Shown here one piece after another: positions 1 through 64,000 of a DNA stretch of 64,000 nt (the first letter of the stretch is position 1; each line of letters opens with the position of its first letter). The stretch is taken from contig CM046863.1 of assembly GCA_025617745.1 (NCBI GenBank), positions 3,224,001-3,288,000 of the forward strand. The letters are read 5' to 3'. A program made the translations under genes and the position numbers. Source of the stretch: Heliocidaris erythrogramma. Its lineage: Eukaryota > Echinodermata > Echinoidea > Camarodonta > Echinometridae. The notes under the pieces are model-generated. The model was not told where the DNA came from. It was given only the letters and a program-made list of their open reading frames with translations, and ran no database searches.

Positions 1-1398
1 TGATATCATTGTAAAGCTTGTTTATTCACCTTCACAATGATACCACATTTGTATTGATTATGTAATCACAGAATGTGCAGTGCACCTAAATATAGGGCAA
101 AGTCAAAAATGAAAAGTTGCAGAATGCATTGTTATTCTTCACACCGAGTTCTTAACTGGAATGAAAGGTTTTGTTTCTTTGTTTTTGTTCCTTTTGGTTT
201 GTTTCATTTTGTATAAGGTGTGCATGTTTCTGCTGTAATCCCTTGTTTGGTGGACAAATATTGTTTTCAGTGATTTTGAAGTGGAATTATTCTTTTGTGT
301 TAAGATGGAATGTGTTTTAATCAGCAACTGATTGTGATAACATTAATATTGTGTTTTGGTTTCATGCAGAATATTGCAAGTTTCCACCTCTGCAGTATAC
401 AACTGCGGCGGGGAAAAAAGTTTCCCCTCAGCAAATTATCTCTTTTTCAGCCATGTAACCCTATCACAGAAACATAAGCAACACAAACTCTTCTCTTCTC
501 TTGGATTGCTTTTCACTTCAACAAACACATTCCCCTTTCTTGATGTAAACTCATGTTCTTTAACTCTCTCTCCCCTCTCTAACGAAACAAAAACAAACAC
601 AAATACACAAATTTGCAAATGACAAAATGTTTGGCACTTTTTATTGAGTAACATGCACATCAAATGTGGAATAGCAAAGGATCAGAAGTTCAGTAGCGGG
701 TAGAAGATCCGAAAACAGCTACGACAGCCTGGCATCTCCTCCTCATGCTTGTCACCAGCCTGGTGATGCGTTGCAGTGGGATGAGGTTCCACTCTTCGAT
801 AAGGATCTGTCGCAACTCAGCCAGTGTAGTGTGATCTGTCACTCTGGCGCGTACAGCACGGCCAAGCTGGTCCCACAGGTGCTCGATTGGGTTCACGTCA
901 GGGCTGTTCGCAGGCCAATCCATCCTTGTCACTGCCTCCTCCTGCAGGTATTGGGTGATGATCCTTGCTCTGTGTGGGCGGGCGTTGTCATCTTGGAAGA
1001 TGGCGTTTGGTCCAAGATTGCGCATGTATGGGATGACCTCTGGCCGAAGAATGTTGTCTCGGTATCTCTCTGCTGTCAGGTTTCCATCAACGATGGTAAA
1101 CTGTCTTTCCCTCAGCAGATATGCCACCCCACACCATAACACTGCCTCCTCCAAACGCTGTTACCCGGTCGATGCAATAGACAATAGCCAAGATAGCCAT
1201 TCAATTTGCAACTTTTCACTTTTGACTTTGCCCTCTATTCAGGGGTGCTGTGCATTCAAGGATGACATAGCCATTACAAATGGCGCATGGATGTGAAGGG
1301 GGATAAAAGAACTTTCCAATGATCTAAAAATCAAGAATAATTAAAAAGCCGTCAAAAAGATATCAAGGCTCAAAGTTGAATTGCTTTTTTGAGGGGTT
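1..1398 (-). mobile_element. Tc1-like DNA transposon, copy 1 (left end outside window)
   Basis: The right end reads TTTTTTGAGGGGTT followed by a TA (1399-1400). The matching left end, AACCCCTCAAAAAA after a TA, is visible only in copy 2 at 50998. Long imperfect terminal inverted repeats of about 240 bp can be followed inward: GGGCAAAGTCAAAAATGAAA near 97 pairs with its reverse complement near 1220. The interior carries only the C-terminal half of a Tc1-type transposase, so the element is non-autonomous. TA target duplication and DD34E chemistry are typical of Tc1/mariner. Confidence 0.85.
690..1154 (-). pseudogene. Tc1-like transposase, C-terminal half
   Basis: The reading frame gives about 154 residues ending at a stop. 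It contains QDDNARPHRA (second catalytic Asp) and NSPDVNPIEHLWD (catalytic Glu), with 34 residues between Asp and Glu, the DD34E signature of Tc1 transposases. A full Tc1 transposase is about 340 residues. The paired-like HTH DNA-binding region and the first catalytic Asp are missing, because the right inverted repeat begins just upstream (about 1190). The conserved residues of the remaining half are intact, but the protein cannot be functional alone. An identical copy lies at 51766-52230. Confidence 0.88.
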
Positions 1399-1400
1399 TA

Positions 1401-2588
1401 TATCACCGCGTATTGTTCATCTCCTGCCTCACTGAGCTGATGATCCGTTGACTTCGTCGTATCCAACCGGCTTCGCCGATGTTGCTAGATGCATGTCTTT
1501 CTGCACCTCCTCAAGACGGGTTGGACGGGAATCCTACCCAAGGCCATGTGCCATCTATAATCAAATGAGTCCAAAAGCATTTTCTACTATGTGGTTCCTT
1601 TCACAATTTTTATCGTGCAATAATTCATGGTAAACATAATTATTACAGTTTTTGCGTTGCAATAATTTCTTAGTCACACAAGTCTCTTTGAAAGTTAAAT
1701 CAAGGAACTGGAAGTGGTTCACTTTCTGAAATTATTTCACTTTCCGAAATGGTTACTTTTCACAACATATTTCATGAAATATCATTAACAATTTTCCAAA
1801 ACATATCTTAATTACGCACTTTAACTCAAATATTGATACTGGTTAGAGTGTATAAACTTATTCAAAGTACCAATTTTGTCTCTTTATTACTTTTGATGAT
1901 TTAAAAGGGACAAAGCTAACTCACCAGTGGTGCTTTAAAAAGTACAAAAAAATAACTCACCGGTGGTGCTTGATTTAATGAACCAACATTTTTTGCTCAT
2001 GCGAAATGGCGGTCAACACCCCTTCAGAAAATAACCCGCAGTCAAGTCTACAATACTTCTGACAAACGGCAATTACTTTACTGCCAGTGTTCAATTCAAA
2101 GTACATTCAAAACTGCTGGAGAAGCCCTGCAAAGGCAGGTCTTCCTTCTCTACCTGGTTGGGTGTGTCTGCCCCAATACTCTCTACCACTTGCCTGCTTC
2201 AACCAGAGAGCATAGGCAAGCTTAATTTGCATCTTTTTACACCTGCAATTCTAAATCTGAGTATATACAAAAGAACCCTCCTGACCGAAAGGAATAAACA
2301 ATACACTCACATAAAGCCTATCCTGGGCTGAATAAAATGAGGAATGCACAAAATGCACCTTATCACAAACAATAGCCCTTCCACTTGCACTACATACTCC
2401 ACCAATGGCACAAAAACTCTTCATTCCACTCTTAATCTATCCATCTATATATATATGTATAGATAAAACAAGAGAAAAGAGGAGGAAAGAGGAGAGAAAA
2501 GAGGATAGTAAATACAATCCCATTTCACATGTGACACTCAGTTTCACCTTATTTTTAAATCAGGAAAAGAACATTTCGTAATATATTT
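1401..2588. other. Unassigned AT-rich stretch
   Basis: No gene recognised. It contains a short TA-repeat (about 2448-2458) and a purine-rich GAGGAAAGA tract (about 2468-2508). That tract is 10 bases longer in copy 2, so it is a young variable microsatellite. Confidence 0.5.
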
Positions 2589-2656
2589 CTCTGCCGAGAT
2601 TCGAACTTGCGGTCCTTTCATCGATAGCGCACCAGATTATCCGACTGCGCCACACA
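2589..2656 (-). pseudogene. tRNA-like pseudogene or SINE head
   Basis: On the minus strand TGGCGCAGTCGGATAATCTG resembles a tRNA D-arm/A box. AAGTTCGAATCT about 30 bases later resembles the T-arm/B box. The acceptor stem pairs poorly and the anticodon arm is not clean, so I call it a tRNA-derived remnant and not a working tRNA. Copy 2 counterpart: 53675-53742. Confidence 0.6.
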
Positions 2657-2787
2657 GAACAGCTGCTCAATGGCCTTGCTCGTTTTATCATATCCCTACA
2701 TGAATATTCATGCCGACTAGTCTTGAGAGAATAAACCGTATTACTGGTCATGCGCATGCGTACTGTCATCTCTAAGACCCAAGTCAT

Positions 2788-2832
2788 GAATATTCATATT
2801 GGATAGCCCCAAAGGTACAGGAAAAACGATTT
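2788..2832 (-). repeat. Dispersed motif shared with 50310-50352
   Basis: The block containing GGATAGCCCCAAAGGTACAG, adjoining ATGAATATTCAT, occurs inverted at 50310-50352 (and again in copy 2 near 53880). It is probably the end of an unidentified repeat family. Confidence 0.5.
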
Positions 2833-3034
2833 AACGTCCGGCGAATCGACATGTACGGTACCGGGATATTGTGCAGTGCCAGTAGTTTACGTACGTACCG
2901 GAGATTTCAACAGCTAACGTTAGACTAGTGATAAAATCCAACATTACTTGTTATTTCTTAGATCAGACCTTTCATGGTACAGATACCAATAACATATCTA
3001 GATATATTATTGGTAATATTGAACTGAATTGTAA

Positions 3035-3060
3035 CAGTTAGATCTAAAGAGATCTAACTG
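3035..3060. repeat. Perfect 11-bp-stem hairpin
   Basis: CAGTTAGATCT and AGATCTAACTG are separated by AAAG. No function is evident. Confidence 0.6.
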
Positions 3061-4033
3061 TAGTATTATATAAGTTAGATAGAGGGTCTACATTTAACTT
3101 AACGTAGAGATCCGGATTGATGTACATGTAGTCTATTTAATTCAGATGTAATAATACTTAAATCTCATCCCGGCCGAAAACATCCACATTTACTCAATTA
3201 CAATGTAATTAAATTAGACAAACAGATTAGACCTAAGTTAAATTTAACACTAAGTAACAGTTACATGTGCATGTATGTAGATGTCTACATGAGCTTGGGT
3301 AAGCAAGACATAATTTAATAATTCTTCATTATTATTGATTATATTCCTGATCTCCAAGCAGTCTTTCCTTTAGTGAATAGTTCAATCAATTGATGCTGAC
3401 GTTATACAGCAAATACACCCTATGTTACAAAGGCCAACCACTTGGATTCCGGGGGGGGGGGGGGGGGGGTAATATGACCTGTTCAGCCGAAGTGGCAAAG
3501 ATCTACATGATCTCCACAATGCAACTCATGTTGTTGCTCCATTTTTGAGCTTAATAACGTATTTTTGTTTTACCTTTTAAAAAAATATTCATCAGAAAAT
3601 CCTACTTCAACCCTTGATTATTTGTACATCGCAAAAGTAAACTTGAGTTTTCTAGATGCCTTTATTAACAGCTTAAATGCAAATTTAATATAAATATTAA
3701 TTTGGGCTGCCATTATGTACATTTCAGATTGTGACTCAATGAATTTGTAAAAAGGGTATTTTTATTTAATTTCTTTAGCAGATGGTAAAACGGTTTTCAG
3801 CTTCATGAAATTTCTGTAGATCCCTAACTCTGTCATGAACTTGATTTGATGAAAATGATCCCCATGTCCAATCCATATTAAATACCCTAATCTTCACACG
3901 GTCCTCGTATAATAATTTTAAAACATATTCAACAGTTAGTAATTGCAATCAGTTTTTCCTTTCAGTGAAGAGCTTAAATTAATTGATAAGTAAATTTATC
4001 CTTTCTATGAATTCATTTTTATTTTCGTTTCAG
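3061..4033. other. Unassigned AT-rich stretch
   Basis: No gene recognised. A run of 19 G lies near 3451-3469 and differs in length in copy 2. Confidence 0.5.
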
Positions 4034-4208
4034 TTAAAGAAGTGTCAAAAATGATGTTGAGCCTCCGGACTGGTTATGGGCGGCTCAACCGCATTGGTTC
4101 CAGTGGCAGTGCTCCAATTAAAAGGACGTCAAGGCAGGAGTGGTTGGCAGAAGCTTAGCCTTTCTGGCTCCGCACATAAAGGCCAGCCCATCCATTTCCA
4201 ATTTACAG
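4034..4208 (+). other. Exon-like block, possible degraded LINE RNase H
   Basis: A 175-base GC-richer block is preceded by TTTCGTTTCAG and followed by CAG then GTAAGC, so both sides look like splice sites. One frame reads KEVSKMMLSLRTGYGRLNRI and stays open to a TAG at 4156. The RTGYGRLN part resembles the start of the helix seen in RNase H domains of I-clade LINEs. It may be a decayed LINE piece that gained splice-like flanks by chance, or the end of an unseen gene. Copy 2 preserves it at 55122-55296. Confidence 0.25.
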
Positions 4209-5976
4209 GTAAGCAAACATAATTAAACAAAATTAAATTAATCATTGGTAGGATGGTCACAAATCTGTGATCCTCTGACAAGCAAATTACAAGAAAATAT
4301 ATCACCTCATTTATGTGCCTTTTGGGGTCTTCAATACCGGAGGGGGGGGGGGGGGTTGTTTTCAGCAAAGGAAACATTTTTGTCTGTTTTTAAACTTAAG
4401 GTGTTCAACATTTGGAGACTCTTGCAATATTCGCTTTCAGTTGAATGCAGTTAAATGCAATAATTAACTTTACTTTCATTTGATACATGAAGGAAAGAAA
4501 TTTACTTTTACAACTGAATCTCGGCTTCACATAGGTATTGGGGTAAAAGAGGGCACCAAAAAATGCTGATGACTTTCAAAAAAAGATAATGAATTTGCTT
4601 GTCAGAGAACTGTGGAATTAGAAAAACAACCCAAAATGCTGATGTCCCTTTTTCAGCAAGTTGGAAAATTCAGCAGGTCAGATTATGGCCCCTTCCCTGA
4701 CAAAATCCTGGATCCTGCACACAGAGGGAATGCCCCCCCCCCCCCCCCCCCCCCTCCTCATTCTGATCACGGATTGCTATTATCATCAAAACTCATGTTT
4801 GTATTGATTTAGATGAAACAAGTGCACGAGCAAATACAAAATCGAATTGGTCAGGAAGTACTGGCAGGGATCAAGTAGTCAACACTCTACACACAGAGTC
4901 TAGGCTGGCACACCTGAATGACACATACATGTACTTCACCAGCAATCGTCCTGCAGTCTCACATCCAAATTCATTACTTCAATCATGGAACAAACACTAC
5001 ACCTAATCCTTTATATTTGATGACATAGAGCCTGGAAAAATCTTCACTGTAGAATATATGACTGTTTACCATAGTAACAGACACACACCAGCTAATGTTA
5101 TCAGTTTCCATTAAAAAATTTAAAAAAATAAAAGCTTTTCTTTACATTTGATTAAATATTTGAATCATGATTTCATTGATTGATGACGTATTGCTGTACA
5201 GATTCAATAAATCAGCCTGAATACAGAAGTACCAGTACATCCATAGTAATTGGACTTTATTTAAGCACAATATAATCTACCAAAGAGAAATAATTAAGTC
5301 ATGTGACAACAAATTTGCATTAAAAATAAAATAGATACAATATCAATTGATAAGGAGGAACGTCCTAACCTCAATGAATGTTAAAAAGTTATGAGATAAA
5401 TATGGTTTCATTCGGTCAGTGTGCATTAGCGAGAAAGACTTCATAGATCAACATAAATATATGAACCTCATAACTATATCTCAAGCTATAAATATATTTG
5501 TCATAATCATACATACCAGTATGTACATGTATACACATATATAAAAATAAATGACAAACAATAAAGAAAGAAAGAAATATTTACATGTATGTAAAGATGC
5601 TGCACTGCTAACCTCACATAAGTGTCAGTTGATAAAAAAAATCTGATATTAACAAGAGGTGATATATAAGTTTTATTAATAAAATAAAGTGACATATTCA
5701 TCACAATAGGAACAATAAAACCATTCATAAAATTTGGAATTAAATGTAATCTGCGTTAACACTTATTTTTAAAAAGTAAATCTTAATTTCTACAAACTGA
5801 AATGTTATTCTATTTTAAAATAACATCATGATGTTCTAATCTTGTCAATACTTTTCAATATATTTGACTGATAGTGTTTGTATTTCTAATAATCTAAGGT
5901 ATCAAATTATAGTCTTTTGAAAATGGATTTATTAATTTCTTTTAATCGAGTATTAATGGACATTATCAGTTATATC
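4209..5976. other. Unassigned AT-rich stretch
   Basis: No gene recognised. It contains a G run at about 4340-4354 and a C run at about 4734-4754. The remainder is AT-rich with short, non-conserved open frames. Confidence 0.5.
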
Positions 5977-6599
5977 TTAAAGGGCAATCCAACCTTGGTA
6001 ATAAGATGATTTGTGTGGATGCAGAAAAATAAGAAAAACGGGAAGGTGAAAGTTTGAAACAAATCAGACAAGGACTAAGAATGCTATGGATGTTTGAAAG
6101 ATGAGATCACTACATCTATGCGAATCTCAAATGGGCAATTTGGTGAGTCGATTGTGAAATTTTTGTGGACAACTCACCCGTTTGTCGTACACAAAAATAT
6201 TAATTTGCGTTTTTATTTTTTAAGACGCGTTTACGTTCGGGGGAGTATTCAAAATGTATTGGAGATAGCATATTGTTATAGGTCCTCATGAAAGAAAACG
6301 ATCCAACTGAGTAATACATTTTAGTCATGTTTTGTGTTGGAGCGAATGGGGGAGTTGTCCACAGCTACATCACAGTGACATTACCTATTCGGCCAATTTG
6401 AAATTCCCATAATGTATAATGATTAAAACTTTCAAAAATTCATAACTCTCTTATTGCTTGTCAGATTTCGTTTAAAGATCACATTACAAGAAAATCACAA
6501 ATATGGCAATTAATGTATCACTAGAAACTGGGAAGCTTACAGATGGCAATCGTATAAGTTTTATGTCAACTGCGTATCTGATGATTATAAAAAACGGGG

Positions 6600-7265
6600 T
6601 CTGCTCGCTAGTCATAAGGACCGCTATTCATAAAAAAAAATTATTCATAAGGACCGCTATTCATAATAAGACATAAGGGTTGCTATTCATAAGGGTAATT
6701 ATTCATAAGGATCGCCATTCATAATAAGACATAGGGATCGCTATTCATAATACGGAAAGAGGGTCGCTATTCATAATATCAAAGCAGGGTCGTTAATCAT
6801 AAGGGTCCCTATTCATAATACGAAAACAGGGTCGCTATTCATAAAGGTCGATATTCATAAAGGTCGCTATTCATAAAGGTCAATATTCATAAGGGTCGCT
6901 ATTCATAATCAAAGAAGAGGGTCGCTATTCAAAATCGAAGAAGAGGGTCGCTATTCATAATCGGAGAAGAGGGTCGCTATTCATAATCACAGAAGAGGGT
7001 CGCTATTCATAATCACAGAAGAGGGTCGCTATTCATAATCACAGAAGAGGGTCTCTATTCATAATCAGTGAAGAGGGTCGCTATTCATAATCAGAGAAGA
7101 GGGTCGCTATTCATAATCAGAGAAGAGGGTCGCTATTCATAATCAGAGAAGAGGGTCGCTATTCATAATCGGAGAAGAGGGTCGCTATTCATAATCACAG
7201 AAGAGGGTCGCTATTCATAATCACATAAGAGGGTCGCTATTCATAATCAAAGAAGAGAGTCGTCA
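6600..7265 (+). repeat. Left minisatellite arm, 26-bp units
   Basis: The inner part is a regular tandem of GGGTCGCTATTCATAATC plus NNAGAAGA. The outer part, towards the terminus, is degenerate with shorter GGTCGCTATTCATAA units. Two bases after AATC vary between units (AC, GG, AA, AG, GA) while the rest is nearly constant. There is no spacer, so it is not a CRISPR array. Confidence 0.95.
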
Positions 7266-7477
7266 TTTAAATCAAGTAAGAAAGGGATATGGATGAAGGA
7301 CAACCCAATTAAGGCCCAACGGTACTGTATTTAAGAAAGCTCTATAGAATGCATTTCTGGTTTTTTGTCAAATACATCTATATCCCTATTTTCTAAAATA
7401 GTGAAGTATATTTATCAATGCTCCACACCCTATTGCTTTATCTTTCTTCATTTGTTTTCCCTAACTGTTCTTATGTT
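7266..7477. other. Core of nested element, unassigned
   Basis: AT-rich DNA between the left minisatellite arm and the tRNA-bearing direct repeats. Nothing recognisable. Confidence 0.4.
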
Positions 7478-7547
7478 ATTAAATATCATAATTGATAGGA
7501 CTGAAGTAAATTGAATATATCATAAAGAAATGTGAGAAAATTACAAT

Positions 7548-7617
7548 GCCCCGAACCCAGGACCCTGGATTACATGACCAGTGCTCTACCAACTGAGCTA
7601 TCCGGGCTCCCGGCGAA
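7548..7617 (-). pseudogene. tRNA-Thr(TGT)-like pseudogene lacking part of the T arm
   Basis: On the minus strand GCCCGGATAGCTCAGTTGGT (acceptor and D arm) is followed by an anticodon arm with loop CATGTAA. That loop places TGT at the anticodon position, which would read threonine codons. About 11 bases of the T arm are missing compared with the second unit (GGTTCGGGGC where GGTTCGAATCCCGGTC would be expected). It is not functional. Confidence 0.75.
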
Positions 7618-7859
7618 GCAAAGTAACAATCTCATATATAGCCCCTCTCTTTCCATCGAGCGTAGGGGGTACATCCATACCAGTTCCATGCATACGCTAT
7701 ATAATGGCCTACCAATGAGACAGGTCTTCCCTCTAAAGTCGGGCAAATCCATGCCAACGAATTTCTATAGAGGAAAATTTGAATTTGTAATTAAATATCA
7801 TAATTGATAGGACTGAAGTAAATTGAATATATCATAAAGAAATGTGAGAAAATTACAAT

Positions 7860-7914
7860 GCCCCGACCGGGATTCGAACCCGGGACCCTGGATTACATGA
7901 CCAGTGCTCTACCA
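7860..7914 (-). pseudogene. tRNA-Thr(TGT)-like pseudogene lacking its 5' part
   Basis: It shares the same anticodon arm and has an intact T arm (CGGGTTCGAATCCCG) and 3' acceptor strand. The 5' acceptor strand and the first part of the D arm are deleted (sequence begins at TGGTAGAGCACTGG). It is complementary in damage to the 7548-7617 unit. Confidence 0.75.
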
Positions 7915-8000
7915 TCGAAGCAAAGTAACAATCTCACATATAGCTCCTCTCTTTCCATCGGGCGTAGGGGGTACATCCATACCAATTCCATGCGTTTTCA

Positions 8001-8711
8001 GTATGTTTTCTGTATTTTTCTCTTATTTCTTCCTTTTGCATTTTGTATTTATATTTCTCTTCCAGTTTTCTAGGAGGGTGCGGTTTTTCGAAAAAGAAAC
8101 CTGCCATAAACTGTGAAGTCATTTAAACCTAACTGAGATCTAGGATGCATCCATAGGCGTCAGAATTTGGGGGTGGGGCGATCACCCCCAACAAAAAGGT
8201 GGGGGCAAAACGCATTTTCGACCCCCCCCCCCCTTTTTAGGAAGGCCACCGAAAGGTGATATTTCTTTCAAATCTATGCAGAACATTTGAAAATGCGATT
8301 TTATGTGCTTTAACATAATTATAATGGGGCAAAATATTGAAAAAAGAAACAAAAACAGGGGCGTAACCAGTACTAAGTATGCGGCACGTGCCCCGCAAAT
8401 CAGATGAGGAAAATAATGAAAGAGGAGAAAATAGACAAAGATGGGGCAGAGGAAAAGGAAGAGAAAATAAGGCAATAATTAGACCCTTTTTTTGTTTTGC
8501 TTTCTTTTTGTTTTGTTCAAACGGACCCTGCTCGCCAGCCTCCCCCCCCCCCCCCCCCCCCCCATAACAAGGGCCTGTGCATCTTGGATTTTCTATGTTT
8601 GTTTTGAACTTTATTCAATTCTATCAAATTTATTCACATTTCTTCATACTGTAAAGCATATTGGTTGTTGTATTTAAACAAACCATAGGACCATCTGCTT
8701 TAAGTCCATAA
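8001..8711. other. Homopolymer-rich core sequence, probable hAT-type MITE debris
   Basis: The boundary-like phrases CATAGGCGTCAGAA (about 8152) and CAGGGGCGTAACCAG (about 8356) resemble hAT-type MITE ends. C runs occur at 8222-8233 and 8542-8563. No coding potential is supported. Confidence 0.4.
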
Positions 8712-8920
8712 ACTTTTATCTTGTATATAAATGACTTTTATAGATCATCAAATTTATTGACTTTTATTATGTATGCAGATGACACTAATCTATTTTTTCG
8801 CATAAAAGCCTAGAAACTATATGTAATGTGATTAATTCTGAAGTGGATTCAGTTCCAAAATGGATTAAGGCTAACAAGTTATCACTGAATCTAGAAAAAA
8901 AATTACATGTTATTTGGTAA
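8712..8920 (+). pseudogene. LINE reverse transcriptase palm fragment
   Basis: Frame 1 reads TFILYINDF then MYADDTNLFF, i.e. RT motif C with the catalytic YADD box intact, and stops at a TAG. After a frame change the sequence continues HKSLETICNVINSEV and WIKANKLSLNLEK, which is the usual continuation in CR1/L2/Jockey-like non-LTR retrotransposons. Only about 70 codons survive, with one frameshift and stops. It lies in the core of the nested 4.9-kb element. Copy 2: 59797-60005. Confidence 0.8.
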
Positions 8921-9194
8921 TACATTTTTTACGTGGCAGCCCAAGGGAGGGGGGGGGGGGGGGGTCTCTGTTTTCATTCTCATTTTCATAAAATTAATCT
9001 AATGTAGTATTCACTATTGTTACCTTTTTTATTACGTAATGCACTTTATTTTGCTTGTAATGATCAAAAACGTTTCTGCACTAAGATGTGTTGTCAGTTA
9101 TATTGTATATTATTGATTGCATAATACATATTGTAATATAAATGTACTTTGAAAAATGAAAATGTAATGAAATAAAATCTCAAATCTGAAAAAA
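8921..9194. other. LINE-like tail and unassigned core
   Basis: G run at 8947-8964, then AT-rich sequence ending in GAAATAAAATCTCAAATCTG, which looks like a retroposon 3' tail. It may belong to the RT fragment just upstream. Confidence 0.35.
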
Positions 9195-9321
9195 TCTGAA
9201 ATCCTCTCCGAGGGACTTGGGGTTAATGCCTTACCAAAGGACACGAGTGCATCCTGGTTTCAAACCCGCATCCTTCAGTTACGAGGCCACTGTTCGACCA
9301 CTGAGCTATCTCGCCTTTCTC
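9195..9321 (-). repeat. tRNA-derived SINE, partial
   Basis: On the minus strand GAGATAGCTCAGTGGTCGAA (A box), an anticodon-like loop and GCGGGTTTGAAACC (B box) form a tRNA head. The SINE body follows with GTGTCCTTTGGTAAGGCATT. The tRNA-like head plus body arrangement supports a retroposed SINE; the B box has mutated. Copy 2: 60279-60405. Confidence 0.75.
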
Positions 9322-9535
9322 TGAGGATTATAGACATGATAGTGGCAACACCTACTATACAGCACCCCCCCCCCCCCCGCCACCCGCACACAGGCTATGC
9401 CATTTATGAATTACTTTGACGAAAATTGTCAGTACTATGTGCTTGTACCGGGGCAAGATGGGTCGAATGGCGAAACGTGGTCGGACTGACGGGGGGACAC
9501 AAGCGTAGCCAGGATTTTTCAATATGGGGCGTTTG

Positions 9536-9734
9536 CACTCTAAAAACTCAAATGTTAAATCCACATTTAAAAGGTTGGAGGAGTGACAACATTTTAAAAA
9601 TGGTAAATTAACACTTTTAACATGCTGGATCTAATAGTTTAGAGGTTGGATGCAGCATGTTAAAAGGGTTCATTTACCATTTTGAAAATCTCCAACCTTT
9701 TAAATGTGGATTTAACATTTGAGTTTTTAGAGTG
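9536..9734. mobile_element. Palindromic MITE (CACTCTAAAAACTCAAATG ends)
   Basis: CACTCTAAAAACTCAAATGT at the left is mirrored by CATTTGAGTTTTTAGAGTG at the right. Pairing continues through TTAAATCCACATTTAAAAGG and into the centre, so most of the 199 bases fold back. Copy 2 (60635-60822) is shorter by small indels, mainly in the loop. Confidence 0.85.
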
Positions 9735-10433
9735 TGTGAGCGCGCGAAGCGTGCTAATTTGGTGATGAGCACTCTCTCATTGCGTGCTCCCCAGGGGGGT
9801 GAGTGCAGGGATGGGGAGTTTTCCCCATAGAGTTGTTAGAGGTATGTAACTCTATTGTTTTCCCCCTCCTGCGCGAAGTACGAAATCTCTGACGTTTTAT
9901 AGCAAATCTGAGATAAAGATAATGGCTCGTCGCAATACTGCACTGTATATGTAACAGGGGTGGGGCATGGAGGGGGGGGGGGGGGGGTCCCCTTCCCGCG
10001 CAAAGCTCTGACATTTTGTAGCAAATTTGAGAGAAAGATAAAGAAAGATAAAGGCTCGTAGCAAACAATTCTTTTTAGGCGGAAAGTTATAGGCATAGTT
10101 TGACGCCCAGACTGCTTTACAAATTGTCCCCTTCCCACGCGAAACGCGAAACCTGTGACGTTTTATAGCAAATTTAAAAATAAGATAGCGGCTCGTACAT
10201 GTAGCACCTTCTTTTAGGCGGAAAGTTAGCTCGACACCCGGACTGCTTTAAATTATTGGACGCAATGCTGCACCGTATGTATCAGGGGTGGATGCATGGA
10301 TGGGGAGTTACTTCCCCCTTCCCACGGGAAGCGCGAAAACTTTTATCAAATTTCGTAGCGCCTCTTTAGGCTTTTATCTTTCTCTTCCTCCGCTTCCTCC
10401 GCTTTTTCGCTCTCGCGTTTTTGAAGGGGCTGA
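9735..10433. repeat. Degenerate tandem repeat, units of roughly 170-200 bp
   Basis: Recurring blocks carry a CGCGAAG-type motif, then GACGTTTTATAGCAAATTT, AAGATAAAGGCTCGTAGCA, TTTTAGGCGGAAAGTTA and GCCCAGACTGCTTTA in the same order. They occur near 9880, 10010 and 10150, with partial copies before and after. No protein is indicated. Confidence 0.65.
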
Positions 10434-10633
10434 ATAGGGGGGCATGCCCCCCTTGCCTGCCTGGCTAGGCCAGGGGTGTATTTGTTTCATCGCCCCTCCC
10501 CGTATTGCTTCGACACAGCCGTGGGGTGTCTCCCATCCAATATTATTATTTTTATTATAATCTTTCATATTTGAGTGTTCAACAATGAAAAATCATATTA
10601 CAATATTTTACAAATAATCCTAACCTCTTCTTC
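10434..10633. other. Core of nested element, unassigned
   Basis: Contains the short palindromic stretch CCTGGCTAGGCCAGG near 10459 and AT-rich sequence leading to the right minisatellite arm. Confidence 0.4.
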
Positions 10634-11490
10634 CATTATGAATAGCGACCCTCTTCTCCGATTATGAATAGCGACCCTCTTCTTTGATTATGAATAGCGA
10701 CCATCTTTTGTGATTATGAATAGCGACACTGTTCTTTGATTATGATGAGCGACCCTCATCTTCGATTATGAATAGCGACCCTCTTCTGTGATTATGAATA
10801 GCGACCCTCTACTCCGATTATGAATAGCGACCCTCTTCTCTGATTATGAATAGCGACCCTCTTCTTTGATTATGAATAGCGAACCTCTTCTGTGATTATG
10901 AATAGCGACCCTCTTCGATTATGAATAGCGACCCTCTTCTCCGATTATGAATAGCGACCCTCTTCTCCGATTATGAATAGCGACCCTCTTGTTTGATTAT
11001 GAATAGCGACCCTCTTCTTCGATTATGAATAGCGACCCTCTTCTGTGATTATGAATAGCGACCCTCTTCTCCGATTATGAATAGCGACCCTTATGAATAT
11101 TGACCTTTATGAATAACGACCCTCTTCTCTGATTATGAATAGCGACCCTCTTCTTCGATTATGAGTAGCGACCCTTATGATTAACGACCCCGATTTGGGA
11201 TTATGAATAGCGACCCTGTATCTGTATTATGTATAGCGACCCTTATGACTTATTATGAATAGCGGCCCTTATGAGTAATGACCCTTTTCTTCGATTATGA
11301 ATAGCGACCCTCTTCTCATATTATGAATAGCAATACTTATGAATAATGCTCCTTATGAGTTTATGAATAGTGACCCCCTTTTCGCTTTATGAATAGCGAC
11401 CCTACAGGTATAGGAAATTACACGTTATGACTAGCGGTCCTTATGAGCCACTGATCCTTATGACTAGCGGTCCTTATGACTAGCGAGGTT
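10634..11490 (-). repeat. Right minisatellite arm, inverted 26-bp units
   Basis: Tandem GATTATGAATAGCGACCC units separated by TCTTCTNN. These are the reverse complement of the left arm units, becoming short and degenerate near the terminus. The variable dinucleotide is again present (CC, TT, GT, TC, CT). The order of variants does not mirror the left arm, so the two arms expanded separately. Confidence 0.95.
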
Positions 11491-11503
11491 ACCCCTAAAA
11501 AAC

Positions 11504-12270
11504 AACATAAATAAAAGCTCTTCTAAGCATTTGGAATATCCGAGGATTCGCCAGAAATATAGCGATGTTTTGATGTCGTCACACTAGGGATCGATCCTGC
11601 TTAAGCAGACGACGTCCTATAATGAATGAACGTAATTGAAATGCAATTATTTATCAAATTATAAAGAGTTTGTATATTTAAACATGACCTTTTTCACACC
11701 ATTCTAAAAGGGAAAGTGAAACAGATTCTGATAACTAAAACCGTTTGATTGTAAATACACAGGAGAAGGGTCAATGATCAATGCAATAAACCCCATTTTC
11801 AAATTGAAAAGCCCTCCGAATAATAGCACGGATGGTATTCGTTCCCTCTTGAAACGCCGAACATGCCCCGGTGCAAGCAGCTGAAAATACAATGGCGTCT
11901 TATTTTGTTTACAAGTGACTGATTCCTTTATTTTTTTTAACGCTGCATTTTTCATCAAAATAATACCATACACGAAGTTAAGAGTGAGGCAACAGACTAA
12001 CATTAAGACTGACGCTAGGAGATGACAAAACAGGCACTGAAAAATGTGTAAGATGTTATGGGACATCGTCTGCTTAGACAGGACTGGTCCCTGCTGTGTC
12101 GTCACACATCTCATCAGCGTTCGAGGAGCTCTTCAGCTGCTATATCGGGGGCTGTATTTTACCGTTTTATAATTGATAATAATCATTACTTCAAATGTTT
12201 CCAAGCGTTGAATTTGGATAACCTTGTTTAATTTATGCCATCTATGCAATTAAAAGTATTAAGCCAATAT
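11504..12270. mobile_element. Right part of the TTAA-flanked element
   Basis: Colinear with the inverted copy at 39848-40640. It contains two related phrases, TTAAGCAGACGACGTCC (about 11602) and GTCTAAGCAGACGATGTCCC on the reverse strand (about 12060). A 136-codon frame here is not conserved in the 39848 relative, so I do not call it a gene. Confidence 0.65.
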
Positions 12271-12810
12271 TTACTTTGATGGAATTTTCTTGTAATGTGA
12301 TCTTTAAACTTTCACCAATCTGCTTTTCTGATGTTTTCCTCTTTAAAAGTAACTTGCTATTAAGGTTTGATTTCCCTTTAATACTGCTTAAAAAGTCATA
12401 TTCTGAATGTATTATCGTACATCAACAGTTTTGTTGTACAATGTCTTTTTATTATATATGTATGAGATAATGTTCAATATAATTTGTTTTTAGCCCGAGA
12501 ATGGAGTCACCCATTATCATTACTTTAAAAAAGAGGGGGGGGGGGGGTCCCAAAACAATATATGAGAGGAAAACGCATTGTCAAGAAATAAATATCAGTT
12601 TATTGTAGCGCTGCTTTTTCAGTCATTGTTAACATTACAATAGCCCATTGCAGTGACAATAGTCCTAAAATCCCTATAATTAGATCATCTCATTTATTAA
12701 TCGTTTCTATAGTATTCTGACATGTGTTGATAAAGTTTGTAATGTAATGATATTGGTGCCACAATCAAATTTAAAAAAGAGGAGCGTGCGCATTATGTAT
12801 CAGAGACTCT

Positions 12811-13655
12811 TTAACTTGACTCCAGGATTTTGTCCTGCCATTCAACTCTTCCAGCCGGAGAGCCGAAGTAGTCTCGGATTCGGTCTCGCTGAGCCTTTGC
12901 AGACATGGTGCAGTTTGTTGACCGACCTACTCTTTCCACTGGCAGTGCACCGTCAGCATGCCAGACCCCAGGAACAACTCGATGGGATACTGGATTCTCT
13001 GTGTCAAGGTATCCTGCTGGAGCATAGACCATGGAAGCAATCTTACGTGCACTTAAATAATTATGGAGCACGCAGGTACAAAGGACTATCTTTGTGACCT
13101 TTTCTGGTTCCAGGGCTATTACAGTTAATAGTACTCGGAAACGATTGGCCAAAATACCAAAGGCCATTTCAAAAACGCGGCGGGTGCGAAATAGTCTGTA
13201 GTTATAAACTCTCTCCTCCTGGGTCATGTTACGACGTGCGTATGGCTTCATGAGATCGTTCCGAAGGGGAAAGGCCTCGTCTGCCACAATGCAATATGGG
13301 AATGGCGTGCAGGTGTTGGGATAAATCTGCTCTGCTTCCGGAATGTTTAGAGCCTGTGAGTTCAAACCATCATACAGGGAACTTTGGGGGAAAACGCCAC
13401 CATCGAGACTCTGCCATTAGTGCCAACATCCACGTGGAGGAAATTGTAATTGGCATCTACGAGGCCGTGGAGTACTACACTAAATGTATGTTTATAATTG
13501 AAATACTTAGACCCGCTGTTGCCGGGTGGCCTGATTCTAATGTGTTTACCGTCGAGTGCCCCCAAGCAGTTAGGGAAGTTCCATCTCTCACTGAACATCT
13601 TGGAAATCTTTCTCCATTCATCCGCAGTATTTGGGACCCGCAACAACAGACACAA
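12811..13655 (-). pseudogene. PIF/Harbinger transposase (HARBI1-type nuclease), one frameshift
   Basis: Two overlapping frames join at about 13398, where one base appears lost (after GTCTC, before GATGGTGGC). The joined protein has TADEWRKI, WNFPNCLGALDGKHIRIR (first Asp), DVGTNGRVS, CIVADEAFPLRNDLMKPYAR (second Asp) and RTRRVFEMAFGILANRFR (Glu). There are 36 residues between the second Asp and the Glu, as in Harbinger nucleases. It ends DKILESS and a TAA. The N-terminal exon is absent and sequence upstream of 13655 is no longer transposase. In this family the nuclease works with a Myb/MADF partner, part of which lies at 13723. Copy 2 has lost the whole region. Confidence 0.85.
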
Positions 13656-13722
13656 AACACTTACTGTTATATCTCAATCTTATTTTAATATTGCCTAGAG
13701 CTTTCTTTTCTTCTTATTTCAG

Positions 13723-13954
13723 ACTGACCACCATGCTGACATTGTTTTGGAAGAAGACGTGGTTGAGAAGGACCAGGAGGAAGCTCCAAATGAACATCCT
13801 AATGTAGCTTTAAAGAGGAGGAAAAGGAAGAACGTTGAAGAGGAGGAGTTGGCCCTTATGCAGGGGATTGAGGAAGGCGATAGATAAGTCATCTGATGAA
13901 GATGATCTCTTTTGTGCCTACATTGCTGGCGGAGTTGAAGCAAATAAAAAATGA
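13723..13954 (+). pseudogene. C-terminal exon of a MADF/BESS-type Harbinger partner protein
   Basis: A splice-acceptor-like TTCTTCTTATTTCAG ends at 13722. The open frame then reads TDHHADIVLEED, a basic ALKRRKRKN and an acidic VEEEELALMQGIEEGDR, and meets a TAA at about 13885. Removing one base restores SSDEDDLFCAYIAGGVEANK and a TGA at 13952. The DEDDLFCAYIAGGV part resembles a BESS motif (protein interaction), as found at the C terminus of MADF-BESS factors. Animal Harbinger elements often encode such a factor beside the transposase, usually in the opposite orientation, as here. The upstream DNA-binding exon is missing. Confidence 0.6.
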
Positions 13955-15496
13955 CAAAATAAAGATAATCCTGAAATTCAAAATTCAAGCAGAACTAGCT
14001 TCTGCTAGAATTCAATGTCTTGATAGCTGTAGCATGTCAAGTGAGGCCTAAATATTTCGACAAATTCCAGTTGAGTGAAGACTCTCTTTAATAGCTTTGA
14101 CTCCCCGGCAAAGTAGGAATATAATTTTGTGTTGTAATGACTGGTCCAGAATACTTCAATGGATGAAGAAAGATCTGGGAAACATTTCAAATTGAATAAA
14201 CTTGGGCAATTCATAAGAAAGATGTGAGGGGAAGTTGTGAGGAGTTGTGAGGAGGAATTTCCCTATTCATGTGAGTAAAGAAATTGGTTTCTCCCTCCCT
14301 TTTCTCAAATCATTTAATTTGTCAGTAAAAGTATGCTGGTTTCTTGCTCAGTTGTAAGATTAAGCAGAACTTTCTTTTTTAACAATTCCTCTTGTGCTTT
14401 TACTTTTGTTACAACAAGGCATTTTGGGACCAACTTTGACATGAAAAGAAACAATAAATAAGATAGATGAAACAAGTAATTAAATAAATTTAAATTTATG
14501 ATAAAATGAATCCTTTCAAACATGGTTATAATTGCACAATAATTATGGAACAAGTAGTTAACGCACAGAATACGGGAACCGGGTCGCTCCTGTATTAAGC
14601 CTATGAGAGTTAAAGAATTCAGTAGTCAAGGGGTTAAAAGTGTCGAATCCTATACCAAGTTTGGATAAAATTGTACATTGTCATTCTGAAAGAAAAAGTT
14701 ATCACCCTTGTTTCAAGAGCTTGATTAACGAAGAAGGTGTATTGCAAAATGACAGCGATATCGTAAGCAATTGTATGTATATGAAGATGTCAAACTTCCG
14801 CTTCTCGAAGTTAGTACACTGTGTTCTCAACATGTTCAACTTGTCATAATATTGTTTTGTTTTGCTTTGTATTGTTTTTATTTTGAGCCATTTTCATGAT
14901 TACAGATGTTTAAAGTTATGGTTTCATTTAAAATGATTTTAAATTCACAATTAAAATCTTATTATTTTTTAAATCTTCATTTTTCATTGCAATACTATGA
15001 CGCAATGAATGCTATTTTTAATGAAAAGATAATATTGTTTATGCTTGTATGTGATCCTAGATTATCCTGGTATTGCTATGGTTACTTTGAAAACAATTTT
15101 TTAGTGCTGATTTCTTTCTGAGAGGTCGTAAAAGGTTGCAGCACTCTCATGTATGATGCACATGAAACTGCAATAAGGGTTTATGTATGGAAATATCATT
15201 ATATCAATAATTCTGATTCAACTATGTTACTTCTTGTATGCAAATTAATTTATTCAAATTTTGTTGGTATTTTGCAATCTTTCATTATGATTACCTCATT
15301 TGATATGGTTGTGTGAAAGACTTAATAAATAAGTCAAATTTACCTTCAAGTATGTTGACTGCAGGCCTTGGTAAATCGCATTACATGTCTCCAGAACGAT
15401 GCCAGAAATAGTGTTTCTCCTACTCGATATAGATATGAGAAGATTCTGAAGCTTTCCCTATGAGCATGTTAAAGAATAATGATAATATTGATAATA
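13955..15496. other. Unassigned AT-rich stretch
   Basis: No gene recognised. Bases from 14291 are repeated in copy 2 up to its end at 64000. Confidence 0.5.
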
Positions 15497-15504
15497 TAGG
15501 TTTT

Positions 15505-15760
15505 CCGGTCAATTTCGCAGATTTGTCATTCAAATTCGCGAAAAAGATCTGTGCCATGAAATTTATCATTCAAATTCATTTTGAGGTCATTCAAATTCGC
15601 ACTTCGGTCAAGACATTTAGCGTTTACATCATTCAAATTCAAATATGCGTGGAGAGCATTCAAATTCGCTACCTCGCTTGGAAGCGTCTTTTCGAGCATT
15701 CAAATTCGCACGTGGGCATTCGAATTCGTAATGAGTTCATTCAATTTAGCATGTATTTAG
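15505..15760 (+). repeat. Subterminal CATTCAAATTCG repeats, left end
   Basis: About nine copies or variants of CATTCAAATTCGC at irregular spacing of roughly 25-40 bases. The right end has looser inverted relatives (for example ATTCGAATGATATG and TTGAATGAACG, about 17740-17900). Such repeats usually serve as transposase binding sites; that role is inferred. Confidence 0.8.
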
Positions 15761-15849
15761 CGTTTGTGTGTGTTTGCTCATCTATTCAAGTCGTAATTTT
15801 TAAAATAACATGTTTTGTCATGTACAGTTGTTGCAGCTATCATGAAATC

Positions 15850-15887
15850 CTTTATACGACAGACTTATATAAGTCTGTCGTATAAAG
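15850..15887. promoter_or_regulatory. Perfect 38-bp palindrome upstream of the transposase
   Basis: CTTTATACGACAGACTTAT is followed immediately by its exact reverse complement. The centre is TTATATAA, TATA-box-like, about 90 bases before the transposase start codon. It could be an operator-like dimer site, a cruciform or simply a young inverted duplication. Confidence 0.6.
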
Positions 15888-15960
15888 CTTCATTTCCCCA
15901 TTGCTTACACACATTTTGATTCGGGCCACGTCTGTAATTTTAGGTATCTCTCTCGTCAAA

Positions 15961-17052
15961 ATGGAGCCCAGAATTAGATATAGGCGTACATCCGATGAAG
16001 ACAGGAATAGGCTGATTGATATATTTGAAGGACACCAGGCAGACTACTTAGAACTTGCAGACGCACTCGGAATCAAAAGAAGTACCGCCAGGTCTATAGT
16101 AGCCACCTACCTGCGGGAAGGGAGACGTGACAAGTTGCCACGAGGAGGGGCGAAAAACGTCAAGCTTGACGACGAAATGCGAGCCAGACTCCGACTTATT
16201 ATTGATGCCAACCCCCTCGCTACCCTTCACCAGATGAAGAGGGACTTGGAGGCAGCACTGCCCCAGAAGCCCCCTGTTTCGGTGAGCACTATCGGAAGGG
16301 CACTCGATGGAATGATGATTAGCTTGAAGCTAGCCGAAGATGTGCCGGATGCCAGAAATGATCCGAGAATCCTGGACAAGCGCGTCGAGTACGCGAATTA
16401 GTTCATGGAAGAAGGCGTGATCAGTCACTGTGTATTCATTGACGAGTGTGGCTACAACATATGGACCAGGCGGTCATTTGAAAGGGCTGCTCGAGGAGTC
16501 CCGGTTCGCCGAGTTGTCAATCGTGAACGTGGTAAGAACTGTAACGTCACCTTTGCCGTGTCGGGAGAGATTGGCCTTGTTCACCACACCATATCAAACG
16601 AGACAGTAACGAGAGACTCTTTCGAAGAGTTCTTGGCTGCAACAGTTCGTGAGTGTGTCAACCTCTTCCCGGCAGACGAGGCCATCTTTTTGGTGTACGA
16701 CAATGCGCGGCCACATGTTCGTGCCCAGCTCCCAGTTGACGTCGACCCACGGATCAGCCTCAAACTCCTTCCTCCGTACTCACCCTTCCTGAATTTCACC
16801 GAGATGGCCCATTCGGCGTTCAAGGCTGCCGTCAAACAAGACCTAGCCCGAGCTGAGTGGCAGCAGAGAGTTGGTGACCGAGAAGCTGCAGAAGGAGAAG
16901 GGATGACCATGCAGGAATGGCGAACCCATCTTGTGCAGCAAGTCGCAAGACGCAACATCGACGCCATCACCCAAGTAAAGTGCGCGCGCTGGTATCGGCA
17001 CACTCAAACCTACCTTCCGAGATGCCTCGACCGCCGGGAAATAGATGGCTGA
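15961..17052 (+). pseudogene. IS630/Tc1-like DDE transposase with one in-frame stop
   Basis: The frame starts at MEPRIRYRRTSDEDRNRLI and has an HTH region (ELADALGIKRSTARSIVATY). It continues through KRVEYAN, a TAG at 16399, FMEEGV, FIDECGYNIW (first Asp), FLVYDNARPHVRAQ (second Asp) and PPYSPFLNFTEMAHSAFK (Glu). By my count 33 residues separate the second Asp and the Glu. Related enzymes usually have WF after the YA-x motif, so the stop probably arose from a TGG Trp codon. Apart from this the frame is intact over about 362 codons, so the element was active recently. Stop readthrough is possible but unsupported. Confidence 0.85.
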
Positions 17053-17940
17053 ATCATGCTGGAACTCATCATGTTCGAACTTTCATAATCTGGACTCTAA
17101 GTTACAATGTTGAATTACTTCCCTATCCCCAATGCGAAAAAAATAAATGAAATAAAGAGATACATTGCCCAACATGACATAGGCCTACTATACAAAGGAA
17201 ACATTATATATATAACATAATTCATGATAACTACATGTACGTTATGAATAACATTTTTCAGAGTATACATTGACATTGACACAGTGACACACTCACTATA
17301 TATATATATAGTTAGACATGAAAAAAAAGATTATGAAAAAGAATAAAAATCAATCAAGAAAATAAATGAAAAAACAAGATTATGAAACAAAAATAAAAAA
17401 CAATCAAGAAAATCTGCAATTCTGCAGGCACTATAAACGTTAGAAATGAAGAACAAAAATTCCTAGAACTAAATTTCAAAATGATGATAAATCACAAGAA
17501 GAAAATAAAGTAAAAATAATAAATCAGAAGAAAAATAAAAGAATGTTATTGATTATAGAAAAACACACCCATGTGTGCAGAAAACTCATAAGGAAAGAAT
17601 GAAAATACCAAATAATTATCAACTGACAAAATTTACTGGAACTACATTTGATTTTGAATGCTCAACGTGTTAAGTTGAATGATCCGAAATGAAATTGAAT
17701 GCTGGAATAACAGTATTGCGCAATTCCCTTGCCATTCTTTGCTAAATTGAATGAACGTTTTGCGAACTAGGTGCATTTAGTGCGAATTTGATTGACAAAA
17801 ACTTAGATTCAAATGACATAAATACAAATTCGAATGATATGAAAATGAATTTGAATTACAAATCGGCTGTGCGCGACCTAAATCCTTGAAATTTAATGCA
17901 CGCAAAATGAAATTGACTGACGATCTTACGAAATTGACCG
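17053..17940. other. 3' part of the IS630/Tc1-like element
   Basis: AT-rich noncoding sequence with A-rich near-repeats such as AAGATTATGAAAAAGAATAA (about 17328 and again about 17372), followed by the right subterminal repeats. Confidence 0.6.
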
Positions 17941-17948
17941 GGAAAACC

Positions 17949-17993
17949 TATAATAATAATAATAATAATAATGATGATGATAATAATATTTTA
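17949..17993 (+). repeat. TAA/GAT microsatellite
   Basis: Repeated TAA then GATGAT triplets directly at the right end of the IS630/Tc1-like element. A similar GATAATATTGATAATA lies at its left flank. Confidence 0.8.
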
Positions 17994-18211
17994 AGTGATA
18001 ATAACAATATGTCTTGTTTACCCAGGGTAACCTCATCACCTCATTATAATTATACTGTTCTCCCTGAGGGCCCTGCAACTGGCTTACTCCCATACAGAGG
18101 TCATGTAAAAATACAGTACGAATAGATGTGGAAGAATTCGTGTCTGAACTAGCAAAGAGAAATTAGGGAGAGATATAAAAAGAGCAAAGAGGGGCGAGAA
18201 TGAAAAAGATA

Positions 18212-18367
18212 TACACTCTAAAAACTTAAGTGCTGTATATAGCACTTTTTGAGGGCATGCATAGGGACTGCACTCAGAGTGCTATTGAATGCACACAGCG
18301 TGCTATTTCAGCACTTTCACGGGAGCTGGACCGGCTCCTTAAACTGCTAAACATTCATTCTAAAAAA
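18212..18367 (+). mobile_element. Truncated copy of the 37436-37942 MITE family
   Basis: After a TA, CACTCTAAAAACTTAAGTGC and the next 150 bases (GTGCTGTATATAGCACTTTT, GGGCATGCATAGGGACTGCA) match 37436-37585 closely. The match ends at about 18360, where LINE sequence begins; no other half is found nearby. Confidence 0.88.
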
Positions 18368-19656
18368 TTACGTTGGCGCAGTGTTTCTTGACCTGCGCAA
18401 AGCCTTTGATTCGGTGAACCATCCTATCTTATTACGCAAATTGTTTTTATATGGAATTCAACAAAATGAATTGATTTGGTTTCAACAATATCTTATTGGT
18501 CGTCAACAAAAAACTGTTTTGGGCAGGGGTGAGTCTGGCTGGGGAATGTTGACTACAGGTGTTCCACAGGGCTCCATTTTGGGACCTTTGCTTTTGTCCC
18601 TCATGATTAATGATCTCCCCAGTGTGATTAAAAAATGCAAAATTATCCTTTATGCAGGTGACGTAGTATTGTTTTATTCTAGCAAAGATTTATCTGAAAT
18701 AGAGGAATGCTTGAATTCTGATTTATATCTTGTTCAAAACTGGTTTAATTTAAATAAATTAGTCGTCAATCCAATGAAACCCCATTTTATGTTATTTGGA
18801 TCACAGCAAAAATTGTCAAAAATAACTAATGATTTGAAAATTCTTTTAGATGACTATCAAATTGAAAAATTATCGTCTCTGAAGTATTTAGGTGTTTGGC
18901 TCGACCCAGTTCTGAGTTGGAGAGAACATGTCGAAAATACAAGTAAAAAGATTGCAAAAAGGATAGCTTTGCTAGGTAGATCAAAAAAATATTTACCTAT
19001 TGCTGGCCTGAAATTGTTAGCAAATGCTTTGATATTACCATTATTTGAGTACTATTCCAACGCGTGGTCAAATTGTCACCTAAATGTTAAAAGCATACTT
19101 ATTAAACAACATAAAAGAATGGGTCGTTTAATTTTGGGCGTCCCAACACGCACCCCAACTTCATTAGTATTAAATAAATTAAAATGGGTCCCCATTTTCG
19201 AAATTCCACCAGTGTAAGATGGTTTTTCAGGCTATCAATGATCTAGCTCCTCGGTATATATGCAATTTGTTCCGTAAACTGTCTAATGTTCATTCACATG
19301 GAACACGCACCTCAAGAAATAATTCAGTTATACTTTTACCTGTAAAAACTGAGTTATGTTCACTCTAGTTCTGTCATGTGGAATAGCTTACCTAATTATG
19401 TTAAAAATTCACAGACCATTTTACAATTTGTTAATACCTTTTGGCATTCTGTTAAAATTAATTCCCAAATTGCTGGTCCTTAATTTAATTTTGCAGCCTA
19501 CTGTTACTCTTATTTTATTGTATGTATATTTTCCTTTGTACTTTTGCTGTTTATGTATTTTTGTTGTAGGGCCCCAGTGAAAAACAGTGCATTGATCACT
19601 GACTGGACAACCCTACTAAAGTAAAACGAATAAAATAAAAATAAAAATAAAAATAG
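18368..19656 (+). mobile_element. 5'-truncated non-LTR retrotransposon
   Basis: RT coding sequence is followed by a short 3' UTR (GGGCCCCAGTGAAAAACAGT) and a tail of AATAAAAATAAAAATAAAAA repeats. This end type is typical of CR1/L2/Rex-like LINEs, whose insertions are commonly 5' truncated. It starts inside a MITE copy. Confidence 0.85.
18381..19470 (+). pseudogene. LINE reverse transcriptase, C-terminal two thirds
   Basis: The first frame has motif A (FLDLRKAFDSVNH), motif B (GVPQGSILGPLLLSLMINDL) and a motif C reading LYAGDVVLF. The usual YADD has become YAGD, which removes a catalytic Asp. The thumb region follows (SSLKYLGVWLDPVLSWREHV, RMGRLILGVPTRTP) and stops at 19215. A second frame continues KMVFQAINDLAPRYICNL, and a third gives SSVMWNSLPNYVKNSQTIL near 19364-19420. 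These are consecutive parts of one protein broken by at least two frameshifts. The endonuclease and RT fingers are missing upstream. Confidence 0.88.
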
Positions 19657-20590
19657 GTTAACACGCAAAAACAAAGGAATTTTAGGGTGATAATAATTCC
19701 CATAATCTTTGAAAATGTAAAAAATGTGATTTACATGAAATTTAAAGCTCTGATAAGGTATAATGAAGGCTTGGTGAGTCCAATAAACCCCCCCCCAGAT
19801 CCCCGGAATATGCATGCTTTGGGCTTTCCAGCTCCCATAGGTTAACACATGAAAACAGGGGTTTTGAAATGATTTTAATTCCCCTAGTATTTATTTGAAA
19901 TTATGAAAAATGTGATGTACATGAAATTTAAAGCTCTGAAAGGGTATAATTCAGGATCGATGAGTCCAATAAACCCCCCATACATCCCCGGGAATATGCA
20001 TGCTTTTGGCCTTCCAGCTCCCATTGGTTAACACATGAAAACAGGGGTTTTGAAATGATTTTAATTCCTCTAGTATTTATTTGAAATTAGGAAAAATGTG
20101 ATTTACATGAAATTTAAAGCTCTGAAAGGGTATAATTGAGGCTCGGTGAGTCCAATAAACCCCGCACAAATCCCCCCCCCCCCCCCCATAGATCCCCGGG
20201 AATATGCATGCTTTGGGCTTTCCAGCTCCCATAGGTTAACACATGAAAACAGGGGTTTTGAAATGATTTTAATTCCCCTAGTATTTATTTGAAATTATGA
20301 AAAATGTGATGTACATGAAATTTAAAGCTCTGAAAGGGTATAATTCAGGATCGATGAGTCCAATAAACCCCCCATACATCCCCTGGAATATGCATGCTTT
20401 TGGCCTTCCAGCTCCCATTGGTTAACACATGAAAACAGGGGTTTTGAAATGATTTTAATTCCTCTAGTATTTATTTGAAATTAGGAAAAATGTGATTTAC
20501 ATGAAATTTAAAGCTCTGAAAGGGTATAATTGAGGCTCGGTGAGTCCAATAAACCCCGCACAAATCCCCGGGAATATGCATGCTTTCGAC
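19657..20590 (+). repeat. Satellite of about 186-bp units with dimer (ABAB) structure
   Basis: GGTTAACACATGAAAACAGG starts units at 19841, 20027, 20235 and 20421, preceded by a diverged unit at 19657. Spacings are 184, 186, 208 and 186; the long one contains an added C run (20166-20188). Units 2 and 4 share GATGTACATG, TTCAGGATCGATGAG and CCCATACATCCCC. Units 3 and 5 share GATTTACATG, TTGAGGCTCGGTGAG and CCCGCACAAATCC. This is a two-monomer higher-order repeat. Confidence 0.93.
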
Positions 20591-22309
20591 CAAAAAAAAT
20601 AATTTTCCACACTACACGTGCATTCCAATTTGTTATCGATGACCTAATGTAAATGGGCGTGTACCGATCACGTGAGTGACGACATCCAATGAGATCGTGC
20701 ACTAGCAGACGACCATGTAGCAGACGTACGTCCGCCCGAAAGCAAACCCAACCTAGCCGGTTAGAAGAAAATCTAACTAAATTCCAGTTCACTACTATAT
20801 TTTTAATGTACCAGAGGCAAAATTCAATGTGTTAAATTTACAAATTCGTATCATCAATGTTCTATCACCGCATTACGCCTAACCTAATGCCTGATGTTCA
20901 CGCAAGCAGCATGGAATAGCTGAGCGGAATAGGTGCATGGACATGATAGGTGTCTAGCACTATCAAGGCTTGGTCTACCCCTCTACGATCCCGATCGAGG
21001 TGGTGGCGTTGCCGATGATATGTCAGTTTGCCAAAACTTGGCTCATCAAGGTTTTACATCAAGGTTTTTTTCTTCTCGCCAGCCCTCCGAAAGTCGCTCA
21101 GTGGAGGGGTGTAGGGTATCAGATATTATTAGTCCAGTTTTCCTCCATAATTCTCAAACAAGCCAAAAAAATTATCAGTTCTAAAAGGGATACAATTTAA
21201 TTTAAAAGCCTCCTAAATCCGCCACTGATCCATGCCCGGACTGTGAGGTCAGTCTTGCGAGGTGGGCCTTTTTACAACTTTTTCTCGGAGGGTTAATAAA
21301 ACGACATTGTTAGGCTCTTGGGCTTCCAAACTAAATTTGGTGCTCGATCCGGGTTTTTCACAATTTATGCAAGATCCCGTATATGCCAACTTGGGTTTCA
21401 AGAAGGGGGCCGCGTTTCCTTTTATTCGATGTGTAACTAAGATATGTCAGATTTGGTTTTGGCTGGCACATAGGGGCACGTACATTCCTGGATATATAAT
21501 CTTGGATACGCCACTCTTAATGTAATCTTTTTTTTATATAAGGAATTGCTCGCACGCGATCTCATTTTATTAAGGCCATTTCTGTCTTGAATTTTAAAAG
21601 AATAAGGCTAATAAAATTACATTGCAGGTCTATAATCCCTATAATTTCCATAAATCATATCAAATGAAATATTCTGATTTAATAGAAAAATAAAGATAGC
21701 ACATTATTATTTTTAAATAACTTTTCCCGACATTCCCGTCAGATATCGCAGTGTTTGCTCATAGAAAGCTTAATATCAGGAACATGTTTGGACCCCCCCC
21801 CCCCCCCATCATCACATAAATATTAACAGAAATTTCATAGCAAATAACTTTAACAAAAATACAAACATCTAGTCCGAAGCCCCCATCCCAACTCTCACCC
21901 TCTCCTTCCCTGGTGCAGTTAGAGTTGATTCCTATCTGTTTTGGGACATAAGTTCGTATTTCAAGGGACAATACCAAGATTATTCCCTTTAGTTACGGCT
22001 TTACCAAAAGGCAAAAGCGCTGTCCAGAAAAAGAAGAAAAAATAAAGAAAATAAAACAATACAAACATCTTGATTAAGACTATAACCTTTCCCTCTCGGC
22101 CGATCGACATGTACCACAATATATATACGCGTGCTTTATTTCGGCACTGAGCACTCTTCGTATTTAAACTCTTTGCTTATGCTATATCAGCATGGTATTC
22201 TAAATGAGTAAATTATTTGCAATAACTTCATGTTCTCATATTTAACAATATGGTGATAACAATATTTAAAGTTATATAAAAAACATTGAAAAACTATATA
22301 TATATACCT
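20591..22309. other. Unassigned stretch with hAT-type MITE end
   Basis: No gene recognised. 20600-20770 is less AT-rich with CACGTG-like and CCAATGAG motifs. CCTAAATCCGCCACTG at about 21210 is the reverse complement of the CAGTGGCGGATTTAGG end also seen at 46557. A C run lies at 21784-21797. Confidence 0.45.
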
Positions 22310-22641
22310 GTCGCAAGAAATCAAAGGTTGATGGAAAGTCTCTCTTCCGCACAAATAGATGGTGTCATCTGGGTGTTTTGTTTAGTTATTTTAACCTTTA
22401 CCAGTTGCAGAAGCTCATTGAACGCAGTGATATCCATCCTAACAAAACGTCTAAAATCTCGATCGCTTTCTTGAGACATCAACTCCTGTATGAGGTTCAT
22501 GTAGGCCCCATACACAGGCCTGGCCCTGATCCATGGCTTCACCCATCGGGATCGCACGAGGCAACGTTTGCGACCTCTACGTCGTTTACGACGCTCTAAG
22601 CAAAAGGCAATCGCGTGCAGTAGGTTCTTCTTCGTCGCCAT
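22310..22641 (-). pseudogene. First exon of a second PIF/Harbinger transposase, nonsense mutated
   Basis: The frame reads MATKKNLLHAIAF, a basic RRKRRRGRKR stretch, VKPWIRARPVYGAYMNLIQEL, DFRRFVRMDITAFNELLQLV and CAEERLSINL, then TGA, then FLATG. This is the usual N-terminal module of HARBI1-like transposases. The family normally has Arg at the stop position, so CGA to TGA is likely. ACAG with GTATATA immediately after FLAT marks a splice donor at about 22309. No nuclease exon is found to the left, so the element is truncated. Confidence 0.8.
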
Positions 22642-22812
22642 TTTACGTTGTTAAGGGTATAGTGCGCACAGCGCATGCGCAAAAATAATGTGTTATGGTG
22701 CAGTCGGAGACCATCGCATAGTCTGCGATGGTCTCCGACTTCGATCCAATTGGTCTCACAGTCGCAGAGCGATCGGATCGCAGTCGGATCGTGCAGTGTG
22801 CGCCGGGCTTTA
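22642..22812 (-). mobile_element. Terminal region of the Harbinger element
   Basis: The outer end reads AGCCCGGCGCACACTGCACG on the reverse strand, beginning just inside a TTA at about 22811. A GC-rich end and 3-bp TWA target are typical of Harbinger. The left end was not found. Confidence 0.65.
22702..22740. repeat. 17-bp-stem perfect hairpin in the Harbinger end
   Basis: AGTCGGAGACCATCGCA and TGCGATGGTCTCCGACT flank a 5-base loop TAGTC. Related phrases (CAGTCGCAGAGCGATCG) follow, suggesting subterminal transposase-binding repeats. Confidence 0.75.
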
Positions 22813-22920
22813 CACGTGACCCCCTTGTGCGCCCCTCCCCTGTCTAAAATTTAAACCTAAACATCACTATTCTGATGTCAGTTTGGATTTTTTTTAAATA
22901 TTCGAACCCTCTGACCCCCT

Positions 22921-23160
22921 GTAGAGCCCACAAATGTAAAAATCAACCACAAATGTAAAAATAACCACAAATGTAAAAACATTGCACCCACAAATGTTAA
23001 AATAACCACAAATGTCATAACATGTCAACCACAAGTGTAAAAATAACTACAAATGTAACAAAATTCGCCCACAAATTTAAAAATCTTTTTAACCACAAAT
23101 GTCAAAACATGTCGCCTACAAATGTAAAAACTCATTGCTTCCATAATGCACCTCTGTAAG
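22921..23160 (+). repeat. Left outer arm: CCACAAATGTAAAAA units
   Basis: About ten irregular units (15-28 bases apart), ending CATTGCTTCCATAATGCACC. It matches 26050-26289 inverted. Confidence 0.92.
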
Positions 23161-23439
23161 ATCGGTTATGATGATATGTATGCTTGTGTGGGTGTGTGTG
23201 TGTGAGGTTTTCCTGACCATTAAAATCCCTAAAATATCGAAACACCCTTTACCACAAAATTAATGTCGAAACATGTCAACCGCAAATGTAAAAAAGCATT
23301 AAACTAGTGGTTGAGAAATGCCTGAAACCTGCATGTTATCGTTTCAATCTAGTGATAATCACATATAACACAAAAGTACACTATACGGCGCACGCTGCAT
23401 GTTGTTTTGATTAAAAATGAAGGGTTCATTGCTACTTGG
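23161..23439. other. Sequence between left outer and inner arms
   Basis: A short GT repeat (about 23187-23203) and one stray CCGCAAATGTAAAAA unit. It has no counterpart on the right side, so it may be a later insertion or was deleted on the right. Confidence 0.5.
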
Positions 23440-23830
23440 TCTACAGCCCGTTGGCCCAACATCATTCGGTCTATTATCAGTTGGTCTAATAACGAATTTG
23501 TCTAATCATTTCCAATTACCATTTGGTCTAATTGTTATTTAGTCTAATTACCATTTGGTCTATAGTCAATTCGTCTAATAACCATTTAATCCATTATCAA
23601 TTGGTTTAATTGCCATTTCGTCTAATCATCAAATGGTCTAAACCCAATTGGTCTCATACCAATTTAGTCGACACATCATTTGGTCCATTTGTCAGTTAGT
23701 CTGACCTCGTTGGTTTATCATAATTTAGTCTACACACAATTAGTCTAATAACATTTGGTCTAATTGTCATGTGGTATAATAGCCGTCTAGTCTAACGACC
23801 AACTGGACTAATTTCTTGTTTGCCCTCTTG
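23440..23830 (+). repeat. Left inner arm: TTGGTCTAAT units
   Basis: Degenerate tandem of units such as CATTTGGTCTAATTACCATT at spacing of about 18-20 bases. The inverted counterpart is at 25550-26030. Confidence 0.88.
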
Positions 23831-23846
23831 CTACGACTACGGACTA

Positions 23847-24029
23847 ACCCTCTGACAAGGCCGTACGCAGCGGGGGGGGGGGGGGGGGGGGCAGGGGGGC
23901 AGTTGCCCCCCCAGAAATTTCAAAATCATACTTTTTTTTAATCGGGTTTTAGACTTTTAAATGATCCAATATTGAAAGCGATCATCTTGCCCCCAGGAAA
24001 AAATTTCTGCGTACGGCCTTGCCCTCTGA
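23847..24029. mobile_element. hAT-type MITE with exact 8-bp target duplication
   Basis: The element is 23855-24021 (167 bp). CAAGGCCGTACGCAG at the left and CTGCGTACGGCCTTG at the right are perfect inverted repeats. CCCTCTGA is duplicated at 23847-23854 and 24022-24029. CA-G ends and an 8-bp duplication fit hAT. The interior holds a G run and a short C run. Confidence 0.93.
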
Positions 24030-25549
24030 CCATTGCATGGAGGGAGATCATGGAGTATAACAATTGCGGATGCTGATGAATATGAAATAGAGTTAGGATT
24101 AGGGTTAGGTTTAGGGTCCCTCGCCTCCCCCTCCCCCTACCCCCCCCCCCCCCCCCCCATGATGCCAGTGCCACTCCAACAGCTGGAATATAGCTAAGCC
24201 ACTGACTATTGTCCATGCACTGTTTATACGTTTAAAACAATTACCTGAACCAAAGGAGTTATCACAGAAGCCCTTGCCTGAACTGGAGAAAGGGAGGGGG
24301 CGATGCCCAAGAGTCGACATTTTCACTGACCCCGCGGCCGGGGCGGGAGAAACTTCAACCAAGACTAGGTACACATTGCCCCGACACATATACATATTCA
24401 TTATTTATGACATTAAATTGAAAGGTAACTTTTCTAACTTTTTAAAAGTAATTGTATGTTTAGTAGTTTTGGGGGGTGAGGTAGGGATGCAAAAAAGAGG
24501 AGGGAAAAAGTGACCTGATGGACCATGGCATGAATTGATTACATGTCCTTAATGAATACATTGACTGATTAATTAATCAATTAATATGTTAGTGAGTTTT
24601 CAGTTGTTTTATTGCACTTTGCTTTTATTTTGTTTTTTATCCTTTCATTTCTTTCGCTATCTTCTCTTATGTATATCTTTAACGTTCTATCTTTTATCTA
24701 TCTTTCGTTATGTTATTCCTTTGCTTTTATCCTTTCATTTTTGCATCCCTCCTTTAGTTGTGTTATAGTTCGATTCCTTCTCTCACTTCTTCCATCTTTC
24801 CGTATATCAATCTTTGTTATTTCTTCTATCATCTTTCTATTTCTCTATGTTTTTTGGGGGTGTTTTTTTTTTGCTCTTTATACCTTGGATTATCTTTCTA
24901 TCATTTTGCATTATTCTTTCTTTTTATCTTTTTCTTTTTTCTTTTCATCTCTAATTTCGTTATGTTCTTCTTCTTTTTTCTCGTTTGACCTATTTTTAAA
25001 ATAATCTTCTCTTCCATCTTTTGCCATGGCTTTCCTTATCCATCTTCAATTTTTCTCTCTCTCACTCTCTATATTTACGTTATGTCTTTATCGTTCTATC
25101 CCATTACATTCTATCCTCCCTATTGTAATGTTATTCATCGATTAATCTTTACTTCCGTCCTTCCTTATATTACTCTTTATATTCGTTCTTCCATCATCTT
25201 TCTATCTCATTATGTCATTCTGTTTCTATTCATTATTATCATCATTATTATTACATGTACCACAATGCAGGGAAATGGAACGTTTTTGGAAGTGGGAACT
25301 GACGCCTATTGCCTGGGTACCAACTACCCTTTTTCACATTTTGTGAGAGAGCGAAGCGAGGGCCAAACATTATTCCAATGTATTATGTTTAATATGTGAT
25401 CTCTTCTGCAAAATATATACTGCACAAAATCATTAAACAGAATTATATCAAACGTATGTCTACTCAAAAAGTGAAGGGGCTGCAGCCGGTTCCACGGCCC
25501 ATGCAATGTATATATAACTATGACAGGCTAACCTATTTGTCTGTAGTAT
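24030..25549. other. Core of the 3.4-kb element, low complexity
   Basis: It contains a few telomere-like GGGTTAG motifs at 24092-24117, C runs (24139-24157) and a pyrimidine-rich region (about 24600-25240) of degenerate TATCTTTCTATTTC-type repeats. Open frames here are artefacts of composition. 25260-25550 is mixed sequence without a recognised gene. Confidence 0.6.
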
Positions 25550-26035
25550 TGGACCAAATGGATATCAGACCAAGTGAACATTAGACCAAACAGTTATTAG
25601 TCGAACTGAGAATTAGACCAAACGATGATTAGACGTAATGGTAATTAGACGAATCGACGATTAGACGATGTGGGCGTTAGACCAACTGGGTTTATACATA
25701 AAGGCTATAAGACGACATGATGATTAAACCATTTGGTTATTAGACCAACTGGTTTTAGCCGAACTAGATAGTAGACCAAGTGAACATTAGACGAACTGAT
25801 TATTAGACCAAGTGGTGCTTAGACCAAATGGGTTTAGAACAAATGGGTATTAGACCTAATTTGGTTTTAGACGAATTGGCTATAGACGAAGAAGAGGTGA
25901 TTAGACGAAGTGATTATTAGACCAAATGGTTATTAGACGTAATGTTGATTAGACGAATTGGTGACGGACGAATTGTTGTTGGATCGAATGATGTTAAAAC
26001 ACTTGGCTATTAAACCAATTGGCAATGTAGGCCTA
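25550..26035 (-). repeat. Right inner arm: ATTAGACCAAATGG units
   Basis: Degenerate tandem of GATTAGACCAAATGG-type units, the reverse complement of the left inner arm. Confidence 0.88.
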
Positions 26036-26049
26036 CCATAATAACTTAT

Positions 26050-26289
26050 CTTACATAGGTGCATTATGCAAGCAATGAGTTTTTACATTTGCGGTTGACA
26101 TGTTTTGACATTTGTGGTTAAACAGATTTTTACATTTGTGGGCGATTTATGTTACATTTGTGGTTATTTTTACACTTGTGGTTGACATGTTATGACATTT
26201 GTGGTTATTTTGACATTTGCGGGTGCAATGTTTTTACATTTGTGGTTATTTTTACATTTGTGGTTGATTTTTACATTTGTGGGCTCTAC
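26050..26289 (-). repeat. Right outer arm: TTTTTACATTTGTGG units
   Basis: Colinear inverted copy of 22921-23160, ending GTGGGCTCTACA and then a C run (26291-26305). Confidence 0.92.
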
Positions 26290-26305
26290 ACCCCCCCCCC
26301 CCCCC

Positions 26306-27020
26306 TTACAGGCCTGCCATAGACCTACTACAAATAATTCTTTGAATGACGCTTTTAAAAAATCGAAAAATGAATGGTGAAAGACGACATTAATTAATTA
26401 TAGAACTGCCAGATTAGGAAGATAATCAAAATCGAAGATAAGACAAAATCGAAATGAAATGTATATATTATCACGTTATTTTCCCCTTCCATCACCTCTC
26501 CCCTCGCTTCTTTTTATTTTAATTTTTTTTTCAAGCAGACCTCTGCTTGATCCCTCCCCCCCCCCCCCCCCTAGTTACGGGCCTGGTAGTCGGCAGGTAA
26601 ATACACTGCTCCGTCCTGTTCACAGACCGGACGCTATTTTGGCTGAATAAAGTCCTGAAAACCAGTATGACGGAGTGCAGTGGCGTTCCCGCATGCGCAG
26701 AAGGCGTTCGAGCAGACTTGCGTTGTGCTCCGAGCTACCGTCCTATTTCGAAAGCTCTTTATTAATGATTTATGACTCTGGGTTAAAAGAGCACAATGAC
26801 AACTGTTGTGCTCTGAATAACTACTGATACACAGATATTTTGTGGCCTTGATTGTTATCTTTAAGTGGAAATCTATATATAGGTGATAAATATATAGTGC
26901 AGTGCCCCTCTCCATTTGTTCAAGGACCCTAAAAGCAGTGGCGGATCCAGGGGGCGGGAGGCCCCCCCCCCCCTCTCCCCTATGACCAGAAAGGGAGCCC
27001 AAAAATGCTGAGGACCTTTT
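26306..27020. other. Unassigned stretch with hAT-type MITE start
   Basis: CAGTGGCGGATCCAGGGGGC at 26937 is a familiar hAT-type MITE terminus, followed by a C run. No matching far end is seen before the Helentron-like array. A second C run lies at about 26556-26571. No gene recognised. Confidence 0.5.
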
Positions 27021-28943
27021 TAGGTGATCTGTCATTTGACAGATCACCTCTTAATTTCGTCAGAATTTTCTTTATTATTATTATTAGGTGATCTGTCATT
27101 TGACAGATCACCTCTTAATTTCGTCAGAATTTTCTTTATTATTTATTTATTTTTATTTTTCCCCCCCTTTCTTGTTTCCACGAAATCTCAAAAACTTTTC
27201 AATCAAATTTCATGACATTTCAGTAAGTCATCAGGTCATATAAGGTCAAGCTCGGGTATCTTTTTCATGGTCATCAGGTCATCATGACGTCATCTAGACG
27301 CCATTTTGTAAAATCACATTATCAATCATATCTTCATAACGAATCATCAAAATTGAGCCATATTTGACATACATTAACTTCACGTCAAGGATCAACATAA
27401 AATTGTCATCAAAATCCGCGCGCGCATCATGACGCGCACGTACGCGCGCGTCAAAATTTAGAAATGCTCCAAATCACTTCTTAATCAAATTAGAGTACCG
27501 TTCAGGACATTTTAAGCATTTCAAAAATTTCCGTCCGTGCGCGTCCGTGTGCGCGTTATGCGCGCGCGAACTGCGTACATAACGTAAAAACGCTGTTTTT
27601 TCGCATGGTTTGTCTTCCTGATACTATTCTTGACAATTTCCAACTATTTACAGTCATTCTCGACCTTCCATAATGTCGTACGCGCGCGTCAAACTTTCAA
27701 ATTCGTGCGCACATCAATGGGCATTCTAATGTAAAAAGTGGTAAAAACATGCCTATCTAGAATCCGCCATAGCTCGTCAGAATATGCGGAAACCTCCCAA
27801 TTTCTTTACATATTCTGAAAGCCTGTGAGTTGAAGATTTGAATTCATGTAGAATTTTTGCTGATCGCATGTTCTGACGTCATCATATTTGCATATGAACT
27901 CAAAAAAAATGATTTTGAAAAAGTTACGTCATCTTTTTTGTATTCATTTGATAATATTTCAGTAATAGGTAGTCAGTTTTCTTCCAAATTTTGATATGTT
28001 ATAGCTGAGACAATTCTCTACAAGATCAGTCACCACAGTTTTTCATTTTGATGACGTCATCACAGTGAAATTTTCAATTAAAGGTGCCATGTCAGAATTT
28101 TCCCTATTTGCGTGTTATGTCTATGGAAGATGATTTTTTTTCGAATCATGAATCTACATGACATCGTTCTCTGAGCAGTATCTCAGTTATTTTTAGTCTA
28201 TTTCCTTCCAGATTTTAATATGTTGTAGCTGAGACTATAAGCTTTTACAAATGTGGTCTCCAATTTTTGATCAGATGTCGGGATCATGCCCAATTTTTCA
28301 GTACAAAATGTGATTTGAGAATCCTGTTTTTTGTTTACGTGTTATCTCTATGGGAAATATTTTGGTCTATTGGTCAAAGCACTTTGCCTCCCATTCCGGT
28401 GACCCAGGTTCGATCCCCGGTGGGTCCATAACAATTTTTTTTTTGCTTCTTTTTGACTGTCATTTTACCATCCTCTTCGACTATTGTAACATAAAAAATC
28501 ACAAATCATGTAATAAACTGCCTTATTTTCCGTATTATGTCTATTAGAAAGTAGTGTGCAGTAGTTTGTGTACAACCCTATGGAAATTGTGATTTCCTGT
28601 CCTGTATTAGAGCTATGGGGTTAATCTCCCAAGTATCCTTCTATCATCATCATTATTATCATCACCGTCATGATCATCATCGCTATTATTATATCATCGC
28701 CATCATTATATCATTATAATCATCATAATCACCATTATCATCATCACCATAATCATTTTACAATTACCGTTACACATTTTGCTACATCCCTGTCCTCAAG
28801 AAGCATCTCCATTCATGGCATTCTTGACTTCCTATCTTCAGTTTAGTATTTCCCCATTATTATGATCATCCTGATTACAATCATGATCGTACATATTGAA
28901 AGACAGATCACCTAATTCGTCCTCATGACGAATTAAATTCTAG
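27021..28943 (+). mobile_element. Helentron-like unit A, two 5' modules, complete 3' end
   Basis: 5' modules start at 27021 and 27084. The body carries CG-rich GACGCGCACGTACGCGCGCG, several TGACGTCA palindromes, a tRNA-Gly-like insert and ATC-rich microsatellite (28640-28760). The 3' hairpin precedes CTAG at 28940-28943. Confidence 0.75.
28362..28428 (+). pseudogene. tRNA-Gly(CCC)-like insert in unit A
   Basis: GGTCTATTGGTCAAAGCACT resembles a D arm. GCCTCCCATTCC places CCC at the anticodon, and GACCCAGGTTCGATCCCCGG is a clean T arm/B box. A T run follows, like a pol III terminator. The anticodon stem does not pair well. The other units carry a different anticodon region at the same place. 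Confidence 0.6.
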
Positions 28944-28950
28944 TTATTTA

Positions 28951-30310
28951 TTAGGTGATCTGTCATTTGACAGATCACCTCTTAATTTCGTCAGAATTTT
29001 CTTTATTATTAGGTGATCTGTCATGACAGATCACCTATTAATTTCGTCAGAATTTTCTTTATTATTATTATTTATTAGGTGATCTGTCGTAGTCGACAGA
29101 TCACCTCTTAATTTCGTCAGAATTTTCTTTCTTTATTTATTTATTTATTTATTATTAGGTGATCTGTCATCACAGATCACCTCTTAATTTCGTCAGAATT
29201 TTCTTTCTTTCTTTATTTATTTATTTATTTATTTTTATTTTCTCCCACTTTCTTGTTTCCAATAAATCTCAAAAACTTCTCTGTCAATGTTCATGACATT
29301 TCTATCAGTCATCATGTCATATAAGGTCAAGCTGAAAAATATTTTTCAAGGTCATTAGGTCATCGTGACGTCATCCAGGCGCCATTTTGCAAAATGACAT
29401 TATCAATAATATCTTCATAACCAGTCATCAAAAATGAACCATATTTGGCATATATTAACTTCAGGTCAAGGGTCAACAGAAAATGTCATCAAAATCCGCG
29501 CGCACATCATGACGCGCACGTACGCGCGCGTCAAAATTTAAAAATGCTCAAAATCACTTTTTAGTCAAATTAGAGTATGGTTCAGGACATTTTAAGCATT
29601 TCAAAATTTTCCGTCCGTGCGCGTCCGCGCGTGCGTCATGCGCGCGCGCAGCGCGTACATAACGTAAAACGCTGTTTTTCGCATGGTTTGTCTTCCTGAC
29701 ACTATTCTTGACAATTTCCAACTATTTACAGTCAATATCGACCTTCCATAATGCCACACGCGTGCGTCAAAGTTTCAAATTCGTGCGCGCGTCAATGGGC
29801 ATTCTAATGTAAAAAGTGGTCAAAACATGCCTATCTAGAAATCGCCATAGCTCCTCAGAATGCACGGAAACCCCTCAATTTCTTTACATATTCTGAAAGC
29901 CTGTGAGTTGTAGATTTGAATTCATGCAGAATTGTGGCTTATCTCATGTTCTGACGTCATCCTTTTTGCATATTAACTCAAAAAAATAATTTTGAAAAAA
30001 TGACGTCATCATTTTTGTATTCATTTGATAATAATTCAGTAACAGGTTGTCAATTTTCTCCCAAATTTTGATATGTTATAGCTGAGACAATTATCTACAA
30101 GATCAGTGTCCACAATTTTTCATTTTAATGTCGTCATCACAGTGAAATTTTCAATTAAAGATGCCATGTCAGAATTTTACCTATTTGCGTGTTATGTCTA
30201 TGGAAGATGATTTCTTTTCGAATCATGAATCTACATGACATCGTTCTCTGAGCAGTATCTCAGTTATTTTTCGTCTATTTCCTTCCAGATATTAATATTT
30301 TGTAGCCTGA
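28951..30310 (+). mobile_element. Helentron-like unit B, four 5' modules, 3' truncated
   Basis: Modules start at 28951, 29009, 29075 and 29155 with loops ATTT, AT, GTAGTC and a shortened ATCAC form. The body stops at 30310, where the next module begins, before the tRNA-like and 3' parts. Confidence 0.75.
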
Positions 30311-31801
30311 TTAGGTGATCTGTCATGACAGATCACCTTTTAATTTCGTCAGAATTTTCTTTCTTTATTTATTTATTATTTATTATTAGGTGATCTGTCG
30401 TAGTCGACAGATCACCTCTTAATTTCGTCAGAATTTTCTTTCTTTATTTATTAGGTGATCTGTCATAGTGACAGATCACCTCTTATATTCGTCAGAATTT
30501 TCTTTCTTTATTATTTATTAGGTGATCTGTCATTTGACAGATCACCTCTTAATTTCGTCAGAATTTTCTTTATTATTATTATTATTTATTTATTTTTATT
30601 TTCCCCCCCCTTTCTTGTTTCCACGAAATCTCAAAAAGTTCTCAGTCAATTTTCATGACATTTCCGTCAGTCATCAGGTCATATAAGATCTAGCTCATAA
30701 ATCATTTTCAAGGTCATCACGTCATCATGACGTCATCCAGGCGCCATTTTGTGAAATCACATTATCAATATCTTCATAACGAGTCATCAAAAATGAACCA
30801 TATTTGACACACATGAACTTCAGGTCAAGGGTCAACATAAAATGTCATCAAAATCCGCGCACACATCATGACGCGCACGTACGCGCGCGTCAAAATTTAA
30901 AAATGCTCAAAATCACCTTTTAATCAAATTAGAGTATGGTTCAGGACATTTTAAGCATTTCAAAATTTTCCGTCCGTGCGCGTCCGCGCGCGCGTTATGC
31001 GCGCGCACAGCGCGTAGAGAACGTAAAAACGCCATTTTTTCGCATGTTTCATCTTCCTGATACTATTGTTGACAATTTCCAACTATTTACAGTCATTCTC
31101 GACCTTCCATAATGTCGTACGCGCGCATCAAACTTTCAAATTCGTGCGCACGTCAATGGGAATTCTAATGTAAAAAGTGGTAAAAACATGCCTATCTAGA
31201 ATTCGCCATAGCTCCTCAGAATGCACGGAAACCCCCCAATTTCCTTACATATTCTGAAAGCCTGGGAGTTGTAGATTTGAATTCATGTAGAATTTTTGCC
31301 GATCTCATGTTCTAACGTCATCATATTTGCATATGAACTCAAAAAAATGATTTTGAAAAAATGACGTCATCATTTTTGTATTCATTTGCTAATATTTCAG
31401 TAATAGGTGATCGATTTTCTTCCAAATTTTGATATGTTATAGCTGAGACAATTCTCTACCAGATCAGTCACCACCATTTTTCATTTTGATGACGTCATCA
31501 TACTGAAATTTTCAATGCAAGATGCCATGTCAGAATTTTCCCTATTTGCGTGTTATGTCTATGGAAGATGATTTTTTTTCGAATCATGAATCTACATGAC
31601 ATCGTTCTCTGAGCAGTATCTCAGTTATTTTTGGTCTATTTTCTTCCAGATTTTAATATGTTGTAGCTGAGACTATAAGCTTTTACAAGTGTGGTCTCCA
31701 ATTTTTGATCAGATGTCGGCATCATGCCCAATTTTTAAGTACAAAATGGGATTTTAGAATCCCGTTTTTCGTGTACGTGCTATCTCTATGGGAAATATTC
31801 T

Positions 31802-31862
31802 GGTCTATCGGTAAAGCACATGACTACCATGGTCAAGGTACCTGGTTCGATCCCCGGGGCCG
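31802..31862 (+). pseudogene. tRNA-like insert in unit C
   Basis: GGTCTATCGGTAAAGCACAT (D-arm-like) and ACCTGGTTCGATCCCCGGGG (T-arm/B box) are followed by a run of about 18 T. The anticodon arm differs from unit A. Confidence 0.55.
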
Positions 31863-32239
31863 ATTTTTTTTTTTTTTTTTTTTTGCTTGTTTTTGCTTGT
31901 TATTTTACCATCCTCTTCGACTATTATAACATGAACAATCACAAATCATGTAATAAACTGCGTTATTTTCCATGTTATGTCTATTAGAACGTAATGTGCA
32001 GTAGTTTGTGTACAACCCTATGGAAATTTTGATTCCCTGTCGTGTATTAGAGCTATGGGGTTTATCTCCCAAGTATCCTGCAATATCAAATCGTCCTATT
32101 TGATATCACAATTTCTCAAAATTGGCTTAGTCAATTATCTTCAAATTTTTGTCAGTCATCACTCCTAATAAGGTCAAGTTCCCGCATCTTGATCGTATCT
32201 TCTTCACGAAATGTCATCTTTCTTTCATATTTGGCATGG

Positions 32240-32690
32240 CTAAGGTCAATGTCATTTCAGTCATGGTCATCACCATTATCATTATCATCATCATGATTAT
32301 CAACATCATTATCATCATCACTATGATGATATTCATGATGATGATGATTATCATCAGCATCATCATCACCATCAATCATCATCATTATCATCATCATTAT
32401 GATCATCATCACCATGATTATCAACATTATCATCACCATGATTATCGTCCACATTATCATCATCACTGTCATGATGATATAATGATCATCAACATCATTG
32501 TCATCATCACTGTCATGATGATATTCATCATGATGATGGTGATTATCATCCACATCATTATCATCACTGTCATGATATAATCATTATCATGATTATCATC
32601 AACATCATTATCATTACTGTCATGATGATATTCATGATGATGATGATGATTATCATCAACATCATTATCATCATTGTCATGATATCCACG
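32240..32690 (+). repeat. ATC/ATG trinucleotide microsatellite
   Basis: Long imperfect ATC, ATT and ATG triplets within unit C. It generates His/Asp/Ile-rich open frames on both strands that are not genes. Confidence 0.92.
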
Positions 32691-32959
32691 AATCATCCAA
32701 AATTCATGTTCACACACTTTATGTCCCATTGAAACAAAGGGGGCGCTATTTCACTAATAATGTAGTAGCTAGAGCCTACGAATTGAAAATGCTAGGAAAG
32801 GGCTGAAATCATAAAAATCTTGATTAGATTCATTATAATTAATGTCCTCGTGATATCAACGTCATCTTTCACATTATCATTTTGTCATTCGTCTTCGTCA
32901 AAATATCAAGATCAAGACAGATCACCTAATTCGTCTTCAGTGACGAATTCAATGTCTAG

Positions 32960-35085
32960 TTAGGTGGTCTGTCGTAGTCGACAGACCACCTCTTAATTTC
33001 GTCAGAATTTTCTTTATTTATTTATTTATTTATTATTAGGTGATCTGTCATTTGACAGATCACCTCTTAATTTCGTCAGAATTTTCTTTATTATTATTAT
33101 TTATTAGGTGATCTGTCATTTGACAGATCACCCTTGATTTCGTCAGAATTTTCTTTATTAGGTGATCTGTCATTTGACAGATCACCTCTTAATTTCGTCA
33201 GAATTTTCTTTATTATTAGGTGATCTGTCGTAATCGACAGATCACCTCTTATATTCGTCAGAATTTTCTTTCTTTATTATTTATTTATTTTTATTTTCTA
33301 ACACTTTCTTGTTTCCACGAATCTCAAAAATTTCTCAGTCAATTTTCATGACATTACCGTCAATCATTCCGGGTATATAAGGTGAAGCTCGGATATCAAA
33401 TTCAAGGTCATCAGGTCATCGTGACGTCATCCAGGCGCCATTTTGTAAAATGACATTATCAATCTATCTTAATAACGAGTCATTAAAAATGAACCATAAT
33501 TGGCATACATTAAGTCAGGTCAAGGTCAACATAAAATGTCATCAAAATCCGCGCAGACATCATGACGCGCACGTACGCGCGCGTCAAAATTTAAAAATGC
33601 TCAAAATCACTTTTTAATCAAATTAGAGTATTGTTCAGACATTTTAAGCATTTTAAATTTTTTTCTGTCCGTGCGCGTCCGTGCGCGCGTTATGCGCGCA
33701 CACAGCACGTAGAGAACGTAAAAAACGCCGTTTTTTCGCATATTTTGTCTTCCTGACACTATTCTTGACAATTTCCAACTATTTACAGTCAATCTCGACC
33801 TTCCATAATGTCGTACGCGCGCGTCAAACTTTCAAATTCGTGCGCACGTCAATGGGCATTCTAATGTAAAAAGTGGTAAAAACATGCCTATCTAGAATTC
33901 GCCATAGCTCCTCAGAAGGGGCGGAAACCCCCCATTTCTTTACATATTCTGAAAGCCTGGAGTTGTAGATTTGAATTCATGTAGAATTTTTTGCCGATCT
34001 CATGTTCTAAACGTCATCATATTTGCATATGAACTCAAAAAAATGATTTTGAAAAAAAGAAGTCATCATTTTTGTATTCATTTGCTAATATTTCAGTAAT
34101 AGGTGATCGATTTTCTTCTAAATTTTGATATGTTATAGCTGAGACAATTCTCTACAAGATCAATGCAAACAGTTTTTCATTTTGATGACGTCATCACACT
34201 GAAATCTTCAATTAAAGACGACATGTCAGATTTTTCCCTATTTGCGTGTTATGTCTATGGAAGATGATTTTTTTTCGAATCATGAATCTACATGACATCG
34301 TTCTCGGAGCAGTATCTCAGTTATTTTGGTCTATTTCATTCCAGATTTTAATATGTTGTAGCTGAGGCTATAAGCTTTTTACAAGTGTTGTCTCCAATTT
34401 TTGATCAGATGTCGGGATCATGCCCAATTTTTCAGTACAAAATGTGATTTGAGAATCCAGTTTTTCGTTTACGTGTTATCTCTATGGGAAATATTCTGGT
34501 CTATCGGTAAAGCACATGACTATGACTACCATGGTCAAGGTACCTGTTCGATCCCCGGGGCCGATTTTTTTTTTTTTTTTTTTTTTTTGCTTCTTTTTGC
34601 CTGTCATTTTACCATCCTCTTCGACTATTGTAACATAAACAATCACAAATCATGTAATAAACTGCCTTATTTTCCGTATTATGTCTATTAGAAATTAGTA
34701 TGCATAGTTTATGTACAACCTATGGAAATTGTGATTTCCTGTCCTGCAATTAGAGCTACGGGGTTTATCTCCCATAAGCTGCAATATCAAATAACCTGTT
34801 TGATATCACAATTTCTCAAAATTGGCTTCGTCAAATATCTTAAATTATCATATCATTATAATCATCATAATCACCATTATCATCATCACCATAATCATTT
34901 TACAATGAACGTTACACATTTTGCTACATTCCTCTCTTCAAGAAGCATCTCCATTCATGGCATTCTTGACTTCCTATCTTCAGTTTAGCATTTCCCCATT
35001 ATTATGATCATCCTGATTACAATCATGATCGTACAAATTGAAAGACAGATCACCTAATTCGTCCTCATGACGAATTAAATTCTAG
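32960..35085 (+). mobile_element. Helentron-like unit D, five 5' modules, complete 3' end
   Basis: Modules start at 32960, 33036, 33104, 33158 and 33216. The first has a paired change in its stem (GGTGGTCTGTC with GACAGACCACC). The 3' end is CTAG at 35082-35085. A tRNA-like insert is at 34497-34563. Confidence 0.75.
34497..34563 (+). pseudogene. tRNA-like insert in unit D
   Basis: Same type as in unit C, with a 6-base duplication (TGACTA) in the anticodon region and one base lost in the B box, followed by a run of about 22 T. Confidence 0.5.
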
Positions 35086-35088
35086 TTA

Positions 35089-36659
35089 TTAGGTGATCTG
35101 TCGTAATCGACAGATCACCTCTTATATTCGTCAGAATTTTCTTTCTTTATTATTTATTTATTTTTATTTTCTAACACTTTCTTGTTTCCACGAAATCTCA
35201 AAAATTTCTCAGTCAATTTTCATGACATTACCGTCAATCATCCGGGTATATAAGATGAAGCTCGGATATCAAATTCAAGGTCATCAGGTCATCGTGACGT
35301 CATCCAGGCGCCATTTTGTAAATTGACATTATCAATCATATCTTAATAACGAGTCATTAAAAATGAACCATAATTGGCATACATTAAAGTCAGGTCAAGG
35401 GTCAACATAAAATGTCATCAAAATCCGCGCGGACATCATGACGCGCACGTACGCGCGCGTCAAAATTTAAAAATGCTCAAAATCACTTTTTAATCAAATT
35501 AGAGTATTGTTCAGGACATTTTAAGCATTTTAAATTTTTCTGTCCGTGCGCGTCCGTGCGCGCGTTATGCGCGCACACAGCACGTAGAGAACGTAAAAAC
35601 GGCGTTTTTTCGCATATTTTGTCTTCCTGACACTATTCTTGACATTTCCAACTATTTACAGTCAATCTCGACCTTCCATAATGTCGTATCGCGCGCGTCA
35701 AACTTTCAAATTCGTGCGCACGTCAATGGGAATTTCTAATGAAAAAAGTGTAAAAACATGCCTATCTTGAATTCGCGCATAAGCTCCTCAGAAGGGGCGG
35801 AAACCCCCCAATTTCTTACATATTCTGAAAGCCTGGAGTTGTTGATTTGAATTCATTGTAGAATTTTTGCCGATCTCATGTTCTAACGTCATCATATTGC
35901 ATATGAACTCAAAAAAATGATTTTGAAAAAATGACGTCATCATTTTTGTATTCATTTGCTAATATTTCAGTAATAGGTGATCGATTTTCTTCTAAATTTT
36001 GATATGTTATAGCTGAGACAATTCTCTACAAGATCAATGCAAACAGTTTTTCATTTTGAACGTCAGTCTCACACTGAAATCTTCAATTAAAGACGACATG
36101 TCAGATTTTTCCCTATTTGCGTGTGATGTCTATGGAAGATGATTTTTTTCGAAATCATGAATCTACATGACATCGTTCTCGGAGCAGTATCTCAGTTATT
36201 TTTGGTCTATTTCATTCCAGATTTTAATATGTTGTAGCTGAGGCTATAAGCTTTTACAAGTGTTGTCTCCAATTTTGATCAGATGTCGGGATCATGCCCA
36301 ATTTTTCAGTACAAAAATGTGATTTGAGAATCCAGTTTTCGTTTACGTGTTATCTCTATGGGAAATATTCTGGTCTATCGGTAAAGCACATGACTACTAC
36401 CATGGTCAAGGGTACCTGGTTTCGATCCCCGGGGCCGATTTTTTTTTTTTTTTTTTTTTTTTTTTCTTCTTTTGCCTGTCATTTTACCATCCTCTTCGAC
36501 TATTGTAACATAAACAATCACAAATCATGTAATAAACTGCCTTATTTTCCGTATTAGTCTATTAGAAAGTAGTATGCAGTAGTTTATGTACAACCCTATG
36601 GAATTGTGATTTCCTGTCCGCAATTAGAGCTACGGGGTTTATCTCCAAGTATGCTGCAA
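35089..36659 (+). mobile_element. Helentron-like unit E, one 5' module, cut by the gap
   Basis: Very close to unit D over its length, including the TCCGGGTATATAAG region, but with many single-base indels. Its 3' end lies in or beyond the assembly gap. Confidence 0.75.
36372..36437 (+). pseudogene. tRNA-like insert in unit E
   Basis: GGTCTATCGGTAAAGCACAT, then TTTCGATCCCCGGGGCC and a run of about 27 T. One extra T breaks the B box. Confidence 0.5.
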
Positions 36660-37159
36660 NNNNNNNNNNNNNNNNNNNNNNNNNNNNNNNNNNNNNNNNN
36701 NNNNNNNNNNNNNNNNNNNNNNNNNNNNNNNNNNNNNNNNNNNNNNNNNNNNNNNNNNNNNNNNNNNNNNNNNNNNNNNNNNNNNNNNNNNNNNNNNNNN
36801 NNNNNNNNNNNNNNNNNNNNNNNNNNNNNNNNNNNNNNNNNNNNNNNNNNNNNNNNNNNNNNNNNNNNNNNNNNNNNNNNNNNNNNNNNNNNNNNNNNNN
36901 NNNNNNNNNNNNNNNNNNNNNNNNNNNNNNNNNNNNNNNNNNNNNNNNNNNNNNNNNNNNNNNNNNNNNNNNNNNNNNNNNNNNNNNNNNNNNNNNNNNN
37001 NNNNNNNNNNNNNNNNNNNNNNNNNNNNNNNNNNNNNNNNNNNNNNNNNNNNNNNNNNNNNNNNNNNNNNNNNNNNNNNNNNNNNNNNNNNNNNNNNNNN
37101 NNNNNNNNNNNNNNNNNNNNNNNNNNNNNNNNNNNNNNNNNNNNNNNNNNNNNNNNNNN
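36660..37159. other. Assembly gap (500 N)
   Basis: Exactly 500 unknown bases, a size commonly used for gaps of unknown length. It sits at the end of the Helentron-like array, next to G-rich minisatellite. Confidence 0.99.
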
Positions 37160-37291
37160 TCAGGGGGTGGTTGTCCTTGAGGAGGGGGGGGGGGGGGGGG
37201 GGGGTAATTGTCCTCGGGGGGTGATTGTCCTTGGGAGGTAATTTTCCGGGGGGTAATTGTCCTTGGGGGGTAATTTTCCGGGGGGTAATTA
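37160..37291 (+). repeat. G-rich minisatellite (GGGGGGTAATTTTCC), left block
   Basis: Repeated units GGGGGGTAATTGTCC and GGGGGGTAATTTTCC, with an uninterrupted G run at about 37186-37204. The same family resumes, in the same orientation, at 38255. Confidence 0.9.
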
Positions 37292-37593
37292 CCCTGATAG
37301 CAGAAAGTGGTAAAAATTACGTGATATTTACGTCGTGGTTTTCGTCTTTTTTACGTCCTGTAATTACGTCAATAAGACGACAACTTGCACCAACGCAAGA
37401 CGTCAAGAGGACGTCTTATTTTGACGTCATCTGTACACTGTAAAAACTGAAGTGCTGTATATAGCACTTTTTGAGGGCATGCATAGGGACTGCACTCAGA
37501 GTGCTATTGAATGCACACAGAGTGCTATTTCAGCACTTTCACGGGAGCTGGACCGGCTCCTTAAACTGCTAAACATTCATTAAAAAAAATGAT

Positions 37594-37660
37594 TTGGGCG
37601 AGCTTCGAACCAGGGTCCGCTGATCGAGAATTGCTGGCATTACCGCTAGACTAACTCACA
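37594..37660 (-). pseudogene. tRNA-like module in MITE, minus strand
   Basis: TTAGTCTAGCGGTAATGCCA (A-box-like) and GGACCCTGGTTCGAAGCTCG (B-box-like). The sequence is homologous to the plus-strand module at 37766. Confidence 0.6.
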
Positions 37661-37765
37661 TTGTACGATTTAGAGCAGATCATATTGTTACATAGTGAAT
37701 TTACGACACCACATAGTTCATGTTATCTACTTGACTCCCATGACTAAACTGGATTGCAAGAAGGA

Positions 37766-37833
37766 TTCGTTAGTCCATCGGTAACTTCAGCGCCTCTCAA
37801 TCAGCGGAACCTGGTTCGAGGCTCGCCACGGTC
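37766..37833 (+). pseudogene. tRNA-like module in MITE, plus strand
   Basis: TTAGTCCATCGGTAACTTCA and GGAACCTGGTTCGAGGCTCG, with a shared central CTCAATCAGCGG. A T run follows (37838-37845). Confidence 0.6.
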
Positions 37834-38103
37834 ACAATTTTTTTTTTGGCTGGTAAATTAGCACACTACAAGTGCTATAAACAGCATTTCAGGTGCAGTC
37901 ACTATACATGCCCCTAAAAGTAGCACCTTAGTTTTTACAGTGTACAAGACGTAGATATGACGTCAAAATAAGACGTCCTCTTGACGTCTTGCGTTGGTGC
38001 AAGTTGTCGTCTTATGACGTAATTACAGGACGTAAAAAAGGCCCCGAAACCGCGACGTAAATATCACGTCATTTTTAACACTTTCTGCTATCAGGGAAGA
38101 GGA

Positions 38104-38254
38104 ATGAAGACGTAGAGATGACGTCAAAATAAGACGTCCTCTTAACGTCTTGCGTTGGTGCAAGTTGTCGTGTTATTGACGTAATTACAGGACGTAAAAG
38201 ACGAAAACCACGACGTAAATATCACGTCATTTTTAACACTTTCTACTATCAGGG
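38104..38254 (-). repeat. Third arm of the fold-back family
   Basis: A near-duplicate, in the same orientation, of the right arm (37945-38096), from AAGACGTAGAGATGACGTC to CTACTATCAGGG. It may be a tandem duplication of the arm or the surviving half of a second element. Confidence 0.85.
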
Positions 38255-38395
38255 TAGCCGGGGGGTAATTGTCCTCGGGGGTGGTTGTCTTGGGGGGGGG
38301 GGGGGGTAATTTTCCGGGGGGTAATTGTCCTTGGCGGGTAGTTTTCCGGTGGGTAATTTTCCGGGGGGTGATTTTCCAGGGGGTAATTGTCCGGA
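38255..38395 (+). repeat. G-rich minisatellite, right block
   Basis: GGGGGGTAATTGTCC and GGGGGGTAATTTTCC units with a G run at 38291-38306, continuing the array seen at 37160. Confidence 0.9.
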
Positions 38396-39106
38396 CACGA
38401 AAAATAAGACCCAAGACCACCAAACAAAAGGACACCCCCCCCCCCCCCCCCCCATGTTGCCTTTATCATCAAAGTCAAATAATGTTATTAGACAAAGAAG
38501 TTTTTTAGTTCAAAAGGTAAAAAATGACCTTCCATGGACTTTATATTCAGATACTCACACATTGGGCCAGAATGGCTCCAAAGTGCGCCAAAATTCATAT
38601 TCACTGAGTTTTGCTTAGAATTTAAACTTACATGATGGTCCTATGGGTATTCAGAGTCGTAGAATCCAATGAAAATATTTTCAAATACATATGACTTCAT
38701 TAAAATACCGATTTCTGATTGGCTGCCAATATTGAATAGAAAATAACATATTTCTCGTATAACAATGATTCTCCTACTTCAGAAAATTGATAATCAGAGT
38801 ACGCTTGGATATCTATAAATGAATACGGTGTTAACTTAAAACTCAGGCATATGGCACGTAAGAGTGACCGTAAAGTAGAGGGGGCGCTCTACTGGAAAAT
38901 ATTTGTAATATTGAGAAATTTGCAATGTATTGCTATGTATGATGTCATTACTTGAAAGTAAACTTTGACAATGACTACAGGCCTACTAATAAAATAACAA
39001 TATTCAGGTAACTGAAAACTGAGTTATTAAATGAAGTTTTTAAAAAAATGAAAGAGCGCCCTCTGTAGCCTTGATAACTTTGCGAAAGACACACACACAC
39101 ACACAC
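38396..39106. other. Unassigned stretch
   Basis: C run at 38436-38453, then AT-rich sequence without a recognised gene, ending in a CA repeat (39089-39105). Confidence 0.5.
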
Positions 39107-39300
39107 TGGGCGTTGTGGCGTGCGCCTGTAATCCAGCTGACAGTGAAAGTTATAAACTGATTCAGCGGACCCAGGTTCGAGACTGAGTCACGTCTTTCGG
39201 ATGGTGACGTTAAAGGTCGGTCCCCAGACGTAAATAATCATATCTGATTGATACACGTCTGTAAAAACCCAATTCCATACACACACGAGGAACGTAGCTG
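39107..39300 (+). repeat. SINE with a 7SL RNA-like 5' region
   Basis: GGGCGTTGTGGCGTGCGCCT followed by GTAATCCAGCT closely resembles the start of SRP (7SL) RNA and of Alu-type SINEs, including its A box. GACCCAGGTTCGAGACTGAG, about 65 bases on, lies where the 7SL B box falls. The rest (TTTCGGATGGTGACGTTAAA, GGTCGGTCCCC) is a SINE/LINE-type tail. A tRNA origin is less likely because the first 30 bases do not match a tRNA D arm. Confidence 0.6.
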
Positions 39301-39847
39301 TATCCATAAAAAGTAATAATGTTGGTACTATCGAGTTAATACTACTGACTGATAAAGTCCATGCATATTTTGAGTCCCTTAGCCCTATTTTTCATACTGT
39401 CAGAAGAGTGAATTATTTCGAAAAGCCTTCGCCTATTCACTGAAGCCATTGTGAATTACTCAGAATGTTGGGTCTGTAAAAAAAAAAAAAAAAAAAAAAA
39501 AAAACATTTTGAGAGCTGGGTTTCGGTGTTGGACAAATTATGATACAAATCATACTTTCTCCAAAGGTTTCAACATTATATAAATTATAAACAACCGGCA
39601 ATGAATTTCAAACTACATGCGCCCTCTGAATAATGGGTCTACATGTCCGAACTAAACAGTTCCAAAGCCTTGAAAAAAAAAATCGAATAGTAGAGGGAAA
39701 ATGTACATGTAGGTCTCTACACTACTTAAAAAGAAATTTAAAAAGTAATAACAAATAAGAAACATGCTTATATAAAAATATATTTTCATAAAGATAATTA
39801 GGTAGAGGAATACAGGTCGATAGATATTAAAGTAGAACGTTAAGGAT
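39301..39847. other. Unassigned stretch
   Basis: A-run at 39478-39504, perhaps a retroposon tail. The rest is AT-rich with no recognised gene. Confidence 0.5.
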
Positions 39848-40750
39848 TTTAAATATTGGCTTAATACTTATTATTGCATAGATGGCATAAATTAAACAAG
39901 GTTATCCAAATTCAACGCTTGGAAACATTTGAAGTAATGATTATTATCAATTATAAAACGGTAAAATACAGCCCCCGATATAGCAGCTGAAGAGCTCCTC
40001 GAACGCTGCTGAGATATGTGACGACACACCATGGACCAGTCCTGTCTAAGCAGACGATGTCCCATAACATCTTACACATTTTTCAGAGCCTATTTTGTCA
40101 TCTCCTCTTCACTTATTTCTCTTCCTTCACTAGCGTCAGTCTTAATGTTAGTCTGTTGCCTCACTCTTAACTTCGTGTATGGTATTATTTTGATGAAAAA
40201 TGCAGCGTTAAAAAAATAAAGGAATCAGTCACTTGTAAACAAAATAAGACGCCATTGTATTTTCAGCTGCTTGCACCGGCGCATGTTCGGCGTTTCAAGA
40301 GGGAACGAATACCATCCTGCTATTATTCGGAGGGCTTTTCAATTTGAAAGTGGGGTTTATTTCATTGATCATTGACCCTTCTCCTGTGTATTTACAATCA
40401 AACGGTTTTAGCTATCAGAATCAGTTTCACTTTCCCTTTGTAATGGTGTGAAATAAGGTCATGTTTAAATACACCAAACTCTTTATAATTTGATAAATAA
40501 TTGCATTGCAATTACGTTCATTCATTATAGGACGTCGTCTGCTTAAGCAGGATCGATCCCTTGTGTGACGACATCAAAACATCGCTATATTTCTGGCGAA
40601 TCCTCGGATATTCCAGATGCTGAGAAGAGCTTTTATTTGTGTTGTTTTTATAATCATCAGATACGCAGTTGACATAAAACTTATACGATTGCCATCTGTA
40701 AGCTTCCCAGTTTCTAGTGATACATTAATTGCCATATTTGTGATTTTCTT
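39848..40750 (-). mobile_element. Older, unoccupied relative of the TTAA-flanked element
   Basis: It is the reverse complement of 11504-12270 joined directly to 6487-6594. The junction at about 40650 (GTTGTTTTTATAATCATCAG) is the empty target site of the 4.9-kb inverted-array element. It is more diverged and has lost both TTAA ends, so it is a fragment of an old copy. Confidence 0.93.
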
Positions 40751-41327
40751 TGAATATCTACTTTAAATTAGATAGACAGATAGATAGAGGGATGCGTGTA
40801 TGAATAGATAAATGGATAATAGATAGGCTAGGTGGATGGGATACGTGTAGAAAGATAAAAATAAATAATTTTGGTAGCAGTGTAAAGCATGAACTATAAA
40901 AGAAGGCGATCATGATATTTTCAGCGCCGAAATCGACGGAAATGTTGACCATCTTTGCGCATGAAAAAAATATGCTATTTTCTCCAAATATTTTGTATTT
41001 CATCCAAAATTACTTTCGAAAGGAATAACAGTTCGCCTGTAAACTCTATCATTATCTAAAATAACTATTGTGGAATAAGCATGTTCAATTTGAAGTGCAT
41101 TAAAACAACCCTTTTTGCGAAAACCTTTAATAAAACGCAGTATGTATTTTACACAAAGCATAACAAATAATCAAAGTTTCGGGTCTTTTTGAATAGAAAT
41201 TAATTTCAAGAAAAAAATACTGCACAGGGGTATTCTACACGTTGTAATCTTTGCTTAGAACATGCAAATTATTAATTCTGTTCCATTGACCGCACTTTTC
41301 CTCACACCTGGCCCACTGTATGACGGC
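40751..41327. other. Unassigned stretch
   Basis: Short GATA-type microsatellite (about 40770-40800). No gene recognised. Confidence 0.45.
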
Positions 41328-41645
41328 CCATGAGACTAACAATGTCGGTCTGACTTGTCTTCTGTAAAGTTGTCACGAGGTTTCATGGGACCAGCGTTTG
41401 TATGACACATACTCTGGTGAAAATCTTCTATAAAGCAAAGCTTGACCAGTTTATAGTTTGATGTATACCAGAATAATCCTCTGTCAATACGATACACAAA
41501 CCGAATCCTCACCTACAACCTCGATCAAACACTCTAGCTAACCCTAACCTGAACAAAAACATGCAGCAATTGTCTCCCAAGCATACGTTGGAGCACCTCA
41601 ACAACGTGTCAGTTTTTAGGCCTTCTGGTAATTTATCTGAGGGTT
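41328..41645 (+). repeat. Low-copy repeat L, copy without MITE
   Basis: From TGACGGCCCATGAG to CAGTTTTTAGGCCTTCTG it matches 47300-47910 except for the MITE inserted there. It provides the empty site (GACTAACAATGTCGGTC). Confidence 0.92.
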
Positions 41646-43914
41646 CAGAGACACACATCAAGGGCTGTTGATCATGTGGGTTGTCGGTTTACTAAGATAT
41701 CCCTTAGGGACAGGAGGGGAAATCTACTCTTTTAGGATTTAGTGATCACTTCTTGTTGGAGTGAAAAACGAAGGCCGGAAAGAGTAATACTTTGGAGGGA
41801 ATTCTACTATGAATAGGAGTGGAATCAATCTTTAAAAGGAGTGATACCTGATAACAGGGTAACCCTGTTATGACTCCTAAAAGAGTGGACTTCCACTCCT
41901 CGGCATAAAAAGAGCATCCATTTTATCTTTACCGACATGATTACAATGATCAACATGATAAAACCACTATGTAAAATGTATCTACATTCAAATGATATTT
42001 TCAAATCGCTTTTCCATATTACCTCTATATAGTAGAGATTTGTGACCTGTCCATACATTGATCTGTATGTTTAACAGATGGAATTATTTTCCGTTTGCAT
42101 TACGATACAGTTTAATAGACGGAGATTGAGAGACATTCTGAGTGGGGGGGGGGGGGGGGGGATCAATACGGTTTGCCATTTAGGGACGCGAACCTGTTAA
42201 CCCCCCCCCCTACACACACACACACACACACCCTCACACATTTAATAATGTAATAATAATAATAATAATAAATCGTTAGATCTGTTGTGTGGTAGTTAAT
42301 AGAACCACTTATCTGGATAATTGCCAGGTTTGTAATGCATTCAAGGCAAATCAAATGAAATTCATCTCTACAACCAAGACTTTTGAAAAATCAACCTACT
42401 GTATATAGGGCAATTTCTATAGTCTTGTATATTACCTATTGAAATGTGCGAACTTTACAATGTCACATTACGTAATCCGAACATGTTGCCTTCATCTGCA
42501 TCCCATTTTAAGGAAAGTCTTTTCACTGAGTCATTAAAAAGGACATTGTTAATTCTCAACGCGTATCCTTCCTTTTCTTCTTTTTAGTCTTTAAAGGGAA
42601 ATTAACCTCAGCGTATGAATTAGCTTATTTTGAATGGTGTAGTATATGCCTCTTATTTGATACATGCAATTTCATGTAAAAACACAGGATATAGATATAA
42701 ATCACTATTTTCCAGCCAAGTTATCGTCTGCTAGCAATAATAAGGGGGCTGCCATTACTTTATGTGTACACGAACATATTTTTCATCCCAAGTAAAATTT
42801 CCTTCATCGTTAACTTGTAATTGATTTTTAGAGGACAAATATATATTAGATAAAGTCACATATTCTGAAATGTAAGTTTAGTTTTATATATTTTTTAAAA
42901 GGTCTTAATTTGTTCATAAAAAATATACTTCATAAAAAATATACGTCAAGGACGGAGAATTGACGTCAAGGACGGAGACAATCGTAACAATACCAAAACA
43001 AAGCGAGGAATCTGCTTTACAGGATGGCTATTAGAACTCATGGGTCGTCAATTATCTAGGCCCATGGCCAATAACAATCGTAATACAATCAGAACAAAGC
43101 GACGTATCTGTTGTAAAGGTAGGCTATTATCAATGCATATGGTACCTAATGATCCGTGTCATGCACAAAATGGCAGCCTCCATGGAAAGACGTAGCAGAC
43201 AATAGGTGCATCTAGAATATCACGTGGGGTTACTTGTCCTTTAAGGTCAGTAAACCTTTCAGTCCATGTGTTATTCGCAAAAAAACACCGTGTGCACCCG
43301 TATGCAGGTGAAATGGTGCTATTGGCGAATGAGCAGACAGTTTTTAGTTATCACGGGACAAGAAGTTAGAAGGCTATTGAAATAAATTAAATATTGTCAT
43401 GTGGATTGAAACAAGGTCATATGGATGCTTAGATCACTTTAAACAATGAAGCATTGAAGCAGAAAGGAGAATTTAACTTTTTTAAATTATTTTCGATTAA
43501 AGTAGCACATTCATATGGCTTGACTCATATTCGTTGCATCAGCGTCAGCCAAAACTTGGAACAAGGAGATTTTGATTTTTGACTCTTTTTAAAAACCCTG
43601 GTGCTCAGTCATCCATGGCAGAAATGTCATGAATGAGCTACCACAAGACAGAAAATAAGCTATTTTTCACCATGAAATAAATTTCAAAGTCACATCGATT
43701 GCATTTTAATTAGAAACTATCAGAGTTGTGTATACTTTTTTTGATACGCACTGTATTTATGTATCCATTTATTTATTTATTTGAACTTATTCATACAGGA
43801 TAAAAGCATGATCAGTATAAAACTGTTTTGCATGTTCCTGATGCAACAGGAATAAACAATAAGGTATAGCATAAATTGGTAACAATTTTATAAGAAAATA
43901 CAAGTAATATAGCT
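41646..43914. other. Unassigned stretch
   Basis: Contains a G run (42144-42161), C run plus CA repeat (42201-42232) and AAT repeat (42244-42271). A near-tandem pair near 42995 and 43095 both carry AACAAAGCGA. 42440-42475 resembles the centre of the 44383-44556 MITE. No gene recognised. Confidence 0.45.
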
Positions 43915-43995
43915 ACATAATAAGCGCTTAGAGGCTTTTGCAATTAGCGCTATATAAATGTCATGTATTATTATTATAATAAAAAAAATAACTCA
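43915..43995 (+). repeat. Retroposon 3' tail
   Basis: AAGCGCTTAGAGGCTTTTGC and TTAGCGCTATATAAATGTCA followed by ATT repeats form a tail typical of SINE/LINE 3' ends. The body upstream was not identified. Confidence 0.55.
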
Positions 43996-44100
43996 ACAAG
44001 TAAACACAGCAATAATAAACGGCTATGAATATTTCAAAACTAACCAATCGAGTATATTATGTAATGTTAAGCCTAATGTGGATAACATCCATGTACTAAT

Positions 44101-44320
44101 GAGACTACAGGATTACAAAAAAAAAATATGACCCGTATTTAATAAATATCCCATACATGTTTCCTGTAACTTTGTGGATTGCCATGTAAAATAAGAACCG
44201 TAAAAAGTGAGAGACTACAGGATTACAAAAAAAATATGACCCGTATTTAATAAATATCCCATACATGTTTCCTGTAACTTTGTGGATTGCCATGTAAAAT
44301 AAGAACCGTAAAAAGTCAGA
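44101..44320. repeat. Two-copy tandem duplication of about 111 bp
   Basis: GAGACTACAGGATTACAAAA starts at 44101 and 44212. The two units differ by a few bases and A-run length. It makes apparent repeated open frames that are not genes. Confidence 0.95.
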
Positions 44321-44382
44321 GTACTTTTGAAATTTATTTTTGAAAGCCACACAAATATGGTTTTGATCACACAATAAAAACT

Positions 44383-44556
44383 ACTTTCGAAAAATAACCT
44401 CAAGACAATTTCAATAGCCCTGCCTACCACCTTTATAAATGTGCGAATATTACAATGGTATATTACATAATCCAAACCTGATTTCTATGGCCAGTACAAA
44501 GGCCATTGAAATTGCCGTTGAGTTTATTTTTCGAAAGTAGTTCTTATCGTGTTTGG
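44383..44556. mobile_element. Palindromic MITE (AACTACTTTCGAAAAATA ends)
   Basis: ACTACTTTCGAAAAATAACC at the left is mirrored by TTATTTTTCGAAAGTAGT at the right, and CAATTTCAATAGCC pairs with GGCCATTGAAATTG. Target duplication not clear. Confidence 0.8.
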
Positions 44557-47295
44557 ACACAAAAATATGAAATATAAGTGAATGAATCTGTAATCTCTGG
44601 CAGGTGCATATCTACCAAATAAACAAGAACCATGTGACGAGAACAAGACTCCACTGCACACTAAACCAGGTATACTGATATTCATTAAGGTTAGCTGGCA
44701 ACTAACTACGGTATAGTCACAAATTTAGTGTTGATGTAGAGTTTAGCGACTTAAAATCACGAGTTGGCAGAAAAAGAACTTCTGGGGGAAAGGGGGCATG
44801 CACAAGGGGGCACTACCAGAAAAGGCACATTTTAGGGAAAAGGGAAAGGCATAAATGGAAACGTTATAGTGAATACATAAGTTTAGACATCATATACCCT
44901 ACATTTTGAAGCCATCTGTCTGTATAATTATTCCTTTAATTTCCAATCGAGCATAGCGGGCTGTGACACCCTGTGGTGGATCGGGGGGGGGGGGGGGGGG
45001 CTTTGGCGGAGCTTTTTAAAAGTATCCCTGATTGACATCTATTGGACTTCGGCCCCCTGTTTTGGTGACAGAGGCCTTTCCTTTTTTCTTTCCTTTTTTC
45101 GCTTATCTCTCTATCACATCGAGACCCCCCCCCCCCCCCCCACTTTGATAAATCCTGCATGAATCCGCCGGTGACTTCAGATTCTTATGAAGAGGGGAAA
45201 AGTCATCCTAGTGGGGTTCAAAGTACAATGTCATCATCAAAGACTGGATAGACCTGTAGGCGTCGCTAGGCCTTTCTGAGTTGGAGATGGGGGGGGGGGG
45301 GGGGTGTCGAGACCATTAATTTACCGACGAACCTGTGTCTGTGTGCCACTGATAACCGATAAACCTTTGCTTGTGAACGACAACAATAATTTTTTTTTTG
45401 GGGGGGGGGAGAGAAAATCTACCCGTGTACTATGAAATGCATTGTTGATGAATAAATAACACATGATTACATATCGCACATCTCTCCTGATCATTTGGCT
45501 GTTATTTGTTTCTCAGTTTGTTTTATCATTTGGTACAAATTACAAAGGACTTTTTGTCTGCTTATGTGCAGATTGCATCTCCTAACTGGAGTGTTGTCCT
45601 GTATGGGGCTGTGTAGTCCAGGGGCAATTGTCCAGGGGCCCTTCTTCTAGAACCATCCTACCTTGTATACAGTCTGTACGTTGCCTACTGTATTTATTGT
45701 TGCCTTTAGCAATTTAGTATTTTTGCAACTGTAGCCAGATAGTTGTTAATACTCAGGCACATCCTGTGAGCTTCTTATATTACTCTAGGTTTCATAAAGC
45801 ATGTATATGGGTTCCTGTTTTCGCTATAAAGCTACCCGATCTTCTGAGATTGTAGTTTCACTTTCTATGGTATACGTGTGTAACATCTTTGTACTTTACA
45901 TATATATCATTTAAGTTTAAAGGTTAAATCTAAATACACATTGCCCTTGATAGGCAAGTAAAACATGTATTAGATTTGGGCCTGTGTTAGATACAGAATT
46001 AATGAGATATATTACCTTTTGTTTGAAGAAAAATAACTGTATTTTATGGTTTTATAAAAAATGGTCTAAATCTGGTCATATATTGACAGGAATATTTAGC
46101 AACTATTTATTAATTCGTATTCAAAGATTTTTGTTCTCTCTCTAAAAATATTACTCGATGTGTGTTTAGGGTGTGATGGGGAGTTGTAACAACCGTAAAC
46201 AGGAACTACTAGAAATCTCAATCTCATATTTTTTTACTTATTTTTGAAATACCAAGGCAACCATGGATATCATTGAATAAAACTTATGTTTGCTTATGGC
46301 TTGTGCTTTCCATAGATATTTTTTTTTAATTATCCAACTGGTGTAATTTTAATGGTACATTGTAAATATCTTATTTTTTATCATTCCAACTTTTACGCAT
46401 GCATGTTTAATACACAATGTTCAAATACAGCAATTTTGGGAACTCTGACATGTTAGGCAGGCTCATTGTGAAGTTTTACAAGCTTTTATTAAGCTCAAAT
46501 CTTATCAACCTGATGAATTATAACGTATCAATATGTTTATATATCTTTTAACAGCAGTGGCGGATTTAGGGGGGGGGGGCACATTAAGAGAGGCTAAAAG
46601 CTAACTGTGTAATATCAGTGAAAGATGTTATGGTGTTCTCAGGGGTGTCATGTTTGATGTCAAGTTTCAAGACCTGTTGAAAGCCTCTCATATAGAGATG
46701 TGTATACTTTTTGAACACAGTGTCACATGTTAAATCTGGGTAAGCCCCAGTGGTATACCCTATTTCACTACACTACAAACCAAATTTGTTGATGTTAATG
46801 TCTTGAATTTGATAACAGTTTCACTCAAAAGAGATAATGAATTAGTAATGCTAGCATTGTAGATTTACTCTATGTATGTACTTTATTCTATTACATTTCA
46901 AACAATCTCAACATATTTGCTTTTGCCAGTACTAAAAAAGAAGGAAAAAAGTAATACAAAAAATTTACTTGAGAAAGAATTCTGAAAAACAATTATGCAA
47001 ATCCTGAATTCTTCTCCAATTCAAAATAAGTTAAGATACAGCATATGTAGACAACTTGCTTTGTGAGTCCATAGAAAATAATATACCATTGCAACGATTG
47101 TACTGTATTCTTGCTTAGTATTATATTCCATGCATTTTTTGCACAAAAATAAATATATTTTATGTCTGTTATTTCTAAAGTGCATGAATTGATAAATTGC
47201 GCACTATTCTTAAAATGTAACACTTGTTTTGATTGTGGTCTTGTTTGGTTTATATATGCTGTGTCACAAAGGCTAGAGAGAAGACCGACAGCTGA
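44557..47295. other. Unassigned stretch
   Basis: G and C runs (44982-45000, 45125-45141, 45290-45304). A hAT-type MITE terminus CAGTGGCGGATTTAGG lies at 46557. The remainder is AT-rich without a supported gene. Confidence 0.45.
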
Positions 47296-47920
47296 TTTGA
47301 CCGACGGCCCATGAGGCTAACAATAGGGAGTTTTCGAATGTATCAACGTGAACGCCGTCCTAGATCCTCCCAGCGACAATGGACTGTTTTGTGTTAACTG
47401 CATACAAGGTAGGTGAAGCATGATGCTACAATGGGTGAAGAGAGGTTCACGTTTTAGAGAAGACGGCAATACCATGTTTTACGCGTTCTCGATCTGACTA
47501 GTGGACAAGGGAGAAGCCAGTGGACGGGTGAGCCGTTCTTGCACAAAGCGCGGTATGCAGTTAACACATTGTAGCTGGGAGGATCTAGGACGGCGTTCAC
47601 GTTGACACAATCGAAAACTCCCTAAGGTCGGTCTGCCTTGCCTTCTGTAAAGTTGTCATGAGGTTTCATGGGACCAACAGTTGTATGACACATACTCTGG
47701 TGAAAATCTTCTATAAAGCAAAGCTTGACCAGTATATAGTTTGATGTATACCCGAATAATCCTCGGTCAATACGATACACAAACCGAATCCTCACCTTCA
47801 ACCCTGGATCAAACACCTAACCATAACCTGTACAAAAAACATGCAGCAGTTGTTTCCTAAGCATACGTTGGAGCGCATCACCAACTTGTCAGTTTTTAGG
47901 GCCTTCTGATAATATTTGAA
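47296..47920 (+). repeat. Low-copy repeat L, copy with MITE
   Basis: Matches 41328-41645 on both sides of the 47326-47622 insertion. Confidence 0.92.
47326..47622. mobile_element. 297-bp MITE with TA target duplication and known empty site
   Basis: GGGAGTTTTCGAATGTATCA at the left is mirrored by GATTGTGTCAACGTGAACG-type sequence on the reverse strand at the right. The arms extend through CGTCCTAGATCCTCCCAGC, about 50 bp. TA flanks both ends (47324-47325, 47623-47624). The homologous repeat at 41328 lacks it. Confidence 0.93.
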
Positions 47921-48239
47921 TACTCCGAAACCCTTTTCGTTACATTATTTGTTACAACGTCATCAGGAGTAGGCGTACTTTCATAACCAGTGAATTATAG
48001 GTCTCTGCCATAGGCGTAGACAGGGGAGGCACAGGGACGCCATGCACCCCCCCCCCCCTTCAGCCCCTAAAGATACCAACAACCCTATAAGTCACAGTAC
48101 AAAACCCTGAGGGCACACACACACACACGCACACACGTAAACACGCACACGCAAATACCTCATGCTTCATGTAGGAATTGTAACCCCCCCCCCCCCCCGG
48201 ACTTGTACGCCCGTCCGGGCCACTTTTACCAGGAGCATG
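47921..48239. other. MITE-like and simple-repeat stretch
   Basis: CATAGGCGTAGACAGG (48013) resembles a hAT-type end. C runs lie at 48047-48058 and 48184-48198, with a CA/CG repeat between. Confidence 0.5.
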
Positions 48240-48880
48240 CAGGGTAGGTTTTTGCATACTCGTATTGCATGCCTGCTCTGAACGCAGGCGCCTTGCTCAC
48301 CGAACTCTAATCCCATTCCTAGCTAGGCCTAGCGCGCGTGACGTGGACATAATATGTCACGTCAGCAACCAAGCCCCTAAATCGGCCACCATTACACTAA
48401 CATTTGAGGACGATTTGAACGCGCCCGAAGCCCCTATGCATTATTCATTTTGTAAGATGCTTCCCTACCGCGCATTAAGAAAGGTCAAATCCGCTTAATC
48501 TATATTACGCTAATGTATTCAACATTTGGCTAATGACGGCACATAATAATCAATCATAATACTGTAAGGCGTCGAGAGGGGTACCGTACGTAAGTCAACG
48601 GGATTCGTACGCTGTAAAAAGGGGATTCTATGTCGAAGAAAGGCTTTTTTCCCGCTTCGCCCCGGAGGTCGTCTTCCATTGCATCGTGTCCGGCTCTCTG
48701 CTTGGATGTGCTGAACGGTATTCGTTTTGCCTGTATTTGTCCCGTTTTCTTCAAAATAACGGTTTTACATGCCCAAACGCCATTGACCTGCGTGGTTTGA
48801 GACGATTCGAACTATCGCAGACGTCGTGCGAGTCAGTCAATGACGAACACGCGCGTAATTTGGAAAATGACTGCGAAACA
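48240..48880. other. GC- and CpG-richer low-copy stretch
   Basis: This is the only sizeable part of the window that looks CpG-rich without obvious repeats (for example GCGCGCGTGACGTGG, TCGCCCCGGAGGTCGTC). A minus-strand frame reads KQRAGHDAMEDDLRGEAGKK but I do not recognise it. It could be a promoter or first exon of a gene that is otherwise not visible. Confidence 0.3.
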
Positions 48881-49057
48881 CGTCTTTCTTCACTTTATTC
48901 TATATTTTTTATCATTTTTCTCATTATCTGTCAATAATAAAGTGCAGTTTGGGTGTTTCTGACCGTTCTTAAATTCAGTGAGATGGTGATTTTGGTGGTG
49001 CAAAATTTGGTGGATACGCACGTTTATATATGATTACCAAATACACTCTTCATAACA

Positions 49058-49112
49058 GGTAATTCTCGATAGCTCAAGCGGTCCTCACTGTCGCGAGTTC
49101 GAATCCAAGATA
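49058..49112 (+). pseudogene. tRNA-like remnant lacking part of the anticodon arm
   Basis: TCTCGATAGCTCAAGCGGTC (D arm) is followed too soon by GCGAGTTCGAATCC (T arm). The anticodon arm is shortened, so it is not a working tRNA. Confidence 0.6.
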
Positions 49113-49164
49113 AAAATATTTTCTTTCCTTCTTTTTCTTCTTGAGTTTGATTTTATAGTAGTCA

Positions 49165-49425
49165 TAGTCATAGAGTACCATAGTGTGACGTCATACCGGC
49201 CAAGTTGTCAAGGACAAGGTTGCTGGTTCCAAACAATTTTGTGCTGAACAATGGCGTGGTGATGACACCAGCTCTAAACAGTGAATTTGCCCTGCTCCAG
49301 CCCGTTGCTTGAATGATTTCGCGGTGAACCTCATACGCGGGTTTTGTTGTTTGGAACCAGTAACCTGGACGACGGGCGAATATGACGTCAGCACTTCGGA
49401 ACTCTATTGTCATTGACTTAAGATC
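49165..49425. mobile_element. MITE with long imperfect inverted repeats
   Basis: AGAGTACCATAGTGTGACGT at the left pairs with AGAGTTCCGAAGTGCTGACG on the reverse strand at the right. Further in, GCTGGTTCCAAACAA pairs with TTGTTTGGAACCAGTAA. Confidence 0.8.
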
Positions 49426-50997
49426 AATAGAATAAACAGAAATAGGCGAATTTTCGCATCTCACGTGTGAGAGGTGATTAAACACATATTTTTTTTCTAA
49501 GTTTCTAAGTTCGTTTATCTTTATAACTCCATACCATTTCTCCACTACAATGTACTGCCATCATTGATAATATTAATTTTGATCATATAATAAAAAGAAA
49601 CAAATTTCTTAATATTCAAAATATGTTATGTAAAATAATACTTTTAATCATGTACATGTATTTCATTCTACATAAAACAACATTCTATAAGCCATTTTCT
49701 TGCTTACAAAAATAAGGTCTTCATTTATGTATATTATAAATGTATCTTCAACTACAAAATACCAAAAAAGAACGTTATTTAAAAAACTTTTTAAAAAATG
49801 CAATGTGTTGAAAATGTTTTCATTAAAAACCAAATGTTTCGTGTGCAACATTCCTATAAAAAAAGGAATAGAAAATCTATGAGATATTTTATAAAATGAT
49901 GTCAACAAAATATTTCCCTTCTTATAAATAAAAAAAATATAGATAATTTTTTTGGCGGGGTAAATAATCACTCTTTTTTGCAACAATTACCCTCCCCATC
50001 CCTCCAAAACAACTCTATTTCTTGATAATTCCATGTTTACCTCAATCTTCTTTCCACACCACTACCATCTATCATTCTCTCTCTCTCTCTCTCTCACTCT
50101 CTCTGTCTGTCATCTCTCTCTTTTATGTTTCTACCATTTACGATTATGAATCGCCTGCACCAGGAAACGATCCAGCCATCTTGAAAAGGAAAAAGAACTT
50201 GGAACTGAATATAGAGGCGTAGTGCCTGCGTTCAGTATCTTCCCTAGCTAGGTAGGTATCCCTAGGTATGTTTACAATACAAATGTGGCTCGTCCGGGAC
50301 GCGAATTTTTTTTCCCTGTACCTTTGGGGCTATCCAATCTGAATATTCATGAAAGAGACTACAAGTATCGGACTTGTATTTTCTTACTCAGTGTCACATG
50401 GATAACATAAAACAAAATAGACACATGCCATTTACCATTCCACTTCGTGAATTTATTACAGTTACCTTCCATAAGTGGATAATATCTTCGTTTACAAAAC
50501 TCAAGTAATCTTTGACAGTTTTAGTTATTAAATCAAATCCAGATGACTAACAAATGGGAATCAATAGTGTTTTTGTTGACTAAGAGTAACCTACCCACGA
50601 GGGAACTTTTGCACTGAATCGTGAACCAACTTCGAATCCTACTCCTTCACACTCACTCTGAGTATAAGACCCTGTGCTGATCTTAACTCAGTACCCTATT
50701 AATACTCAACTCTTGCTTGTTCTACATTAAGATCCTGTATAGATCTTAATTCATATCTCATCCAAACTATCACATTTTATGTCTTCCCTAGCATACCTTG
50801 CTAAATCTATATCTTATTTTCACTAACCCAAATATCATTTGGAGACCACACGCACAAAGTGCAACCCAGGCCTGCCATAATGCAATGGATGTAAAGTTAC
50901 GTGAATAATTCAATGTTCAACACTGGTCATACATGTCAAGCTCCACAAATTGTTCATCGTTCAACATTATCAAAAGTGTGATGTAATCGCGCAAATA
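49426..50997. other. Unassigned AT-rich stretch before copy 2
   Basis: CT microsatellite at about 50075-50120, and the inverted motif shared with 2788-2832 at 50310-50352. No gene recognised. Confidence 0.45.
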
Positions 50998-52474
50998 AAC
51001 CCCTCAAAAAAAAAGTTCTGCAATTCAGGTTTAAGCATTTATATCTCTCTAGTAACTGTATGATCATCATCAAGTTTGATATCATTGTAAAGCTTGTTTA
51101 TTCACCTTCACAATGATACCACATTTGTATTGATTATGTAATCACAGAATGTGCAGTGCACCTAAATATAGGGCAAAGTCAAAAATGAAAAGTTGCAGAA
51201 TGCATTGTTATTCTTCACACCGAGTTCTTAACTGGAATGAAAGGTTTTGTTTCTTTGTTTTTGTTCCTTTTGGTTTGTTTCATTTTGTATAAGGTGTGCA
51301 TGTTTCTGCTGTAATCCCTTGTTTGGTGGACAAATATTGTTTTCAGTGATTTTGAAGTGGAATTATTCTTTTGTGTTAAGATGGAATGTGTTTTAATCAG
51401 CAACTGATTGTGATAACATTAATATTGTGTTTTGGTTTCATGCAGAATATTGCAAGTTTCCACCTCTGCAGTATACAACTGCGGCGGGGAAAAAAGTTTC
51501 CCCTCAGCAAATTATCTCTTTTTCAGCCATGTAACCCTATCACAGAAACATAAGCAACACAAACTCTTCTCTTCTCTTGGATTGCTTTTCACTTCAACAA
51601 ACACATTCCCCTTTCTTGATGTAAACTCATGTTCTTTAACTCTCTCTCCCCTCTCTAACGAAACAAAAACAAACACAAATACACAAATTTGCAAATGACA
51701 AAATGTTTGGCACTTTTTATTGAGTAACATGCACATCAAATGTGGAATAGCAAAGGATCAGAAGTTCAGTAGCGGGTAGAAGATCCGAAAACAGCTACGA
51801 CAGCCTGGCATCTCCTCCTCATGCTTGTCACCAGCCTGGTGATGCGTTGCAGTGGGATGAGGTTCCACTCTTCGATAAGGATCTGTCGCAACTCAGCCAG
51901 TGTAGTGTGATCTGTCACTCTGGCGCGTACAGCACGGCCAAGCTGGTCCCACAGGTGCTCGATTGGGTTCACGTCAGGGCTGTTCGCAGGCCAATCCATC
52001 CTTGTCACTGCCTCCTCCTGCAGGTATTGGGTGATGATCCTTGCTCTGTGTGGGCGGGCGTTGTCATCTTGGAAGATGGCGTTTGGTCCAAGATTGCGCA
52101 TGTATGGGATGACCTCTGGCCGAAGAATGTTGTCTCGGTATCTCTCTGCTGTCAGGTTTCCATCAACGATGGTAAACTGTCTTTCCCTCAGCAGATATGC
52201 CACCCCACACCATAACACTGCCTCCTCCAAACGCTGTTACCCGGTCGATGCAATAGACAATAGCCAAGATAGCCATTCAATTTGCAACTTTTCACTTTTG
52301 ACTTTGCCCTCTATTCAGGGGTGCTGTGCATTCAAGGATGACATAGCCATTACAAATGGCGCATGGATGTGAAGGGGGATAAAAGAACTTTCCAATGATC
52401 TAAAAATCAAGAATAATTAAAAAGCCGTCAAAAAGATATCAAGGCTCAAAGTTGAATTGCTTTTTTGAGGGGTT
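50998..52474 (-). mobile_element. Tc1-like DNA transposon, copy 2 (complete ends)
   Basis: AACCCCTCAAAAAA after TA (50996-50997) and TTTTTTGAGGGGTT before TA (52475-52476) give a 1477-bp element. The long inverted repeats are as in copy 1. It shows what lies just left of the window start in copy 1. Confidence 0.88.
51766..52230 (-). pseudogene. Tc1-like transposase, C-terminal half (copy 2)
   Basis: Same protein as 690-1154, with DD34E second Asp and Glu present and the N-terminal half missing. Confidence 0.88.
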
Positions 52475-53674
52475 TATATCACCGCGTATTGTTCATCTCC
52501 TGCCTCACTGAGCTGATGATCCGTTGACTTCGTCGTATCCAACCGGCTTCGCCGATGTTGCTAGATGCATGTCTTTCTGCACCTCCTCAAGACGGGTTGG
52601 ACGGGAATCCTACCCAAGGCCATGTGCCATCTATAATCAAATGAGTCCAAAAGCATTTTCTACTATGTGGTTCCTTTCACAATTTTTATCGTGCAATAAT
52701 TCATGGTAAACATAATTATTACAGTTTTTGCGTTGCAATAATTTCTTAGTCACACAAGTCTCTTTGAAAGTTAAATCAAGGAACTGGAAGTGGTTCACTT
52801 TCTGAAATTATTTCACTTTCCGAAATGGTTACTTTTCACAACATATTTCATGAAATATCATTAACAATTTTCCAAAACATATCTTAATTACGCACTTTAA
52901 CTCAAATATTGATACTGGTTAGAGTGTATAAACTTATTCAAAGTACCAATTTTGTCTCTTTATTACTTTTGATGATTTAAAAGGGACAAAGCTAACTCAC
53001 CAGTGGTGCTTTAAAAAGTACAAAAAAATAACTCACCGGTGGTGCTTGATTTAATGAACCAACATTTTTTGCTCATGCGAAATGGCGGTCAACACCCCTT
53101 CAGAAAATAACCCGCAGTCAAGTCTACAATACTTCTGACAAACGGCAATTACTTTACTGCCAGTGTTCAATTCAAAGTACATTCAAAACTGCTGGAGAAG
53201 CCCTGCAAAGGCAGGTCTTCCTTCTCTACCTGGTTGGGTGTGTCTGCCCCAATACTCTCTACCACTTGCCTGCTTCAACCAGAGAGCATAGGCAAGCTTA
53301 ATTTGCATCTTTTTACACCTGCAATTCTAAATCTGAGTATATACAAAAGAACCCTCCTGACCGAAAGGAATAAACAATACACTCACATAAAGCCTATCCT
53401 GGGCTGAATAAAATGAGGAATGCACAAAATGCACCTTATCACAAACAATAGCCCTTCCACTTGCACTACATACTCCACCAATGGCACAAAAACTCTTCAT
53501 TCCACTCTCAATCTATCCATCTATATATATATGTATAGATAAAACAGGAGAAAAGAGGAGGAAAGAGGAGGGAAGAGGAGAGAAAAGAGGATAGTAAATA
53601 CAATCCCATTTCACATGTGACACTCAGTTTCACCTTATTTTTAAATCAGGAAAAGAACATTTCGTAATATATTT

Positions 53675-53742
53675 CTCTGCCGAGATTCGAACTTGCGGTC
53701 CTTTCATCGATAGCGCACCAGATTATCCGACTGCGCCACACA
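53675..53742 (-). pseudogene. tRNA-like pseudogene (copy 2)
   Basis: Counterpart of 2589-2656, unchanged in the box motifs. Confidence 0.6.
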
Positions 53743-55121
53743 GAACAGCTGCTCAATGGCCTTGCTCGTTTTATCATATCCCTACATGAATATTCATGCC
53801 GACTAGTCTTGACAGAATAAACCGTATTACTGGTCATGCGCATGCGTACTGTCATCTCTAAGACCCAAGTCATGAATATTCATATTGGATAGCCCCAAAG
53901 GTACAGGAAAAACGATTTAACGTCCGGCGAATCGACATGTACGGTACCGGGATATTGTGCAGTGCCAGTAGTTTACGTACGTACCGGAGATTTCAACAGC
54001 TAACGTTAGACTAGTGATAAAATCCAACATTACTTGTTATTTCTTAGATCAGACCTTTCATGGTACAGATACCAATAACATATCTAGATATATTATTGGT
54101 AATATTGAACTGAATTGTAACAGTTAGATCTAAAGAGATCTAACTGTAGTATTATATAAGTTAGATAGAGGGTCTACATTTAACTTAACGTAGAGATCCG
54201 GATTGATGTACATGTAGTCTATTTAATTCAGATGTAATAATACTTAAATCTCATCCCGGCCGAAAACATCCACATTTACTCAATTACAATGTAATTAAAT
54301 TAGACAAACAGATTAGACCTAAGTTAAATTTAACACTAAGTAACAGTTACATGTGCATGTATGTAGATGTCTACATGAGCTTGGGTAAGCAAGACATAAT
54401 TTAATAATTCTTCATTATTATTGATTATATTCCTGATCTCCAAGCAGTCTTTCCTTTAGTGAATAGTTCAATCAATTGATGCTGACGTTATACAGCAAAT
54501 ACACCCTATGTTACAAAGGCCAACCACTTGGATTCCGGGGGGGGGGGGGGGGGGGGGTAATATGACCTGTTCAGCCGAAGTGGCAAAGATCTACATGATC
54601 TCCACAATGCAACTCATGTTGTTGCTCCATTTTTGAGCTTAATAACGTATTTTTGTTTTACCTTTTAAAAAAATATTCATCAGAAAATCCTACTTCAACC
54701 CTTGATTATTTGTACATCGCAAAAGTAAACTTGAGTTTTCTAGATGCCTTTATTAACAGCTTAAATGCAAATTTAATATAAATATTAATTTGGGCTGCCA
54801 TTATGTACATTTCAGATTGTGACTCAATGAATTTGTAAAAAGGGTATTTTTATTTAATTTCTTTAGCAGATGGTAAAACGGTTTTCAGCTTCATGAAATT
54901 TCTGTAGATCCCTAACTCTGTCATGAACTTGATTTGATGAAAATGATCCCCATGTCCAATCCATATTAAATACCCTAATCTTCACACGGTCCTCGTATAA
55001 TAATTTTAAAACATATTCAACAGTTAGTAATTGCAATCAGTTTTTCCTTTCAGTGAAGAGCTTAAATTAATTGATAAGTAAATTTATCCTTTCTATGAAT
55101 TCATTTTTATTTTCGTTTCAG

Positions 55122-55296
55122 TTAAAGAAGTGTCAAAAATGATGTTGAGCCTCCGGACTGGTTATGGGCGGCTCAACCGCATTGGTTCCAGTGGCAGTGC
55201 TCCAATTAAAAGGACGTCAAGGCAGGAGTGGTTGGCAGAAGCTTAGCCTTTCTGGCTCCGCACATAAAGGCCAGCCCATCCATTTCCAATTTACAG
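55122..55296 (+). other. Exon-like block (copy 2)
   Basis: Counterpart of 4034-4208 with the same splice-like flanks and the same in-frame TAG. Confidence 0.25.
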
Positions 55297-57687
55297 GTAA
55301 GCAAACATAATTAAACAAAATTAAATTAATCATTGGTAGGATGGTCACAAATCTGTGATCCTCTGACAAGCAAATTACAAGAAAATATATCACCTCATTT
55401 ATGTGCCTTTTGGGGTCTTCAATACCGGAGGGGGGGGGGGGGGTTGTTTTCAGCAAAGGAAACATTTTTGTCTGTTTTTAAACTTAAGGTGTTCAACATT
55501 TGGAGACTCTTGCAATATTCGCTTTCAGTTGAATGCAGTTAAATGCAATAATTAACTTTACTTTCATTTGATACATGAAGGAAAGAAATTTACTTTTACA
55601 ACTGAATCTCGGCTTCACATAGGTATTGGGGTAAAAGAGGGCACCAAAAAATGCTGATGACTTTCAAAAAAAGATAATGAATTTGCTTGTCAGAGAACTG
55701 TGGAATTAGAAAAACAACCCAAAATGCTGATGTCCCTTTTTCAGCAAGTTGGAAAATTCAGCAGGTCAGATTATGGCCCCTTCCCTGACAAAATCCTGGA
55801 TCCTGCACACAGAGGGAATGCCCCCCCCCCCCCCCCCCCCCCTCCTCATTCTGATCACGGATTGCTATTATCATCAAAACTCATGTTTGTATTGATTTAG
55901 ATGAAACAAGTGCACGAGCAAATACAAAATCGAATTGGTCAGGAAGTACTGGCAGGGATCAAGTAGTCAACACTCTACACACAGAGTCTAGGCTGGCACA
56001 CCTGAATGACACATACATGTACTTCACCAGCAATCGTCCTGCAGTCTCACATCCAAATTCATTACTTCAATCATGGAACAAACACTACACCTAATCCTTT
56101 ATATTTGATGACATAGAGCCTGGAAAAATCTTCACTGTAGAATATATGACTGTTTACCATAGTAACAGACACACACCAGCTAATGTTATCAGTTTCCATT
56201 AAAAAATTTAAAAAAATAAAAGCTTTTCTTTACATTTGATTAAATATTTGAATCATGATTTCATTGATTGATGACGTATTGCTGTACAGATTCAATAAAT
56301 CAGCCTGAATACAGAAGTACCAGTACATCCATAGTAATTGGACTTTATTTAAGCACAATATAATCTACCAAAGAGAAATAATTAAGTCATGTGACAACAA
56401 ATTTGCATTAAAAATAAAATAGATACAATATCAATTGATAAGGAGGAACGTCCTAACCTCAATGAATGTTAAAAAGTTATGAGATAAATATGGTTTCATT
56501 CGGTCAGTGTGCATTAGCGAGAAAGACTTCATAGATCAACATAAATATATGAACCTCATAACTATATCTCAAGCTATAAATATATTTGTCATAATCATAC
56601 ATACCAGTATGTACATGTATACACATATATAAAAATAAATGACAAACAATAAAGAAAGAAAGAAATATTTACATGTATGTAAAGATGCTGCACTGCTAAC
56701 CTCACATAAGTGTCAGTTGATAAAAAAAATCTGATATTAACAAGAGGTGATATATAAGTTTTATTAATAAAATAAAGTGACATATTCATCACAATAGGAA
56801 CAATAAAACCATTCATAAAATTTGGAATTAAATGTAATCTGCGTTAACACTTATTTTTAAAAAGTAAATCTTAATTTCTACAAACTGAAATGTTATTCTA
56901 TTTTAAAATAACATCATGATGTTCTAATCTTGTCAATACTTTTCAATATATTTGACTGATAGTGTTTGTATTTCTAATAATCTAAGGTATCAAATTATAG
57001 TCTTTTGAAAATGGATTTATTAATTTCTTTTAATCGAGTATTAATGGACATTATCAGTTATATCTTAAAGGGCAATCCAACCTTGGTAATAAGATGATTT
57101 GTGTGGATGCAGAAAAATAAGAAAAACGGGAAGGTGAAAGTTTGAAACAAATCAGACAAGGACTAAGAATGCTATGGATGTTTGAAAGATGAGATCACTA
57201 CATCTATGCGAATCTCAAATGGGCAATTTGGTGAGTCGATTGTGAAATTTTTGTGGACAACTCACCCGTTTGTCGTACACAAAAATATTAATTTGCGTTT
57301 TTATTTTTTAAGACGCGTTTACGTTCGGGGGAGTATTCAAAATGTATTGGAGATAGCATATTGTTATAGGTCCTCATGAAAGAAAACGATCCAACTGAGT
57401 AATACATTTTAGTCATGTTTTGTGTTGGAGCGAATGGGGGAGTTGTCCACAGCTACATCACAGTGACATTACCTATTCGGCCAATTTGAAATTCCCATAA
57501 TGTATAATGATTAAAACTTTCAAAAATTCATAACTCTCTTATTGCTTGTCAGATTTCGTTTAAAGATCACATTACAAGAAAATCACAAATATGGCAATTA
57601 ATGTATCACTAGAAACTGGGAAGCTTACAGATGGCAATCGTATAAGTTTTATGTCAACTGCGTATCTGATGATTATAAAAAACGGGG

Positions 57688-58353
57688 TCTGCTCGCTAGT
57701 CATAAGGACCGCTATTCATAAAAAAAAATTATTCATAAGGACCGCTATTCATAATAAGACATAAGGGTTGCTATTCATAAGGGTAATTATTCATAAGGAT
57801 CGCCATTCATAATAAGACATAGGGATCGCTATTCATAATACGGAAAGAGGGTCGCTATTCATAATATCAAAGCAGGGTCGTTAATCATAAGGGTCCCTAT
57901 TCATAATACGAAAACAGGGTCGCTATTCATAAAGGTCGATATTCATAAAGGTCGCTATTCATAAAGGTCAATATTCATAAGGGTCGCTATTCATAATCAA
58001 AGAAGAGGGTCGCTATTCAAAATCGAAGAAGAGGGTCGCTATTCATAATCGGAGAAGAGGGTCGCTATTCATAATCACAGAAGAGGGTCGCTATTCATAA
58101 TCACAGAAGAGGGTCGCTATTCATAATCACAGAAGAGGGTCTCTATTCATAATCAGTGAAGAGGGTCGCTATTCATAATCAGAGAAGAGGGTCGCTATTC
58201 ATAATCAGAGAAGAGGGTCGCTATTCATAATCAGAGAAGAGGGTCGCTATTCATAATCGGAGAAGAGGGTCGCTATTCATAATCACAGAAGAGGGTCGCT
58301 ATTCATAATCACATAAGAGGGTCGCTATTCATAATCAAAGAAGAGAGTCGTCA
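57688..58353 (+). repeat. Left minisatellite arm (copy 2)
   Basis: Counterpart of 6600-7265 with the same order of unit variants. Confidence 0.95.
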
Positions 58354-58635
58354 TTTAAATCAAGTAAGAAAGGGATATGGATGAAGGACAACCCAATTAA
58401 GGCCCAACGGTACTGTATTTAAGAAAGCTCTATAGAATGCATTTCTGGTTTTTTGTCAAATACATCTATATCCCTATTTTCTAAAATAGTGAAGTATATT
58501 TATCAATGCTCCACACCCTATTGCTTTATCTTTCTTCATTTGTTTTCCCTAACTGTTCTTATGTTATTAAATATCATAATTGATAGGACTGAAGTAAATT
58601 GAATATATCATAAAGAAATGTGAGAAAATTACAAT

Positions 58636-58705
58636 GCCCCGAACCCAGGACCCTGGATTACATGACCAGTGCTCTACCAACTGAGCTATCCGGGCTCCCG
58701 GCGAA
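58636..58705 (-). pseudogene. tRNA-Thr(TGT)-like pseudogene, T arm damaged (copy 2)
   Basis: Counterpart of 7548-7617. Confidence 0.75.
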
Positions 58706-58947
58706 GCAAAGTAACAATCTCATATATAGCCCCTCTCTTTCCATCGAGCGTAGGGGGTACATCCATACCAGTTCCATGCATACGCTATATAATGGCCTAC
58801 CAATGAGACAGGTCTTCCCTCTAAAGTCGGGCAAATCCATGCCAACGAATTTCTATAGAGGAAAATTTGAATTTGTAATTAAATATCATAATTGATAGGA
58901 TTGAAGTAAATTGAATATATCATAAAGAAATGTGAGAAAATTACAAT

Positions 58948-59002
58948 GCCCCGACCGGGATTCGAACCCGGGACCCTGGATTACATGACCAGTGCTCTAC
59001 CA
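58948..59002 (-). pseudogene. tRNA-Thr(TGT)-like pseudogene, 5' part lost (copy 2)
   Basis: Counterpart of 7860-7914. Confidence 0.75.
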
Positions 59003-59796
59003 TCGAAGCAAAGTAACAATCTCACATATAGCTCCTCTCTTTCCATCGGGCGTAGGGGGTACATCCATACCAATTCCATGCGTTTTCAGTATGTTTTCAG
59101 TATTTTTCTCTTATTTCTTCCTTTTGCATTTTGTATTTATATTTCTCTTCCAGTTTTCTAGAAGGGTGCGGTTTTTCGAAAAAGAAACCTGCCATAAACT
59201 GTGAAGTCATTTAAACCTAACTGAGATCTAGGATGCGTCCATAGGCGTCAGAAGTTGGGGGTGGGGCGATCACCCCCAACAAAAAGGTGGGGGCAAAACG
59301 CATTTTCGACCCCCCCCCCCCCTTTTTAGGAAGGCCACCGAAAGGTGATATTTCTTTCAAATCTATGCAGAACATTTGAAAATGCGATTTTATGTGCTTT
59401 AACATAATTATAATGGGGCAAAATATTGAAAAAAGAAACAAAAACAGGGGCGTAACCAGTACTAAGTATGCGGCACGTGCCCCGCAAATCAGATGAGGAA
59501 AATAATGAAAGAGGAGAAAATAGACAAAGATGGGGCAGAGGAAAAGGAAGAGAAAATAAGGCAATAATTAGACCCTTTTTTTGTTTTGCTTTCTTTTTGT
59601 TTTGTTCAAACGGACCCTGCTCGCCAGCCCCCCCCCCCCCCCCCCCCCATAACAAGGGCCTGTGCATCTTGGATTTTCTATGTTTGTTTTGAACTTTATT
59701 CAATTCTATCAAATTTATTCACATTTCTTCATACTGTAAAGCATATTGGTTGTTGTATTTAAACAAACCATAGGACCATCTGCTTTAAGTCCATAA

Positions 59797-60005
59797 ACTT
59801 TTATCTTGTATATAAATGACTTTTATAGATCATCAAATTTATTGACTTTTATTATGTATGCAGATGACACTAATCTATTTTTTCGCATAAAAGCCTAGAA
59901 ACTATATGTAATGTGATTAATTCTGAAGTGGATTCAGTTCCAAAATGGATTAAGGCTAACAAGTTATCACTGAATCTAGAAAAAAAATTACATGTTATTT
60001 GGTAA
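59797..60005 (+). pseudogene. LINE reverse transcriptase palm fragment (copy 2)
   Basis: Counterpart of 8712-8920, with YADD and the same frameshift. Confidence 0.8.
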
Positions 60006-60278
60006 TACATTTTTTACGTGGCAGCCCAAGGGAGGGGGGGGGGGGGGGTCTCTGTTTTCATTCTCATTTTCATAAAATTAATCTAATGTAGTATTCACTA
60101 TTGTTACCTTTTTTATTACGTAATGCACTTTATTTTGCTTGTAATGATCAAAAACGTTTCTGCACTAAGATGTGTTGTCAGTTATATTGTATATTATTGA
60201 TTGCATAATACATATTGTAATATAAATGTACTTTGAAAAATGAAAATGTAATGAAATAAAATCTCAAATCTGAAAAAA

Positions 60279-60405
60279 TCTGAAATCCTCTCCGAGGGAC
60301 TTGGGGTTAATGCCTTACCAAAGGACACGAGTGCATCCTGGTTTCAAACCCGCATCCTTCAGTTACGAGGCCACTGTTCGACCACTGAGCTATCTCGCCT
60401 TTCTC
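60279..60405 (-). repeat. tRNA-derived SINE, partial (copy 2)
   Basis: Counterpart of 9195-9321. Confidence 0.75.
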
Positions 60406-60634
60406 TGAGGATTATAGACATGATAGTGGCAACACCTACTATACAGCACCCCCCCCCCCCGCCACCCGCACACAGGCTATGCCATTTATGAATTACTTTG
60501 ACGAAAATTGTCAGTACTATGTGCTTGTACCGGGGCAAGATGGGTCGAATGGCGAAACGTGGTCGGACTGACGGGGGGGGGGGGGGGGGGGGGGGGAACA
60601 AGTGTAGCCAGGATTTTTCAATATGGGGCGTTTG

Positions 60635-60822
60635 CACTCTAAAAACTCAAATGTTAAATCCACATTTAAAAGGGAGGAGTGACAACATTTTAAAAATGGT
60701 AAATTAACACTTTTAACATGCTGGATCTAAAGGTTGGATGCAGCATGTTAAAAGTGTTCATTTACCATTTTTAAAATCTCCAACCTTTTAAATGTGGATT
60801 TAACATTTGAGTTTTTAGAGTG
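60635..60822. mobile_element. Palindromic MITE (copy 2)
   Basis: Counterpart of 9536-9734. Small deletions near the left arm and in the loop (GGATCTAAAGGTTGG) make it 11 bases shorter. Confidence 0.85.
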
Positions 60823-61721
60823 TGTGAGCGCGCGAAGCGTGCTAATTTGGTGATGAGCACTCTCTCATTGCGTGCTCCCCAGGGGGGTGAGTGCAGGGAT
60901 GGGGAGTTTTCCCCATAGAGTTGTTAGAGGTATGTAACTCTATTGTTTTCCCCCTCCTGCGCGAAGTACGAAATCTCTGACGTTTTATAGCAAATCTGAG
61001 ATAAAGATAATGGCTCGTCGCAATACTGCACTGTATATGTAACAGGGGTGGGGCATGGAGGGGGGGGGGGGGGGTCCCCTTCCCGCGCAAAGCTCTGACA
61101 TTTTGTAGCAAATTTGAGAGAAAGATAAAGAAAGATAAAGGCTCGTAGCAAACAATTCTTTTTAGGCGGAAAGTTATAGGCATAGTTTGACGCCCAGACT
61201 GCTTTACAAATTGTCCCCTTCCCACGCGAAACGCGAAACCTGTGACGTTTTATAGCAAATTTAAAAATAAGATAGCGGCTCGTACATGTAGCACCTTCTT
61301 TTAGGCGGAAAGTTAGCTCGACACCCGGACTGCTTTAAATTATTGGACGCAATGCTGCACCGTATGTATCAGGGGTGGATGCATGGATGGGGAGTTACTT
61401 CCCCCTTCCCACGGGAAGCGCGAAAACTTTTATCAAATTTCGTAGCGCCTCTTTAGGCTTTTATCTTTCTCTTCCTCCGCTTCCTCCGCTTTTTCGCTCT
61501 CGCGTTTTTTAAGGGGCTGAATAGGGGGGCATGCCCCCCCTTGCCTGCCTGGCTAGGCCAGGGGTGTATTTGTTTCATCGCCCCTCCCCGTATTGCTTCG
61601 ACACAGCCGTGGGGTGTCTCCCATCCAATATTATTATTTTTATTATAATCTTTCATATTTGAGTGTTCAACAATGAAAAATCATATTACAATATTTTACA
61701 AATAATCCTAACCTCTTCTTC
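60823..61721. repeat. Degenerate tandem repeat and core (copy 2)
   Basis: Counterpart of 9735-10633. It differs mainly in homopolymer length. Confidence 0.65.
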
Positions 61722-62580
61722 CATTATGAATAGCGACCCTCTTCTCCGATTATGAATAGCGACCCTCTTCTTTGATTATGAATAGCGACCCTCTTTTGTG
61801 ATTATGAATAGCGACACTGTTCTTTGATTATGATGAGCGACCCTCATCTCCGATTATGAATAGCGACCCTCTTCTGTGATTATGAATAGCGACCCTCTAC
61901 TCCGATTATGAATAGCGACCCTCTTCTCTGATTATGAATAGCGACCCTCTTCTTTGATTATGAATAGCGACCCTCTTCTGTGATTATGAATAGCGACCCT
62001 CTTCTTCGATTATGAATAGCGACCCTCTTCTCCGATTATGAATAGCGACCCTCTTCTCCGATTATGAATAGCGACCCTCTTGTTTGATTATGAATAGCGA
62101 CCCTCTTCTTCGATTATGAATAGCGACCCTCTTCTGTGATTATGAATAGCGACCCTCTTCTCCGATTATGAATAGCGACCCTTATGAATATTGACCTTTA
62201 TGAATAACGACCCTCTTCTCTGATTATGAATAGCGACCCTCTTCTTCGATTATGAGTAGCGACCCTTATGATTAACGACCCCGATTTGGGATTATGAATA
62301 GCGACCCTGTATCTGTATTATGTATAGCGACCCTTATGACTTATTATGAATAGCGGCCCTTATGAGTAATGACCCTTTTCTTCGATTATGAATAGCGACC
62401 CTCTTCTCATATTATGAATAGCAATACTTATGAATAATGCTCCTTATGAGTTTATGAATAGTGACCCCCTTTTCGCTTTATGAATAGCGACCCTACAGGT
62501 ATAGGAAATTACACGTTATGACTAGCGGTCCTTATGAGCCACTGATCCTTATGACTAGCGGTCCTTATGACTAGCGAGGT
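61722..62580 (-). repeat. Right minisatellite arm (copy 2)
   Basis: Counterpart of 10634-11490. Several units differ by single bases, and one unit missing TCT in copy 1 (near 10914) is complete here. Confidence 0.95.
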
Positions 62581-63210
62581 TACCCTAAAAAACAACATAA
62601 ATAAAAGCTCTTCTAAGCATTTGGAATATCCGAGGATTCGCCAGAAATATAGCGATGTTTTGATGTCGTCACACTAGGGATCGATCCTGCTTAAGCAGAC
62701 GACGTCCTATAATGAATGAACGTAATTGAAATGCAATTATTTATCAAATTATAAAGAGTTTGTATATTTAAACATGACCTTTTTCACACCATTCTAAAAG
62801 GGAAAGTGAAACAGATTCTGATAACTAAAACCGTTTGATTGTAAATACACAGGAGAAGGGTCAATGATCAATGCAATAAACCCCATTTTCAAATTGAAAA
62901 GCCCTCCGAATAATAGCACGGATGGTATTCGTTCCCTCTTGAAACGCCGAACATGCCCCGGTGCAAGCAGCTGAAAATACAATGGCGTCTTATTTTGTTT
63001 ACAAGTGACTGATTCCTTTATTTTTTTTAACGCTGCATTTTTCATCAAAATAATACCATACACGAAGTTAAGAGTGAGGCAACAGACTAACATTAAGACT
63101 GACGCTAGGAGATGACAAAACAGGCACTGAAAAATGTGTAAGATGTTATGGGACATCGTCTGCTTAGACAGGACTGGTCCCTGCTGTGTCGTCACACATC
63201 TCATCAGCGT

Positions 63211-64000
63211 CTCCCTCCCTTTTCTCAAATCATTTAATTTGTCAGTAAAAGTATGCTGGTTTCTTGCTCAGTTGTAAGATTAAGCAGAACTTTCTTTTTT
63301 AACAATTCCTCTTGTGCTTTTACTTTTGTTACAACAAGGCATTTTGGGACCAACTTTGACATGAAAAGAAACAATAAATAAGATAGATGAAACAAGTAAT
63401 TAAATAAATTTAAATTTATGATAAAATGAATCCTTTCAAACATGGTTATAATTGCACAATAATTATGGAACAAGTAGTTAACGCACAGAATACGGGAACC
63501 GGGTCGCTCCTGTATTAAGCCTATGAGAGTTAAAGAATTCAGTAGTCAAGGGGTTAAAAGTGTCGAATCCTATACCAAGTTTGGATAAAATTGTACATTG
63601 TCATTCTGAAAGAAAAAGTTATCACCCTTGTTTCAAGAGCTTGATTAACGAAGAAGGTGTATTGCAAAATGACAGCGATATCGTAAGCAATTGTATGTAT
63701 ATGAAGATGTCAAACTTCCGCTTCTCGAAGTTAGTACACTGTGTTCTCAACATGTTCAACTTGTCATAATATTGTTTTGTTTTGCTTTGTATTGTTTTTA
63801 TTTTGAGCCATTTTCATGATTACAGATGTTTAAAGTTATGGTTTCATTTAAAATGATTTTAAATTCACAATTAAAATCTTATTATTTTTTAAATCTTCAT
63901 TTTTCATTGCAATACTATGACGCAATGAATGCTATTTTTAATGAAAAGATAATATTGTTTATGCTTGTATGTGATCCTAGATTATCCTGGTATTGCTATG
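63211..64000. other. Copy-2 sequence matching 14291-15080
   Basis: AT-rich, no gene recognised. The match continues to the last base of the window. Confidence 0.6.

Follow-up and report, generated by a model that had tools for sequence, protein, structure and literature searches.

The window analysed here, a stretch of 64,000 nucleotides from what is probably a sea urchin genome, contains a repetitive element of 4,900 bp (positions 6596-11495) with inverted GGGGT ends and inverted arrays of 16- and 26-bp units as its arms (Table 1). An earlier note on this DNA had described an exact 8-bp duplication at its borders, inverted termini starting GGGGT and opposed arrays of about 26-bp units. All three stand, with the refinements that the arms, inverted relative to each other, also contain 16-bp units and that the tips are inverted copies except at bases 6-8. 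The left tip reads GGGGTCTGCTCGCTAGTCATAAGG and the right tip, on the other strand, GGGGTAACCTCGCTAGTCATAAGG, so that the three divergent bases are CTG on the left and AAC on the right; the same asymmetry recurs in all 17 two-ended copies fetched from the genome.

Table 1. Features of the element, its empty site and its second copy in the window
Feature	Position	Strand	Remark
Left target-site duplication TAAAAAAC	6588..6595	.	8 bp
Left terminus GGGGTCTGCTCGCTAGTCATAAGGACCGCTATTCATA	6596..6632	+	first 16-bp unit starts 8 bp from tip
Left arm, 29 units	6596..7262	+	outer units mainly 16 bp, inner mainly 26 bp, core GGGTCGCTATTCATAA
Interior	7263..10623	.	without recognised coding sequence
Right arm, 35 units	10624..11495	-	opposite orientation
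Right terminus GGGGTAACCTCGCTAGTCATAAGGACCGCTAGTCATA	11459..11495	-	read on the - strand
Right target-site duplication TAAAAAAC	11496..11503	.	
Empty target site in related repeat, TATAAAAACAAC	40640..40656	-	one duplication copy, one A fewer
Left duplication TAAAAAAC, second copy	57676..57683	.	
Second copy of element	57684..62585	+	duplicated with flanks
Right duplication TAAAAAAC, second copy	62586..62593	.	

The units of the left and right arms cover 653 and 862 bp, respectively, with a spacing of mainly 26 and 16 bp in both, and their number varies among copies from 14 to 30 on the left and from 20 to 35 on the right. Within the 26-bp units (600 units compared), variability per site is 2.8% in the 16-bp core and 24% in the 10-bp spacer, and the 52-bp gap that a core missed by the search would leave is absent. 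A steady core beside a drifting spacer suggests amplified transposase-binding sites, and the repeated core is thus a candidate for such a site, its binding being predicted from sequence. The conservation of the core could also be partly a by-product of the origin of the 26-bp unit and not of selection.

The interior spans 33% of the reference interior of the main subfamily at about 87% identity, and interiors vary between copies in both content and length. The earlier note had seen no transposase, and none was recognised in the interiors examined: open reading frames of at least 110 aa were listed for 18 elements, and the four representative frames scanned gave no Pfam transposase. Weak Pfam matches below the family cut-offs, to a STING membrane segment (E 0.00053) and to RCDG1 (E 0.024), were set aside. 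Stretches of the interior suspected by eye to resemble tRNAs were also rejected, ARAGORN returning no tRNA gene in positions 6500-11600.

An empty site had been claimed at about 40650, and we find it near 40645 with both flanks aligning. The left flank is identical to positions 40750-40645 (106 of 106 bp), the right flank matches 40649-39850 at 93.7%, and the joined flanks align to the empty site over 610 bp at 96.7%. Inside a 12-kb duplication, the window holds a second copy of the element, which is 98.9% identical to the first (99.8% in the left flank) and whose right tip is apparently one C shorter.

Elsewhere in the genome, both ends were present in 17 of the 19 loci fetched at 10 kb, and their flanks form 8-bp duplications that are exact in 14 cases, carry one mismatch in two and do not match in one (L014); of the remaining loci, the right end is eroded in L010, and in L013 no partner lies in the stretch. 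All 19 were drawn from exact left-end matches, and the sample therefore favours intact copies. Among the matches listed, 64 of 90 exact left ends have a facing exact right end less than 20 kb away, with a median span of 4,510 bp, and four left/right pairs lie on the same strand within 20 kb. The check proposed in the earlier note, for paired ends 1-10 kb apart with 8-bp flanking repeats, thus agrees with a mobile unit. Arrays lacking such ends would have spoken against it, and this is not what a sample chosen by position only (21 array clusters in the first 22.8 Mb of one contig) contains: 14 clusters have a listed end mark within 1 kb, seven have none in lists that hold exact matches only, and neighbouring clusters within 12 kb are facing in seven cases, diverging in none and on the same strand in none. 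Paired ends, 8-bp duplications and the proximity of arrays to ends therefore support the claim that the block moves as a whole and that the two arrays travel along with it.

Dispersal of the block by segmental duplication instead of transposition does explain the window's second copy, whose 12-kb duplication includes the flanks. For the family it is contradicted by the differing 8-bp duplications of the other fetched loci, and we regard it as very improbable. The least probable reading, that two independent minisatellite arrays are inverted by chance or that one array was inverted by rearrangement, would accommodate array lengths that differ between copies as in ordinary minisatellites, but the duplications and the empty site contradict it, and the fixed tips and thousands of dispersed termini also speak against it.

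The family is abundant in the host genome (1.06 Gb in 26 contigs), which gave a bindin domain match at E 2.1e-68, while none of 14 control genomes gave one; bindin occurs in sea urchins and also in sea stars, so that the match supports an echinoderm host, with a sea urchin as the likely one. At up to three mismatches, the 37-bp left end has 2,328 matches and the 37-bp right end 3,134, and the reversed pattern has none in either case. These counts overlap and are not additive, because a further right-end type with AAC, three bases off the left pattern, fits both, so that some left matches are in fact right ends. Reversed patterns had no matches in any of the seven pattern searches, which rules out a chance origin. 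A right-arm motif of long copies occurs 650 times and the unit junctions 19,556 times genome-wide. Interiors share a median identity of 94.8% (105 pairs, 15 copies), and the copies therefore have a recent common source. At 51 places the end departs from the consensus after base 24, 44 of them having the GGGGTAAC tip and four GGGGTCCG; three of these four were read and are copies of 2,049, 679 and 260 bp, short relatives that carry the same tips as the long copies.

We conclude that the element is very probably a foldback element, a cut-and-paste DNA transposon that is non-autonomous and is mobilised by a transposase supplied from elsewhere. Since no transposase sharing these ends was found, we infer mobility in trans from structure only. 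The transposase would recognise the GGGGT-CTCGCTAGTCATAAGG tips and perhaps also the repeated cores along each arm; the whole block would be excised and reinserted by an 8-bp staggered cut, its arrays travelling as its ends. The 16-bp core may have been multiplied by unequal exchange or slippage, and one transposase may move both the long copies and their short relatives. We tentatively hypothesize, while considering it somewhat less probable than its opposite, that the minisatellite is not a passenger but a multiplied transposase-recognition core, located 8 bp from the tip and conserved while the spacer drifts. With transposase scarce, selection for being captured by it would then have enlarged a short element, some few hundred bp long, to a foldback of 4-5 kb that placed facing arrays at hundreds of sites in the genome.

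What could be the source of the transposase? A partial search of MULE, KDZ, Merlin and P loci found no autonomous partner with these ends. The earlier note had considered the superfamily unclear from the termini, and we concur: GG ends and duplications of 8 bp are in keeping with Merlin, and Mutator is possible. Our guess puts Merlin first, Mutator second and all other superfamilies together third. Merlin (IS1595) is thus a tentative choice that falls short of an even chance. Its elements have 5'-GG ends, 8- or 9-bp duplications and, in several families, internal tandem repeats (PMC8101967, in part), and the element here likewise combines terminal 5'-GG with an 8-bp duplication. IS1595-domain matches number 52 in the host, and several of them score identically and have open frames, but neither the ends nor the arrays appeared in any of the 13 loci read, each on one side over 2.5-3.5 kb. 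At two C1 places, perhaps mutual copies, IS1595 matches and a right end do lie 6-9 kb apart. These right ends, however, are of the type that bounds a 263-bp copy (one pair closed by position); the nearness may therefore be chance and is not counted as a link. In the position cross-check, the matches listed cover C1-C4 for transposases and for GGGGTCCG left ends, C1-C3 for second-type right ends and C1-C2 for right-arm motifs. A core-like match in L046 proved to be a coincidence inside an unrelated inverted repeat. The sequence to look for beside Merlin, MULE and P matches is GGGGTNNNCTCGCTAGTCATAAGG.

A Mutator-like (MULE/Phantom) transposase, as in the root-knot nematode element Tm1, is possible but ranks below Merlin. 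Tm1 resembles the present family in its inverted arms, which are composite and built from short tandem repeats (about 14 bp in Tm1), its asymmetric end motifs and its several copy classes, short ones included; it differs in that its duplications are 9 bp against 8 bp here and that some of its copies encode a Phantom-like transposase, of which we found none (PMC3169594, in part). MULE duplications range over 8-11 bp (PMC6446971, in part), which includes the 8 bp observed. The host has 31 MULE matches, but the ends were absent from the one locus read.

The single KDZ (Zisupton) locus read, holding two of the five matches, has no element ends either. hAT ends begin CA/TA and G-rich beside an 8-bp duplication; the ends here do not fit this, since GGGGT follows the duplication directly. 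A P-superfamily transposase is unlikely: ends of this superfamily usually begin CA, those of the element begin GGGGT, and they were absent from the one P locus read out of 29 matches. The host does have a P-type family with nine identical-score matches, of which eight have open frames of 869 aa. The P-superfamily element Galileo of Drosophila is foldback-like, its long arms being repetitive inside and their repeats containing additional binding sites for the transposase (PMC3688188, in part), and its chimeric copies have non-matching flanks like those of L014 (PMC3573991, in part). It differs in its P-superfamily transposase, 7-bp duplications and, in one subfamily, repeats of about 210 bp (PMC3688188, PMC3573991, both in part).

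The family offers a large natural series of foldback copies with differing array lengths in one genome. With such a series one could ask if an element becomes more mobile as its arrays of binding cores lengthen, and if transposons rank among the main sources of dispersed, inverted minisatellites. Inversions are reported, in the available part of that literature, to be promoted by foldback-like elements such as Galileo, which makes the present family a candidate for causing rearrangements in the host.

The copies described here share the hallmarks of foldback elements: long inverted terminal arms largely of tandem repeats, target-site duplications with dispersed copies, and a variable, mostly non-coding middle, the 260- and 679-bp copies being reduced to arms. 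The TU elements of Strongylocentrotus purpuratus, said to have been described by Liebermann et al. in 1983, reportedly have long terminal inverted repeats whose outer arms consist of tandem repeats, together with duplications of 8 bp and middles that vary. Compared by description only, they resemble our family in the long inverted arms, the 8-bp duplications and probably the host group, sea urchins, and differ in their outer units, reportedly of about 15 bp against 16 and 26 bp here. Also close are the Drosophila foldback (FB) elements and Tetris of D. virilis; Tetris likewise combines long inverted tandem-repeat arms with a variable, non-coding middle and duplications of 8-10 bp (PMC4079207, in part). 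As in the partial search here, no autonomous copy is reported for Tetris in the available part of the same source, which also names its arm repeats as a source of satellite DNA; in the present family the arrays are seen as arms. Tetris also differs in its host and in its repeat, named TIR-220, where the present element has a 16-bp repeat starting 8 bp from the tip (PMC4079207, in part). Foldback elements have been described before in sea urchins and in flies, and we read the present family as a further member of this kind, one that resembles TU.

We observe that an exact 8-bp duplication, TAAAAAAC, flanks the 4,900-bp unit and that the unit's left tip, GGGGTCTGCTCGCTAGTCATAAGG, and right tip, GGGGTAACCTCGCTAGTCATAAGG, are inverted. 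Its left arm holds 29 tandem units over 653 bp and its right arm 35 over 862 bp in the opposite orientation, with unit spacing of 16 bp near the tips and mainly 26 bp deeper. The sequence thus bears out the duplication, inverted termini and opposed arrays described in the earlier note. The same note saw no transposase, and likewise coding sequence was not recognised in the ~3.4-kb interior, for which ORFs were listed and four ORFs from related copies were scanned.

Features located in the window
Feature	Position	Remarks
Element	6596-11495	
Target-site duplication TAAAAAAC	6588-6595 (left), 11496-11503 (right)	exact, 8 bp
12-kb duplication	1-12120 and 51077-63210	99.4% identity; resumes at window end, 63210-64000 = 14290-15080
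Segment in first copy of 12-kb duplication only	12121-14289	
DDE_Tnp_4 ORF	12811-13365	inside 12121-14289; Harbinger-type
DDE_3 transposase ORFs	16405-17052 and 690-1154	Tc1/mariner-type
Second, unrelated foldback-like unit	22920-26290	257-bp inverted arms, 93% identical, of CCACAAATGTAAAAA-type repeats
Inner inverted array pair, TTACCAATTGGTCTAA-type repeats	23463-23666 and 25547-25962	in 22920-26290 unit
Several copies of ~1.2-2 kb unit	27016-36659	86-96% identity; separated by palindromic TTAGGTGATCTGTCATTTGACAGATCACCTCTTAATTTCGTCAGAATTTTC
Unread run (X in translation)	inside 36606-37241	

Insertion of the element is shown directly by an empty related repeat. The two flanks, joined, match this repeat over 610 bp at 96.7%, and at ~40645 the repeat is without the element and carries a single duplication copy with one A fewer, in agreement with the empty site noted earlier near 40650. 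Because this site is empty and has one duplication copy, the element most simply inserted after the related repeat and its relative diverged. It also predates the 12-kb duplication, since both copies of the latter contain it with the same 8-bp duplication; between them the left flank is 99.8% and the element 98.9% identical. The two 12-kb copies may have arisen by genuine tandem duplication or may be two haplotypes assembled into a single contig, and the segment confined to the first copy is probably a transposon insertion or deletion difference. A clear duplication was not readable in the C-rich flanks of the second foldback-like unit.

The host genome (G000; 1.064 Gb, 26 contigs) contains a large family of such elements. 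A bindin match in this genome (E 2.1e-68; 0 of 14 control genomes) marks the host as an echinoderm, probably a sea urchin. Allowing up to 3 mismatches, we find 1,145 + 1,183 matches to the left 37-mer and 1,563 + 1,571 to the right 37-mer, counts that overlap through a second right-end type fitting both patterns; the reversed controls gave 0. Facing termini, which the earlier note proposed to list together with their 8-bp flanks, are indeed common: among the matches listed, 64 of 90 exact left ends face an exact right end within 20 kb (median span 4,510 bp), against 4 same-strand pairs. We fetched 19 loci of 10 kb, every one picked via an exact left end, and 17 include both ends; the last bases of the right end are lost at L010, and at L013 the partner was not found within the fetched stretch. 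The 8-bp duplication is exact in 14 of the 17 and has one mismatch in two, while the unrelated flanks of L014 are as expected of a chimeric copy from exchange between elements, such as those on record for Galileo (PMC3573991). All 17 copies have the left tip GGGGTCTG and all but one, which carries GGGGGAAC, the right tip GGGGTAAC; the two ends are therefore distinguishable, as in Tm1 (PMC3169594).

The arrays are part of the element. With up to 2 mismatches allowed, the junction between 26-bp units matches 19,556 places in the genome, against 0 for the reversed control, and the first 100 exact matches listed form 21 clusters in the first 22.8 Mb of contig C1. Arrays lacking the ends would have spoken against a mobile unit; for 14 of the 21 clusters, an end or subterminal mark from the match lists lies no more than 1 kb outward and is correctly oriented, and the other 7 fall outside lists that hold exact matches only and leave them undecided. 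Where adjacent clusters lie no more than 12 kb apart, 7 pairs face each other, 0 diverge and 0 are on the same strand.

The family is heterogeneous. Fifteen fetched copies have a common interior (median identity 94.8% over 105 pairs); the window copy is a divergent or mosaic member, because it spans only about a third of this reference interior at ~87%. A right-arm motif from long copies has 650 genome matches, and a different right-end type has 914 (up to 1 mismatch), its sole pair closable by position spanning 263 bp. The left tip GGGGTCCG occurs 158 times, and similar tips serve elements of ~260 bp up to several kb, as three read copies with this tip measure 2,049, 679 and 260 bp: the 8-bp duplication is exact in the 679-bp copy, the 260-bp copy has 7 matching flank bases adjoining a damaged tip, and in the 2,049-bp copy an A run blurs the duplication. 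A copy of ~11.2 kb by position (C1 ~9543240-9554489), with arrays at both ends, the right-arm motif and a GGGGTCCG left tip, is a candidate place for an autonomous member.

What could be the role of the arms? The tandem repeat begins 8 bp in from the tip (CTCGCTAGTCATAAGG); along the arms, a similar core of 16 bp is found again and again. Across 600 26-bp units from 18 elements, deviation from the majority per site is 2.8% in the core versus 24% in the 10-bp spacer, and 5.6% in the first four core bases, which lie outside the search seed; the 52-bp gaps expected if a third of units missed the seed at the spacer's rate are absent. Since both parts have the same duplication history, this contrast suggests that the core is under constraint, most simply as a putative transposase-binding site. 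There is a precedent in Galileo, whose transposase THAP domain is described as binding sites within arm repeats (PMC3688188). A transposase acting in trans would thus bind the repeated cores along the arms and most likely move the element by cut-and-paste. Unequal exchange or slippage would alter unit number per arm and so account for the spread seen between copies, from 14-30 units in left arms and 20-35 in right arms.

Four superfamilies were weighed as the source of this transposase, with 52 (Merlin), 31 (MULE), 29 (P) and 5 (KDZ) domain matches in the genome. Merlin is marked by ends starting GG and 8- or 9-bp duplications, with tandem repeats in several families, in the account of PMC8101967, and MULE duplications are given as 8-11 bp in PMC6446971. 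The search for an autonomous relative suggested in the earlier note covered 13 Merlin loci, one side each, and one MULE, one P and one KDZ locus, and found the element's ends at none of these. The P superfamily has nine identical-score matches, eight with 869-aa open frames (sites include C1:78463571, C3:8273743 and C7:17676387), which suggests a young P family.

By structure the element is a foldback element, a kind already known from Drosophila, rye, Arabidopsis, midge and, since 1983, sea urchin (PMC4079207), with foldback-like elements on record from nematodes (PMC3169594). Foldback arms can supply satellite DNA units, as described for Tetris (PMC4079207). The present data add a very numerous family in which the repeat starts close to the tip and core and spacer contrast clearly. 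The sea urchin TU elements have tandem-repeat arms, 8-bp duplications and variable middles; all these features are present here, and by structure TU elements are probably the nearest named relatives.
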